A stretch of DNA of 64,000 bases from assembly GCA_026419785.1 (NCBI GenBank), contig JAODTK010000067.1, forward strand, positions 1 to 64,000, written 5' to 3'. The notes beneath the pieces were generated by a model. That model had not been told where the DNA came from. It did not search any database and saw only the letters and a program-made list of their open reading frames with translations. Source of the DNA: Sclerodactyla briareus (taxonomy: Eukaryota > Echinodermata > Holothuroidea > Dendrochirotida > Sclerodactylidae). Numbering within the stretch: the stretch's first letter is position 1; every line of letters starts with the position of its first letter. Of the stretch, positions 1-64,000 are shown piece after piece. The position numbers were made by a program, and so were the translations under genes.

Positions 1-13
1 AATATTTAGACTG

Positions 14-125
14 TCGAAGCGGAGCGCCAACATCGGTTGGCGCGGAGCGCGGCCGAAAATTTTGAAAAATTGAGCCTCTCAGATCACCAGGAAAGGCCTT
101 TCCCAGCTTCGAAAGGGCATTGGAT
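14..125 (+). repeat. Dispersed repeat with GCGCCAAC/GTTGGCGC hairpin, copy 1
   Basis: Positions 24-43 form a hairpin with 8-bp arms (GCGCCAAC and GTTGGCGC) around a 4-nt loop. Downstream text (TTTTGAAAAATT, then GGAAAGGCCTTTCCCAG) parallels sequence after the hairpins at 759-780 and 1336-1355, so these look like diverged copies of one short interspersed family. No coding sequence is seen. Confidence 0.5.
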
Positions 126-203
126 AACCGTCTTATTTATTATATTAAAAAAACTATTATACAATATTATTATTCTATTATTTATATATACATTTTTTTT
201 TGA

Positions 204-247
204 GGGGGGGGGGTAAGTTGTTGGGAGGCAAAGCCCCCCCCCCCCCC
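204..247. repeat. Paired G-run and C-run
   Basis: A run of about ten G (204-213) is followed 20 bp later by fourteen C (234-247). The two could pair as a hairpin, or be slippage-prone homopolymers that are hard to sequence. Confidence 0.7.
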
Positions 248-739
248 GCCCGTAGATCTGCGCCAGCGCCAGATTCTAAGGGAGCTGATGGAGTATAAAA
301 AATGAAACAATATAGTATCCCACAGGCCAGAAAAGGACTAATTCGGATAAAAAACACATTAAACTAGGAGTTAACGAGTGTTGACCGTTTGCACGATCAA
401 GTGGTTTAGTAGGCCCCTATGAGGTAAATTATATAACCGGTATATAAAACCGGGCCAGTGGAAGACACCAGTTAGAATAAAAACATGGCAAGTGACATAT
501 ACAGGAATCGCGGTTTCGTATTGGGAATAGTTCCTTATAGACATACTTATCGTAGATGCGATAAGTAGAATATCAATCTAGTTAAGGCTGATCTAGCTTT
601 TCGATTTCGATCGGCTTGTCTGCGGTATACGATACGGAAGCTATCTGAACATAGGTGACGGACAGTGTTCAGGGGCGGATCTGGGAATTTCGGTTAGAGG
701 GAGCAAAATTTTGCCAAGAGGAGGGGGGTCAGGAAAACC

Positions 740-1040
740 TTTGCACTTTCTAAGCGCAGCGCCACCATAACCGGTGGCGCGCAGCGTACAACACGGGCGC
801 CGAAACCGGGGGGACGGGGGGGGGGGATATGTCTCACCAATATTCGAGACTGCTTCCATTGACTTTGTGTTTTCCACACACTATATTCTTTTGAAAAATG
901 GCCATGTCCCCCCCCCCCCCCCCCCCAATATCGGAGACGAATCGGCGTCGATGGCGTACAAGAAAATGTGGCTTCACAAACTCTCCAAATGGCCGGAACC
1001 GGCACTTCCTGGGTGTCTAAGTTACATGTACCCAGGATGT
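740..1040 (+). repeat. Dispersed repeat with GCGCCACC/GGTGGCGC hairpin, copy 2
   Basis: Hairpin arms GCGCCACC (759-766) and GGTGGCGC (773-780). It is followed by G-runs, a 19-nt C-run (908-926), and a stretch near 965-1035 (GTGGCTTCACAAACTC, then CACTTCCTGGG) that resembles the tail of copy 3. The reading frames crossing this segment are proline or glycine runs made by the homopolymers and are not genes. Confidence 0.5.
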
Positions 1041-1261
1041 TCTGGGAAGTTGTCTAAGAAAATTTTGCTCTCTGGAGTTTGGACGTGGCTTAGAAGCAAA
1101 AAATTCCAACAATTATTCATGTTAGGCCTCTATGATCGGTATCGTTATGAATGACAAGTTCATCGACATACCATCCATTTCACATGCATGAACCAGTCAT
1201 TTGTCCATTCTCTCAATAAAATTGCGTTGAAAAAAGAGGCAGGGCAGTGGTGTCACCAGAT

Positions 1262-1450
1262 TTTTCATTCTGGGGCATAAGGGGGGCATAGACATTTGAC
1301 GGGGGGGGGGGGCACCAAATTATCCTCTACGCAGAGCGCCACCATCTGGTGGCGCGGATCTCGTACTAGAAAATGTGGTTTTACCGAGCGCCCCGAGATG
1401 GCGGAAAGACCCTTCCAGGGCGTTTTAAGCTGCTGCATGTTCAAGCCTTT
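1262..1450 (+). repeat. Dispersed repeat with GCGCCACC/GGTGGCGC hairpin, copy 3
   Basis: Hairpin arms GCGCCACC (1336-1343) and GGTGGCGC (1348-1355) around loop ATCT, the cleanest copy here. A G-run precedes it (about 1300-1311) and GAAAGACCCTTCCAGGGC follows. The hairpin context GGCGCGGA recurs in copy 1. Confidence 0.55.
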
Positions 1451-3260
1451 CAAAACGTCTCAAGCCGGCCAAAAAAAAAATTACAACAAATAAAATCTTC
1501 AAAAAAATCCTCTCTATATTTTTTTTAGGTGGTGCGCGCCGGGTGCGCCCCCTGAATCCGCGCCTGGTGTTGTGTGAGTGTAGTGACATTTTACATGTCG
1601 TACATACGAGTACGATGGGCGCGGTCATTAATGACAGGTCTGTCTATGGGGCCAGGTAGTCAGGTAGTGTGTGCTCCAGTAGTTTGTCATGGATATATAC
1701 CGCTGACCAGAAGTAGTTTAGATCATTCGGCTAAGCTAAAAAAATGCTGCGGTTTTCAGCACGAAATTTCATCGGGCGCTGTGTACATACTGTAGACCTA
1801 CTACATAGTGCCTAGGATGTCGGACACAGGCTTTTGATACATGGAATTATGATTACAATAGAACTTCCGGAGGGGCAAGGGGCGCATTTTCATGGATGGG
1901 GGGGCGCAAATCCCACCCCAAAATCGTGAAGGGGCAACTGCCCCTAGTGCCTTCCCCCTGTATCCGCCCACTGCCGCGGGGTAGTAGTGTTCGATAGGTT
2001 CCGAACTGAGACATAATTGTCCTGCATTTGAGCTTTACTGGAAGTGTAATTTTCAAAGAAGTTCGCTGAATATTTAGGCTGTTCTGCATTCGTCCACTGT
2101 GTATATCAAGAGTGCATATTCAGTGATGCCAAAAATATTAGTTCACCCCTTAACAGGAAATGAGGCATCCTGCATAGGTCTGTGTTATAGCTGTGAGCAA
2201 AATCGGAGTTAAAAAACTAACTATATTATGTTATTTGTGGTATTGATCAAACTGTAAAATTGTAATTTGCGAAGGTCATACTAGATACGGTAACCGGCCA
2301 AGTGCGGATTTAGTTGTGAATGACGACTCACCTCCGCCGACTGCAGAATATCCTCTTCGTAATAGTGATCAGCAAAAAGATTGACGCACACCACGGATCC
2401 CGCCACCGATTATATCGTCGTAAACTCCTCGGTATACCGAAAATTACCTGTGTTAACAAACGGGAGTTTCAAAGTAATACTGAGAGAAGCATACAGCTAA
2501 ATAAATTCGGATTTCAAACCGAGCATAGGTGACTAATCAGTGTGAATCTTTCTGATTGACCGGTTGAGCACTAACTGATGATATGTATAAGTGGTATTCT
2601 AAAAAGCCTGTTAGAGCTGAGTAATAGTAGGAGTTAGAGTGATAGGGGCAGGCGAGGTCTTTAGTTTAACTCCATGATTTCGCTGGAATGCAGTGGACTT
2701 GTCAGTGTCATGGTTCAGTTTCGGAATATTTGCAAGAAAGGTATCGTCGGTCGTCTGTGAGCAGTCGGCACGTTGGATTGAATATTATGCTCCTCCAAGT
2801 TCCTGGAAAGTGGTTAAATCATGGAGTGATCACCTATTCGAATGGCGCAACTGGCAGCAGGTTGGGATCGGTTGCAGACTGCGCGATATCGTCTGAGCAC
2901 AGTTCGAGAAGCGACAGCTGAACGGCGCTTCTTCGGAAGATGCAAGAGATTCCTCAACAGAGGCATCGATCGTCAATCCCGAGTTCATCCACGAAAACAA
3001 ATACTGCGGGTTCCTTGATGACTCTCAATTGGTTCCCTGAACCCTTTACAGTTCGAATCCAGCCAAAACAAGCGCCCGCATTCTCCATAAACCGGCGCTC
3101 CAATTTTCTCGATCAAGATGAAAAACAACAAAAAACACCGTTCTTGTAGTAGTGTTTGAACATTTGATATATCTTCAATGTATTCTCTCCACAGTATGAT
3201 TAGTTCAAACTGGCAATAAGTCAATTGGTTACTCAATAGGTCAAGTCCCAGTTAAACATT
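1451..3260. other. No recognisable gene or RNA
   Basis: Several short open frames occur on both strands, none with a recognisable domain or convincing splice borders. Lines near 1870-1980 are rich in GGGGC/GCCCC, like the repeat family before it. I see nothing else. Confidence 0.4.
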
Positions 3261-3274
3261 GTGAAAAAAGAAAG

Positions 3275-3435
3275 ACGTAATTTACTGCGAATTTTCTCGT
3301 CAACTCCTGGATACTTCGCAGTAAAATCACAAGTAATAGAATTTTTACTGTAAATTTCACAGTAGGTTTATTGGAAGTTTACAGTAAAGTATGGCAGCAG
3401 AGTTGCCAGCAATTACTGTAAATTCTACAATATTT
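3275..3435. repeat. Palindromic MITE-like cluster of TTTACTGTAAA motifs
   Basis: TTACTGCGAA (about 3281-3290) is exactly inverted as TTCGCAGTAA (about 3315-3324). Further TTTACTGTAAAT, TTTACAGTAAAG and TTACTGTAAAT motifs follow at about 3344, 3378 and 3413. Close inverted copies of one short motif suggest a foldback or MITE remnant. No transposase is visible and no target-site duplication was established. Confidence 0.45.
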
Positions 3436-5690
3436 TTTTTTTTTACAGGGAGGAGCGTACCATTCTGGGCGGTACGGGTACATCATCCTCAAAAGCAATC
3501 TCAGTTTGGTTCTCGTAAATTCTGGAAAAAATGATAAAGAAGCTAGTGGGTGGTCTAGGTGTTTGACGCCGTAGGGCGCCATTCAATCCAGAGCCAAGGC
3601 TTCCCCGCCAGCTCTGCTCCCGCTTCCCAACCATGTTTTGAATAAAAATAGCGAGCGAGTCATAGTAGGTCAGACCCTTTTGAACATGTTTACTCGGCAG
3701 TGAGGAGGTTCAATGCTAGTTCTTTTTCTTTCTTTCATGGAAAAGGGGCCCCCCTCGTGGTCACACTTCAATATGCAAATATCGACTTATTAAGTAAATT
3801 TAAATATATACAACGCTAAATTGAATCCACTTGACATATGAAAAACTACTCAAGGTCTAACAGGAAAAACAAACAACCCAAAGGACTAAGAATCAGATAC
3901 TCTCGCCGACCGTTTCCAGTTGACTACCAGGATTTCTCATGGCTTTACCCAGAAAAACTATAATAAAAAAGTAACTATTTAGCCTCTTTGGACGACAGCC
4001 GTGGATTCATGGGCCCATTGGGACCTCTTCGTAATTCGCTTTCTTCCTAAACCCTTAATCCATTCATCGTAGCACATCTGTAATTCCCTGACAGCATTTA
4101 ATCGGCCACAATAATTATGACACGGATTGGAAATCCCACCAACGCATGATACCAAATTGAAGTAACCTTCCAGCCGAATAATCTCCACTTGTGTGTTTAT
4201 TATGTTCCGAGAATAAGACATAAGGTGAAATATCACTTTTGGTTCCAGTGTCATAGCATGCTCGTTGGGAAGATATGGCTGCTTCCTTGTCCTCAATTTC
4301 CATATAAATTTGCTGATTTGGGCAATCTGGCAACCGTTTTATGATGTCAATATCTACCAATCATAAGAGAAAAGACATATTTCTTTTCGTCATCAAATGT
4401 TGCCCATTTGCAAACTTGCCAAATCAGCAGTGATAAATTATTATTCTTTAAGAATTCGTAACTTTATAACCGAACATGCTATGAACATGAAACAAAATTT
4501 GATTGGCATGATTTCGATGCACAATCACATGACATTTAAATATTTTTGGCTGGAGTTCCCCCTTAAGTGAGAAACTACAGGTACCTCTGTAGACTGTTTA
4601 CTACGGGGATACCGTGATTCCGTGTTTATGGAAAGTCTGCAAAGGAAGTTATATCGTCTGTTCAGTACGTGTAATGACGACCGCAGACAACTGGGAACAA
4701 TCAATACGCTGGAAGAATGAAACTTTGAGAACCTGGTAACACTTTTGAAACATGAATTGTGGGATAAGCGCATTGCACGCGCAAATGGCCCTACGAGCGA
4801 GGGTCTACAAAATCGGGAAACCATCCATCTATTCATGCTCTATCCTGCTTACCGAAACTAGCAACGGCCGCAATCAATTTCTTAAATCCTACCGTTTCTT
4901 TCGTGATATTAGGTGAGTGTAATTTCAAGAATCTCTTCCAGGGGGGGGGGGGGGCTGGCTCGCCTTCCCTAGACGCAGTGATGAGTCTGATACCATCACG
5001 GGGAGGGCGGATGCTGACCGACAGATGAGGGAACATTTCGAAGAAGACTAATCGGAGCACAGCCAAATGTTGGCGCGAAGTGCACAAAATATTGTTTACA
5101 CGAAGAACTCCCCGATAGGCTCAATGTGGGCTTTTGTGAAAGTCTAGTCATGTGCGAGTGAGCGGCCGAGCAACGTTCAGACTAGTCCTTGTGTTAGACG
5201 ATTTTATTAATTTTATTCCTCACTCGTTCAGTGAAATTTACCTTATCTAGCTGCAATAAAAATTTGCACTTTGATTGACAACCACAGCTCTGTTGATATA
5301 ATCTCTTGTCCAATTTGTCTGGGGGTGTGTACTTTAATCTTTTCTGTGATTGCTCCCTCCAATAATGGAAGCAATGTGTCTTATAAGAGGCCCGTTGGGG
5401 GCCCTGACAATCCTGGACAGACGTTGTTAACGATTGGTGAACCACTCTGCAGGTCACTGCAGGGGCGCACACAGAATGTGAAAAGGCTTACATAAAGGAA
5501 AGCGCATATTCGGACACGCACCACGTCTTCGCACAGGACCATTTCTGGACCAGACTCACTTCAGACTGGTGTCAACAAGTTGACGTATCGAACATGTTCG
5601 ATATCGGTCTTGGGGATTTTTTTCCCGAGCTTCAGTAGCGTACCCACGAGTGAGGGGGGGGGGCATGAATTGTACTTATTACCTTTTCAG
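3436..5690. other. No supported gene; one G14 run
   Basis: The minus strand has open stretches around 3980-4360 containing several cysteines, but they are spread over two frames and I recognise no domain. A 14-nt G-run sits at 4941-4954. Nothing else is supported. Confidence 0.35.
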
Positions 5691-5719
5691 GATGACATGC
5701 CTTGTCCACAATACTGGCG

Positions 5720-5806
5720 GAAAATCCCGGTTTCCCATGGGCGCCGAACTCGCAATCAATGGTTTTTGCAGTTTGGAGCTCTACTACTGAGCTATCCGCC
5801 TCCCTA
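5720..5806 (-). repeat. tRNA-derived SINE head
   Basis: Read on the minus strand, GGGAGGCGGATAGCTCAGTA (from about 5804) looks like a tRNA 5' half. A box A-like TAGCTCAGTAGT lies at 5783-5794 and a box B-like GAGTTCGGCGCCC at 5739-5751, with normal spacing for an internal pol III promoter. The acceptor arms do not pair well, so a SINE head is likelier than a working tRNA gene. Confidence 0.5.
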
Positions 5807-6003
5807 GGGAAATTTATGATCTGTAGTGTTTTGCTGGTTGTTTATTTTTAGCTGCCATTTTGGCCGCCATAATAAAAACAGCGAAGTGCTCACCTTTCCG
5901 TTACCATGTCAAAAATGTTGGAAAGGACCCTAAAAGAAGCTAGAAGTTTGGTCCTGAGAGTTATTGAGGGAGAGGATACCCCTCTATAATACTGAACTAA
6001 TAG

Positions 6004-6266
6004 TCATTTAAAAAAGTGTTGGCGCTTCATAACGTGGAGCGGATTGAACTGACTGTTATTGCTAAATCGTTTCGCCGCTGACACACAAGTCTGAAGGGTC
6101 ACTATGATGTTTTCGGTATGACTCTCACGTACGCAGTCCGAGGAAAATATCGCTCCTAACGAAAGACTGGAGTAGTTACATGTGGCATGACCACATCGAA
6201 GAAAAAAAAAATCGCGCTCACAAACTACTCCATCGTTATATAGGTCATAATCGTCAACCACTCCAG
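6004..6266 (-). CDS. SUEL/rhamnose-binding-lectin-like exon (partial, uncertain)
   Basis: The frame opens after a possible acceptor (ATAG, exon from 6266) and stops with TGA at 6004-6006. It shows the opening spacing of galactose/rhamnose-binding (SUEL, Pfam Gal_Lectin) domains: CE, eight residues between the first two cysteines (VCERDFFFLRC), a third cysteine about 20 residues on (SSDC), then TLQTC. SUEL domains bind L-rhamnose or galactose in egg lectins, latrophilins and polycystin/REJ proteins. The usual closing DPC...KYL motif is not seen, so the domain is incomplete here or continues in another exon. It lies downstream, in coding order, of a Thr/Ser-rich stretch and a sushi exon. Other cysteine-rich extracellular modules remain possible. 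Confidence 0.4.
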
Positions 6267-6390
6267 CTATCATATTAAAGTAGAAAAAGATACAAACCTG
6301 TATAAAGTGAATACTCATTCGTTATCCGATGATTCGTTGTTCTCGCTTCGAACTATCAAGAAGGCCCAGTCTCTGGTGACGTCAACTTTA

Positions 6391-6795
6391 TCACCGCCGA
6401 ATTTCGTCGGTCACTTCGGCTCTTGGTGTAACCGGCTTCGTCGGTCTTCCGGTAATTATCGGTCCTCGACTAGGTGACCGAGTGCTGCTGTCCCCCTGTG
6501 GTATAGTCACAGATTTCGGTTTTTCGGTGGTTGAAGGCGATGTCTGCTGTGTTGAGGATGACTTTATCGGTCTTTCCGTTGGTTCCAACACACCGTTTTT
6601 TCTTCTCTGTTGTTATTGGCTTACTGGTTGTCGACGCAGTCGTCTTTAATGCAGTGATTGGCTGATTGGCTGTTGACACTGCCCGTCTTCAATGTCGTGA
6701 TTGGTTGATCGACGGCGACGTTTTGGTTTTGATGGGCGCTCTGAGGGTGCAGGAGATGTTGTCGTGGACTTTTCTGCAAGAACAAAATGTTTTTT
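6391..6795 (-). pseudogene. Thr/Ser/Pro-rich mucin-like stretch with frame breaks
   Basis: The minus strand encodes a low-complexity Thr/Ser/Pro/Lys stretch spread over three frames: STTTSPAPSERPSKPK (about 6795-6740), then TTASTTSKPITTEK (about 6650-6605), then SSSTQQTSPSTTEKPK and ITGRPTKPVTPR (to about 6395, stop at 6391). The composition is that of an O-glycosylated stalk or linker between extracellular domains. The frame has to shift at least twice, so either the exon is decayed or the sequence has single-base indel errors. No transmembrane segment is evident. Confidence 0.45.
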
Positions 6796-6917
6796 TTTTC
6801 GTACTCCGTGAGCATATTTCAATTTCAGCTGATGTTGCGAGCGGAGAAAATGTAGATACCTTGTAGACACCCGACTATGTAATGTACGCCTCTTGAAGAA
6901 AATCGTCACCTGAGGAA

Positions 6918-6986
6918 TTGCACAATAAGAAGAAGAAGAATAAGAAGTAGAAGTAGAATAATAATAATAATATAATAATAATAATA

Positions 6987-7021
<35 letters not shown>

Positions 7022-7127
7022 TAATAATAATAATAATAATAATAATATAATAATAATAATAATATAATAATAATAATAATAATAATATAATAATAATAAT
7101 AATATAATAATAATAATAATAATGATA
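6918..7127. repeat. AAT/ATT trinucleotide microsatellite
   Basis: An AAGAAG-rich lead-in passes into a long interrupted AAT array with periodic TAATAATA phase breaks. Its translations (poly-Tyr, poly-Ile, poly-Leu) give long spurious open frames on the minus strand. Confidence 0.95.
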
Positions 7128-7435
7128 GTAAGTGGTACTCACTCACCTTGTATTCCTCTTCTCAAAATTACAGGCGGAGATCACTCCCAGCCTATACATA
7201 ACAGAAATGGTTCGGAAATTTTGCAGCAGAAACCTCGATTCGCACAATTTAGCACAATATAGGTCCAATTTCCGCATGAGTATGGTTAGGGTGATGAACC
7301 CATAGATGTTATGAAGCTCTCCCTCTATACCCCCCTCAACAGCAATTGTAAACAATTTTAATGAATTAGGTTTTGTTGCCAGTGGGGTTCCTTGGCAGTG
7401 TTTGAATATGGAAAGTATTCGAGTCTCCAACGTAC

Positions 7436-7637
7436 CAATACAAGCAGGTGTAGACCCGTTCCATCTCGTTTCGTGGCGGTCTCCGGGTTTCACTAGAACA
7501 CATTGGATTGCACTATCTCCTATCAATTCGTAGCCGGGGAAGCAGTCGAATTTGACGACGTCCCAAAATGGACCAGTCGCTCCAACGGAGACGCCCTTGT
7601 AGGTACGCACGGTGTTCCTCACATCGACCGAGATTTA
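7436..7637 (-). CDS. Sushi (CCP/SCR) domain exon with one frame break
   Basis: The minus strand encodes the signature of a complement control protein (sushi) module: FDCFPGYELIGDSAIQC, then a tryptophan (RWNG) and the closing STPACI. An acceptor (CACTACAG, exon from 7637) and a donor (GTACGT after 7436) bracket it; phase 1-1 is typical of sushi exons. The exon is 202 nt, one more than a multiple of three. With phase-1 entry the 5' part reads GRCEEHRAY, which supplies the first of the four cysteines, but the later cysteines are one frame away. A single extra base near 7590-7610 would explain this, as mutation or sequencing error. Sushi modules mediate protein-protein contacts in complement factors, selectins and adhesion proteins; alone it does not identify the gene. 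Confidence 0.7.
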
Positions 7638-7639
7638 CT

Positions 7640-10600
7640 GTAGTGATAATGCAATAACAAGAGAGACAATATTTTATTTAAGAGCCAACGAATTGTCCTA
7701 GTGAACTCAGAACGTTTCAGAAACATGCCTCCAATGTCCCTCCAATGTTACAGGTAATAATGATTAATCCAAATTAAACAAATTTTCTTTCTCCCCCAAA
7801 ATCATACTGGTAGAAGAGAAAATATGGAACCCCACACTCCAAAACTGAAGGATCGAGCACGTTTCTTTGTGAGTTTATTTCAATTTACTGTTCTGGATTT
7901 ATCATTTTAGGGGACGATGCAAAAGCCGCTCATAAACTCCTCAAAGTAACTGCTGGGGGTCGCTAAGGGTTTCAAAGTACATGTTTGCATTGACTTCCAA
8001 TTGCAAGGGATGCCGCTGTGCCCTTCTCCGTGACGTCAGAAGAAAAATTTCGCAATAGCTAATAACTGAAATCGGCGGACTTGACGGTTTTGGGGTTCGT
8101 TTCCAAATCAGCATAGTGTATTATTCAAAAGTACCAAAAGTCAAATCACATTTACATGAACATTGTACTTCGAAAGTAATCGTAGACCTAGTTATTCATT
8201 TTACGGAACCATAATTCCCTTGACACATATCCCGATACTGCCAACATTTCTTGAAGGCCTGAGCATAAAGGTTCAATATCATGTTTGTGAGATGTTCTTG
8301 TAATGTTTATGAACGTAAAATAGGAAAAAAACAACAGAGGCGGTACAATTGTTGCCACCTAAAACTGGGGCAAATGACGTATAGGCAAACACAGGGTCTA
8401 GTAAGTTCCCAGTAGTTGTTGTCACACATAGGGAGTAATTGCAAACGGCGCTAACATCAAAGCCGTAATCCACCGGTGCCCCATGCATGCGAGTCAAGGT
8501 AGACTGCCAGTTTGTTGTCCTGGACAAGGTCTTCGTCCGATTCCGCAAGAGTTCGTTAATCCGAAAATTATATGAATTTTTTTCTACTCTAAATTTCCTT
8601 CACTCCGAATTTCCCCTAGACCTCAAAGTTCACGACACATCTATGCACCACGCTTGTTTATTTTATTTAGGTCCGTATATTGTAATAGTGTACTTTCTTT
8701 CCGAGCCCTTCCCTCCCGTTCGCTTTCCTCCACAGCGAACGTGAATGCATTTGACGTGTTTCAACCCCAACCGACGAGGAGCACTGAACATTATCGAAGC
8801 ATCCAGGCATAGTAGCTGAGCCCATCCGACGGGCAAGAGGTCCGTTACCTGGATGCTGTTGACATCAAGTGAGACTCCTCCACTATCTTCCAACGAGGTT
8901 AGTTTTTTCATATATAGATATTTTATCTCATTCTGTGTAGAGGTTTACACGTAACCCTACATGAATGTGCTAGAGTGGCCGGGGGGGGCCGTTAGAACGA
9001 TCCCGGGGTCTTGTTTTTATGTGGCCAATGTATAGCGTCACCCAGCAACTCAACGTCAGAAAGGGTACCGATTTTTTTTTTATTCATTGCATCGCTCTTA
9101 TGACGTTGTCGCTATAGATGAACTGAACGTGTATTGAAGTTTGAACCCTGCACACCTACTGCCGTAATCCAGCTGTTTTCATTACAGACTGTTCGCGTCG
9201 ATCTCATGAATGTTACCAAACTATGACGCTGATTCCGGATGTGGTATATCTACGTATAGTCTAACGACGCAATTTGACTGGAGCAGATTTTCAATGTCAT
9301 TCTGGCTATACCAACGATAGCCTTTAATCATGTTTCCTCTATACCGTATGCTAGGATATGTCAATGAACTGATGGATACAATGTTCGAGCAGACGTGTCG
9401 GCTATGTTCACGTTTTTGGGGGTTCATTTAGGAATTGCGACCATACATCTGAGTGTTATGGCATGCAGGTGAAGTTATATATCCGGTATATCCGATATAC
9501 GGCACACCAGAAGTTCCAGAGAGTAGATAAATGTGCTACTTGTTTGGTGTGCTACTTGTTACACAGTACATAAACATAACGAGTGGGCGTAAAAAGCTGT
9601 TTCACAAGAACGCTATTCTATCCAAGTATATATATGATATCGCATGCCGTGGCCTTTCAGCTTTAGGACAACAATGAAGAGCCCTGATGTTAATTCAATA
9701 CAAACCATCAATACCGAGATACTGTCATGATCACTCTACCTTGCGCCGCCACATATCTGCCTCTCGTGCCAGAGCAACCGCTCCTCGACACAATCGCTCT
9801 GGGAATTTCTTCCTTGGCCGTCATATGACGTCACGGCCTACCCCGCATAGCAAAGCCGACTCCGTTCTTTAGGCCGACTAATGGAAGCGTGTATCTGGCA
9901 GAATTTTATACCGGCATCGACAGTCAGAGAAGACGACACGAAATAATCCTCCTCGAGAAATGATCGAAGATTACCCTGACAATCGTTTATACCACCGAGG
10001 TAAGAAGGGTCTAAAAATATATTCTGTTTTGTTGAAAACGAATATGTGGTGCTATACTTGATATGTTTGTCACGAATATAGGTGATATGATTTCTTTGAC
10101 TAGTTGATCGCTAGTCCATGCCAGCAGTATTTTGTAGTTTAGCGCTATCTACTTTTCCCATGAAAAATCTGCACAATGTCTGTTCAAAGTGCGTGGGCTG
10201 CCAAGGTTCGGAAAGAGTTCCTTCACTATCTGGGTCGTGGATGGTGATCTGGAACCCATAAATTTTTATGAGGGCCCCCCTATTAACGATGTGCCACACG
10301 AAGCCGTCGCTCTTACTGTCTTACACCCTCACTTCAACAAATGTTGGCGCCCTTGATGAGCTGACTTAACAACTACCAATTTTGTCAAATCTTTTTCTGG
10401 CTTCTTGTCAGAAAGAACTCAGGTGGACGGTAGGCGTAATCCTAGCTTCACTCAGGCTCTTCAGCTGTTTCCAATTTTTTCGTGTTTTATTAACTAGAAC
10501 TTACAGCCGCGTTTGTTTGTCCTAAATTTTATTCTCACTCTTCGAAGGGCTGCGTGCCCCACCACTCCGTACGCCTTTGGATTAAGTATGCCTCTTTGAA

Positions 10601-10688
10601 GGGTTAAAAGCCTGACTGCTTCTATTGACGAATTGTATGGCTCTGTAAACACCATGAACATATTCCGCAAGGATTTTCCACCACATAC
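7640..10688. other. Possible introns or further exons of the minus-strand mosaic gene
   Basis: Several minus-strand frames look exon-like: 8,340-8,510 (VDYGFDVSAVCNYSLC and LGGNNCT), 8,840-8,900 ending before a CAG/GTAACG donor-like site, 9,221-9,415, and 10,111-10,290 (IKIYGFQITIHDPDSEG). None matches a domain I can name, so I do not call them genes. Confidence 0.25.
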
Positions 10689-10763
10689 CTTGGCAAATAC
10701 TTCCCGCGACGTGCATTGCATGCGTAGGTAGGCTCATAGGGACATTGCCCAATCTCCGCTCTC
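10689..10763 (-). CDS. Short cysteine-containing exon with strong splice sites
   Basis: On the minus strand a pyrimidine-rich tract ending CGCCACCAG leads into a 75-nt exon that ends at CCAAG before GTATGT. Both borders are close to consensus and the length is a multiple of three. In the likeliest frame it reads IGQCPYEPTYACNARRGKYL, with two cysteines, and stays open. I do not recognise the domain. It could be an upstream exon of the same minus-strand gene as the sushi exon about 3 kb away. Confidence 0.35.
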
Positions 10764-11079
10764 CTGGTGGCGAGAAAGAAAGGACGGAATGGAAGGTAGT
10801 AGATCAGCCGAACTTTTTCTATAAAAAACGCATCGAACTGATGTAAAGGCAATATATAATGATATTCATTAATCAAGAATTGAATGGGATACTCATTGAT
10901 GTTGATGTTTAAAGCATCAATAGTGAATACGCCGGTGGAAATACCGGAATTTGCCGAAATCGGCCATTCCTGCTGGGAATATGTACAATCCTGGAGAGAA
11001 TTAGATGTGCAACAACGCTTTTGCCCGTCTCTACCCTTTCAATGATAAAAAATCACACATAGTTGGAATTCACATTGCA

Positions 11080-11097
11080 CAGTGTGGGGGGGGGGGT
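11080..11097. repeat. G-run
   Basis: A run of about eleven G ends with GTGCTGC. It is a homopolymer prone to length error. Confidence 0.7.
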
Positions 11098-11721
11098 GCT
11101 GCAACTTAGTCTAGTGCAGTTATCAATGGGACCCTGGTCAAGTTTCGTCTCATCTATATTTATCCAGGGGTTGTAGCCCAATGAAAATGAGGAAGAGATG
11201 GCGTTTTGCGCAATTTCTCGTGACGGGTGGAGTGGTGCCAGGAACACTAATAAGCACAACACAGTACAAAATATTGTCTCATCCACTGAAATACCCTCTC
11301 CTGTCAACTCTTCTTCCCTCTCAAAAGAATGCAGATTCAAGACAAACAAATGCAATGCAGATTCAAGACAATTGTTATAATTAGGTCAATGCCTTTTCCA
11401 TCAGATTTATTCAGCATTATGCCATCAAAACGTCATACAGTTTATATCCTACTCACTTCCCGTATCAAGTCCCCCAGTTCTCGCCATGGCGAGGTCCCCG
11501 AGGGGCGCCCGAATTCTGTCCCGAGAGTAGCTAATTCCTTGCTTCCCTGTAGCCCAACTGGCGGCGGCTATAACCTACGTCATTGATATCCCATGTCTTA
11601 TCACAAGAGGCGAACCACCCTCTGACCCCGAGATACAACTCCATTCGCCCTTCCTTGGGTGTGGTTCCTCCAAGGCAGACGAACATCTGAAAAATAAATG
11701 TTGTCGAGAATGCTCATAGCA

Positions 11722-11850
11722 CATGGGCGTCAATAGGTGGGGGACGGGGACATGGGTTCCCCCCCCCCCTCCTCCCCACTTTCAAAAGTGGGGGATATCA
11801 TATCGTTTGTCCCCTCCACTTTCCGGACCGTAATAAAATTAATAGGCTAT
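11722..11850 (+). repeat. Dispersed GC-rich repeat (GGGCGTC start, CCCACTTT inverted motif)
   Basis: This segment starts ATGGGCGTCAATAGG, has opposing G- and C-runs, and an inverted pair CCCCACTTTCAAAAGTGGGG (about 11,774-11,793). The 12,715-12,765 segment carries CCCCACTTTTCGAAACG and ends GACGCCCCT, the inverse of the GGGCGTC start. The two may be ends of one element interrupted by other sequence. Confidence 0.4.
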
Positions 11851-12310
11851 TTGATTTTGTATCATCTAAACTGATTCCATTTTTGTCTAACCAACCATAA
11901 ATCGCGTTGGATATTGTCTTATAAGTCCACTAATTCCAGGTGCGGACCCCCGGTGAAGATCTTGACCCGACTGGGGCCGAATTCCAAGGATTACCCATGT
12001 TCAATACCGAATTCTCGCTTTTTAAATCGAATAGCCAAAAGTGCATAATTTTTCAAGTTTTTTCGTGCGCAATGGCGTTTTTTTCTTCCAGGCTGTAGGC
12101 AAATTAATGCGATGTAATGCTTCGGAATCATTTCGTTCACTCGATTAATTTCAGAAGCCTTGGGGGGAGACTCCCCCCCCCATTTTTCTGAGATGAAAAT
12201 TCGGGCGGAAATTCGTGGAAACTTTGGGAAGGAAATAGCAAAGTGAAAAATTCTGAATTTTTTGCAGACTTTTTTCGAATACAGTTCCCCGCAAACATGC
12301 TTTTTTTCCA

Positions 12311-12329
12311 TCGCGCGCTTCGCGCGCGA
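12311..12329. repeat. GC-only hairpin TCGCGCGC/GCGCGCGA
   Basis: Perfect 8-bp arms of alternating CG flank a TTC loop within an otherwise AT-rich stretch. Alternating CG could also adopt Z-form. The function is unknown. Confidence 0.6.
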
Positions 12330-12654
12330 GCCGGTCGTTTCCAATGACTTGACTCGTTAAATTTCGAGTACAAATTTTCCGCCCTCAAATTGGAGTGTCT
12401 CGTACGCCTATGTCTATTCCCTTCGATCCCACCAGAGACCGTTCGGTAGACCCCTGGATCCCACGCAAACAAAGCCAGAGTAGAAAGGTAATAAAAAAAT
12501 ACCATGTGTGATACTTAGTAAATCATCTTAGTATGGCCAATGACAACTTTTTTGTCCTTCGTTTTTTTACTCAAATCACACACATTTAGATTGGTGCTAT
12601 TGAGCCTGGCAAGTGCCGTTTCCGCCGTCAATCTGGAGGGTATGAAAATCTGAC

Positions 12655-12775
12655 ATTTCTACTGTACGCTCCGCGCGACCGATGGTGGCGCTCCGCTCAG
12701 ATGGTCATTTGCGTTCGATGTGTCTCCCCACTTTTCGAAACGCTCCGACGCCCCTGTCATAGCATGGCAGATATT
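12655..12775 (-). repeat. Dispersed hairpin repeat, copy 4 (inverted)
   Basis: GCGCGACC (12673-12680) and GGTGGCGC (12684-12691) form an imperfect version of the hairpin seen at 759, 1336 and 24. The flank reads TCCGCTC, the reverse complement of the GAGCGGA context of the first copies. The repeat ends GACGCCCCT. Confidence 0.45.
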
Positions 12776-15700
12776 CACATTTGGGCAATGTTGCGTCTTT
12801 TGTTCGATGTATTGTGATTCCGAAACTCATTCCCCCTTTCCAGGCTATCCCCTCTATAGCCTACATGTAGCTATCACGTAGAAATAGCCAATAAATACGA
12901 GACGAATGGCATTTACGTCTTTTATCTTCAACTTAAGGAAATGTATGCACTTAACAATATAAGTGACGATGTGTCGTACCGGTACGCGTTCCAATGGTTT
13001 GTGGTATATGTGTGGTCGACACGCACTCTTCGAACAGTGTTTGAAGACCGATGGTCATGTGACATATTTGCTTCAGACTAGCACAGGTAAAAGAGGAAAT
13101 ATTAAAACCCCACCTTCATTTTGGAGGTTTCTAAAGCATGTTGCCCAATTGATTTTTGAGAAATCTGAGGAATCCATGACATCACGGCGGAACGATGCGA
13201 AGATCGCTCATAGACCGTACACAGTAAACTAGCATTTTTGCGCCATGATTACAGAGGCGAAATGGGGGTAATTCCTTTCATATTTTGTGAACGATTCCGT
13301 AGGTCCATCACTAGGCAAACCTTGCCATCATAGCTGATTGTGCTTATATTACATCTTGAATAGAGGAAAGTTGGTCTGGTTTACAGTTTCATAGTGTATA
13401 AAATAGAAAGTACCAAAAGTCCAGTATGTTACGTTTAATGACCTGTGCTTTAAGAAATTTTCACATTTCTCTATACACACGAGCTGGCCATAAACTTGAA
13501 ACCCCCCTAGCTTGTGATTTAAAACCTTAAAACTCTAGCATTTTGCACAACACTTTGAGAAACCGTCACACTGTGCTAGCAGTTAAACGCGTTTCGAAAG
13601 AGATAGCACCAACTGTATATATTTTTATCTCCTAAACACGTTCTAAGTGTGTTCACGGCGTGAGTAACGAATACCGAGTAACCACCTCGATGACCGCGGA
13701 TTGGTAGTCTGAATATTCAAGTTGTATGTAACAGCAAAGACAGCTATCGAGCGAAAGGTATGACTATCGGTACCCGGCCGAGTCAATCAAGTGAGCCCGC
13801 TAATATGGTTGCTCGTTTCGAGCTTCTATTCAATAATAGGAACATGTAGGAGAGAATAATGTCAACTGCCAAAGTGGGTATCTTGAACATGATATAAGTA
13901 GATTTCAAATAGTCAATTGCAATTGTCGCCTAAAGTTACTCCAATCAGAATTATGACGTAAGTGCTGTGGTGCTATAGTTGAGCACGATGGAGATCAAGC
14001 AAGCGGACCCAGGAATATCTCGGGATGAATTGTCGAAGGGCACCATGAGAACCGGAAGGACTGGAGGATGGATGTCATCAGATCAAGGTCATCACCAGGG
14101 GTCGGAAACGGTAAAAGGTGATAAGCAACACGAGATTTGCTTTCAGTCTCAAGTCAGTATAGTCACGTGAATGCGTAACGATGTTATTTGTAGCGGCAGT
14201 CTTGTGGTTCCGTGCCATCATATCAGTCATGTGCACGGTGGTTTAGCTAGCGCAAATAGTTTCTTTGATACCCGGCTGGATTAAACATTTGATTTACAGC
14301 AGTCAAATATTCGATAAGTTGATGGTTAAAACTCCATCTTCGGCAGAATGAAAGTAGTATTATGATCCTAGATATTATAGAGATTCGTTTAATGATTACT
14401 CTATCGATTATTCTCCGTTATGTGATTCTAAATGATTTTGTTTGTCAAACATAGAGCGTATATGAACATTCACATGTATGAATTGTCGAATGCAGAAGAA
14501 AAGTTCCTGAAGTCTGAGACACGAACATGCTTGTATAGTTATAAGTTTTGACGCGTTCGAGGGTATCACGTGAGCTCAACTGATGTATTCAATTGTCTTC
14601 GAGGCTACAGCTATTGGACAAACATTCTGTTCTGTTCGTATTTGTTATCGCACAACGCTTGATAGACATTGTGTTCTTGTTTACACAGTATTATTGTCTC
14701 GAGAAGGTCGTTAGGAGTGGCCTGTGTTTAAATAGACAATAATTTCTTCGTGAAAGTGCAATGGTATTTTTTGCGCGGATATAGATGATATCATACGGAC
14801 AATTGACATCATTCGCAACAGTTGTCACGCTCTCTGAGGATTAGGCGTTGTTGGTTAGATTAGTGCGTACGACAGGTGGATATCTTACTCGAAACTGATT
14901 TGGGTTAGTCGAAAAAAAAAAAACCCACTGAACTAAATAATGTACAGTTCTAGTATCCAGAGACATTGGGGGCAAATGTTTAGCACCGTAATATATGTGT
15001 AAGATACCGTCCCGTGTCAGCGACTTTCCGTGCTATCAGGAACTTATACCCACCGAGGATAGGAAAATAACGTTGGAGATGGTAGTAGTTCACGTATCGA
15101 CAGATTTGATTCTTTTTGTTTTTTGACATCCAATCTTTTTTTTTTTTGTCGTGGAATGCAAGAGTATTCGCTTCCAGTTACGGACACATGGAGGAAATGA
15201 CAAACCGAAGCCAAATTGTGACATTAACATGAAGTTGTGGCGGGTTGAAGAACCTGCATATGGTCAAGATTATATTCCAGTTTTCTTGATTTACGGCCCC
15301 GGAAATGTTCTTCTCGGGTACACACGCGCATCTCTAAATATGGAGGTCGACTCGCACTGTATCAGAGAATCGCGTGGTGGCTACACACCTATACTCCAAT
15401 CCTGATCTATCCCCAACCATAATAAAAAATATGATGGTTACAATACAACACTACCACAAATCAGAAAAATTCCTCTCGAACAGTGCGCATCAGCTGGGAA
15501 AAGCAGTGGACCGTACTAGCTCTTTTTACAATTAGAAGGTTTGTTGTGTGTTGAATGTAATCATAATACAGTAGGCGATGAAACAACCCCCCCCCCCAAA
15601 AAACAAAAAAGATAATATTCAATACATTTGTGGTGAGCTATCACAAAACCCAGAGGCCGCAAACGCCTCGAGAAAAAAACCTTCTAATAGTATTAAATGA

Positions 15701-17289
15701 ATTGGCTATGCAAAGTGTAAAAAGATTGTCAATTGATTGAAAAGGTAAAGCATTGGAATCCATTTTGTAAGTAGTGCGTTTAAGGTTTAGTATGCATGCG
15801 GTACGGTACGGATAAAAGGGTTCGGAATATTTATAATAACGGAACATATTGCATTAATATAACGTAATGATTTGCCCAACACCTATGGTACAGTCGAACA
15901 GATGATAAAGCACACATGAAAACGTTTTTTTTTAAACGTTTTTTTACGTGCACTTATAACTCAGCTCGTTCAAGGAGCAACGTTTACTACTCACTATATT
16001 GATTCCAAATTGCCCAATCGTCACGCATGGCCCGGCGAATAACGGACGGTGCCGTTTATATAATACATACACGGGCGATTTTTCATCTGGGAAGTCAAGC
16101 AAACGTGCATTCCCTTTCTTTAGCTCATTTAAGGAGGCAACGTCGTAGACCTGCAAGCCACCAGCCCTGAACACACTAAAAAATGGATAATCGCATAGAA
16201 ATCCGTTTCGTTACCCAGTGCATTATGATTCAAATTTTTGAGGTGGTAACGCCGGGGATATAGTCCTTGTCGGCTGTTATAATTACATATTATTAATAAC
16301 TGATGCTGTGTTCACCAGGTGGTCAGACCTAATGCTACAATTGATAAATGTGAACAAAAAAACATATTGAAAACCTTTATCTTGTAACTGCGTGTACTTA
16401 TGAATCAGGTGGCAATTCTTGAGAAATACAAACTAGCTTCATTGTAATAATTAGACATTATATTCGCCCGATTACCTATACCTTACCACCAATGTGTTGA
16501 TTTTTGCTTGGTGATATAGCCCATACAGGATAAGAACACACATGATGAAGTCGTATTAATAAACCCTGAGTCTTTGTCGCTTGAAATCAAATGATCGTAT
16601 GGGATCGACAATATTTGATAACTAATTTGACTAGCAACGAGAATCCGGTCGCTATGAGCAATCGCAAGAGTTGTACTATCTCACATTTTCCTGTATAGTG
16701 GCTACAGCAAGTTTGGATTTAACGCACTGACGAATTGATAACCTACAATGGGGCTAACGGAAGTGACGTGTTATTGTAATAGTCTGTTCAACTTGTCGAT
16801 TGCATGATAGGGTTGTTATTGATGGCAAACATACAATAATGCAGAATTTAGCCCTGCTTAATTTGAGTCTGTCTCAACAAAGGCGTTAGGGCAGGGTCGG
16901 GGGGGGGGGGGGGAGGAGGTGCCCATTTCGGGGTAGCCTAAATTTGCCAACTTCTCGGGACAGGCCGCGGGTTCGAGGGCAAAGATATTGGACCTGTATA
17001 GTGGTATTACAGAATATAAATAAATGCAAAACCGTTATAGGCCCGACAGGATGAAACATGTGGAATTGTTCATCATAGTATCCGTTCTGTCTCCCTCTTT
17101 TCCACTTCCACTTCCAACTTCCCTTCACACCAAGACTGAAAAACTGAAGCTTGAAGATGCCTTCGCATATCACATTTGTATTTTGTGTTCCTTCATTATT
17201 ATTATTAACAAGGAGGAAACTTGCAGCGTGATTCAATTACTGTCGTTCCGCTCACCTCAGTCATAGGCTTGGTGAGCTTTTGTGATCAG
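12776..17289. other. Long stretch with no supported gene
   Basis: There are scattered short frames only. The plus frame 15,151-15,405 and the minus frame 15,944-16,174 look protein-like in composition but match no domain I know and lack clear splice borders. A14 (about 14,911), T12 (about 15,135), C10 (about 15,588) and G14 (about 16,899) homopolymers occur. Confidence 0.35.
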
Positions 17290-17406
17290 GCGTGTCTATT
17301 TATTTATGTATCTGTTCACAATTGATTCAAACTGGCAATCCTTCCTACATCTTTTGATGGATCACGGAGGCACTTGGCCAAACTGCTGACCAAGTAAAGA
17401 GTCAGC
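17290..17406 (+). repeat. Dispersed repeat pair member 1
   Basis: Matches 51,797-51,900 in the same orientation. Shared strings include CTGTTCACAATT, ATTCAAA, GGCACTTGGCCAAACTG and TGACCAAGTAAA. The family is unknown and no coding sequence is seen. Confidence 0.7.
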
Positions 17407-17654
17407 ATTAGCCATTGTGTTTTTTTGGGAGTGGGTAAGCAGTCGTTTCTCAAATACTTTTTGTGCTGCCACTTCGAGAGATGAGATCAATTCACTTTTC
17501 TATGAAATACCAGTAACAGGGGGTACAGAGATTCGCATGAACCATTGCAGCCCCTGGAAACCAAGCCAGTTCGTGCATATTTGGAATTACCAGGTGCCCG
17601 TTCTTTGGGTTTCTTTATTCTTGACGAAGTCGAAGAAATCTATGCAGCCATGAC

Positions 17655-17748
17655 AGTGTGCAAGCGTGTGTGTGCGTGTGTGTGCGTGTGTGTGTGTGTG
17701 TGCGTGCGTGTGTAGGTGTATGGTGGGGCGGGTGTGCGTGTGGTTGTA
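17655..17748 (+). repeat. GT/GC-rich microsatellite
   Basis: Interrupted TGTGTG/TGCGTG repeats, purine-pyrimidine alternating, able in principle to form Z-DNA. Confidence 0.9.
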
Positions 17749-17759
17749 AATGAGTACAT

Positions 17760-18520
17760 TGTCACTATTGTCTCAAAATCTTGTCAACACAATAAGTCTA
17801 GAATGCCCGGTCCGATCAAGTTCAAATTTGGCATGCAACTCAATATGCCGTATTCATGAACAATATTGCTATTGGTGTAGACCAGTGGTAATTTCTGGGG
17901 ATTGGCGAAGTTATGGAAAATTGAAAATTCGGCCAATTTAGCTCTGTGGACCCTACCCATCCTGGAGGGATGAAAGTCACACTGTTATATACATCTTCAT
18001 AATAAGTACATGATCCTTATTGTTTCGGGATCAGGTCAACCATAATCTTAGATTAGGTTATGAAATTAAACAGGTCAAAGTCTCGAAATCTCTTCAACAA
18101 GCTGAGTCGAGAATGCTTGGTCCGATCAAGCTGGAAATTATTTGTAGGAAGTTCTTACGAGGGGTACATAAGACCCTTTCGATTTTTGCGTGAAGCGAGA
18201 GTTAACATGAAGGAAATGTTGCAAATCGTAAAAAGGTGATATTTGGGCCAATTCTCGCGTGTTTGCACAATAACGTTCACATCACTTGGATGAATAACGC
18301 TAACACCAGGTTGACAATGATTAGCTACATAACAGGATAACTCGACCCCCACCTAGATGGAAAAAGCCCGTACTTGGTATATGGGTTCCTCATAAGGAGG
18401 ACTTGTTCTTTTTGGTTTGTGGTCAGGAGAAAGGTCATCCATGGTCAGCAGAGGTAAGAGACTATTAGTCAGAATGCTTGGTTCGATCAAGGTGAATCAA
18501 GTTGAAATGCCGGCTTGCAG
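17760..18520 (+). repeat. Three diverged tandem units (about 300-390 bp)
   Basis: The string AGTC(T/G)AGAATGC(C/T)(C/T)GGT(C/T)CGATCAAG occurs at about 17,797, 18,105 and 18,470, preceded in the first two by TCTCAAAATCTTGTCAACA or TCTCGAAATCTCTTCAACA. Each is followed by a GGCATG-like and a GGTACATRA-like motif. These are diverged tandem copies of a non-coding unit. Confidence 0.6.
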
Positions 18521-18559
18521 CTTCCTTAAAAGGGGGTACATGAACCCCGTCGTTCTAGG

Positions 18560-19309
18560 TTTTACCTTCATTGGTTTCCTGCAATCTGATTGGCCGAAGA
18601 GTTGAATCGAGACCAGTATCGTTTCAAATCGAGGGAAGGGTGCTTTGCATCTTCTGTGACTGAGGAGAAGAATTATGATCATCTGGAATCTGATTGTTTA
18701 GCTGGTGTACAGCCATAGTAACTGTAACCACTATGTACCAGCAGTCACAAAGTGAACTTATTAGCCTGTGTTGGAAGTTTTTATGAGTTGACACCATTGT
18801 TTGGCAATTCATTCCATTAATACAGTGACAGTCTAAAAGGGCAGCGCGACAACTGACACTTTTACGGTGGTGTTTAGTAACAGAACATACTGATACGTTA
18901 GTATGCACACTGTTGTGTATGTCCCGTGTTTGTGCAGTAGAGGAGTCATCGTAGAGGCAAAACTTCTTCTCCCTCGGGGAATTGAGTCCCACGATGACGT
19001 CAGATGGGCAACTAGGAACTGCTATTGAATATCAATTAGGTCGCAGCGTTCGCATGCAGAGCGAAGGCAGTCGATATGCAGAATTGCTACATTGTCAATA
19101 ATAAGCAAGTTCACGGTTGCAGTATAATGATATGATAATGCTATGGGGTACAAAGGTCACCGGAGTACGTTGACCATCTTAGGGTAGGATTCCATAGATG
19201 CGCTCGATATCAAACAATCAGCGAAGTTATTAAACTCGGCGTTGACATCCTCCCGCCTCTGTCAATCTCAGCGAACACAACTTGAATGTATAGAATGCAT
19301 GCAGTCAGC
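18560..19309. other. No supported gene
   Basis: A minus-strand open frame (18,624-18,992) has no recognisable motif. Nothing else is seen before the LINE. Confidence 0.35.
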
Positions 19310-20505
19310 ATAATCGCGAGTTCCACAGTACCGAGTCTGCCTTGCTCGGGGCACACAATGATTTGTTGCAAGCTGTGGACACACATCAGGAAGCTGTTCT
19401 GCTGTATGGAAATACAGTATGGAATCAGTGGCACTGTTCTGGAGTGGTTCGAATAATTTCTACATGACCGTGTTCAAAAGATTGATGTACAAAATGTTCT
19501 CTCTGATGGCATTACCCTTCGTGATGGCGTATCCCAAGGATCCGTTTTAGGTCCACAGCTCTTCACTCTCCATACGGCCCCTCTCGGTGACATAATCAGC
19601 GTCATGGAGTTAAATATATGACATATGTCGATGATACACGTTTATTTCATTTTCCATCGTGTGGAAAACTGTGAAGCAATCTCTCACTTGGAGCAATGTG
19701 TTCGATACGTCAAAGCTTGATCAATCCGAATAAGCTGGTGTTGAAAGACTTCAAAACTGTTCACCAGCTCCCGTTTTGTGAAATGTATGCTGCCACCTAA
19801 CATCACGGTCGGAGACTACATGTTCACTACTCCAGTAATGTTCGCAACTTCGGAATAACCTAATTTGACAGATGTCTTGACATGAAGAGCCATGTTAGAA
19901 ACATTGTCCCAAGCTGGACAGTGGGCTAGCTAGGATATACCTATGCAGGAATCCACGGAACGCCTGTGTGCATGCCTTCGTGACATCACGCTTGGATTAT
20001 TACAGTCTCCTGTATGGACTGTTTTTAAGCTAGAAAAGTTACAGCGTGTGCGGAAATTCTGCTGTCTCGTTACTAGTTACTCGCTGTTGCAGTAGGAATA
20101 AGGAGAACACATCAAACCAATTCTTAAGGAACTCCATTTGTTACCTATCCGAGATCGCGTGAAATAAAAAAAGGCACTCCGGCGTATAAAGCTCTACATG
20201 GCATCACAGACTTTCACAGACCTTCTAGCCGAAATCTCAGCCTTCTCGCTCTCTCCGTTCGTCGTCACGTTTGCTCTGTAACCCACCATTGTCTCGTACT
20301 CCTCACTACGGGGATAGAGCCTTCTCTGTCGCTGCTCCAGTGATTTGCTAATAACATTTGCCTTGACTACGTAATGCAGTGATTGTTGACTCCTTTAAAA
20401 GATCACTGGAAACTTACTTGATGCTCAAAGATTGATCGTATAAAACACTGTAAAGCGCTCCGTGTTCTATGTAAGGCGCTATATAAATCCGACGTATTAT
20501 TCCAT
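19310..20505 (+). mobile_element. CR1/L2-like LINE fragment (reverse transcriptase, broken)
   Basis: The plus-strand translation follows a non-LTR reverse transcriptase: NDLLQAVDTHQEAVLL (about 19,360), a deletion of the catalytic LDLSAAFD region, YGISGTVLEWFE (about 19,418), RDGVSQGSVLGPQLFTLHTAPLGDII (about 19,525-19,602), then the YVDDT-type box one frame away (about 19,625). Further on come thumb motifs LEKLQRV and HIKPILKELHLLPIRDRVK (about 20,030-20,165). The 3' end GGCGCTATATAAAT (about 20,483) is the usual CR1/L2-type tail. Several stops and frame breaks show it is dead. It is 5'-truncated, with no endonuclease domain in view. Confidence 0.85.
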
Positions 20506-21535
20506 TATTGAAGGACAACTGCTGGATGATTAAACACGGGGCTGTGGGCTGATTTAATAGCTGGAATTTAAAACTGAATGTATCAGTTCAAATCAGAAGT
20601 TCATAGGACTTTCGTTACAGAGTTATAGTCCTTTTGAAGTTGTTGTTGGTGAAGCAGGTGTGTTGTACTTGCGCAAGATCGAAATGCATCCCATCATGCC
20701 ATAATAATTGATGTCATACTTGTACAACCCTGCAAACATTTTTTTTTCTACTGAAATTCAACATTATTCACTTCGAAAAGCATTTCGTCATGGGAGAGGA
20801 TCCTGTAGTGGGTTGGTAGGTGTTGATGGTTACTTTGTTGAGAAGAAAGGCCAACAAAAACGTCTGCTAAATGGTTGCACATTCAACAAATGAAACGATC
20901 AAATGCATAACATAAGTTCCTGTGTTGTCCATGTGTGACCGTCGTGCGTCATTGCGCAATTTCTCTGCTTGATGGCCCAAATTTTGAAGGCCATAACTCC
21001 AATAGGGAACATCGTATTTGAAAGGAAATATTGAAATTGAACCTATAGATACAGTTTTCCATTCTCCACAATAAATCTGTAGTTGTCCCTCAATCTGAGC
21101 GAAGCGCGACAAGCGGTAGTTCGCGCGTAGCATACGAAAAAGTACCTCGATTCTAGATGTGAAAGACAGCATGCACTTCCCATGTCTTGCAATGACACAA
21201 ATCATTTTCTTTGACTCTTCGTAACAGTCACAGTCATACCAACTCGTGAACATGGTCTCGGTGGAATGTCTACATGAATGAGCTGAGAATGTAATTACTC
21301 GTGCAACAGCAAATACTAAAATGAACAAAATCCCATTTTGGCTACTGCCACAAAAACGGCCAATTACGTATCAGGCCGACATAATACACGACTGCCGGAC
21401 ACGTCACTTTTTCATTTCTTACAGTTTCAGTTATGAAGAATAACACGTTATGCATATGGTCCATCGCGATGACTACCGATTGCCGATTTTGTGTTTTTGG
21501 TAAACTATTTCCAGCTCGCAAATTGAAAAGTGTTT
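20506..21535. other. No supported gene
   Basis: A 153-residue minus-strand frame (20,867-21,328) begins with a hydrophobic stretch and has several cysteines, but I recognise no domain. Its length is not exceptional among the chance frames of this window. Confidence 0.35.
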
Positions 21536-22085
21536 TCCGGATCTTTTCCTTCTCTTTTCTACTTTCCCTTCTTGCCTTTACATTCTCCCCTCTCTTCTTC
21601 CCCTTCTTCTTCTACTCCTTTGTTACTTTACACTTTTTCCCCCCCGCTCCTCCTTTCTTCCTACCCGCTCTTTCGTCTTTTTTGCTTTTTGTCCCTCCAC
21701 CTCTTCCCTTTCCTTTCCTCCTTTTACATTCCCAATCTCTTGTTTTTCTCTCCCCTCTTCTCATTTCCAGGTACGTGCTCCTTATCTCCTCCCTTTATCT
21801 TCTTCACTCGTTTATTTCTATCTTTCGTCCTATAATACTTCCCATCTTTTCTCCAATTTTCTCTGCCCAGTTCTCTCCGATTTTGCCTCCTCTTCTCCCT
21901 CTTACTTTGACCCCCCCCTAATCCCCTTTTTCGTTTCCACGTTCTCTTCTTCTCATTTTTAGGTCAATTTATAGCTCGCTCCGCCGTTTCTCCTCTTTTT
22001 CTCTCCCTCCCCCCCCCCCATCCTGGTCCCTATTCCTTTCTCCCCTTTCTTCCTTCCCCTTCTTTATTTTCCCCTGCATTGCTCT
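21536..22085 (+). repeat. Long polypyrimidine tract 1
   Basis: About 550 bp is nearly all C and T on the plus strand, broken by AGGTACGTGCTCC (about 21,769) and AGGTCAATTTATAGCTCGCT (about 21,961). The 162-residue frame across it is Phe/Pro/Leu/Ser low complexity and not a gene. The tract can form a triplex (H-DNA). Confidence 0.9.
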
Positions 22086-22199
22086 TTGCTCCACTGACCT
22101 TCTCGATCCTCCTGTCAACCAGTGTGTGTGATCTGAGAGGAGTGAGCCGTCTCCCTGTCCCCCCGTGTGGCACACCTTTCATGCAGTCAATGCACCGTG

Positions 22200-22237
22200 C
22201 GTATGTGTGTGTGTGGTGGTGTGTGTGGGTGTGTGAC
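22200..22237 (+). repeat. GT-rich microsatellite
   Basis: Short interrupted TGTGTG/GTGG array. Confidence 0.8.
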
Positions 22238-22240
22238 ACC

Positions 22241-22500
22241 CTTGTCAGCACGATATTAACGTACCGCGAAAACTGGTATCAAGTTCAACTTAGGGATGAG
22301 GGTGCACTATGGGGAGGATGACCGATTGTTGGGTGCCGTTCAAGTTCATTCAAGGACACGAGGGGGCAAAGTTCAAAAGCTTGCCAGCACGATACCTAAA
22401 AGACGCGAGTAGTATCTATCAAGTTCAAATTGGGATGTGGGTAGCATGTATGGTGAGGATCTACCCTATGTTTTGGTTGTCAGATTGTCAAGGTTAGTCA
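22241..22500 (+). repeat. Two diverged tandem units of about 140 bp
   Basis: GTCAGCACGATA (about 22,243) and GCCAGCACGATA (about 22,383) each begin a unit that continues with TATCAAGTTCAA(C/A)TT(A/G)GGGAT and GGTGAGGAT-like text. The following GGTCAAAGG-like sequences (to about 22,660) look like the same dispersed family. Confidence 0.55.
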
Positions 22501-22669
22501 AGGGGCACCATAGGAAATCGTTGTATATCTCGCAACGAAACATTTTGGAGAGATGTTGTAATGGAACGTTTCGTTTCGTTCGTCTGGGTGACTACATCTG
22601 GTGACCGACTTGACTCATTTGGACGTTTGAACTTTTGACCTCATTTGACCTTTGACTTGGTTATTGCAT

Positions 22670-24685
22670 GCTTTTTTGTGTTGGCAGATGCGTCTTGTTA
22701 TGACAACAAAAAAGTCAATGACACTACCATACTACGTAACTTCTTTCACAAGCTATCTCAATGAATGTGATAAATTTGGCAGTTGCAGCAAAATGACACC
22801 CAGGGAAGTGTCCTGCTGAATTAATTAGAACACCTGATGTGGCACAGCCATATCCTTATTCAAAACCCAATGCATGCATTGTGTGTTGCATACTCTAATA
22901 AGCCCTTAGTTTGGCTGGCAAACATGGTCCCAATCTCCAACTTAAGGATTTAATCTTTCAGTTGGGTGTTGTGAGGACTGAGTAAACACACAATAAACTT
23001 TTGAATGCATGTCAGCCATTCAGTGTGGAATGGTTACTGGCACTGGCAATGCTCAGAGGTCGAGAGTGTGTAAGGCGTTATTCTGTGTGTGCATCAGTAC
23101 TAACGATTATTCTGATTGTTCACATTTAAAGTTAACACTTCGCTATATGCATGCAAAAGCCACACGTCCAGGATGTAAATTACTTGACAGGCAGGAATGA
23201 CTGATATTGGGTATTATACCGTGATTCATACGACAAGCCCTAACGGAGGGGGCCGGATTAACTGTGATGTGTGTAGAGTAGAAGCAAGGGGCGAGTAGTG
23301 AGTTGGGAGGACGAAGAAAGCCAAGGGTCAAGGAAGCTTCTGAATGTGAGGGAAGGGCACAACATTGTGGCATTTTTCGATATTGAGCAAAAAGTGAGGG
23401 CAAGTACCCTGACCCCGGCAGACAGAAAGGGTAGGGGTTTTGGTCTATTAAATATCTCTCTTCTGCCTCCGTACCTCTCTGGTGTTGACATCACTGAGTG
23501 AGTATTGTAAAGTGGTTGCCGGATCTCACATTTTAACATTGGCGAAGTCATACTTGGATTAGCATTAACTTGAACCCACATAAATCAGAAATATCTCAAT
23601 ATGGGCTATATATATTATATATATAACACTATAAAATTGCAAGATCTTGTCTGTTTCTTATTATATTCGTATTGTTATCATGCAGCCAGATACATTTGTT
23701 ATGTGAGGTGCAGCCATGGGGTGGCCTATGAGAGACATTCCCAACCCCCCAATGTAGAGGTAAAATGTGATTTGAAAGCCTGTGAAAAAGTTTGACCGAC
23801 CCTAAAAATGGGAATAAGACATTTGATGGACTAGGAAAATGGCTATTGATACAATATTTTAAACAGTTATGCACTTGTCATCTGCATTACCCCCCACTTT
23901 CCCCAGACAAGGTGAGTCTTGCATTTAGGTGGTCAACAAAATGATTCACCCTCAGCCACTTTTGTGTTTGAAAATAATGAAAGCTGATACACCCACAGTC
24001 ACTTTAAAATACCAGACTACTTTGCTGTACAAATTGAACTAATCTGTGAGACACCATGCCTATTGACACTGAATGTACCTCACAATGACTCCTTGTCCCA
24101 GGGTAGTGGAGGTATGCAAATTGACAATCTATATAGGCCTGTATGCGCTTCGCTTTCCCCACACATATACTCCCCAAAAACGAAGATTTGTTTTGTACAT
24201 TGTTGATGATGTGTGGTCTTCCATTCAAAAACGCCACTTCATTCAATCTATCTGCTTTGACAAAACCATCACTTGAGAGATAAATTTCGCTTAAGTGATC
24301 CTCATCAGTTAGCCTTGCTGCAGTCTGCCGACCATTGTTCCGGTCGCTGGTACGATGCCCACACTGAAGTGAAAACGTTGGACCTGAACTGGTTATGACT
24401 AGTGACTTTACCTTCACTCTTCAAGACATACTTACTTACCAGTTCATTTTCATATTTTACCTTAATTGCCTCAGATGACTTTTTGGACCTTGGGTCAAAA
24501 GTCACCAGCCTCTCTTGCGGTTAATAAATTTGCAGGTGATCGGGACGTTTTGTGTCAAATTGTGGTTTGAGTTGGCAATTACACACATCCGGCCGGTTTT
24601 TATACAGCTGAACATCATGTGATGCCACAACCATTGTAAGGGAACTGACGGGAAACAGGCAAGGAATCAATACGCAGCGTTGCGT
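22670..24685. other. No supported gene
   Basis: A 137-residue minus-strand frame (24,004-24,417) has no motif I recognise and no clear splice borders. Nothing else is supported. Confidence 0.3.
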
Positions 24686-24965
24686 TCTTATTGTTCCGTC
24701 GCTCTCCCTTTCCCCTTCCTGTCTTTTTGACCTATTTCTCCTTTTTTTTTGCCCTCCCGTGCTTCCCCCATTTTAAGGTAAATTCTAGCTCTCTTCTCCT
24801 TTCCCCCCGTTTCCGCTTCCTGCTTCCTCTTCTTCCTCTTTCCTTCTCCCTCTTTCTTCTCCCTTTTCCTTTTTCTTTCCCCCCTTCTCTTCCCCTTTCC
24901 TTCTTCCCCCCCTCTTTTTCGCTTCCTCTTCCACATTTTTCCGTTCCCCAACAGTTTTTTTCCCG
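24686..24965 (+). repeat. Long polypyrimidine tract 2
   Basis: About 280 bp of C/T-rich sequence interrupted by TTTTAAGGTAAATTCTAGCT (about 24,772), the counterpart of TTTTTAGGTCAATTTATAGC in tract 1, so both are members of one repeat family. It ends GGGCACCCTGCC...CCGCCACCCGCTG...ACGCTACTG near 25,010. The 217-residue frame crossing it is low complexity. Confidence 0.85.
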
Positions 24966-25381
24966 GTGGGCACCCTGCCAAACCCCGCCACCCGCTGATT
25001 ACGCTACTGATGAATTAATTCGCTCTCATAAATTCGGTAGTCTATGCCTTAACTCTGATTTCGAACATGACTATATGATTGGGCATGGAAGAATGCAGTC
25101 ACACGTCGTATCAACGTTGTTCAAAATCTATATTTCATTTTCCGATATCTTCAATGACATTCAGGATACCTCCTGGAAAATAACATTATTTGTTTCAAGT
25201 TCCATCAACGCACGAATTGGATATCCCGAGCGAAGGCGACTTGGCGAAGGAAGTGAAAAAGTTAGACTCGGTGTTCCAATTGGTATACCAATTTCAGTTC
25301 AACAACTGGTTGTGCATACTTCACAAGTAGACTACAAAGGATGACCAAGTCCGTCTCGAAATGGTGCTGACGTTGGGGCAA

Positions 25382-25655
25382 TCACCTTGCTTCATTTTCT
25401 CTTTTCATCTGCGCGTATTTCATCATTGTCCACGTATTTGATGTTGTACTGGCTACCCGGAAGATTATTCCACCTTATGCTTTGATACCACCCGAGCAAC
25501 CTAAGTAGAGTCCGTTGAGGTTGGAATTATAGCAATTATAGTACCACCACCTCCTTCGACCATGACTAGACTTAGCACAGTGATAACACTATTCTGTCCG
25601 TTGTCCTGTCTAGGTGCTGAATGACATATTCTGTGATACGCCAGAGCTGCCGTAT
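25382..25655 (-). pseudogene. Fibrinogen-related domain (FReD), last exon, copy A
   Basis: After a TCCTCAG acceptor the minus strand encodes the C-terminal third of a fibrinogen-like domain: ALAYH, NMSFST followed by a DRDND-type calcium-binding loop, CAKSSHG, then WWYYNCYNSNLNGLYL, the family hallmark with its conserved cysteine. It ends MMKYAQMKREN before TGA at 25,382-25,384. FReDs are the recognition domains of ficolins, tachylectins and FREPs, binding acetylated sugars or other ligands. One-base shifts are needed near the calcium loop, and a TAA (in KA*GGII) replaces what reads as TCA in copy D. So it is a decayed copy or carries sequence errors. Exon 2 of the same copy lies 2.6 kb upstream in coding order. 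Confidence 0.8.
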
Positions 25656-26744
25656 CTGAGGATGAACCGTGACGGTAGATACATTTCGCATAACCGATTA
25701 TAGTCGACCTATTCTCCTTTTTCTACCGTGTTTTCAATAGGTTAGTTCATTTTTGTGTGATTGTTCGTAGTCGACGTTTCACGTTCTAATCTTATCAGAT
25801 GAATAATTCATGTTCCTTTTCATATACTATCATCTAAAAGTTGTTGCGTCAGTACAATTATCTTTTCCCATTAATCAGGACAGTGGAGTATTTTGCGTCA
25901 CTGCAATACTGCTCGTATCATGCTCATGTAACCTACCTGTCAACATGTGGCAGGCAGAATCGATATTAATATTGTGAAAAGTAGCATTTCAAATTCTACT
26001 TGACATTTATGAGGTTTGTGTATTTTTACTTTAGCAAACATATAAGATGTGGTCGATAGGTTTGCTAGTCTACATAGGATGTGCCTTCGTTTCTGACACT
26101 ACATAGATGTTCTCTGTGAATTTTAACTTTCCGAAAGCTGGCCGAGGCTCTCGGCCAGGGTTTCCGCTTCATAATATATATTTTTCGTTGTTTCATATTC
26201 CCTACCTGGTTACATTTGTAGTTATGTCGTATTTTTCAATATTTTGCTGGTTCAATTTATGTATGAGTTTTGTGTTTCCCTGTCAAAACCCATAAATATG
26301 TAGAAATGTACATCAAGACTCATACTGGTAAATTGAAGGAGCAGATGTCAGTTACTTCAGAAGTGATATACGTGACGAATAATTTAAAGGTTAGGTGGAA
26401 CACATCGCAGCGTTTTCGTTTTCAATTTATTAGTTGTGTCAGAGCTATACGTTCAGAGCAACTAAACATTAATAACCGACACGATGATCAAACGGTTAGA
26501 CGTGTGGGTATCTATTTATAGTACATAAAAATATATCGTAGCAGGTAACTATATACCCGCGACACTGGACGTTTTTCGGGATGTCATGGTTTTGGGAGGG
26601 GGATGTAGCCGCTGCCGGAAAACTCTAGTCGTTAGCGCCAAACTCATCAATGCGTTATCATGATTGATTTCTGAATTGGTACACAGTCCGCAATATAGGA
26701 ATCTCGGATGAGTTTGCATTGAATTTGCATGTTTTACACGAAAA

Positions 26745-26985
26745 TAGGAGTTTTCCTATTTACACGAAACTTGGTGGGTGGGAAAAAACATGTCCGAATA
26801 ACGTGGCGGTGATTTTCAAAGTCACAGGAGTGTCAGGTTTGTTGATTTTTTGGACGGAAATACAGGGTTGTCCGATTTACACGAACCTGGATGGTTGGAG
26901 GACACAGTTCCCGAATAAAGTCTCGAATAAGATGACAATGATTTCGAGGTTCACTAGAGGTGAAATTGTTATTTTTTTTTCGCAA
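26745..26985 (+). repeat. Two diverged tandem units of about 116 bp
   Basis: TTTACACGAAACTTGGTGGGTGGGA (from about 26,759) and TTTACACGAACCTGGATGGTTGGAG (from about 26,875) start parallel units, each followed by CCCGAATAA-like text and a GTCAC or TTCACTAG motif. They lie in the intron of FReD copy A, and I see no matching unit in copy C. Confidence 0.55.
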
Positions 26986-28262
26986 TTGCTCTATCTTAGG
27001 GGGTGGTGGACCGTGTTAGTCCGCAACAACATGAGGTTAATGCAAGGTCACACGCAGGAGGTCAAATGTCTAAACATGCGAACTTTGTCGTATTCAAACA
27101 AAAACTTGGGGATGTGGACCACAGTTGGACCAGAAAAAACGGGTTAAGTCACTAGAGGTCAAAAAGGGGGATTAAACCCTAATGTGTTCCTCTAAACGAG
27201 GGACGCAGGCTGTTTCTGTGGGGATTTACACGTCAGCAGTTACCCGCCGTACGTTATTTAAGGATGAAAAGATGCACAATCCACTGTGGAGCCTGTTCAT
27301 TCATCGGCAACTACCACAGACCTAACAGAGTGGGCTGAGCGGCGATTTATCCACCGCGGAGTTACCACAGTCACTGTTGAGTTAATTTCCTCACCCAGTC
27401 CTACCCAGGAATGGCTGTGGATCGGAAGCAGATTCTCACAGACAGTCTCCTCCGACCGACAAAGCTGGCTTTAAGAATATGTATAACGATGTCTAGCTGT
27501 AGGCTGGTATGATATTGTTGATGAAAACGGTGAGAACATTGGGAAACAAAGGTAATTACAGAGTGAGGAGTTTGTATGCATACTTATACTCTTGTCCACA
27601 CATTATCAATTTGCAATGTGTGATGTCCCCCTACAAATACAACATTAATCACTTCACAACAACTCAAACGAACACCCCATACGCACAAGGGGTCCAGTGT
27701 CTTGTAAGACCATGGATCTTTTCATAACTGTTTTGTTTGTTAAAGTCATACATCAACCTCCGTGGTCCCTCACGTGAACTTCCTTGTTACCTATATAGGT
27801 CTGAACCGTTAAAATTTTTTTTTCTCCCATCATGATGCTATCCCAATTCGGGTGTGAGGAATTCATTTTTGGATGTCAGAACCTCCGTCAGTTCGATATG
27901 CTATGGAGGAGAGGACTCCGGCAAGTCAGATTTCACCTTAGGTTTCTCCCTTTCCTTACTGTATGCTTCGTTCCAAATTATTTCCTGTACCTCATGACTT
28001 GCCTTCATCGTTTCAAATTCTTTTGACATTCCCCCACGGTAGGGTTACTAAAATGGATATAATTCCTCTCTGCCAAGCACCGGCATATCCGTGCCAATAA
28101 ATCAATTGCTGTAATGCCCTATATTATACTCGCAACATCAATGTGTGCCCTCAAAACTAGTCAATCGTGGATTGCATATTTCCTTCTTTGCAAATACCTT
28201 TCATTATTGGCGAGTAACTGCTCTAACTACAAAATACAATTATCCGGGCATGTATTACTTAC

Positions 28263-28533
28263 TTGCTGGACTTTGTGTTAGGTAGGTCCCGAGATCCACC
28301 AGTCCTGTATTTACTCGTTTCGTCGCTGATTCTGAGAGGTTGTATTTTTTGCGAAATAAGGGCTCCGTTGACGTTGTTCATACGATACGAATCTCGTAGT
28401 TCTTTTCTGATGTCACATCGGCCAGGTTTGTCGTTACACCAGAAACGCTCTGTTGAGGAAGCCGAAGCCTTCTTTGTAGTTCAGCCCAGTTGCGATAGAA
28501 GTCTACACCCCCGTCAATTCTCCGCTGAAACCC
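28263..28533 (-). pseudogene. Fibrinogen-related domain, middle exon, copy A
   Basis: Acceptor TTGGGCAG precedes 28,533 and a perfect donor GTAAGT follows 28,263. The 271-nt exon reads GFQRRIDGGVDFYRNWAE, the most characteristic FReD string. It continues with a tract whose other frame gives EGFG, then TNLADVTSEKNYEIRI, RKKYNLSES and VDLGTYL, matching family positions LADLTSxxNYELRI, AKYxxF and YRLxLGxY. It is the core of the fibrinogen-like fold, between the N-terminal disulfide and the calcium loop. A TGA interrupts it after EIRIV, and a one-base shift would repair the WLGNDN region. The gene family is well supported; its integrity is not. Confidence 0.88.
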
Positions 28534-28620
28534 CTGCCCAACCCAACATAGAGAATAGATGTGAGAAACGTGAGGTAGAACGCTCACAGCAATGAACTGC
28601 ACGATACCAACACGATATCA

Positions 28621-28712
28621 AATGTACACTTTTGTGGTGAGCCATGGGAAAGGCTATATGAGTAAGAGTATATGGGGTGAATAATCTGATTGACCAATCT
28701 GATTGAAAAATA
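28621..28712 (-). promoter_or_regulatory. Conserved intronic block, copy A unit 1
   Basis: Begins AATGTACACTTTTGTGGTGA and runs through GCTATATGAGTAAGAGTATA to TGATTGACCAATCTGATTGA. It is nearly identical to 56,865-56,955, differing at about four positions over 90 bp, while the neighbouring exon has diverged far more. It sits just upstream (in coding order) of the middle FReD exon. A regulatory or splicing role is inference from conservation; recent gene conversion is the alternative. Confidence 0.5.
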
Positions 28713-28740
28713 TAGTGTACAGAACAACGCCGAAGGTTGA

Positions 28741-28821
28741 AATGTACACTTTTGTGCTGAGCCATGGAAAACGCTCTATGAGTAAGAGCAATCTATCGCA
28801 TATGGGGTGATAATCTGATTA
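28741..28821 (-). promoter_or_regulatory. Conserved intronic block, copy A unit 2
   Basis: A second copy exactly 120 bp from the first: AATGTACACTTTTGTGCTGA, CTCTATGAGTAAGAG, then an 11-nt insertion and TATGGGGTGATAATCTGATT. It makes a tandem pair not seen in copy C. Confidence 0.5.
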
Positions 28822-29812
28822 AGAACTAATAGCGGGACAGGAAACTACCTCAAGGTTCATACACTTTTTCTGTATAACGACGTGAAGTTGCAGTATAAAC
28901 ATGGACTGATTTCCAAATACTGACTTGGACTGCTTAGCATACGAAGTATATATGATCACATGAATAAACGACGAAGAAAACAGACAATCTAGGCAACAAT
29001 TAATTGTGCAAACAGAGGCCATAACGATGACCGTAATTATTTAAACGCGGATTTGTCAGCAGACATGCCCGTTCATAAGGATGGGTGGGCGGTGCGTTGC
29101 CTTCAACAATCCATTATAAATCCACATCACCCTCGTTAGCGGGAATGAACATCCGACTCATCTATACAAATTCCACAGCTTCACACAATGCTACCACTAA
29201 ATTTTAAAAAAATTTATACTCCGCAGTTCGAACGACGTACCTGAAAGAAGCACCCATTTGAATTACGAACGTTTCATTTTACTGGGTTGATCGCGTCAAT
29301 CCCAAGCGAAGATGGCAGAGTGGTATCAGTGGACGTTTTTTGGAAGCAAGATTTCGGGTTGAATTCCAGCAGGGCACTGGACGTCTTCCCTAGATTAGCT
29401 GTGCTTGCAGTTGCGATGGGCGAGGTTGAGGTCTTCACCTCAAAGTTCCGCTGTAATGGCAGTGTATTTGTGAATGGGTTTCTGAATTTGTTTCAAGAAA
29501 ATTTTGCAATAGGAACTGCCACTCCTCCAGGTTCTCGGAAAGTGGTCGGATACTATTGTTTCTTCGGAGAGGATGTAAATGGCTGTATCGGGAGCAATTG
29601 CGAATGGATTACCTTTGCCTCGATATTATCTGATCATTAGTCTGGTAGAGAAGGCGGCTATCGTCTGTGCTCTTCTGTTAGCCTGTACTTGGCTTCCTGA
29701 ACCACAAGCAATCAAATAAATCGTCGCCACAACGGCTACTTATTGTCATCAGACACGAGAGCAAGTATGGGTCTACTACCGTCCATTTGCCCCCATCCAA
29801 TGGTAATTGTAC

Positions 29813-29922
29813 AGAAAACTTTGAACGTTCCGGTGATCCTCAGGTTGTATCGTGTATATTCCAGAATCCGTCTCATCTTCACATTGTTCGTAGACCCCTC
29901 ACAGTCTCTCGATACTGGGGGT
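29813..29922 (-). pseudogene. Fibrinogen-related domain, first FReD exon, copy A
   Basis: From an acceptor ACCAAG at 29,923 to a donor GTACAA after 29,813, the 110-nt exon encodes the start of a fibrinogen-like domain: DPQY, RDCE (the first disulfide cysteine), NNVK, SGIYTIQP, and in another frame GTFKVFC, equivalent to the PFxVYCDM motif. Two small frame shifts are required. The matching exon in copy C is 111 nt. The short CDM...GGWTV exon expected between this one and the middle exon was not found. Confidence 0.7.
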
Positions 29923-30187
29923 CTTGGTATTAGTAAAAATTACGATGTGTCTGAATAGTGAGAACGACTGGAATTCCGTTGAACTGTGTACACGCCTTAG
30001 GCATGGCATATTCGGGTAAAAAAGTATCCGAAATCGAGTGCACAGTTCTCAGTCAACACTGACTAGAATGATTCCTGAGCGTGTAAAGTGAAAGCAGTGA
30101 CAAAGAACGAGAACGACTTCGCAACACGTGGGACATAGACATATTTGCACGGACAATGACTGTTGGGGTCATGGGAATGGGACTCAC

Positions 30188-30257
30188 CATGACTTGAACA
30201 GCTTCGAGGGAAGCAGAAACAATGTAAGGTGTGCATTGGCCACACTATGAGGCCCAT
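30188..30257 (-). CDS. Possible upstream exon of FReD copy A
   Basis: The minus strand reads YIVSASLEAVQVM up to a consensus donor (GTGAGT after 30,188). Copy C has YIVPASLEAIEVM at the same place (about 59,080-59,120), with the differences leaving the frame open, as expected for coding sequence. In copy C the donor is changed to GATGAC. It could be part of an N-terminal helix or coiled coil. The start is not defined. Confidence 0.3.
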
Positions 30258-30689
30258 ATATTAAGGAAGCATCAAATGTCAACGATCTTCCAATTTTTTT
30301 TTGCAATCATATAACCTAACAAGATGATGCAGTGGTATACTACTCACCACTGGTGCTTCGTCTTGTCCTGACCTCAATTATAGTACGACATCAGCCATGA
30401 GTGAAACAATTTATCGGTGTAACCTCAACATTGAACCTGAACAATTTCGAGCCAATTCAAGAGAGATCGATGTGTTTCACCAATATACTCCGTACCATTG
30501 CATGAGTTGCTTGGTACGGGTCAAATCGTCTTATTCGCCAGTCGAATGATCTCCTTTGGACTTTGGTAGTTTCATTTGGCTCTTAACATTCTTGACTTCT
30601 TCACATTCTCTTGAAATAATAGTGATATTCAAATAAATCGGTTGCATACCGGATTCTATATTCATTATAATTGTTCGTTCTCCATCGCT

Positions 30690-31462
30690 CAACTGATCAT
30701 TCAGCTAATGTGGGAGGGTACTTGGTATTTTGTGCAGATAAAGAATGTGACTCAATTATGCGTTGCTGTTCATAGATATATGTTTCGTTTGTTCTTTTTT
30801 CCTGATAACATTAGTATCACATTCAGTTGTGTGATAGGCATCTAACAATTGAGCCCTTGCATCAGGTCCGATTGGGGAATCAATTCCTCCTTTAACATTT
30901 TGGGCTACAGACACTACCCCTTTAATTCCGGTGAAACATTTTTCTGTGTACTCTACACGTTCCCGCTATTCGTTTACCACTTCCATGCAAATTTGACAAA
31001 TCCATGTGGTTAGAATAAATCCATAGGGATTTGAAAACTGTTCGCCCCACTGGGATCGGTTTAATTCTTACAACCACACTTCTCACTAAATAACAAAAAT
31101 AAAACAACCCACCTACCGTTAGTTTATGTTTTCTCTTAATTGCCAAATTCAGACATTTTTTAGAACAAAGACAAAATATTTGGAGACTGTGCACAATTCT
31201 TATATTGGGTGAAGTTACGGAATCAGGAAAGATATGTTTCCTCCTTTGATTCTTTTGAATCAAAACAAAATTAATCTGCATCCGGTGGTATAATATAAAG
31301 AGCGTTTGAAAATAGAGTTCCCATGGAACGAGGGCATCGTCTATCAACTAAATAGTTTTTTCAAAAGTTACGTAGATAGCCAGATTAATTAAATAGGAAA
31401 GGCAATATTATCCGCAACGCAGGAATGCCATTCATCGATTTTGAAAAAAAAATATATACCTT
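30690..31462. repeat. Tandem duplication in copy A, unit 1
   Basis: Matches 31,463-32,282 in order: AACTGATCAT, TCAGCTAATGT, ATTATGCGTTGCT, ACATTAG(T/C)ATCACATTCAGT, TTGAGC, TGTGGTTAGAATAAATCCAT and CCCATGGAACGAGGGCATCG. Copy C has a single, more diverged version near 59,660-60,480, so the duplication arose in copy A alone. Open frames here are not conserved between units. Confidence 0.85.
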
Positions 31463-32282
31463 CAACTGATCATATCAGCTAATGTAGGGAGAGGTACTTG
31501 TTATTTGTGCAGAATAAGGAAAATGTGGCTAAATTATGCGTTGCTTTCATCGCTTATATGTTCGTTTGTTCTTATCATGATACATTAGCATCACATTCAG
31601 TTTTTTGATTAGGCATCTAAGAATTGAGCACTTGCCAGCAGGTTGATTGGAGAATTCGCCTTCAACGCCTGAATCTACCCATCAATTTCCAGTGAACAAC
31701 ATATTTCTTTGGGTACTGTACACGTTCCCGCTATAGTTTGCCACTTTAATGCAAAGTTTGACAAGCCATGTGGTTAGAATAAATCCATAGGGATTTGAAC
31801 TCGTTGGCTGTGATCGGTTTTTGAATTCTTACAAAATCCCCACGTCTCATTAAATAACAAAGAAACAAACCAAAGTAAGTCTACAAAAAAAAATAAAAAA
31901 GTGGGAGAAGTGTGTATATGGCGCACTTTCTTGGTGGTATAGTTTTTATGTTTCCTCTCAAATTCAGAACATTTTTAGAACAAGAATATAAAAATAATAT
32001 AAAAAATTTTGGAGATGTTCACAATTCTTTCATTTTGGGTAAGGTACAGAGTCGGAAATATATGTGTTTGCCTTTGTTTTTTTTGAATTCAATACAAATT
32101 ATTTGCATACGGGTATAATAGAAATTTAATAGAAGCGTTGAAATAAAGTTCCCATGGAACGAGGGCATCGTCTATCACCAATAGTTTTTTCAAAAGTTAC
32201 GCGATAGAGCCAGATTAAATAGGATAGGAGGCGATATTATCCAGCAACTGCAGGAATTGCCTTTTGAAAAACAATATATCCC
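31463..32282. repeat. Tandem duplication in copy A, unit 2
   Basis: Second unit of the roughly 0.8-kb tandem duplication. Differences from unit 1 are mostly one- or two-base indels, which break the 141-residue frame of unit 1 and argue that it is not a gene. Confidence 0.85.
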
Positions 32283-32347
32283 GCTTTAGTGGGAAAAAGA
32301 AAGCGCTGTCTCGTTACTCTAATAAATATATTTTTGGAGATTATTTG

Positions 32348-32373
32348 GTGAGGCGCTTTCGCGAAGGTTTGGT
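32348..32373. promoter_or_regulatory. 26-nt identity block with GCTTTCGCGAAGG near-palindrome, copy A
   Basis: Identical over 26 nt to 60,548-60,573 although the flanks of the two copies differ at many positions. Its core CTTTCGCGAAGG is a near-palindrome. In coding order it lies upstream of the FReD exons, where a promoter could be. The role is inferred only. Confidence 0.35.
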
Positions 32374-33045
32374 GTTTGTGAGCGCATGGGGTTTGCTTTG
32401 TGAAGGAAAAGGAAACGTCGCTGTATAGGCTCCATGGATGATTTGGAAAATAAATCGAGGGTTCCTTATCCTAAATGTGATGTTAGATCAATGATGACGT
32501 CATACGTGGAAGCTGAGAAAACTGAGGGCGTTAGCCTGCCGAGCAGAGGTTTAAAACACGTTAAGACCAGTACACTCGGTATTATCCCCAATGTTTTTTT
32601 TTCTGAACAAGATGAAAAAACAAAAGTCTCCCTCCAAATAAGGCCGCGACGTCTCATATTAGGTCCGTAATTCTTACTTAGAAAGACTGACATGCAATCA
32701 CCTCATTAATCTTATCTCCAGCGCTGATCAGCTGATAACATTTGTTTATATGAGCCTAGGGTAACAAAGTTCAAACTTAGCAAACGAATTGGTCCTGCAC
32801 AGTTCACGAATCACAGGAAAACATCGCCAAAATATTCAACTATCCAAAATGATGTACAAATGTGGGCGCCCAAAAAATATAGGCAATTTTCGGACATGAG
32901 ATTACGATGCCATGAATTATTTTAAATCAGGCAATGTGGAACACACCTAGCACCGAAATACGGATCTGATACAGCGTGCATTCACTGAACAGTGTACAAA
33001 AACGACGCCCACCCATTGTAGTATGCAATTAAGACAGATTTAACA

Positions 33046-33195
33046 AAATAATAATAATAATAGTAATAATAATGGAATAATAATAATAGAGCATTCTTAT
33101 ATAACGCATTCCGCGAGGAAGGACCTCAATGCGCTGAACATAAAACCAAAACAAGCATCAAAGGCTAATTAATTAACAAAAAGATAGTCTTAAGA
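33046..33195 (-). mobile_element. LINE (CR1/L2-like) 3' tail
   Basis: On the minus strand GCGTTATATAAGAATGCTC is followed by a run of TAT/ATT repeats (33,046-33,090), the same kind of end as GGCGCTATATAAAT at 20,483 and GCGCTATATAATGC at 63,568. Only the terminal 150 bp or so is present. Confidence 0.6.
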
Positions 33196-33364
33196 TTACT
33201 CTTAAATACCATGGATCCTATTATCGACCTACACAGGTATAAATCGTGTCTCCAAGGGGGAACGCAACGTTGGTCTATTCAAATAACGGATATGAACTTT
33301 GATCTAAACTTGCCCAGGCCTCTAGAGATATATTTAGTATACTTCCAGAGAATACATATCCCTT

Positions 33365-33605
33365 ACAAAAAAAGTCTAGGATGTCTATAGAAGTGTTTAT
33401 AGAGTTAGATAGGTCTCTATAGAAAACGTCACTTTCTATAAATGGAGCCCAGATTTTCTATAGAATCCATAGTTTCTAGAGATTCTATAAACATTTCTAT
33501 TAAAACGTTTTTGTATGTAAGCAGTCGTCAAACCCTCCATAGAGTTTATAGATTCTTCATTTTTTTCAGAACTCTATAGACCCCTATAGAATCTGAAAAT
33601 CTAAT
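33365..33605. repeat. Irregular cluster of TCTATAGA motifs
   Basis: Many copies or near-copies of TCTATAGA occur here (for example about 33,382, 33,413, 33,456, 33,572 and 33,584) at irregular spacing. It is the same palindrome as in the 11-bp array at 35,416, 2 kb away. It looks like diverged or unexpanded precursor sequence. Confidence 0.65.
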
Positions 33606-34300
33606 GCCATTGGTAATGATAATGATGATGATAATAATAAAAAAAATAGTGCAGTTGCAGTGAAAATAGGCTGAAAGTTGTGTGGTGGGCTGCTGTTTAA
33701 AGGCGTTCTGTTGTCTTCTGGCTAGTTTCCGAAATTGTTGCCGCCCACATGTAAACGTAACATGCCTGTTATGTTCTTGATATTTAGAATATTAGCTGGG
33801 AACATCACTTGGTTATCAACACTTACCTTAATCCATGTGGTCCCCGTCTCTCAACACTTCAACTAAAGAGGAGGAGCAAGCTGCTGCACTGCTGGGTGAC
33901 GACGATTTGACTTTGACCATGCATTTAAATGGTTGGGAGGGAGAGTTGGCCAGATAAAGGAACGAGAACGTTATATCCCGCATCTTTTAACACCCTCATA
34001 ATGTGTTGGACAGGCAGCAGGGCTGCCGACCGAGAGTTACGGCTCCTGCAATGCCGTCACCTCCACTTCCACTTTTTAGACGCCGCACCTGCCAAATGGT
34101 AACTTTGTTTATTTTTGTATATCAGCAATTTAAGAAATTAGGACCTGTGTTAAATATCAAAAAAAGAGAGAGTTAATATGTGGACAGGCTAAAGATGTGT
34201 AGGTCTTCTAGCTGTTCTGTTAGCTTTCTGGAAGACTTGAATTTATATGCCTATACTGCACAAAATTGGAAATAAGAACTGCTTTTACTTATAAACAGCT
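33606..34300. other. No supported gene
   Basis: A short ATG/ATA-rich microsatellite (about 33,616-33,645), then unique-looking sequence with no frame of interest. Confidence 0.4.
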
Positions 34301-34303
34301 TTC

Positions 34304-34410
34304 ATTAATTTCTATAGAGACTCTATTAAGACTTTCTATATAATCTCTTATAGAATCATTCTGGGGGTTGCCATTAGCTATTTATAACATGTATTGCTCT
34401 TCTATAAATC
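34304..34410. repeat. Second irregular cluster of TCTATAGA-like motifs
   Basis: TTTCTATAGAGACTCTATT (about 34,310), TTTCTATATAATCTC, TATAGAATC and TTCTATAAATC recall the array unit but are not periodic. The cluster lies between the 33.4-kb cluster and the arrays. Confidence 0.6.
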
Positions 34411-35189
34411 AAAAAATCCCATGAATGAATGAATGTTGGGATCATAGTGAAAATTGATAGCTAATAGCCTTCACTTTACATCATTTGAATTTAATAACTT
34501 GTCTACAGATAAATTTAAATATATTCAGTCAGATTTAAACAAATCACAAACCGACCAGAACGTTTTGTGATTTTGACAGCCAATTCAACTCAGCGTGTCA
34601 GTAGGCTCTGTAGTTTGAATGTCAGCCATTCCAGTCTGAAGTGGTTTATTATCCAAGGAACATTGGATATGTATAGTATAATTGGCCAGGAATTTATAGT
34701 TTCATGCTTGTCAATTGGAAATTATGATTTATTTATTCTATGTGGTATTATTTTTTATTCAATTCAAGCCTAAAAGGTTGTAGAGTGAATGTGTAGGCTA
34801 TAGCCTAACGAATATTCAGTGTAACACATAGCAAGTAGTACACACAGTTTGTATGTGACTATTAGCTAGGCACAAAGTCTGGTGCAATTTGTGTGTGGTT
34901 AAGCCTATTACTGGTATAACATGTTGAACAATGCGTATTTAATATGATCAACCCGTGGCAGGAAAAAGGAGGATCACAATTATCTGACCGGTAGGTGCCC
35001 TTGTGTTATTCGTGAAATATTGGATAACGGCTAATTAGGCTAAACGTTCGAAGCTAAGAATTATTCTGCTATTCGATTAGCCTCAGTTATGTGTAATTGG
35101 CACTGCATACTTTTATTTTTTTATTTCCGGATGCGCAGAAAATAAAAATATATTTTATATCAAAGACTAGCCTGCAGGCGTGACAGTCC

Positions 35190-35242
35190 CGGTGGGGAGA
35201 GGGGTGGGGAGAGGGGTGGGGGTGGGGGGGGGGGGGGGTGGG
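35190..35242 (+). repeat. G-rich tract able to form a G-quadruplex
   Basis: Successive GGGG runs (GGTGGGGAGAGGGGTGGGGA repeated, then about 16 G and GTGGG) meet the four-G-run rule several times over. It lies about 170 bp before the 11-bp arrays. Confidence 0.75.
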
Positions 35243-35415
35243 TAATCAGCTATTCAACTATTTGCCATAGCCGATCAAGGTAGTATAGGCTTGTGTTCAT
35301 ACCAGAATTAGAATATGATTCTCTCTAGACATTATTGAGAGATTTTAGCGATTCTTTGGAGACTCCTCAGAGTTTCCATGGAATATCTTATAAATTTTCT
35401 TTAGAATTTCTATAG

Positions 35416-35899
35416 TTTCTATAGAGTTTCTATAGAGTTTCTATAGAGTTTCTATAGAGTTTCTATAGAGTTTCTATAGAGTTTCTATAGAGTTTCTATA
35501 GAGTTTCTATAGAGTTTCTATAGAGTTTCTATAGAGTTTCTATAGAGTTTCTATAGAGTTTCTATAGAGTTTCTATAGAGTTTCTATAGAGTTTCTATAG
35601 AGTTTCTATAGAGTTTCTATAGAGTTTCTATAGAGTTTCTATAGAGTTTCTATAGAGTTTCTATAGAGTTTCTATAGAGTTTCTATAGAGTTTCTATAGA
35701 GTTTCTATAGAGTTTCTATAGAGTTTCTATAGAGTTTCTATAGAGTTTCTATAGAGTTTCTATAGAGTTTCTATAGAGTTTCTATAGAGTTTCTATAGAG
35801 TTTCTATAGAGTTTCTATAGAGTTTCTATAGAGTTTCTATAGAGTTTCTATAGAGTTTCTATAGAGTTTCTATAGAGTTTCTATAGAGTTTCTATAGAG
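35416..35899. repeat. 11-bp minisatellite: 44 perfect copies of TTTCTATAGAG
   Basis: 484 bp is exactly 44 x 11 with no indel and no substitution seen. Each unit holds the 8-bp palindrome TCTATAGA. It is preceded by degenerate partial units (TTTCTATAG at 35,407, earlier TTCTTTAGAATTTC). All six frames contain stops every 33 bp or less, so it is non-coding. 11 bp is close to one helical turn, which puts every TCTATAGA on nearly the same face of the DNA. Confidence 0.98.
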
Positions 35900-35920
35900 T
35901 ATCCTATAGATTTTCTTTAG

Positions 35921-37130
35921 AAATTCTTTAGAAATTCTTTAGAAATTCTTTAGAAATTCTTTAGAAATTCTTTAGAAATTCTTTAGAAATTCTTTAGAAA
36001 TTCTTTAGAAATTCTTTAGAAATTCTTTAGAAATTCTTTAGAAATTCTTTAGAAATTCTTTAGAAATTCTTTAGAAATTCTTTAGAAATTCTTTAGAAAT
36101 TCTTTAGAAATTCTTTAGAAATTCTTTAGAAATTCTTTAGAAATTCTTTAGAAATTCTTTAGAAATTCTTTAGAAATTCTTTAGAAATTCTTTAGAAATT
36201 CTTTAGAAATTCTTTAGAAATTCTTTAGAAATTCTTTAGAAATTCTTTAGAAATTCTTTAGAAATTCTTTAGAAATTCTTTAGAAATTCTTTAGAAATTC
36301 TTTAGAAATTCTTTAGAAATTCTTTAGAAATTCTTTAGAAATTCTTTAGAAATTCTTTAGAAATTCTTTAGAAATTCTTTAGAAATTCTTTAGAAATTCT
36401 TTAGAAATTCTTTAGAAATTCTTTAGAAATTCTTTAGAAATTCTTTAGAAATTCTTTAGAAATTCTTTAGAAATTCTTTAGAAATTCTTTAGAAATTCTT
36501 TAGAAATTCTTTAGAAATTCTTTAGAAATTCTTTAGAAATTCTTTAGAAATTCTTTAGAAATTCTTTAGAAATTCTTTAGAAATTCTTTAGAAATTCTTT
36601 AGAAATTCTTTAGAAATTCTTTAGAAATTCTTTAGAAATTCTTTAGAAATTCTTTAGAAATTCTTTAGAAATTCTTTAGAAATTCTTTAGAAATTCTTTA
36701 GAAATTCTTTAGAAATTCTTTAGAAATTCTTTAGAAATTCTTTAGAAATTCTTTAGAAATTCTTTAGAAATTCTTTAGAAATTCTTTAGAAATTCTTTAG
36801 AAATTCTTTAGAAATTCTTTAGAAATTCTTTAGAAATTCTTTAGAAATTCTTTAGAAATTCTTTAGAAATTCTTTAGAAATTCTTTAGAAATTCTTTAGA
36901 AATTCTTTAGAAATTCTTTAGAAATTCTTTAGAAATTCTTTAGAAATTCTTTAGAAATTCTTTAGAAATTCTTTAGAAATTCTTTAGAAATTCTTTAGAA
37001 ATTCTTTAGAAATTCTTTAGAAATTCTTTAGAAATTCTTTAGAAATTCTTTAGAAATTCTTTAGAAATTCTTTAGAAATTCTTTAGAAATTCTTTAGAAA
37101 TTCTTTAGAAATTCTTTAGAAATTCTTTAG
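35921..37130. repeat. 11-bp minisatellite: 110 perfect copies of AAATTCTTTAG
   Basis: 1,210 bp is exactly 110 x 11 and looks perfectly uniform. Joined to the first array by a 21-nt hinge (TATCCTATAGATTTTCTTTAG from 35,900). Aligned with that array, TTCTTTAGAAA versus TTCTATAGAGT agree at 8 of 11 positions, so one probably derives from the other. It ends abruptly at AAATTTGTGT. It is non-coding, with TAG in every plus frame and TAA in the minus frames. Confidence 0.98.
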
Positions 37131-37137
37131 AAATTTG

Positions 37138-37960
37138 TGTAAAAGGAAGAGTCTCTTTCGCACCTGTACGAATGGACAACGAAAAGTATCGATGAAAATG
37201 ACAGAAACATACAAAACAACAGCCAGAGTTGCTTCGATTTTAAACAATTTGACAAACAATTGATTTTGCTTGTGTGGCTATATGTATGATGGACATCCAT
37301 TCTTGAAAAACCAGGAGAGGTTAGCTCTAATCCAAGGTCGGATTCGGGTTTTCATATTTTCATAGTTGACCTTAATCAGTGGGAATCACAACTGGGACTC
37401 TGTGGAATCATTCGAAGGATATAACGCATGATTTATATTATTTTCATTATAGGAAACAGAGGAGAAATCATAGTCGAAACGAACATTGAAATATTTCAAA
37501 TAGTTTAATTCTGTTCAATTCTAGATTGACTTACCTACTTCTTACGACAAACAAACCAAGTATGCCTACGGCCTTCATAGAATCCATGTTAGACTAATGT
37601 CGGTAGATTTAAAACCGAGATAGTTTTGATGAAAGCGGAAAGAAAGGGATGTCGTAAACAAATTAAGTAAAACAATATGGATTTGAGGTTCCCCCCATAT
37701 TTACCTTAGTTCTAACAGTTTTCGCAATAAATAGCCGATATCGTGATTGCGTGTCTGTATCGCATTGCAATAAAGTAGATTAAGGTTACGGACTTGGATC
37801 GGAATTAGGTACGTTCAATCACTACTGAACACCTTGTAAAAAAGATGAGTACTAGCGCGCCGCTTTTACAGTTGCAAAAAATCAGGGATTATGACTAGAG
37901 CTTGCATTTCGAAGATTGTATCATGATAAAAACGCATGATAAATACAGATTACACAATGA
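37138..37960. repeat. Segmental duplication, copy A, part beyond the arrays
   Basis: 37,138-37,420 resembles 62,118-62,410 (ATGACAACGARAAGTAT, GAGGTTARGCTCTAAT) and 37,760-37,960 resembles 63,690-63,870 (GACT(T/A)GGATCGGAATT, ACCTTGTAAAA, GTTGCAAAAA). So the duplication resumes after the arrays, which are absent from copy C at this point. Confidence 0.6.
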
Positions 37961-38371
37961 GCTACACGCCAGCAAACGTGTCAAGAAGGCTGTTCAAGTA
38001 AGTTTAAATAATTTTGTCTGATATTTACAATAACCTATTCAGATTTATTAATCGTCCCGAAACAAAATTACAGAGGCTTTAGCTGAAATGCAAATAAAAT
38101 GCTTCTTAAGATTTAGTTGTTCACACTTCAGTCGCAAAGGAATTTGTTCTTCAGAGTTGACCACAAATTTACCCCATTGCCTATAAAAGCAATGATGATA
38201 CTTCAGGTACACATTATTTCAGACAACGTAAGCAAATGCCTAACATTATTCAACTGCATGAAGCCTTTTCTTAAGGATTCATGTGGACACATATTGTTAG
38301 CCAATTCTATAGGCAAGAGTAACACATATAGTTGATTTGGATAGTGTCGTATAACAAATAAAACGAAATTC

Positions 38372-38403
38372 GGGGGGGTTTTTGGGGGGGGGGGGGGGGG
38401 GGG
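38372..38403. repeat. G7-T5-G20 homopolymer tract
   Basis: CGGGGGGG, TTTTT, then twenty G and AAAAAG. Likely G-quadruplex-forming and prone to length error. Confidence 0.85.
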
Positions 38404-40885
38404 AAAAAGAATCGAATAAAGTTAAATGCGTGGAAAATATTATTCAACCTAAACTAGTGAAAACTGTTGTATCAGTACCTGTGACGAACTACCAACGTGT
38501 GGTGTGGTAGGTATGATATCTGGACGAACATTAACACAAAAATTCCTTCACCCTCCTAACATTTGAAAACTTTCGGAAAGTTTGTTGTTTTCAGTGAAAT
38601 TTGTTTGATATTATTTTTGAAAATGAAATACAAAACTGGTTTAGTAACAAGAAGAGAGAAACATAACTAGCGTTTATTATAGTAATTATTTTCTGTATTG
38701 AATTGGTAGAAGGTGGAATAGAAGTTAAAACAAACGGACCTTTATGTACCATTCAAGCCTCATTTTTAACTTGTTCGGTTATGGTTACTATAGAATGGTA
38801 TATAATTATAGAACAGTTTTCAGCACCGTGGACCAAGCAGAGGGTGAATTCGTAATATTGTATTTTAATTGAAATTGGGAAGGAAGAAGAGGTAGAAAAC
38901 ATACGAATGTACTCCACAAACTGGGATCTGAAGACAGTTGGCTAAGATGCTCGAAGTGAGGATTCCGAAACAGGAAAAGAATGAAAATGAACGTCATCTC
39001 GCAGTCTTGTAGCGTGGTAACGAACGAGGGATGCTATTGAACGATAATATTTGAAGGGACTCAGTTGGTGCTAAGCTACAGAATGGTGATTCTCTCACAG
39101 TATATGACAATGATTCAATGCCTCAATGATGCCAAGCTGAGTCTATTTACCCAAACTACGGGCAGACATGTACTGCCACCGAGAAACATCGAACCCTGAT
39201 ACTTGTAATAGAATGCGGAATTATGTCTCCAAGGAAACGTGACAGACAGGACACATTAAATTTCTGTAGTAGATTGAGTAATATTTATCACGAGGCTCAC
39301 TGATAATTACAGGAGACATGAAGAGCCATATGGACGGAAATTATGAATTGCGAGGGTCTAAAATACATGACAAAGCGTGATTACGGCATACAGCTGTAGT
39401 AGTGATACCTCAAGACCAACTGAACGGATACGGTTTCCACCCACGTTAATAAACTATTCTAGCCTTGCGGTTCCATTTCAGCTCACAGATAGGACCCATA
39501 TGAGCAGAATATATCCAGTTTAAGAAATGGAAGTGGGGGAGTGGGAGGGAGAGTGGTTGGTAGATTGGGCAATAGACCCGTGTACATATTCGTGTACGCA
39601 GTGGACAAGATCGTGCAATTGTTTTCCTTACTTTATTGCTATGCCACCGCTTTACACGTGAATAGTGTGAGTATGAGAGTTAATGCTAAATCGACAATGC
39701 CAGTCATCCATTATTAAGCATAGGAAATGTTACTAGGTTCTGAATAATTCAGTTCGCACATTGAGTGTTTATAACGACTCATAATCTTTAATAACTATCG
39801 TGATTGTTAGAAGAGGATTGAACTATGAAGCAGCAAGAAATTGAATGGAATGTTATTAGACGTTTCACATAAATCTCTTGAGGCTCTTTCTTAGAGCAGT
39901 CCGCACCTTTCTTAGCACACGTTCAGCTAGCCTGTTGATATGTGCGATTGATGTTTTCCGCGCCGTCTACAGCTTTCCGCTCCTATCGCCTGTAGTTCCT
40001 CCGATTTTGACCTCCAGCGGTTTAAGAGTAGAATCAACAAGCTGGATTTCTCCTCTTTATTTTAGTTGCTTGTGCTTGGGGTTGCCCCATTTTTGTTTGA
40101 ATTATGGGTTCGCCCTTCCTCATGTCACTTTGTTTAAAAAAAAAAAAAAAAAAAGCCTTTACACGCTGTTCACAGGAATGATGTAATACGCAATCGGCGG
40201 TTTGCCAAAACAACGCTGCAGGAGTTATTGGGGGTCTCGCTAGAGCCTAGCGAAACCACAACAATCGAACCCTATGCTGTAGGCTTATGTAACCAATCCT
40301 AATTTAGGGGGAAATGCTTTTGCCTGAATTACTGAAAGTTACCGGTATTTCTTGAATGTCTGGTGCGTACAGATGCTATGCTTGTCTTGTCTTTCTTGGT
40401 CTATGCCATTCACCAACTAGTGGTTTATCGCTTGCATTAAATATTGGAATTGAGCACTATTCTGTGCGGTATATGTATAGTACATTACTGCGCGCGAAAT
40501 GTTTCACTTTTTCGATAAACAACATAACTGACAGTACAGTTGTGATGTACACAATGTGTACTGGATAGTGTGTAAGTCACACGCAGTACTTATGTGTCGC
40601 ACCCGCGTGTTTTATAATGATTTACTATACATATACCGTACCGAATAGTGCTCACTTCCAATATTAACGTTTTGAAAAACTCTCTACTCTCTCTTTATTG
40701 GCAAAATTAACGTTTAAAACGAACCTTTTTATGCATTGATGTTTCAGACTCGTTCCAGTTATTCGTTCTAGTGTCATAAATAATAAATATGTTTTGCGAA
40801 ATGCAGATGTGTTCTATTCTCATCAATGTCTCCAGGAAGAACACCCGAAACTAGCCTCAGATGCCCGAGTGATTAGTAACACTAA
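38404..40885. other. No supported gene
   Basis: Unique-looking AT-rich DNA. The plus frame 39,878-40,186 ends in an A18 run and shows no domain. No repeats of note. Confidence 0.35.
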
Positions 40886-41215
40886 CTAAAACGTCGCACT
40901 ATCAACCTGCCTTGGGTTCTCTTGTTTGAGGAGGAACACGATAGCGCACCTAATCAACGATCCATTACTCTGCGTTTCCTCGTGCATGGTCTTTAGAATT
41001 TCGAGACTTTGTTTGGCAATTTCAGGTGGACGTTGACACATTTGTTTTGTGTATATGGCGCACCTAGTTCTAAACCAATGTTCCGGGAATTGCTCTGGAT
41101 TTTCCCTTTGCCTCGTGTCGTTTTGACATTTCCGAGTGGCTTTTGATTGAATCGGAAGTGATGGGCATCCTGGAAATATGATCGCAGTGCCCAATAACAA
41201 CAACAGTGGGGACAC
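40886..41215 (-). CDS. Possible secreted-protein exon (unrecognised)
   Basis: A minus-strand open frame of about 109 residues has a hydrophobic N-terminal run (SPLLLLLGTAIIFPG) like a signal peptide, then a polar, helix-prone part with five cysteines (RKCQND, RTRCAIY, KQMCQRPP, SLIRCA). It stays open upstream through WLLAVRQWLV. In this reading no ATG precedes the hydrophobic run, so the true start or an upstream splice is unknown. I recognise no family. Chance frames of this length occur in the window, so this is only a candidate. Confidence 0.22.
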   Translation of the reverse strand: MSPLLLLLGTAIIFPGCPSLPIQSKATRKCQNDTRQRENPEQFPEHWFRTRCAIYTKQMCQRPPEIAKQSLEILKTMHEETQSNGSLIRCAIVFLLKQENPRQVDSATF

Positions 41216-42540
41216 TAACCATTGCCGTACCGCTAGTAACCAGATACAAATAGGCCTGTCCTATTTTACTGCCATAACGAAAAATGAAGATTTATATCAA
41301 TCATGTTGCAATTGCCTCACTTTCCATCATTCTCAACCACATTGACAATTATGCAATAATGAGACTTTTGAAGGGATATTAGTTTTGTGGCACCTTTGGC
41401 GCGCCGCATGAAACTCTAGCAGGACTAACTACGCCTGTTGTTTTCAAGCCTCCTAGCTATTATATGTGACAGACTAGTGGGGTTGCGCGTACTCCTTTGG
41501 AGTAAAACATATTCCTCGATACCATAAACTTATGCAACTTTTTATCAAACGAACATCACATTGAATGAAAGAACGCTGAAAATTAAGGATTTAGGCATGT
41601 GATTGTTGTGAGATTTCCATCCAACACTACAAAAGTAGGTCCCCGGTGTTTCAATTCTGTGTTACACGATATCGTGCTTAATATCAGGTGTGTCTTATCG
41701 AAAACCTAAGCTTTAGATTTCCTGAATGACCTTAGCATGAGGTGAACGAATAATTGTTCACACATGCCATTTGATAATTAATCCAACGCAGAAAAGCCGC
41801 ATATCCTTCTGCCTCCTGTCTATAGGTATTCTGACACTGAGCTTTCCAAGTCAACGGAATAGGGAACCTTTGTCACCACTTTTTTTCTTGTTTCACCCCT
41901 AATAATAATAATAATAAAATAAAGTTTCAATATTCATGTTTTGACTACCCGTTTGTCTAATCAAAAGTTTCTGCCAAATCATAGGCAATATTGCAACAAC
42001 GTTCTTCCTGCGGAACCATGGAAGTCTTAATACGCAGACAAGACAGCATCGTTCAGACGAGACGGTAACTTTATCGCACAGTGTGCGACCTCCCCCCCCC
42101 CCCCCCCCCCTCCCCGTGGGGTTCTATTTTGGGTATCTCAGATGCTCACCTCACCAATAGGAGGGTTGGGAGAAGGTTTAATGCCGCACAATTTGACATT
42201 AGTGCGGCAAAAGCGAACTACTTTTTCAGGGCAAAATACATATACCGCAAACAAAACTGCGTCGCGCACTCTGACGCTACAATCTATCTTTTTCTTCCAG
42301 CAAATTTGGGACAAGATTTGTTGAGTGAGGTGTCAGGTACCGGTTCTCAAACTAAACATTTTACTGGGAACCAGGTGATATTGAGTTGAAATAATATTTT
42401 CATAGGCATTCCTATTCCTCACGAACTCCCTATCATCACGCTTGGAAGCCTTTAAAGCATTTCAATTTGGAAGGCGAGGTGTGAATTTACGTATATCAGT
42501 GGGGTATATGTATACGGAATATCATGCACTCCATTCACTC
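41216..42540. other. No supported gene; one C20 run
   Basis: A C-run of about 20 (42,092-42,111) creates a spurious poly-Pro frame. A short AAT microsatellite lies at 41,899-41,922. Confidence 0.4.
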
Positions 42541-42548
42541 ACAAACCG

Positions 42549-42615
42549 GTAATAATATAATAATAAGAATAATAATAATAATAATAAAATAATAATAATA
42601 ATAATAATAATAATA
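42549..42615. repeat. AAT microsatellite
   Basis: Interrupted (AAT)n with AAATAAT and AAGAAT breaks. Confidence 0.9.
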
Positions 42616-43069
42616 CAAATTCTCCTGCAGACATTCAGTTGAACGGTGCATTACAAGAATTGACACGACGGCATTTACCTCACATAAAGTACACTTTTTT
42701 AGCATGCTTGTTTTTTACTCTGATGTGAACGTTTTCAGTCGCACGCTGAAGAATTTGTGTATCCTGTAAATAACACCACCACGTTCATTCCCTATATATT
42801 TTTCAAGGTATATTTGCCGAGCATACAGGATCGAACCTATTTTTAGGCCCGGCAAAACTGCAAATCTGGATACTGCACCTCTTTGTCAGCTGCGAATCCT
42901 TCAACAGGTACACGGAATAAAGCAATGGCTCTTGGCAAAACCTAAAGTGGGGGTGGGGGTATCACACGCAGACGGCAACTTGCAAATCGCCTACCCTCGT
43001 TTGTCTCTGTTCCAATCCCTTGTGCTGAGCGTCAAGCGAGAAAGCAGTAGGCACTATTTTCTTCTTTGG

Positions 43070-43146
43070 TATGATCACACCGGAATTCGAACCCGCCTCC
43101 CGAGTGGAAGGCGACGCTCTACTAATTGTGCCAACCACTCGGTTGC
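43070..43146 (-). repeat. tRNA-derived SINE head beside FReD exon D
   Basis: On the minus strand a box A-like GAGTGGTTGGC (43,130-43,140) and a near-perfect box B GGGTTCGAATTCC (43,082-43,094) are correctly spaced. The region between can fold as GCCTTCC/GGGAGGC. No convincing cloverleaf ends are present, so a SINE head is favoured over a tRNA gene. Confidence 0.55.
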
Positions 43147-43185
43147 ATGTGTAATATTATAGAGTCAATGGGAGGACGTGCAATA

Positions 43186-43500
43186 AGGCCGTTAATGGAA
43201 AGAGACTCCATAACTAGATAACGGCGACATTCCACAGCATTGGTCCTAATTCCTCATCTCGCTCGAATTTTAATTTCCACGTGTTTGGTGTTGTAACTGT
43301 CTACCCGGGAAGAAGATTATACCACCTGATGCTTGATAGACCCGAGTAAGTAGTCCGGTGAGTTGTGTAATTGGCATCATTGGACAACCAAGCACATCGA
43401 CCACTTATATGAGTAGCATAGTTGAAACTACTATATCTGTCGTTGTCGCTGTCGTAGGTAGTAAATCACATGTTCTCGTGACTGGACAGAGCGTCGGAAT
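43186..43500 (-). pseudogene. Fibrinogen-related domain, detached last exon, copy D
   Basis: From acceptor ATTACTCAG (exon from 43,500) the minus strand reads DSDALSSHENM, a TGA, then FTTYDSDNDRYSS, the FReD calcium-loop region, largely in one frame. A degraded CQLHNS...YLLGS follows for the WWY...NLNGLYL motif, then a GGII...PG stretch and TWKLKFERDE near the C-terminus. In-frame stops and shifts make it a pseudogene. Intron-like sequence to about 43,640 still matches copy C, but the two upstream FReD exons were not found between here and the transposon at 44.0 kb. Confidence 0.72.
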
Positions 43501-44018
43501 CTGAGTAATGAACAGAGAATGGTGCATGACTATACCTAAGTATAGTGGTCATTGTTAGGTTTCCGTACAATCTAATTTTGTCATTTGAATAGCTTCTTTC
43601 TCACCATCCTGCGTTTATTTAGGATCAAGGAATTTTGCGGTTACATTGTATTACATGTTGGAATATAGTCGGTTTGTATAAACCCCATGCAGTGATAACT
43701 GCAGTAAGTGAAGTGAATAACCACGAGTTGGTGTTTGCATAGTACCAGACAAGACAAGACAAGAAAACCGCTAGTAAGGAACTACGGTAGTATTTCGAAC
43801 GCAATCTAGTTGGACTCGCTACTATTCTGTGACAATCGTTTAGCAATACTTGTGATAGATGAACCGTGAACTTTGATATGGTGCTACATTTCTTCATTAT
43901 TCCTAATGTGAATGTCACATTTGAAATATGTTCCCGTTGAATTGGTATAGTCACACTCATATTTGGAAGTGGTTCGAAGCGTTTTGATACTCCTTTCGTC
44001 AGATTTATTTCACTTTCG

Positions 44019-45332
44019 TATAAAGGTGCTTTTACTAGGCACGCGAATGTGCGAATAGATCGGAATACGCGTCAAAGACTATTTTTCGCTCCTGTGTTAT
44101 TCATATGGGTCTATTAATTAGGCACGCGATCCGCGAATGTGCGGATTTTTTTGTCGCGGGTCGCGACAAAAACCGAATTGTCCGGTGACAATTCAAATCG
44201 GGTGACGCGCGCGACAGCTCGCGATTTATGACCGATATGGAACGTCAAATGGGACACCGTATACTGAAAATTTCAGTATTTTGCTGCAAAATAGGCATTT
44301 CGTGTCACATGCATCGTGCAATTCCCTTATTCGCCTGTTAAATAGGCCTACATAGTCTATTGCATTATTCTAACTGTGCCATATGTTCGCATAGACGGAA
44401 TGATGAATTTTTTTAAGCGTTTCCTTTTATAAACTGATCGGTGGGAATTCTCCAAGATCTCGGGGAATCATTCCCCAATCGGGTTGGATAGATCGACTCG
44501 GGGAATCGATCAGCCCAGGGAATGTATATTTCTATCCTTCTTCTGACCACCCATGGTATGAAATAACCAAAACTACTGACCAACGTCATCCCGGAAATTG
44601 CTCACTGCATGTCTATTATAACCCATGTCACCTCATGCATGCTCCTCTAAATCTCTAAAAGCAAGGTGATTTCACTCTAATGAAGTAGTAACTAGCAAAC
44701 CGCGAATGTAAGTGGAATTTCACTCTAATAGAGTATCACTCTATAATGGGCGAAGATCCTACTCGTGCTCTCTATGGAAACATTGGCGTGGATGAATCAG
44801 CACACTTCGAATTCCTCTAAAGAGTGGAAAGTTATGCGCCCATAATGGCGAAGATTTTTCTATCCATATGAGTGAATGGAGTGGATGATCACACCCCGCA
44901 CACTTCATGGAGTGTGCATTCACTCTTTTGTTCTAAGAGTGTGTCGCCCATTTCGTTGGAAATTCTCGAAGCGACATACGGGCCCATAGCCATATAGGCC
45001 TATAGGCCCATAGCCCACAGTCGTTGTCGTCAATTGGGTGAACTGCGTCTCCTCTGTAATTTCTTCAATGGGGAAGGTATATCCTTTGGCAATAAGGACA
45101 TCTTGCCTAAATTGGTGTGCTTTTACGACGCCATGTTTTCTTGTCCGTTTTCCCCGCTAAATAGCCGCTCATTTAGTTCTGTGTTCCCCTGCGAATTTTA
45201 TTTCAAGAGTCGCGATTCGCGTGCCTAGTAAATACCCGCGCGACCACGCGATTCGACTTTCTGGGGAATCGCCTGTCGTTTTGCCTATTCGTCTATTCGC
45301 GCATTCGCGTGCCCTATAAAAGCAGCTTTACC
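44019..45332. mobile_element. Non-autonomous DNA transposon with about 40-bp terminal inverted repeats
   Basis: The left end (44,019-44,059: TAAAGGTGCTTTTAC, then GGCACGCGAATGTGCGAATA) is inverted at the right end (45,291-45,332: TATTCGCGCATTCGCGTGCC, then TAAAAGCAGCTTTACC). A second inner pair, GGCACGCGATCCGCG at about 44,131 and CGCGATTCGCGTGCC at about 45,210, repeats the same core in inverted order. A hairpin TTTTTGTCGCG/CGCGACAAAAA sits at about 44,148-44,172. No transposase frame is present. Superfamily and target-site duplication were not determined. Confidence 0.85.
44640..44960. repeat. Cluster of CACTCTA/TAGAGTG inverted motifs inside the transposon
   Basis: Repeated short inverted motifs such as CACTCTAATAGAGTATCACT, CCTCTAAAGAGTGG and ATGGAGTGTGCATTCACTC are spread over 300 bp, with GGCGAAGAT and GCGCCCATAATGG repeats. 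They may be internal binding sites or foldback structure of the element. Confidence 0.5.
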
Positions 45333-45384
45333 CAGAACCTTTTGACTTCGACGTTATAAGTGTGACTGCGATTTATCAGTGTTG

Positions 45385-45495
45385 TGCGGAGCAACACCGG
45401 TGTCGGTGTCGACACCGGTGTCGACACCATGTGGGTCTTGGTGTCAGTGATGGTGTCAGTGTCGAAGCAATGCGGTGTCGGTGTAGGACGACACG
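45385..45495. repeat. GGTGTCGGTGTCG minisatellite 1
   Basis: Imperfect GGTGTC hexamers on both strands, including the palindrome GACACCGGTGTCGACACC. Adjoins the right end of the DNA transposon. Confidence 0.8.
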
Positions 45496-45959
45496 GTTAT
45501 TTTTGTTTTCGTTAAATTGATTTCCCAGTATTTATGGATATAATTCAAGTCATTTTTCGGTTCTCCCCCCATTGAATATTCCTATTTTATCAGTGTCTCC
45601 TTATGTACAGGCACTAGGCTACCTACACTCATGAAGCCTGCAAATCTAGCTTCGGGCACTCTCACGGCGACTCCAATCACTCAGCCCTGCATTTTCCAAA
45701 GTTCAAGTTTCCAAAGTTTCAAGTTTAGTCACACACGTTCTCAAATCTTCAAATACAATACTTATGTTATATATGCAAAATTAAGCGTGGCAAGGCCCAG
45801 AAATAGTTAAAAATCTTTTCGAGCCCAAATAGAAAAGACTGAATATAAACAACTAGTTAACGTTTCATATGACTTACTATATAACAAAAGAAGTAAGGAA
45901 AATGAAAAGGCAATCCAACAAATCTAAGTGGGGATGGAGAAGTGAATTAAGACTTAATT

Positions 45960-48065
45960 ATCATTATGGGTCAATAGGTTTGCTAAGAAGATGTGCCTAA
46001 ATATAAGTTGAATACATTGAGTGAACTCGCGGTTTTTAAATCGGTATCGAGAGAATTCCACAAGTGAACACCAGTGCTACGACCTGCATGTTATTTCGAA
46101 CTGTCCTGGAATAGGTGTAGCTCAGATAATGTCTGTATGGGGATAAAATTGTGAAAGCTTGAGTGTTAGAATAATAACCAATGAAAACCTCAGGTAGAGC
46201 CCCTCTGTGAAAAGTTATACATAAAATATTCCTAATTGATAGTCATAAAGGTCGTATATCGTGAGGACCATTGAGTTCACTAAAAAGACGTGCAGTTGCT
46301 TGAGTAATTTAATGCACGTTACCTAGTTGCGTATCAAACGTTTCTGTAGAATATATAGGCTAGTGAGGTGGTTTGAATTGTACGAACCCCCAGAAACGAC
46401 TATAATTCAGGTAAGGCAACACAAGTGCGTTATAGAGAGTTAAAAGAGTACTACGGGGCAACATATTCTTTAAGCCGATTAATAACGCTGTTCGTCCTTG
46501 AGATTTTAACGCTAATATATTACGGACAGGCATAGGTCCAGTGCAATTTCTCATCGATGGTGATCTAGAATGGTTGCATGAGGTGAAGCAATTATCTGTT
46601 GGCCATCAAATACGACCGATATGCCACTAGTATCAATAATTCTTTATCAAAATATCATGAAGTTTTGTTTTTAGAACATTCAGAGATAATCTTTTAATTC
46701 TTAGCCAGTTTGAGATTGCGTAAATTTCCCTATAGGTCGTTAGGGTTGTGCATTCAGGTTTCTATTCTGGTTGAAAAAACTGTTGTAATAATTTGCAAAC
46801 AGTATAAAATTGGATAATCGGAACAATTAGGTATACCGTTGATATAGAGCATAAAAAGTCATGGCCCTAAAATAGATCCTTTGGGCACGCCTATGTTGCA
46901 TATGAAGTGGTAGAAGTACCATTTCCAAATTGTACATAGAGAGGACGATTTTCCAACTAACTTGAAACCACTTTTGGCTAACTCACGCTATCCCATATGC
47001 ATATAGCTTTGTCAAGTAGGATTTGATGGTCAATCGTGTAGAAATCCTTAGATAGATCAATGAACATTGCAGCTGGCGTATTTGGTTTTCTAAACAAGTG
47101 GATATTTTGTCAACAAGATATAATGCCTCCATTGTCGTTGAAAATCCTTTCGAGAACCGTATTGCGTTTTTCTAATAAGGATATTGTTGTCTGAGATAAT
47201 TTTTGTAATCTATAAGTACTACTCGTTCAAACACTTTGGATATTTGTAGGGAGAATTGATATAGGCTAGATTTCGAAAATAATTTAGAGTCACCGTTTTT
47301 GTAAATTGGAATTACTTTGGCTGTTTGAGTTCACTTGGGAGGGTACCATTGGCCAAGGAAAGGTTAATGATATGGGTTAATGGGGTTGTATGATTGGTTA
47401 CCGAACTTATGAGAATATCACTAGTGATATTATCGTGCCATGGCATTTTATCTTTCTTCAATCTCATTATAGCGAGCGTATTATCTCAGGAGACGGAACA
47501 TAACAAATGAATTTAGCACATTACTATTGACATAGTGTAGAGGCACGTTGTCACCCGGTGGTAAGTTACTAGCTAGTTTTGGCAAAACAGTGGAAAAAAT
47601 ATCACTAAAAACCATTAGCAATGACATGTCGGTCTGCGTCAAGATGTTTTCAGAGATAAAAGACGGTTGTGTGAATATTCTTTTTCCTATTGAGGATTTT
47701 TGAGGGTGATGGCTTTCCAGTCTGCTTAGGATTAGATGTATGTTGTTGATAATATCATTATAATAAGACTTTTGTGCCCTCGCTATGGTGAATTTAGCAA
47801 ATTTCTGTAATCTTGTATGTAGATATATTCACTGGAGGGGACCGTCAGATTTCAATGTGCAACTTGTGTTAGTTTAACAAGAGGTTAAAATGCCATGTGT
47901 AACCCAGGTGATTCTGGTAGTGATTTTTCGGTTTACCTTTGTAAGGGACAACAAGCTTTGACATTCCTGGTGCGCCAAATCGGCAAAGTTTGTATCATGC
48001 CGGTTCAGGATTCGCATCATTAAGAATGGTAGACCAGTCAGTATTGCTAAAGCATGTGGCTTAGG
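45960..48065 (-). mobile_element. Decayed non-LTR retrotransposon (LINE) reverse transcriptase
   Basis: Minus-strand pieces in order: a linker-like region (DWSTILNDANPEPA near 48,030), PMPLTHIINLSLANGTLPSELK near 47,390, LVDKISTCLENQ near 47,110, GSILG-like text near 46,880, and the thumb GLKNMLPRSTLLTLYNALVLPYLNYSRFWG (46,380-46,480). Then C-terminal LLKQL...IYDLY-like text runs to about 46,030. The succession is that of a Jockey/CR1-group LINE. Dozens of stops and shifts make it an old dead copy. It is unlike the 19.3-kb LINE in sequence, so a different family. Confidence 0.75.
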
Positions 48066-50540
48066 GCTCCCATATTTCTGTGTGACGGGTTATATTATAA
48101 GAATCGAGAGATTTGACTTTTTTATTTCAGCTGTGAATATATAAAGATGGATAGTATCGGATATATCAGTATGAGGGACACCACTATGATTCGATTTATA
48201 CCGATATAGTGAAGATGTTATCAATCAAAGAAGAAGTAGCGCCAAGATAATAACCTTATTGTAAGTATTTTATGCACTTACGAAATGTAGCTGTCACTAT
48301 GTTAGGTTTCACAAACGGCGCGCCATAAAAACGGACTCGAAGTTTTTCCTAACAAGGAATGACGGGGTACGAAATATAGATGCATACAACACAATGTTTA
48401 TACTCTAGTTGAAACTTGCAAGTCTGCACGATTTCGTTACTGACAGTCCTCAACATCAATCATCATATCAGGTATAAAGGTATCAACTATCAATTCACAA
48501 AGCCTATGTTAGGGGTGCCACACGGTGTACGGTGTAAGATGTGGATGGAGGAAAGCTGTTTCTGCAGTGAAACTCCCGTAGTGATAACTGTCCTATGATA
48601 GTGTTGTGGTAACTATTGCGCGATATTTTAAACAAGCAAAATGATATGGACTTTTCGAATTTTCAATTTTAACTATTGACAAGAGAGATTGCGTAGATAA
48701 TGTACATCTGCTACCCTATCCCAAGTGTATAACTGACTAACCCAGATATGGAATTATGTCAATTGCCTCATGGCAGATATGGAGTGTGGCAGATTTCGCA
48801 TAACTGGTAGCGTACACATGTGACACCCCAAAGAAGATTAGTCACAGTAGTGCCATAATCAATCACATGTGTGGAAATATTGTGTGAAGGGTTAGGATTA
48901 GGATTAGGGTGGGTGTGTAGGGTTGAATAGTACTTGAGGGAACGACGGGCCAGAGGTGCATTCAGATGAGGGTTCGGATGTAACAAGCGAGATGTAGCTA
49001 GCCAAAATTCTAGGTCCCGGCTGAAATTTTTCAATTGATGGTAATGTCTTAAATCAGGTGACAATAATTTCATTTGATTGTTGTTTTTAAGAGGTAAAAT
49101 GATGAATTTATTATTTCTGTGCTGGTTGGAAAGACCTGAATTTGCTGTTAGTCCTGGTTGATCAGACGAGGAGCTGGCTACCACCAACCAGGCATAGCTA
49201 CACAAAATCCTTGGGTATCAGGCGTGGGGCTATTATTGATTGAAGAGGTTAGAAGCCTGTGTTTAGGCGCATTGTATGGACTGTCGTGAATACAGAACAT
49301 ACAGCATGTGTAACGTCCTCTAGAAACAAGTGTTTATTAAACTTGTTGTGTTGAATAGTGTGAACCTGATTTTGCATGGCGCGGACCCACCACTCACATG
49401 GGGCACCTGCGTGAAAGGCACCTTAGCCGTACGACCACCGCTCCTATCACCCAGCCTCCTCTGAGCAAGAGACCAGCTCCCCCTTCCCTAAATACCTGGG
49501 GTACCCACCCCTACCATGAAGCTACAGGGGCAACCCGGCAGGCGGCCCACCCTCAGATCCCTACTGACAGAACACGGTGGACAGGATCTTCTGTCGAGTG
49601 GTATTCATATTAAAGGGCTTGCTATTGTGACGCCGTTATAAACAACTGCAGTATTGTTAACTATAACTTGTAATTTGACAACAGCATGTTCAGTCATAAC
49701 GGAATCACAATCTATAGTGCAGAAAGTCAAAAACCATATTCATATCAATAACAAAAATGTGTTGGAGGACTGCAGAAAACACTGGGCTGTAGAGCACAAC
49801 TTTATTCTGAAATTGCTTAAAATTCCATTCAGCCTTTATTATATCCCTTTCCAACACGAAACTACCATACTGTAGTAATCTATTTGTATTGACTGATATA
49901 AAAACCAAAATGAAAGAAGAAACTCTGTTGAAAGGATAGTATATTGGTCAAGAGCCGCAATTTCGGGAATAGGTCCTGTGGCGAAACAAATAGTTACGGC
50001 GACAGGATTTATTTTTAATTCTGAACGGATCACCATTTTCTCCAAGATAGAGATGCTGTGAGGTGCTGTAATTGCGATGAAGTTTCTTCTGTGGATGAGG
50101 TATCGAAACAATGGCATTAAATTTCAATATAGCTCATCGATGCTCTATTTTCTCCAATATTGCGAAGGTTGAATGTAGCTTGAGCATCACATAGGGATTC
50201 ATTCACATCTTTAGAACCTTCCTAGAAAAAAAGGCCTCGTCGGAGTTATACTCCATGTATAGTTGAATAGGCCTGTTCAGTATAGCACAGCCCGGGCTTG
50301 GACCAGGGTAGGGAAAGGTCCTAGAAATAAGGGCAGTAACTGAGGGTTAACCCAGGCCATAGGGTGCTATAACCTGATATGGGAATGGTCTTGAGTGTCA
50401 ACGTTGAGTAATGTCAAAGCGTGCTAAAGGTATGTGTGTGATTGTGCTATATGCAATTTCCATACTCTACACATGTTTACCAACATAAACAATACTAAAA
50501 CCTTAATGTGGTTAGAAAGGTGCTGATTCCTCAACACTTT
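48066..50540. other. No supported gene
   Basis: A locally GC-richer 230-bp patch (49,380-49,610) is open on the plus strand (LRERHLSRTTTAPITQPPL and on), without recognisable domain; it may be a repeat fragment. A short GGATTAGGATTAGGG string at about 48,895 is telomere-like but only three units. The minus frame 48,768-49,205 is unassigned. Confidence 0.35.
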
Positions 50541-50544
50541 TCCC

Positions 50545-50695
50545 AGGTGTTGGGTCGGGTGTTGGTGTCGGTGTCGGACCCTTCTGGTGTCGGTGTTAGG
50601 CTCTATTTACACGATACGGTGTCGGTGTTGGTGTCGGTGTCGAGAGCTACCGGTGTCGGTGTTGGTGTTGGGTAGGATGTTCCGGTGTAGGACAC
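50545..50695. repeat. GGTGTCGGTGTTGG minisatellite 2
   Basis: Same imperfect GGTGTC/GGTGTT hexamer repeat as at 45,385, here interrupted by TTCTGGTG and AGGCTC segments. The two blocks bracket the 46-48 kb LINE region. Confidence 0.8.
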
Positions 50696-50699
50696 ACAC

Positions 50700-51795
50700 T
50701 GCGGATTTAACACTAGGAAACTTTCAAACAGACACACGGTAAACTGGTGTGCATTCACATTCACTACGATACAATTTCACAGTCAATCAAAATCCAGTGT
50801 ACCATATATGTTAAGAGAAATCCGTTACCGACGGTCTATAATACGAATAACGTGGCCACATGTCCATAAACAGAGCAAAACGCCTCGGATGATCTGGCAA
50901 TGATTACTGAGGGTCGGCTCAAACTTAATGTAGTCAGTAAACTCATGATCATCCGATATTCATTGAAGGAATAGTTAAACCAGCAATATTGAGTAACACG
51001 TGTGATTTCCATATACGTAGCTATGTTGTGTTATAAATAAAGTTCAGTATATTTTCGAGGTAACATTGTATTAGTTGGTCATAATGGTTGTGATCAGTGG
51101 GAAAACCATTAGTTTAGCGTTTTTGTAGTTGGGAGGCACACTGGTGCACATTCGGTGATCTGTTTGTGCACGCAGATAAATGTCGACTACGCTCAAATCG
51201 GCTACCCTATTTGTTGTAGTGTATGCGGTGTACACTTGCTCAAACACTCAAGGAACTAGTTGTTTTCACAGTCCCTTGAATCAACTGATTTCCGTCGTAA
51301 CACTGATGTACCCGTAAATGGTACCGACATTACTTCAAAAGAGCTTGAATTGTTCAGGAAGCCAATTATTTTGATTGAGTATCATGAAGAGGAGCAATAA
51401 CATTATCATTTGAAACAAAAGGGGGGATTTTTATTGGAGTATGTTTTTGGTAAGACATCAAAACCTAGGTTTGTTTTGTTTTTTGTCTGTTTTGTTCATG
51501 GTACGCGTGCACGAATCAATAAGGACAAGAAACAACGATAGAACTTAACAATACAAAAAGTGCAATGGGGGCAACTGGAGCAAAACCATAATCTCGAATA
51601 GGATCAGCCATCTTCCAGTGACGCTCATAACTAACATTTTTCAGATGTCATATTGGACCAGACCGACTATCAATGTCATTATGAAGACACAGAGCGAAAC
51701 ATGCGAGAGTCCGTCGCATGTGTGAGAAAAAGTGACCAGGCTGTCTGCCACGTTTTTACCCCCAAGCACATGGCTGGGTGAGCTATTGTGGTCAT
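50700..51795. other. No supported gene
   Basis: Unique-looking sequence with only short chance frames. Confidence 0.4.
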
Positions 51796-51796
51796 C

Positions 51797-51900
51797 GTGT
51801 CCATCTATCTATTTATTCCACCTGTTCACAATTAATTCAAATCAGCACTCCACTCCTCATGATGGCACTTGGCCAAACTGTTGACCAAGTAAAAAGAGTC
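51797..51900 (+). repeat. Dispersed repeat pair member 2
   Basis: Same-orientation match to 17,290-17,406 (CTGTTCACAATT, GGCACTTGGCCAAACTG, TGACCAAGTAAA). Confidence 0.7.
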
Positions 51901-51989
51901 ATCTTGGGTTTGAAAAACTGAGTTACATGCCACATAGGGCTCAATTTAAGCCATTTCGTAGAAATAAAAAAGCTCCTGCCCCCACCGTT

Positions 51990-52410
51990 TTAGTAATATC
52001 TTCATGAAAGTCGGTTCAATATTCTGGGATCTGGGCCCTATGCTACAGAGAATTTGAGGTCATAGGTTCAATTTCGACCTATTGTTTGAATGGCCACGGC
52101 GTCTAACTCCTCCCACATGATAAAAGGGTCGGCCAATCGATTTAAATTTACATTTTGGGTTATTTTGTGTGAACGACCAAGTGGCCTCTACTTCTACATA
52201 TTATATTGAATGATCATGAAAGTTGGATAATATTTTCTTAGATCTATGGTACATATGGGGTTTTCAACGAATTCGGGGTCAAAGGTCATTAAGGGGAAAT
52301 CCGGTAATTTCGTTTGAATGGTCAAGTCTGCTTCACCTCTTACAATTCCCAATTAGCATGAGAGCTGGCAGTATTGTCATTGCCATAGGAATTAGGGGTC
52401 AAAGGCTATC
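51990..52410. repeat. Diverged tandem units with GGTCAAAGG motifs
   Basis: ATGAAAGTYGG recurs at about 52,003 and 52,216, followed each time by ATATT(C/T)T, GGGATCTG or AGATCTATG, and a GAGGTCATAGG or GGGGTCAAAGG box. A third GGGGTCAAAGG lies at about 52,393. This is a degenerate non-coding tandem repeat, similar in style to 22.2-22.7 kb. Confidence 0.45.
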
Positions 52411-52900
52411 CATTAGTAAATGTTAGTAGTCAGGGCCTTGACAGGAGATTAATATATCATATAAGTTTGCTCATATGTTGAAATCTGCTGGATATTATTC
52501 ACGTAAATTGACAGGAACCTTCACATCAAATCAAACTACTGGGATGAATAGACTCGCTATCGGCCATTGATACGACACTTCCATTGCTGTTATCATACAC
52601 TGTTTCGAAGCCGTACGCAGGGTATAACGATTAGAATTATCATGTGATAGCCTAGTGTTAGGAAGACTGTGATGCCTCTAGGGTGAATAGCGCTGTGTGT
52701 GATCAGAATATTGGCGAATGCAGATGAACCCGTGGGTAGATGGACGTGGGAAGTTTACGTTGGCAATAGCCATGGGTGCCGAAGTCCGATGTATCTAGCT
52801 CTGTGACTTGTCATGAGGCTGTGAAATAGGACAGATCATCTTGGCTGCATACCATAATAGGCAGTCAATAATTTCCATACGTTCTGTCTATCAGAGCATG

Positions 52901-52975
52901 TAATATATATATATATATATAATATATATATATATATATAATATATATATATATATATAATAGATATATTATATA

Positions 52976-53009
<34 letters not shown>

Positions 53010-53019
53010 ATATATATAT
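52901..53019. repeat. AT dinucleotide microsatellite
   Basis: (TA)n with short interruptions; its translations are Tyr/Ile runs only. Confidence 0.95.
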
Positions 53020-53239
53020 GGCGTCCACATTCACTATTCACATATAGGGCACGTTTAAACGCGTCTTTCATTGTAGGGTGTGTAGGAGCAGTTTAAAAAA
53101 GCTAATTATTGTGTATTTTCCCGTGTTATTTTTATTTTATTTTCAAATCACATCAATTTTAATAGTCCTATCGTTGAGTGCCGTTTTATTTCTGCAATGG
53201 CGCGTCTGTTCCTGTTTTTGTTACAATGCATCTCTTGAA

Positions 53240-53300
53240 AGAGGGGGTTCAAACCTTTGCTCTTTCTTTCTGAAGGCGCACGTCCATAACCACTAACGGC
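53240..53300 (-). repeat. tRNA-derived SINE head beside FReD exon B
   Basis: On the minus strand a box A-like TTAGTGGTTATGG (53,284-53,296) and box B GGTTTGAACCC (53,245-53,255). It stands in the same place relative to the FReD exon as the SINE at 43,070-43,146. Confidence 0.45.
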
Positions 53301-53470
53301 GACATTCCACACATTGTCCTAATTCTCATCCTCGCTCGTTTTTTCATTTCCACGTATTGGTGTTGTAACTGTCTATCCCGGAAGCTTAAAACCACCTGAA
53401 TTGCTTTATAGCACCCCGAGCAAGTAGAGTCCCTGAGGTTGTGGTTACGGCAATCATTGTATATTCCTTA
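53296..53470 (-). pseudogene. Fibrinogen-related domain, detached last-exon fragment, copy B
   Basis: The minus strand reads YNDCRNHNL (counterpart of YNxCxxSNLNGLY), LLGV, SNSGGF, PG and TTP.RGNEKTSEDEN, matching copy D nearly base for base in places (ACGGCGACATTCCACA; TTGGTGTTGTAACTGTCTA). The calcium-loop half is missing at its 5' side, where unrelated AT-rich DNA begins. It is a truncated pseudogene fragment. Confidence 0.65.
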
Positions 53471-53756
53471 TAGCAAACCGACTGTAATTTTGTTGTGAGA
53501 AAGTCAGCTAACACTGCGCTTTTGTTGTACAAAACATTAGTTAACAATGCATTACGCGTGTTCACATTTAAACAAACAATAATATATTTTCGTTCGGCAT
53601 GCCGCGAAGTTTGTAGTTAGCAAAGTATCATTCCCATCCTGCAGAATCCTTAATACGGCGAAATATGGGAATACATTATTTGTATATTCCTTTATTCTTG
53701 TTGGAGTCTCTCATTTTCAAGTTTCACGTTCATTTCCTCATCCAAGCATGTGTATA

Positions 53757-53914
53757 TTATATCTATATAGAATATATATATAATATATAAGTATATATAA
53801 TTATATATATATATATATCTTTATATATATATTATATTTATATATTATATATATAATATATATTATATATATATATGATATATATAATATATATATATAG
53901 AAGATATAATATAT
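53757..53914. repeat. AT-rich microsatellite
   Basis: Interrupted (TA)n/(TATAA)n array. With the array at 52,901 it brackets FReD fragment B. Confidence 0.95.
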
Positions 53915-54052
53915 GTATGATGCCAGGTTGTTATCATATTGAAATTCCAGTAAATGCTGCTTACATATGGAGATTACATGAACTCATACCTGGTGGCTTA
54001 GCAGTTGAAAAGGGCTTAGCATGCACGAACGAGGATCAATCAAGTAATCACT

Positions 54053-54084
54053 ACTTATCTATCCTATCTATCTATCTATCTATC

Positions 54085-54161
<77 letters not shown>
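54053..54161 (+). repeat. (ATCT)n tetranucleotide microsatellite
   Basis: About 27 tetranucleotide units with three early irregularities, just outside the left edge of duplicated copy C. Confidence 0.95.
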
Positions 54162-54559
54162 TTGAGAATAATATTCGCTCATAGTATTACTATGAGGTTC
54201 TCTCACTATCCATAGGGCGTGGAAAGAATGCCAGTAAACAGTCATGTCAACGTTGTTGGAATCTATATTTCATGTTTTCGATATCTGCAACGACATTTCG
54301 GATACGTCTCTGAATAATAACATTACTGGTTCCAAGTTTCATTTCGTGGGTATTTACAACGCACGTATTAGATTATCCCGAGCGAAGGACAAATTGGGTA
54401 ATGGATCCAGTGAAAAATTATACTCAGGTGTTCCACGTGATATACCAATTCATTTACCAACAAATGTTGTGCACTTAATAAGTAGAACTACAATAAGATG
54501 ACTAAGTCGGTCTCGAAAATGGCGAAATGGGCTGACGTTGGGGTCAATCATATGGATTC

Positions 54560-54690
54560 ATCTTTAATCCTGCTCGTATTTTTTCATTTCCAAGTACTGA
54601 GGATTTTAGACCAATTAAAACACTTTGATGAACAAACAGCATCCTCCCTGAGCAACCGAAGTACCGTAGAAATGGAATCAAATTCATATG
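54560..54690 (-). pseudogene. FReD last exon, C-terminal half, copy C (separated)
   Basis: Aligns with 25,390-25,510 of copy A: the minus strand gives GCSGRM where copy A has GCSGGI, and ends with GNEKIRAG-type text. In copy A this is continuous with WWY...NLNGLYL; here about 340 bp of unrelated sequence intervenes, so the exon is split. Confidence 0.5.
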
Positions 54691-55019
54691 TCAAATAGAA
54701 TGCGTTCAAATAAGAAATCCATTGCTTCATATGTCTTGGGTATAAACGCACTAATCACGGCCCCGAAGGGCATTGTTGTCAGGTAGTAACTAACGAACAG
54801 GCCACAGCGTCGTTTGCATGACCGTCACGACGGAAAATATTTCGGTGGTACAATTACAATATCGGTACGGTATCTTCACTATCATATGTCAATGCTGGGG
54901 TTCGCGAAACGTTGTTTTTTTCTTATCGCTGCAATGAACCGTGCACTATTCGCCGGGTGTTAAGGATAAGAAAAATCGATATGAGTTTTGATTCTTTTCG
55001 TGTTTCGAAATACCCTTTT

Positions 55020-55200
55020 TTCATCGATGTAAATTTCAAAGCAATCAGCTGTAATCTCCGTCCGTTGAGATTGGAATGATGACATCAGAATACCACATGC
55101 ACTCGACATACTATAGTAGCCTGTTGTAAATACTATCTATGTCGTTGTCCCTGTCGTGGGTAGTAAACGACATGTTCCTGTGACGAGCCAGGCGTCGTGT
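55020..55200 (-). pseudogene. FReD last exon, calcium-loop half, copy C
   Basis: The minus strand reads SLARHRNMSFTTHDRDNDID (after one small adjustment at its start), a textbook FReD calcium-binding loop. It continues to a broken WYS.CHHSNLNG and then LKFTSMKK. The acceptor CTCAG of copies A and D is CTCAAC here. An insertion after NLNG parts it from its C-terminal half. Confidence 0.8.
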
Positions 55201-56583
55201 TGAGGAATGAAAAGAAGAGTGTGCAAAGATATGTACATAAACAGTGGGTGGTTTAGTCGATCTATCCTCTTCTTTCTATACTGTGTTCTCATTACAGGAA
55301 ATGATTTTGAACTTGTGTAATTGTTCATTCTCACCATGTTACGTCTTTCTTATCAGAAAATAATTCGTATTCCGTTCCACATAGCGTCATCCAAAGAGGT
55401 GTTATGTCAGTACGTTTTTTCCTGTGTTTAATTATTAAACAAGATGGGAGTAATTTTGGCAACAACGCATACTGCTCGTATCATAATCTTATCACCTACA
55501 TTGTCAGAAAGTGTGTCAGGGGCGAGATCAGATATTATTGTAAAATGTAATGAATGTTTCCTGATTCACATGTAGAAGTGTATACGTGCTAGTCTACATA
55601 AAAGAGGTGCGTTCGTCTATCACAGTTCCCAAACAGTAAAGTGTAACGTTTTCCAACCTTTCGGAAGCTGGCCGAAGCGCTTGCCGGATGTTTCCGCTTC
55701 CAGTATACTGTGTTACTTTGATCTCGTTATATTTCCCTTCATCGTTACGTTGTTATTATTTCGTATTTTTCAATATTGTCACAGTTTAATTTAGGTATGC
55801 GTTGTGTGTTTTCCAGTTTCCAAAATCCATACCATATGTAGAGATGCTATATCAAACTCCAATGGTCTTTTCGAAAGGAGGCACATAGCCAGTTATATTC
55901 AAAGAGTGTTATTAGTTGAAGTATATTGAAAGGTTCTGGTGGAACAAATCAAAGCGTTTCCTCGTTTTCATTTGTAGTTGTGTCGTAGCTAGGATTCAAG
56001 AGCAACGAATTAATAATAACCGACACGATAACAATCACTGGTTGACGGTCATACATCTGTGTACTCATTTACAGTGCAATTCACTGGCTGTCCATCATAA
56101 TTTACGGTATAGGTGATTTATTCACTGATAGATTACCACAATCTAGTGTGGAGGCATGTTTCACCGGTAATACAGCCCGCTGTGGGTGCAATAAATATCT
56201 ATCGACATCCTACCACAGTGTACTGTTGGCTGCAATTTATATTCACTGCGGGGTTGCCACTGTCAACTGTTGAGGCAATATGCTCACAAACAGTATTTAT
56301 TCACCGACAAGTTAAATCGAATTCCTTATTCCTCTTCGCCAAGCACCAGTATATTTCATCCAATAACGTCACATTGCTGTCCTGCCCATACATCATTCCC
56401 TATATAAACTGTTATTGAGCCATCAACCTGGGGCCCCAATGCCTACTGAAATGACATGAATTCCGTCTTTGCTTTATTATAATTCAATTTTTATTTTGCG
56501 TGTGACTCTTCTACTACAAAATATGAAATTTACGATGGTGGACGATGGTTAGTTTCTGTATGAATAAATCACACGTTATTTAC

Positions 56584-56765
56584 TTGCTGTGCTCTGTGAT
56601 AGATACGTCCCGAGATCAACCAGTCCCTGTATTTACTCGTATTTCCAAGGAAGCAGGTTGTCGTTACCAGCCAGAACTCTCTGTTTAGGAAACCGAAAAC
56701 CTTCTTTGTACTCGGCCCAGTTTACGATAAAAGTCCACACCCCCGTCATCTCTTCGTTGAAAAAC
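56584..56765 (-). pseudogene. Fibrinogen-related domain, middle exon with internal deletion, copy C
   Basis: From acceptor TTTGGGCAG to donor GTAAAT, 182 nt against 271 nt in copy A. It reads FQRR.DGGVDF, then in shifted frames NWAEYKEGF and LAGNDNLL, and jumps to KYR and LGTYL-like text. About 90 bp, coding for LADVTSEKNYEIRI through the KYNL segment in copy A, is missing. The loss removes a central strand of the fold, so a product would not fold normally. Confidence 0.82.
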
Positions 56766-56864
56766 CTGCCCAAACACAACATTAGAGAATAGGATGTGCT
56801 GATACGTGAGGTGGAACTGCTTACAGCAATGAAACTAAAACCGAACGATATCAACAAGGTAATA

Positions 56865-56955
56865 AATGTACACTTTTGTGGTGAGCCATGAAAAAGGCTA
56901 TATGAGTAAGAGTATATGGGGTGATAATCTGATTGACCAATCTGATTGAAAAATG
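56865..56955 (-). promoter_or_regulatory. Conserved intronic block, copy C
   Basis: Nearly identical to 28,621-28,712 (AATGTACACTTTTGTGGTGA, GCTATATGAGTAAGAGTATA, TGATTGACCAATCTGATTGA). A single unit here, against two in copy A. Confidence 0.5.
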
Positions 56956-58217
56956 TGGGACAGAAAAACTCCGGATGCTCATGTGCTCATCCGGAAGTGG
57001 CATGAGAAGGCAGTATATACAGTGGAGCCTATTTCCAAATAAGACTTGTACTGACCCCTGGTATCGCGAAAAGATCAGAATAAACAGAGTGCAAACGATA
57101 ACCAACAATTGCAAAATAACAAATTTTGTATTTTTTTCCAATTCCACAGTTTATCATCCAATTTCAATTACTTGTGATTCTCCAAAATTCACAAGCCGAA
57201 ATCTTATTTAGTTAGGCCCTACATAAGGGCAGTATATACAGTGGCGATTTCCATACGACGTGTACTGCCTGGGTAACGAAGAAGATCAAATATATATAAA
57301 TCAACGCGGGTGAAAACTGACAATCAACAACCAATAAATGTGGCAACATGTGACAATAGTTATGATCGAATTATTAACTGCCGAGTTTTTAGCAAGACTG
57401 CCTGTTTCAATAAATGGTTGGGTGGGGCGGTGTTTTGTGCTTCACAATCCGTTTTATGAATCCAATCAAACCTCGTTCAGCGAGAATGAACATCCGACGC
57501 TTTTCACAAATCATAAGGTTCACAAATGCTACCACTAAGAATTTTATATTATTCCGCATTTGCCACACGGTTTACCTGAGAATCATCCCATTGATTTTCG
57601 GATGGTTTTATTTTGAATGGTTCGATCGCGTCAAAACCCACGCGGAGATGGGTAGAGTGGTATATAATTACGCTTTGCAACCAAATTCGAATTCCGCAGG
57701 CACGGACGTTTCCCTGGATTACTGTGCTTGCAGATTCGAATGGTCGAAGTTTTGGTCTTATACGTCATGGTTCTGCTGTAATGCTTGGATTGTGCTGGGA
57801 TTCTGAACAGGATATTTGCAATAAGAATCTTACCGCTCCTTCAGTTTCGCGAGAAAGTGGTCGGATCCTGGGGTTCAACGATCGCCATTCGGAGAGCCTT
57901 TGAATTGCTGTCCGTGTAGCAAGCGTGTATTGAATCACCGCCCTCTGCCCACTCGATATTAGCTGATCATTATTCGAGAAGGGAAGGCAAGTAATCGCTG
58001 GTGCTCATCCGCGATCAATACGCCCAGGGATCCCGATGAGCCTTATTTGGCTTCCTGAAATCACCCACTCGCAATCAAATAAACCCTAATCAAACTGCAC
58101 AACAGCCACTCATGGATATCAACCACGAGAGATACAATCATTGGCTAAAGTGAGTTTGTATCGTGGGTCTACGTACCGTCCCCATTTGCCCGCCCCATCA
58201 TGGTATTTGTTTTTTAC

Positions 58218-58328
58218 CGAGACTTTGAACGGTTCCGGTGATCCCACTGTTAATTGTGTAACTTCCAGATTCTGTCTCAATCTTCACATTGTTCGTAACT
58301 TCCTCACAGTCTCTCGGATACTGGGGAT
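58218..58328 (-). pseudogene. Fibrinogen-related domain, first FReD exon, copy C
   Basis: From acceptor CTACAAG to donor GTAAAA, 111 nt. It reads DPQYPRDCEEVTNNVK, ESGSYTI and ITGT in one frame, then a one-base excess hides the FKV motif of copy A. This is the cleanest copy of the domain start. Open sequence continues upstream (QVYPFSLFIHFVLLLQ), which is hydrophobic but lies in intron in copy A, so I do not read it as coding. Confidence 0.75.
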
Positions 58329-59069
58329 CTTGTAGTAGAAGTACGAAGTGTATGAATAGTGAAAACGGATAGACTTGCAAGTTGAAGTAGCACTCGTGTG
58401 GCATATATCGGGTAAACAGACTTCAACAAATGGATTCTACGTGATTGTGGCGGACATTTTGATGATGCAAGTGACTAAGGGCGATTCATATCATGCGTCA
58501 TTACCTACAACGCGATTGAAATTCGCTATGAGGTCATATCCTTTCATTGCCTACGATTTGAACAATTGTAACATTGTCTACTGTTACAATATTCTCCGAA
58601 TCGCCGCCATCATCTGTTGTGTAATGTGTACTTTTCACGTGTTATGTTATATATACTTGCTTGTATTGCAGAAGTATGTATTCAACACAAACGCAACTAA
58701 TAAACAAACGAACCAACTGTGAAAACACAGAAAAGAATACCGTAGTAGGTTTTCTGTATTTCTCACCTCTGGCCCTTTTGAGAGATAGGTAATCCATTAA
58801 TGAAGTTACACAATACAAGACCCCTTGCCAAATTGAATTTACAGTGTCCTCTATCCCTGATTACAAATTGGCAAGCGTTCCATAAACAAATATAATCTGG
58901 AATATCAATGCCGAATGCAGTACATGGACGACATTCTTAGATCACAATAATTAGAGACGATGCCTTCTATAGCGGAAGTAAATAAAGTGAAGAAGGAAAG
59001 ATAAGACTGAGCAACACATAAGGTAGAGAGTTATTCGCACATACCATGAATGTTGGGGACAAGGGGTGG

Positions 59070-59125
59070 GGGTCATCCATAACTTCAATAGCTTCGAGGG
59101 AAGCAGGAACAATGTAAGAAGAGGC
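59070..59125 (-). CDS. Possible upstream exon of FReD copy C
   Basis: The minus strand reads YIVPASLEAIEVM, matching YIVSASLEAVQVM of copy A, and remains open beyond. The donor seen in copy A (GTGAGT) is not kept. Evidence rests only on frame conservation. Confidence 0.25.
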
Positions 59126-60547
59126 CACAATAATATGGGCCAAGCTTTGGAGAGAACACCCTTTTTGGACATCCTTCAATAAAACAAAATCTGGCAATTC
59201 CACACCCTGACAACGCTGATGCAGTTGTCAATACTACCTCACCACTGGTGCGCCTTCTTGTCCTCGACCTCAGATGATTAGTATCGAATCAGCCTAGTGG
59301 AAAAAACAAAAAAATATGGTGTCGGTGTATTCCTGAATATTGAATATTTATTTCGCAGGCATTCAAGAGAGAGCAAACAATTTTAAGCGCATGGTGTTCC
59401 ACCAAAATACCCTATCATTGCATGTGATCACTGGGTACGGAGCCGGTCGTCCTCATCCATCAGTCGATGAATCCGGTGTTAGTTTTATTTCACTAGGCAG
59501 CTATGGTCTTTATCACTGCTCACATTTCTGAATTCTGATTGATGAATAAACAATGTATCATATTTCCCATTTCCTTTAAATAACCGGTGATTGGTGATTT
59601 CAAATAATAGGTTGCATGTCGAATTCCCTATACTTTATAATTTGTACGTTCTCCAGACATTTACCGATCATTTAAGCACAATGTAGAGTAAACATTTATT
59701 CTGTGCAGAATGGAGAAATTTGACTAAATTATCTGATGTTGTGTTCACTGCTTTGTTTTTTTTCAGTTCTAATTGAGCACTTGAATCAGGTCTAATTGAG
59801 AGGACATCTGCTTCAATGTTATGGGCCTCTGACTTCTACCTCTCAATTCCGTGATTTACATTTTTCTTGCTGCATAGAACACATTGTCTGCTTTATTGTC
59901 CACCTCATTACAATTTATAAACTCATGTGGTTAGAATAAATGCATAGTAGGAGCTTGAACTAGTTGATCGGGATCGTTTTTTCCATTCTTATAGGGCCCT
60001 TATTTCAAATGAATTCCTATAACGTAGAGGAGTTCATGGCACACCTGAAAGTTTTGGGAGTGTGTATAGGTGTGCACTGTTTGCGTGCGAGTTTATGTTT
60101 TCTCTCCAAATTATAAAAAAACAACGTAACTCGTTATGAACGTTTTTGTTTGAGTTCAAGTATACTTGAAGCATGGTTACAACTTTTTGATTTGGTGACA
60201 GAGTCCGCAAACCTGATTGCGTAAGAATTGTTTTTATGGCGGAAAAACTATCTGATTTCTATGAATTTAATTACAAAATCAATTTGGAGTCCGGGGAAAT
60301 AATATCAACTTACATAGGTGGAATGTTTGAAATATAGCTTTCAGGACCCGCGGGCATGATCTATAACTGTTTTTCTCCACGAGAAATTTGAGTTGGTAGG
60401 TATGAATAAACAGGAGTATTAGCAACTGCGGGAATTTGGCTCTAATTTCGAACCAGTTGGAAAACAATATATCTTCGCTTATCTGGAGAAAACCAAAGCG
60501 ATATTACTAGAGTTACTCTCATATTATATTTTTGTATGCTCATTGTA

Positions 60548-60573
60548 GTGAGGCGCTTTCGCGAAGGTTTGGT
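60548..60573. promoter_or_regulatory. 26-nt identity block, copy C
   Basis: Identical to 32,348-32,373, with the GCTTTCGCGAAGG core. Confidence 0.35.
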
Positions 60574-60764
60574 ATCGTGAGGCGCATGGAGCTCGCCTTC
60601 GAAGTAGAAAGCGGTTGTAGAGGCCCAATTATGATTTAGGGATAAACACGGTAGCGAGGGATCCCGTTCAACGTCTCAAATGTGATGTTTAAAACCGAGA
60701 TCAACTATCGTGAGGCTGAGACAACCGAGGTGATAGCCTCAAAGGTCTCTGAAACCTTCAGTCT

Positions 60765-62115
60765 TAGAGACCTTTGATGACTTCGATGAAAGGCCACACC
60801 CTCGTAGGTGCCTCGTTTTTATCCCCATTCATAAATTCCAGCCCGACCAATTCTTTGAACAGAGATGAACAAATCTTCAAATATTTGATATTCATTAATA
60901 TTCTTCTTGCGAGTAATTTTGACATAGAGAAAACTGAAATACATTAGGTCATTTTAGTATACGGTAGCGTCGATCAACTTCTTTTCAATTGAGCATATGA
61001 TAAATGTTAAATGTGACAAAACGCAGTTATTATTATGCCCCGGCTTGTTCAGGCCCAGTTTACAGCGGAATTCACAGGAATTATCGCACAAATTTAAATT
61101 TAAGCGATTGTAAAAATGTTGCCGCCAAAATGACAAGATAATCAAATGATGACATTTCCGTTTCATGCATGAATTTCAAAGCCGCAATGTTTACACGTCT
61201 ATCATACAGACAGAACAGCTCTGATTACGCGAGCAATACAATGAATAAGTACGAAAACGGACGCACCTATTTGTACGTAATCAGGACAGGATTAACAGGT
61301 ATGGTGGTACGGTCGACGTCGGACTGCGTAATCATGCAGGTGTAAGTGGTGTGTGAGCAGTTAAAGCCCATTGTTTTGTCCGCTCTACCGGGTATATACG
61401 GTATATACAGGGTTCGAAAGGACTTGCACCATTAATCAGCATTTGGCGCGTCTTCAGGAACTGCAACACGACCGTATTAAAATGCGGCGGTATCATCAGG
61501 AGATATACATATTATCTTCCACGGTATCTCTAGATTTTCAGGGCTTTTTCAGCGTTGGGGTGGGGTGTGGGGGTTCTGTGAGTGGGGATGTAATTGTGTT
61601 ACTTAATCGATACCTGTTATGAACAGTCTAGATTAAGATTCTACTGAAACCTGAAACACCTCCGCCTCGTTGTTAATCAATAATTTCCAGTATTACATTC
61701 TTTCAGCGTTTTCAAGTTTCATAAGGTATTTGGATTACGATTATCTTGTTGTGACCAAATATGTAATACTATATCAACTATCTGAGTATCAAAACAAGCC
61801 GAAAAATCATGGTTTCATCAAATCCCCGGATAACGAATTATGCAATTCACTCTGTGAATCATATACCGGCACAATCGAAGGGTAATTATGAAACTATTAG
61901 TACGGTTATAGGTATGTTCAGCAAGCAGCAGGTGAATTAGGAAGTTAGTAGGAATCCGAAGTTTAGGTAATATTTCTTGCTCGGCGTTCAACTACCATGA
62001 ATGAACCAACTTGTTTCTTGTATTGGCGAGGCGGTGTGAGAGGACGCATGTGTTCGATTGCGCTTTGCCATATAATAAACTCTAAGTTCGTGTCACATGA
62101 AGGTTTCTACCATTG
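60765..62115. other. No supported gene
   Basis: This interval corresponds to 32.7-37.1 kb of copy A but holds neither the TCTATAGA clusters nor the 11-bp arrays. Only short frames are present. Confidence 0.4.
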
Positions 62116-62117
62116 CA

Positions 62118-62410
62118 TCTGAGACAAAATGACAACGAGAAGTATTGATGAGAGTACAAAACATTATACAGCGCACCTTGGCAAAGTTTTGGCATTTGAT
62201 AAAATTGAAATAATCTGGGGTGTCCATGTGATGCTTGTATTAATGGTAAATTCATTCTTTATAACCGAGGAGGTTAAGCCTCTAATGCAAGCTTCCCCGT
62301 CGAAATAAGTTAGTTAGATCGCTGTTGAACCAAACTAATCAGTAGGCCTAATAGTTGGGGTTTACAACAGAATTCGGAATAAGGCCAGGGTCACTGGGAC
62401 AAACCTCCAC
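62118..62410. repeat. Segmental duplication, copy C, part matching 37.1-37.4 kb
   Basis: Shares ATGACAACGARAAGTAT and the GAGGTTARGCTCTAAT region with copy A. The match resumes at 63,690-63,870 after two retroelement insertions. Confidence 0.55.
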
Positions 62411-62730
62411 ACCTCCATATTCGTACTATTTCAGAAATATTCAGAGACATCAGTTGTGAAGGACCAATTGGTAATGGATTTCAAATTGACAGTACTGAGT
62501 TATATAGCACCGTTTTAAAATAGGCTCCTTCGATCTGGGCCTAGGATTTCTTCCTTAATATGGAGGTCAGACGTCAACCGAGGCAGTTTTGTCGTTTGAG
62601 CTGCATATTAACAAACACAGTAAAGTAAAACTCGTCGAGCAACCTCCCCTCAAGCTCAAGGCAACATACGTTCATGAATTAATTATCGTCGAGCGTTATT
62701 CGACTGCCAAAACTAACGTTTTAAAAAGTT

Positions 62731-62937
62731 TCAAATGTTAGTTGGCCACATCGATTCCTCGGGCGACAAATGCATGCACACACCACATTCTGCACAATTC
62801 ACCTGAAGCCCAAGTTCTCTTAAAAAGGAAGAACCTACCTTCACATTGTCTCTTAAGGTGTGAAAGTGTTTTTTGCTGCCAGAATGGATGACAATATTAT
62901 TCATAAGGCAGTTGTGTATTGTCTGTACGCGGATCAC
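62731..62937 (-). mobile_element. Ty3/gypsy-like reverse transcriptase scrap
   Basis: The minus frame reads NNIVIHSGSKKHFHTLRDNV, ELGLQVNCAECGV and HLSPEESMWPTN. The order matches the gypsy-type polymerase: the catalytic YxDDI box (here mutated to MNNI), SxSKxEHxxxLR, GLxxNxxKCxF, and HxISPEGIxP. Only about 65 residues remain and the catalytic aspartates are lost. Confidence 0.6.
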
Positions 62938-63084
62938 AAGTAGGTTTACCCTTTTTTTTGGTGGGACAAATAGGCCACACGCGACGCAATTTGTACTGAA
63001 CTATTAAATATCATCACTGAAAACGGAGGAAGGAATCATGTGTAACGGAAACAAACAAAATTCATGCGGATAGTAATTTGGTTC

Positions 63085-63630
63085 AAGATAAACTTACTTT
63101 GGTTAACAATGGCATCATTCACTGCTATAGACCTTCAAAACGTACTATTTTCAGAGCTAATATCTGGTATTATTACGCGAACCCCCAAACCAAAACGCTC
63201 CATATTAAGCCAGAGTTTTTCCGCATCTTCATTGGCTTCCTGTTGAGCAGCGGATTTCGTTTAAGATTCTCCTTATTGTTTTTCGTGCTATTACTAATCT
63301 CCCCATCGTACATCAGGATTACCGCTTCCCATCGACCCTCTAGATGCTCCGTAGTTCTGACAAAAAATCTTTGTTGGTTCCATCCATCCGTACAAAATCC
63401 TACGGGGATCGATCTTTCTAAACATTTGCGTCGTATCAATGGAATGCACTACCGCTGTCTGTAAGAACCTCAGAATCTTCCTAGTTTCAACCAAAGCTCA
63501 ATCACCTCTCTCTTCTAGGCGTTTCCTAGCGCGTTAAATCGTTGTCTCTCTATGCTAGTTGTATTAGCGCTATATAATGCTTATTATCAGTATTAATTAT
63601 TATTATCTTATTATTAATATATTATATTTT
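63085..63630 (+). mobile_element. CR1/L2-like LINE 3' end
   Basis: The plus strand keeps a LINE C-terminus in outline: a FRLRFSLLFFVLLLISPSYI segment (the LLxxKALHxxxPxYI motif), HRPSR, and SFNQSSITSLF near the end. It closes with GCGCTATATAATGC (about 63,568) and an ATT-rich tail. It is inserted in the duplicated region of copy C. Stops show it is dead. Confidence 0.55.
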
Positions 63631-63689
63631 ATACCAAGGGTAGTTTCGGTGTGGAAAATCGGGTGTTCAAGAAAATGAGGTGAAAACAC

Positions 63690-63870
63690 TACTTATTTCA
63701 TCGTAGGGATTAAAGACTAGGATCGGAATTATAGTACTCAACCACAACTGACATACCTTGTAAAATATCTGACACTGGCTCGTTTTTTAGTTGTTGCAAA
63801 AACTCAGAAATACAATTCCACTTGCATTCGAATAGTATGATGATACACCAATGAAAATAATATCACATTA
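63690..63870. repeat. Segmental duplication, copy C, part matching 37.76-37.96 kb
   Basis: Shares TAGGATCGGAATTA, ACCTTGTAAAA and a GTTGCAAAAA...CAG...AAT segment with copy A. Confidence 0.55.
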
Positions 63871-64000
63871 GCACCACTACAGTAATCTAAGTAATTTGTC
63901 CGATCTTTTTTAAATCCTCCCTTGCCTATGATATTACGCTTAAGTGAAGATCAGATTTTCTGAATTGCTCCAACCAAATGTACCTGGGTTCCCAGCTGAA

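Follow-up and report, generated by a model that had tools for sequence, protein, structure and literature searches.

The two abutting arrays of 11-bp units described here, which lie in a 64,000-nucleotide window of Sclerodactyla briareus DNA (contig JAODTK010000067.1), probably had their origin in different units of a single older, mixed array. We propose that this mixed array decayed, and that two single-unit expansions followed separately, each arrested by variant units; the probability of this explanation as a whole is put at roughly 0.78. The locus is a non-coding complex minisatellite, of an ordinary kind and with an unusually readable history.

The first array consists of 44 exact TTTCTATAGAG units (35416–35899) and the second of 110 exact AAATTCTTTAG units (35921–37130), separated by 21 nt (35900–35920). 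These unit counts and coordinates are exactly those of the original prediction, and its statement that not a single unit in the arrays varies was also confirmed: the number of variant bases is 0 over 1694 bp. The perfect period-11 runs extend from 35414 to 35900 and from 35913 to 37135. Tandem Repeats Finder reports one array (35397–37135) with a score of 2489, which is far beyond chance; the runner-up among the 31 rows for the window scores 287. Written in register as GTTTCTATAGA and AATTCTTTAGA, the two units are alike at 8 of 11 bases, as had been predicted. The units are arranged head to tail with a period of 11 bp, longer than the 10 bp that minisatellite units exceed by definition, and the locus holds more than one unit type, with two pure arrays, joined by variant units and bordered by decayed ones, as in complex repeats. 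A coding function of the arrays was rejected; in both of them the open runs are limited to 10 residues, and 10 aa is the longest run per frame in all six frames.

The junction is composed of a 12-nt variant unit, GTATCCTATAGA (its G is position 35899), followed by TTTTCTTTAGA (its last A is position 35921). The latter is intermediate between the array units: of the three positions where these differ, it agrees with unit 1 at one, with unit 2 at one and with neither unit at the remaining one. TTTTCTTTAGA is also found left of array 1, at 35395–35405, and thus flanks this array on both sides. When the left flank is cut into 11-mers, degenerate units can be recognized by eye from about 35317 onward, and cyclic-unit scores and lag-11 identity place the decayed, older edge of the array at 35304–35404. 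The first-unit cyclic score of this stretch is 33 and the second-unit score of 35322–35404 is 32, compared to maxima of 18 and 16, respectively, in 40 dinucleotide shuffles. Lag-11 identity at 35310–35404 is 0.49, against 0.285 expected, and was reached in 0 of 2000 shuffles; at 35250–35404 it is 0.40 and was reached in 1 of 2000. A cruder test, the count of near-exact first units (at most 2 mismatches) at 35300–35415, gave 2 against 0.2 expected, 2 also being the highest count in 200 simulated sequences. On the right, no decayed edge of array 2 was detected at 37136–37260 (lag-11 p = 0.58). At 37136–37300, the second-unit score is 6, under the shuffle maximum of 14, and the first-unit score of 10, against a mean of 6.0 and a maximum of 8 in shuffles, stems from 37225–37250, away from array 2 (40 shuffles in both cases).

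The resemblance between the two sides of array 1 extends beyond the shared TTTTCTTTAGA. The left block at 35372–35415 is paralogous to the junction block at 35888–35931, with 37 of 44 positions identical in an ungapped alignment and a score of 30 that compares to a maximum of 21 in 2000 shuffles. Self-BLAST aligns the left block to the junction at 85.1% identity over 47 bp (E = 2e-7) and to pure array 1 at 80.9% (E = 0.002). Because the junction matches the left flank, an array in which both unit types were mixed would have existed first, with two of its units expanding later, and the junction looks like a surviving old unit order rather than a random switch. The specific order a-b-c, in which a is GTTTCYATRGA, b is the 12-nt RTATCYTATARA and c is TTTTCTTTAGA, is likely rather than certain, because, with the comparison to the left flank restricted to the junction core, the observed score of 20 was reached in 22 of 2000 random two-unit mosaics with 20% mutation. 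These observations bear on the original prediction that one array probably seeded the other and that intermediates were absent. The relatedness of the units stands, and the arrays do abut, as direct seeding in either direction by mutation and expansion of an edge unit would have it. Seeding without intermediates does not stand: the decayed units at 35304–35404 and the intermediate TTTTCTTTAGA, present in both the junction and the left flank, are such intermediates. With decayed units of both kinds left of array 1, the two types seemingly coexisted before the expansions, and we consider direct seeding improbable.

According to the explanation that we favour, an older 11-bp array of a-, b- and c-type units decayed through point mutation, after which two single units, one of a-type and one near c, may recently have expanded in place to the pure runs of 44 and 110. 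Replication slippage and/or unequal exchange, acting where runs were uninterrupted, would have driven the expansion. The variant units between the arrays would have halted each expansion, such that the old order was kept as the 21-nt junction and the decayed left edge. A process of this kind, arrested by variants, would explain the purity of the arrays, their sharp borders and the survival of the junction. We infer slippage, the order of events and their recency from the pattern of units, which would also be compatible with unequal exchange, gene conversion or rolling-circle reinsertion. The arrest by variants agrees with published results on human repeats. Point mutations can halt tandem-repeat expansion in human genomes, where low divergence within arrays accompanies younger slippage (PMC10502081), and slippage of microsatellites is reduced by single interruptions (PMC4102424).

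The absence of any difference across 1694 bp limits divergence since homogenisation to at most 0.18% (95% upper bound), compared to the 15–16% by which the two junction-type blocks on either side of array 1 differ, possibly from the start. On the strength of this comparison, either the expansions would be recent by the standard of the parent array or turnover would be continuous, and the sequence alone fits both. The predicted "very recent expansion or strong homogenisation" is supported by the same two figures. Consensus smoothing readily affects long uniform arrays, and the uniformity and the copy numbers could in principle have arisen during assembly or consensus polishing, from an array that is in fact noisier. 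We give this little credence: the sequence preserves two distinct pure arrays, a junction of variant units and a decayed edge as separate features, and smoothing would tend to erase such variants.

An old direct duplication in the window supplies a second copy of the surroundings of the arrays. Positions 25078–33045 and 37137–37928 match 54212–61297 and 62090–63845; the duplication is mostly collinear and patchy, with BLAST pieces that are 69–86% identical, and the copies are ~28–30 kb apart left of the arrays and ~25–26 kb apart right of them. Homology stops at 33045/61297 and resumes at 37137/62090, which is the right edge of array 2. The right flank scores 215 against its paralog (maximum 134 in 300 shuffles and 117 among 35 other pieces of the window), and alignment with lenient gaps gives 266 against a shuffle maximum of 203, or 819 against 691 for a longer stretch. 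On the left side, the lenient alignment of 34950–35415 is not above shuffles (341, shuffle mean 352), stricter alignment gives paralogous matches up to 33045 only, and none of the 150-bp tiles of 33100–35415 scores above its own 60 shuffles in comparison with the other copy. The stretch confined to the first copy, 33046–37136 (4091 bp), holds both arrays and two decayed clusters described below, and the paralogous position, 61298–62089, has 792 bp without detected similarity or 11-bp units (scores of 10 and 7 for the two units). The duplication probably preceded the arrays, unless the second copy lost them, the former being simpler.

Two further features of the duplication were observed. At 62077–62086, which is paralogous to the right edge of the arrays, the sequence reads AAACTCTAAG, loosely like one unit 2 and too short to judge. 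The first copy contains a nested tandem duplication (30689–31460 and 31462–32282), in which 641 of 717 ungapped bases are identical and gapped BLAST pieces are 75–81% identical. Translated matches between the copies of the large duplication are short, some of them running through stops, and the duplicated region is probably non-coding.

Decayed units of the TCTATAGA type form two clusters within the stretch confined to the first copy. Cluster A (33320–33590) has a first-unit score of 47 and cluster B (34292–34406) one of 30, compared to maxima of 22 and 19, respectively, over 40 shuffles; the second-unit score of cluster A, 24, is barely over its shuffle maximum of 23. Lag-11 identity alone is not significant for cluster A (p = 0.23) and gives p = 0.0085 for cluster B. 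Near-matches number 13 at 33300–33640 (0.4 expected) and 4 at 34290–34430 (0.13 expected), the maxima in 200 simulated sequences being 4 and 2. When 207 tiles outside the arrays were ranked, the tiles of the two clusters took the first two places in three of the four scans; in the remaining one, which used the reverse complement of unit 1, cluster B tied with tile 52801. This and the other high first-unit tiles, 53701 and 54001, overlap AT-rich microsatellites. All 5 TCTATAGA octamers of the window outside 35400–37140 fall at 33384–34311. One possibility, tentative and on balance unlikely, is that the TCTATAGA-type 11-mer represents a mobile or locus-bound repeat family that has produced arrays here time and again, namely two decayed generations (at 33.3 and 34.3 kb), one part-decayed edge and two fresh arrays, all in one duplicate copy only. 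If so, the birth of arrays, the choice of unit and arrest by variants could be watched at this locus, which would amount to a persistent nursery of arrays.

The clusters and the arrays could also be parts of one mobile element (33046–37136) with internal 11-bp repeats that was inserted in one of the duplicate copies, the arrays having grown inside it. There is precedent in the Tetris foldback element of Drosophila virilis, which gave rise to satellite arrays (PMC4079207). The edges of the stretch are sharp, and all of the octamers outside the arrays are contained in it. The left edge, where homology to the paralog breaks, opens with an (AAT)n tract that adjoins a GCGC-containing stretch (33046–33140), presumably reminiscent of the 3´ tails of LINEs and SINEs. 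However, the stretch is not classed as a transposon, because its edges have no terminal inverted repeat or target-site duplication above chance: in inverted comparisons of 33030–33150 with three array-edge stretches all scores were below the shuffle means, and the longest word shared by the edges is 4 nt, not above chance. Furthermore, the paralog has 792 dissimilar bp and no empty site, and large unmatched gaps are found elsewhere in the duplication too. No transposon protein was found among 30 ORFs tested against Pfam, which says little, only one of them (34519–34770) being inside the stretch. The one pair of inverted matches linking cluster A to cluster B (25 nt, 72%) is expected because the units are self-complementary. 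Overall, we regard insertion of such an element as distinctly unlikely.

A palindrome in each unit was part of the original prediction. This is true of unit 1, which has the perfect 8-bp palindrome TCTATAGA, and not of unit 2, in which the palindrome is interrupted (TTCT-TT-AGAA). As a single strand, ten units of array 1 form hairpins with 8-bp stems (z of -7.4 and -6.9 for the two strands, relative to shuffles), whereas ten units of array 2 show no folding beyond shuffles (z of -0.5 and -0.2). The hairpin-forming unit 1 may have helped its own expansion, and hairpins would be at most a help, because array 2 is longer without having this property.

The 11-bp period had also been thought to place each palindrome on nearly the same DNA face. 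This idea is weak and fails beyond a few units, the drift per unit being 17 degrees at 10.5 bp/turn, with a full turn per 21 units; at 10.2 bp/turn, it is 28 degrees and a full turn takes 12.7 units, about one nucleosome length. The in silico curvature check suggested at the same time gave high values that are not specific to the units. In a wedge model, 121-bp pieces of either array are predicted to be more curved than 99% of 1034 pieces of the window, but arrays of shuffled 11-mers attain the curvature of array 1 and array 2 in 25% and 47% of 500 trials, respectively. A control of phased A-tracts was far more curved, with 2.67 compared to 1.35 and 1.20 for the arrays, all of these values being rough. 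Because shuffled 11-mer arrays attain similar values, the curvature is ascribed to the period and not to these units; it is a generic outcome of an 11-bp period and gives no clue to function, and a curvature or nucleosome function specific to the units was rejected. Maintenance of the arrays by a protein that binds the palindrome on one DNA face, in a regulatory or chromatin function, would draw on the palindrome and hairpins of unit 1. It is most improbable in view of the rotational drift, which shifts the face along the array, the generic curvature, the lack of excess folding in unit 2 and the absence of 11-bp units from the paralogous copy.

With bacterial settings no tRNA was found in the window, and Rfam gave no match at gathering score. 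The ORFs given to Pfam came from a set of 123 frames that run from stop to stop over 75 aa or more. One of them, at 7143–7634 on the minus strand, has a weak match to Sushi (E = 0.0022; 18.8 bits, below the curated cut-off of 20.7) and matches complement-receptor chains in the PDB (the best with E = 1.7e-15 for a multi-domain chain taken as a whole, with no single stretch passing); it is perhaps an exon of an animal gene of the Sushi (complement control) type. Two weak DUF matches of another ORF were far below cut-off and judged to be due to chance. Polypyrimidine stretches, with 100-base windows of at least 90% C+T, are found at 21542–21768, 21974–22095 and 24777–24967. About 170 bp left of the arrays, a G-run at 35194–35242 fits the pattern of a G-quadruplex, as do 9 sites in the window in all, counting both strands; it might stall replication.

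The locus offers a clean snapshot of minisatellite birth, with a decayed mixed array, a surviving unit order and two fresh expansions apparently stopped by variants, and the paralogous position 25 kb away, devoid of units, serves as an outgroup. The general view of repeats is unchanged by it, and it makes an instructive example of ordinary repeat birth. In a partial literature search by sequence, TTTCTATAGAG was found in papers of which none concerns tandem repeats, judging from their listing, and for strings longer than one unit the only match was unrelated by its listing. Patterns of two units had 0 exact matches in viral_contigs. In genome_contigs, the first two-unit pattern had 1 match, of two units only, in a Lachnospiraceae MAG and beside sequence that is terminator-like by eye; it was taken as a coincidence. 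These collections are viral and prokaryotic, and are hardly informative on a repeat of animal DNA.

Among known systems, the rare fragile sites FRA16B and FRA10B are AT-rich, hairpin-forming minisatellites with units of about 33–42 bp. The likeness is limited to array 1; the units are 11 bp here, and the longer array 2 lacks excess folding. The Tetris foldback element shares internal tandem repeats amplified into longer arrays but these are ~220-bp repeats within terminal inverted repeats (PMC4079207), and such ends were not found here. Close parallels come from human complex tandem repeats and minisatellites (PMC10502081). Where human loci carry 500 bp of repeats or more, the complex ones tend towards units shorter than 10 bp and minisatellites tend to be single-unit, whereas here two pure 11-bp arrays abut. 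As at the present locus, different units have expanded at single human loci, and low divergence as a mark of young slippage and the halting of expansion by point mutations are features that the human repeats share with the history proposed here.
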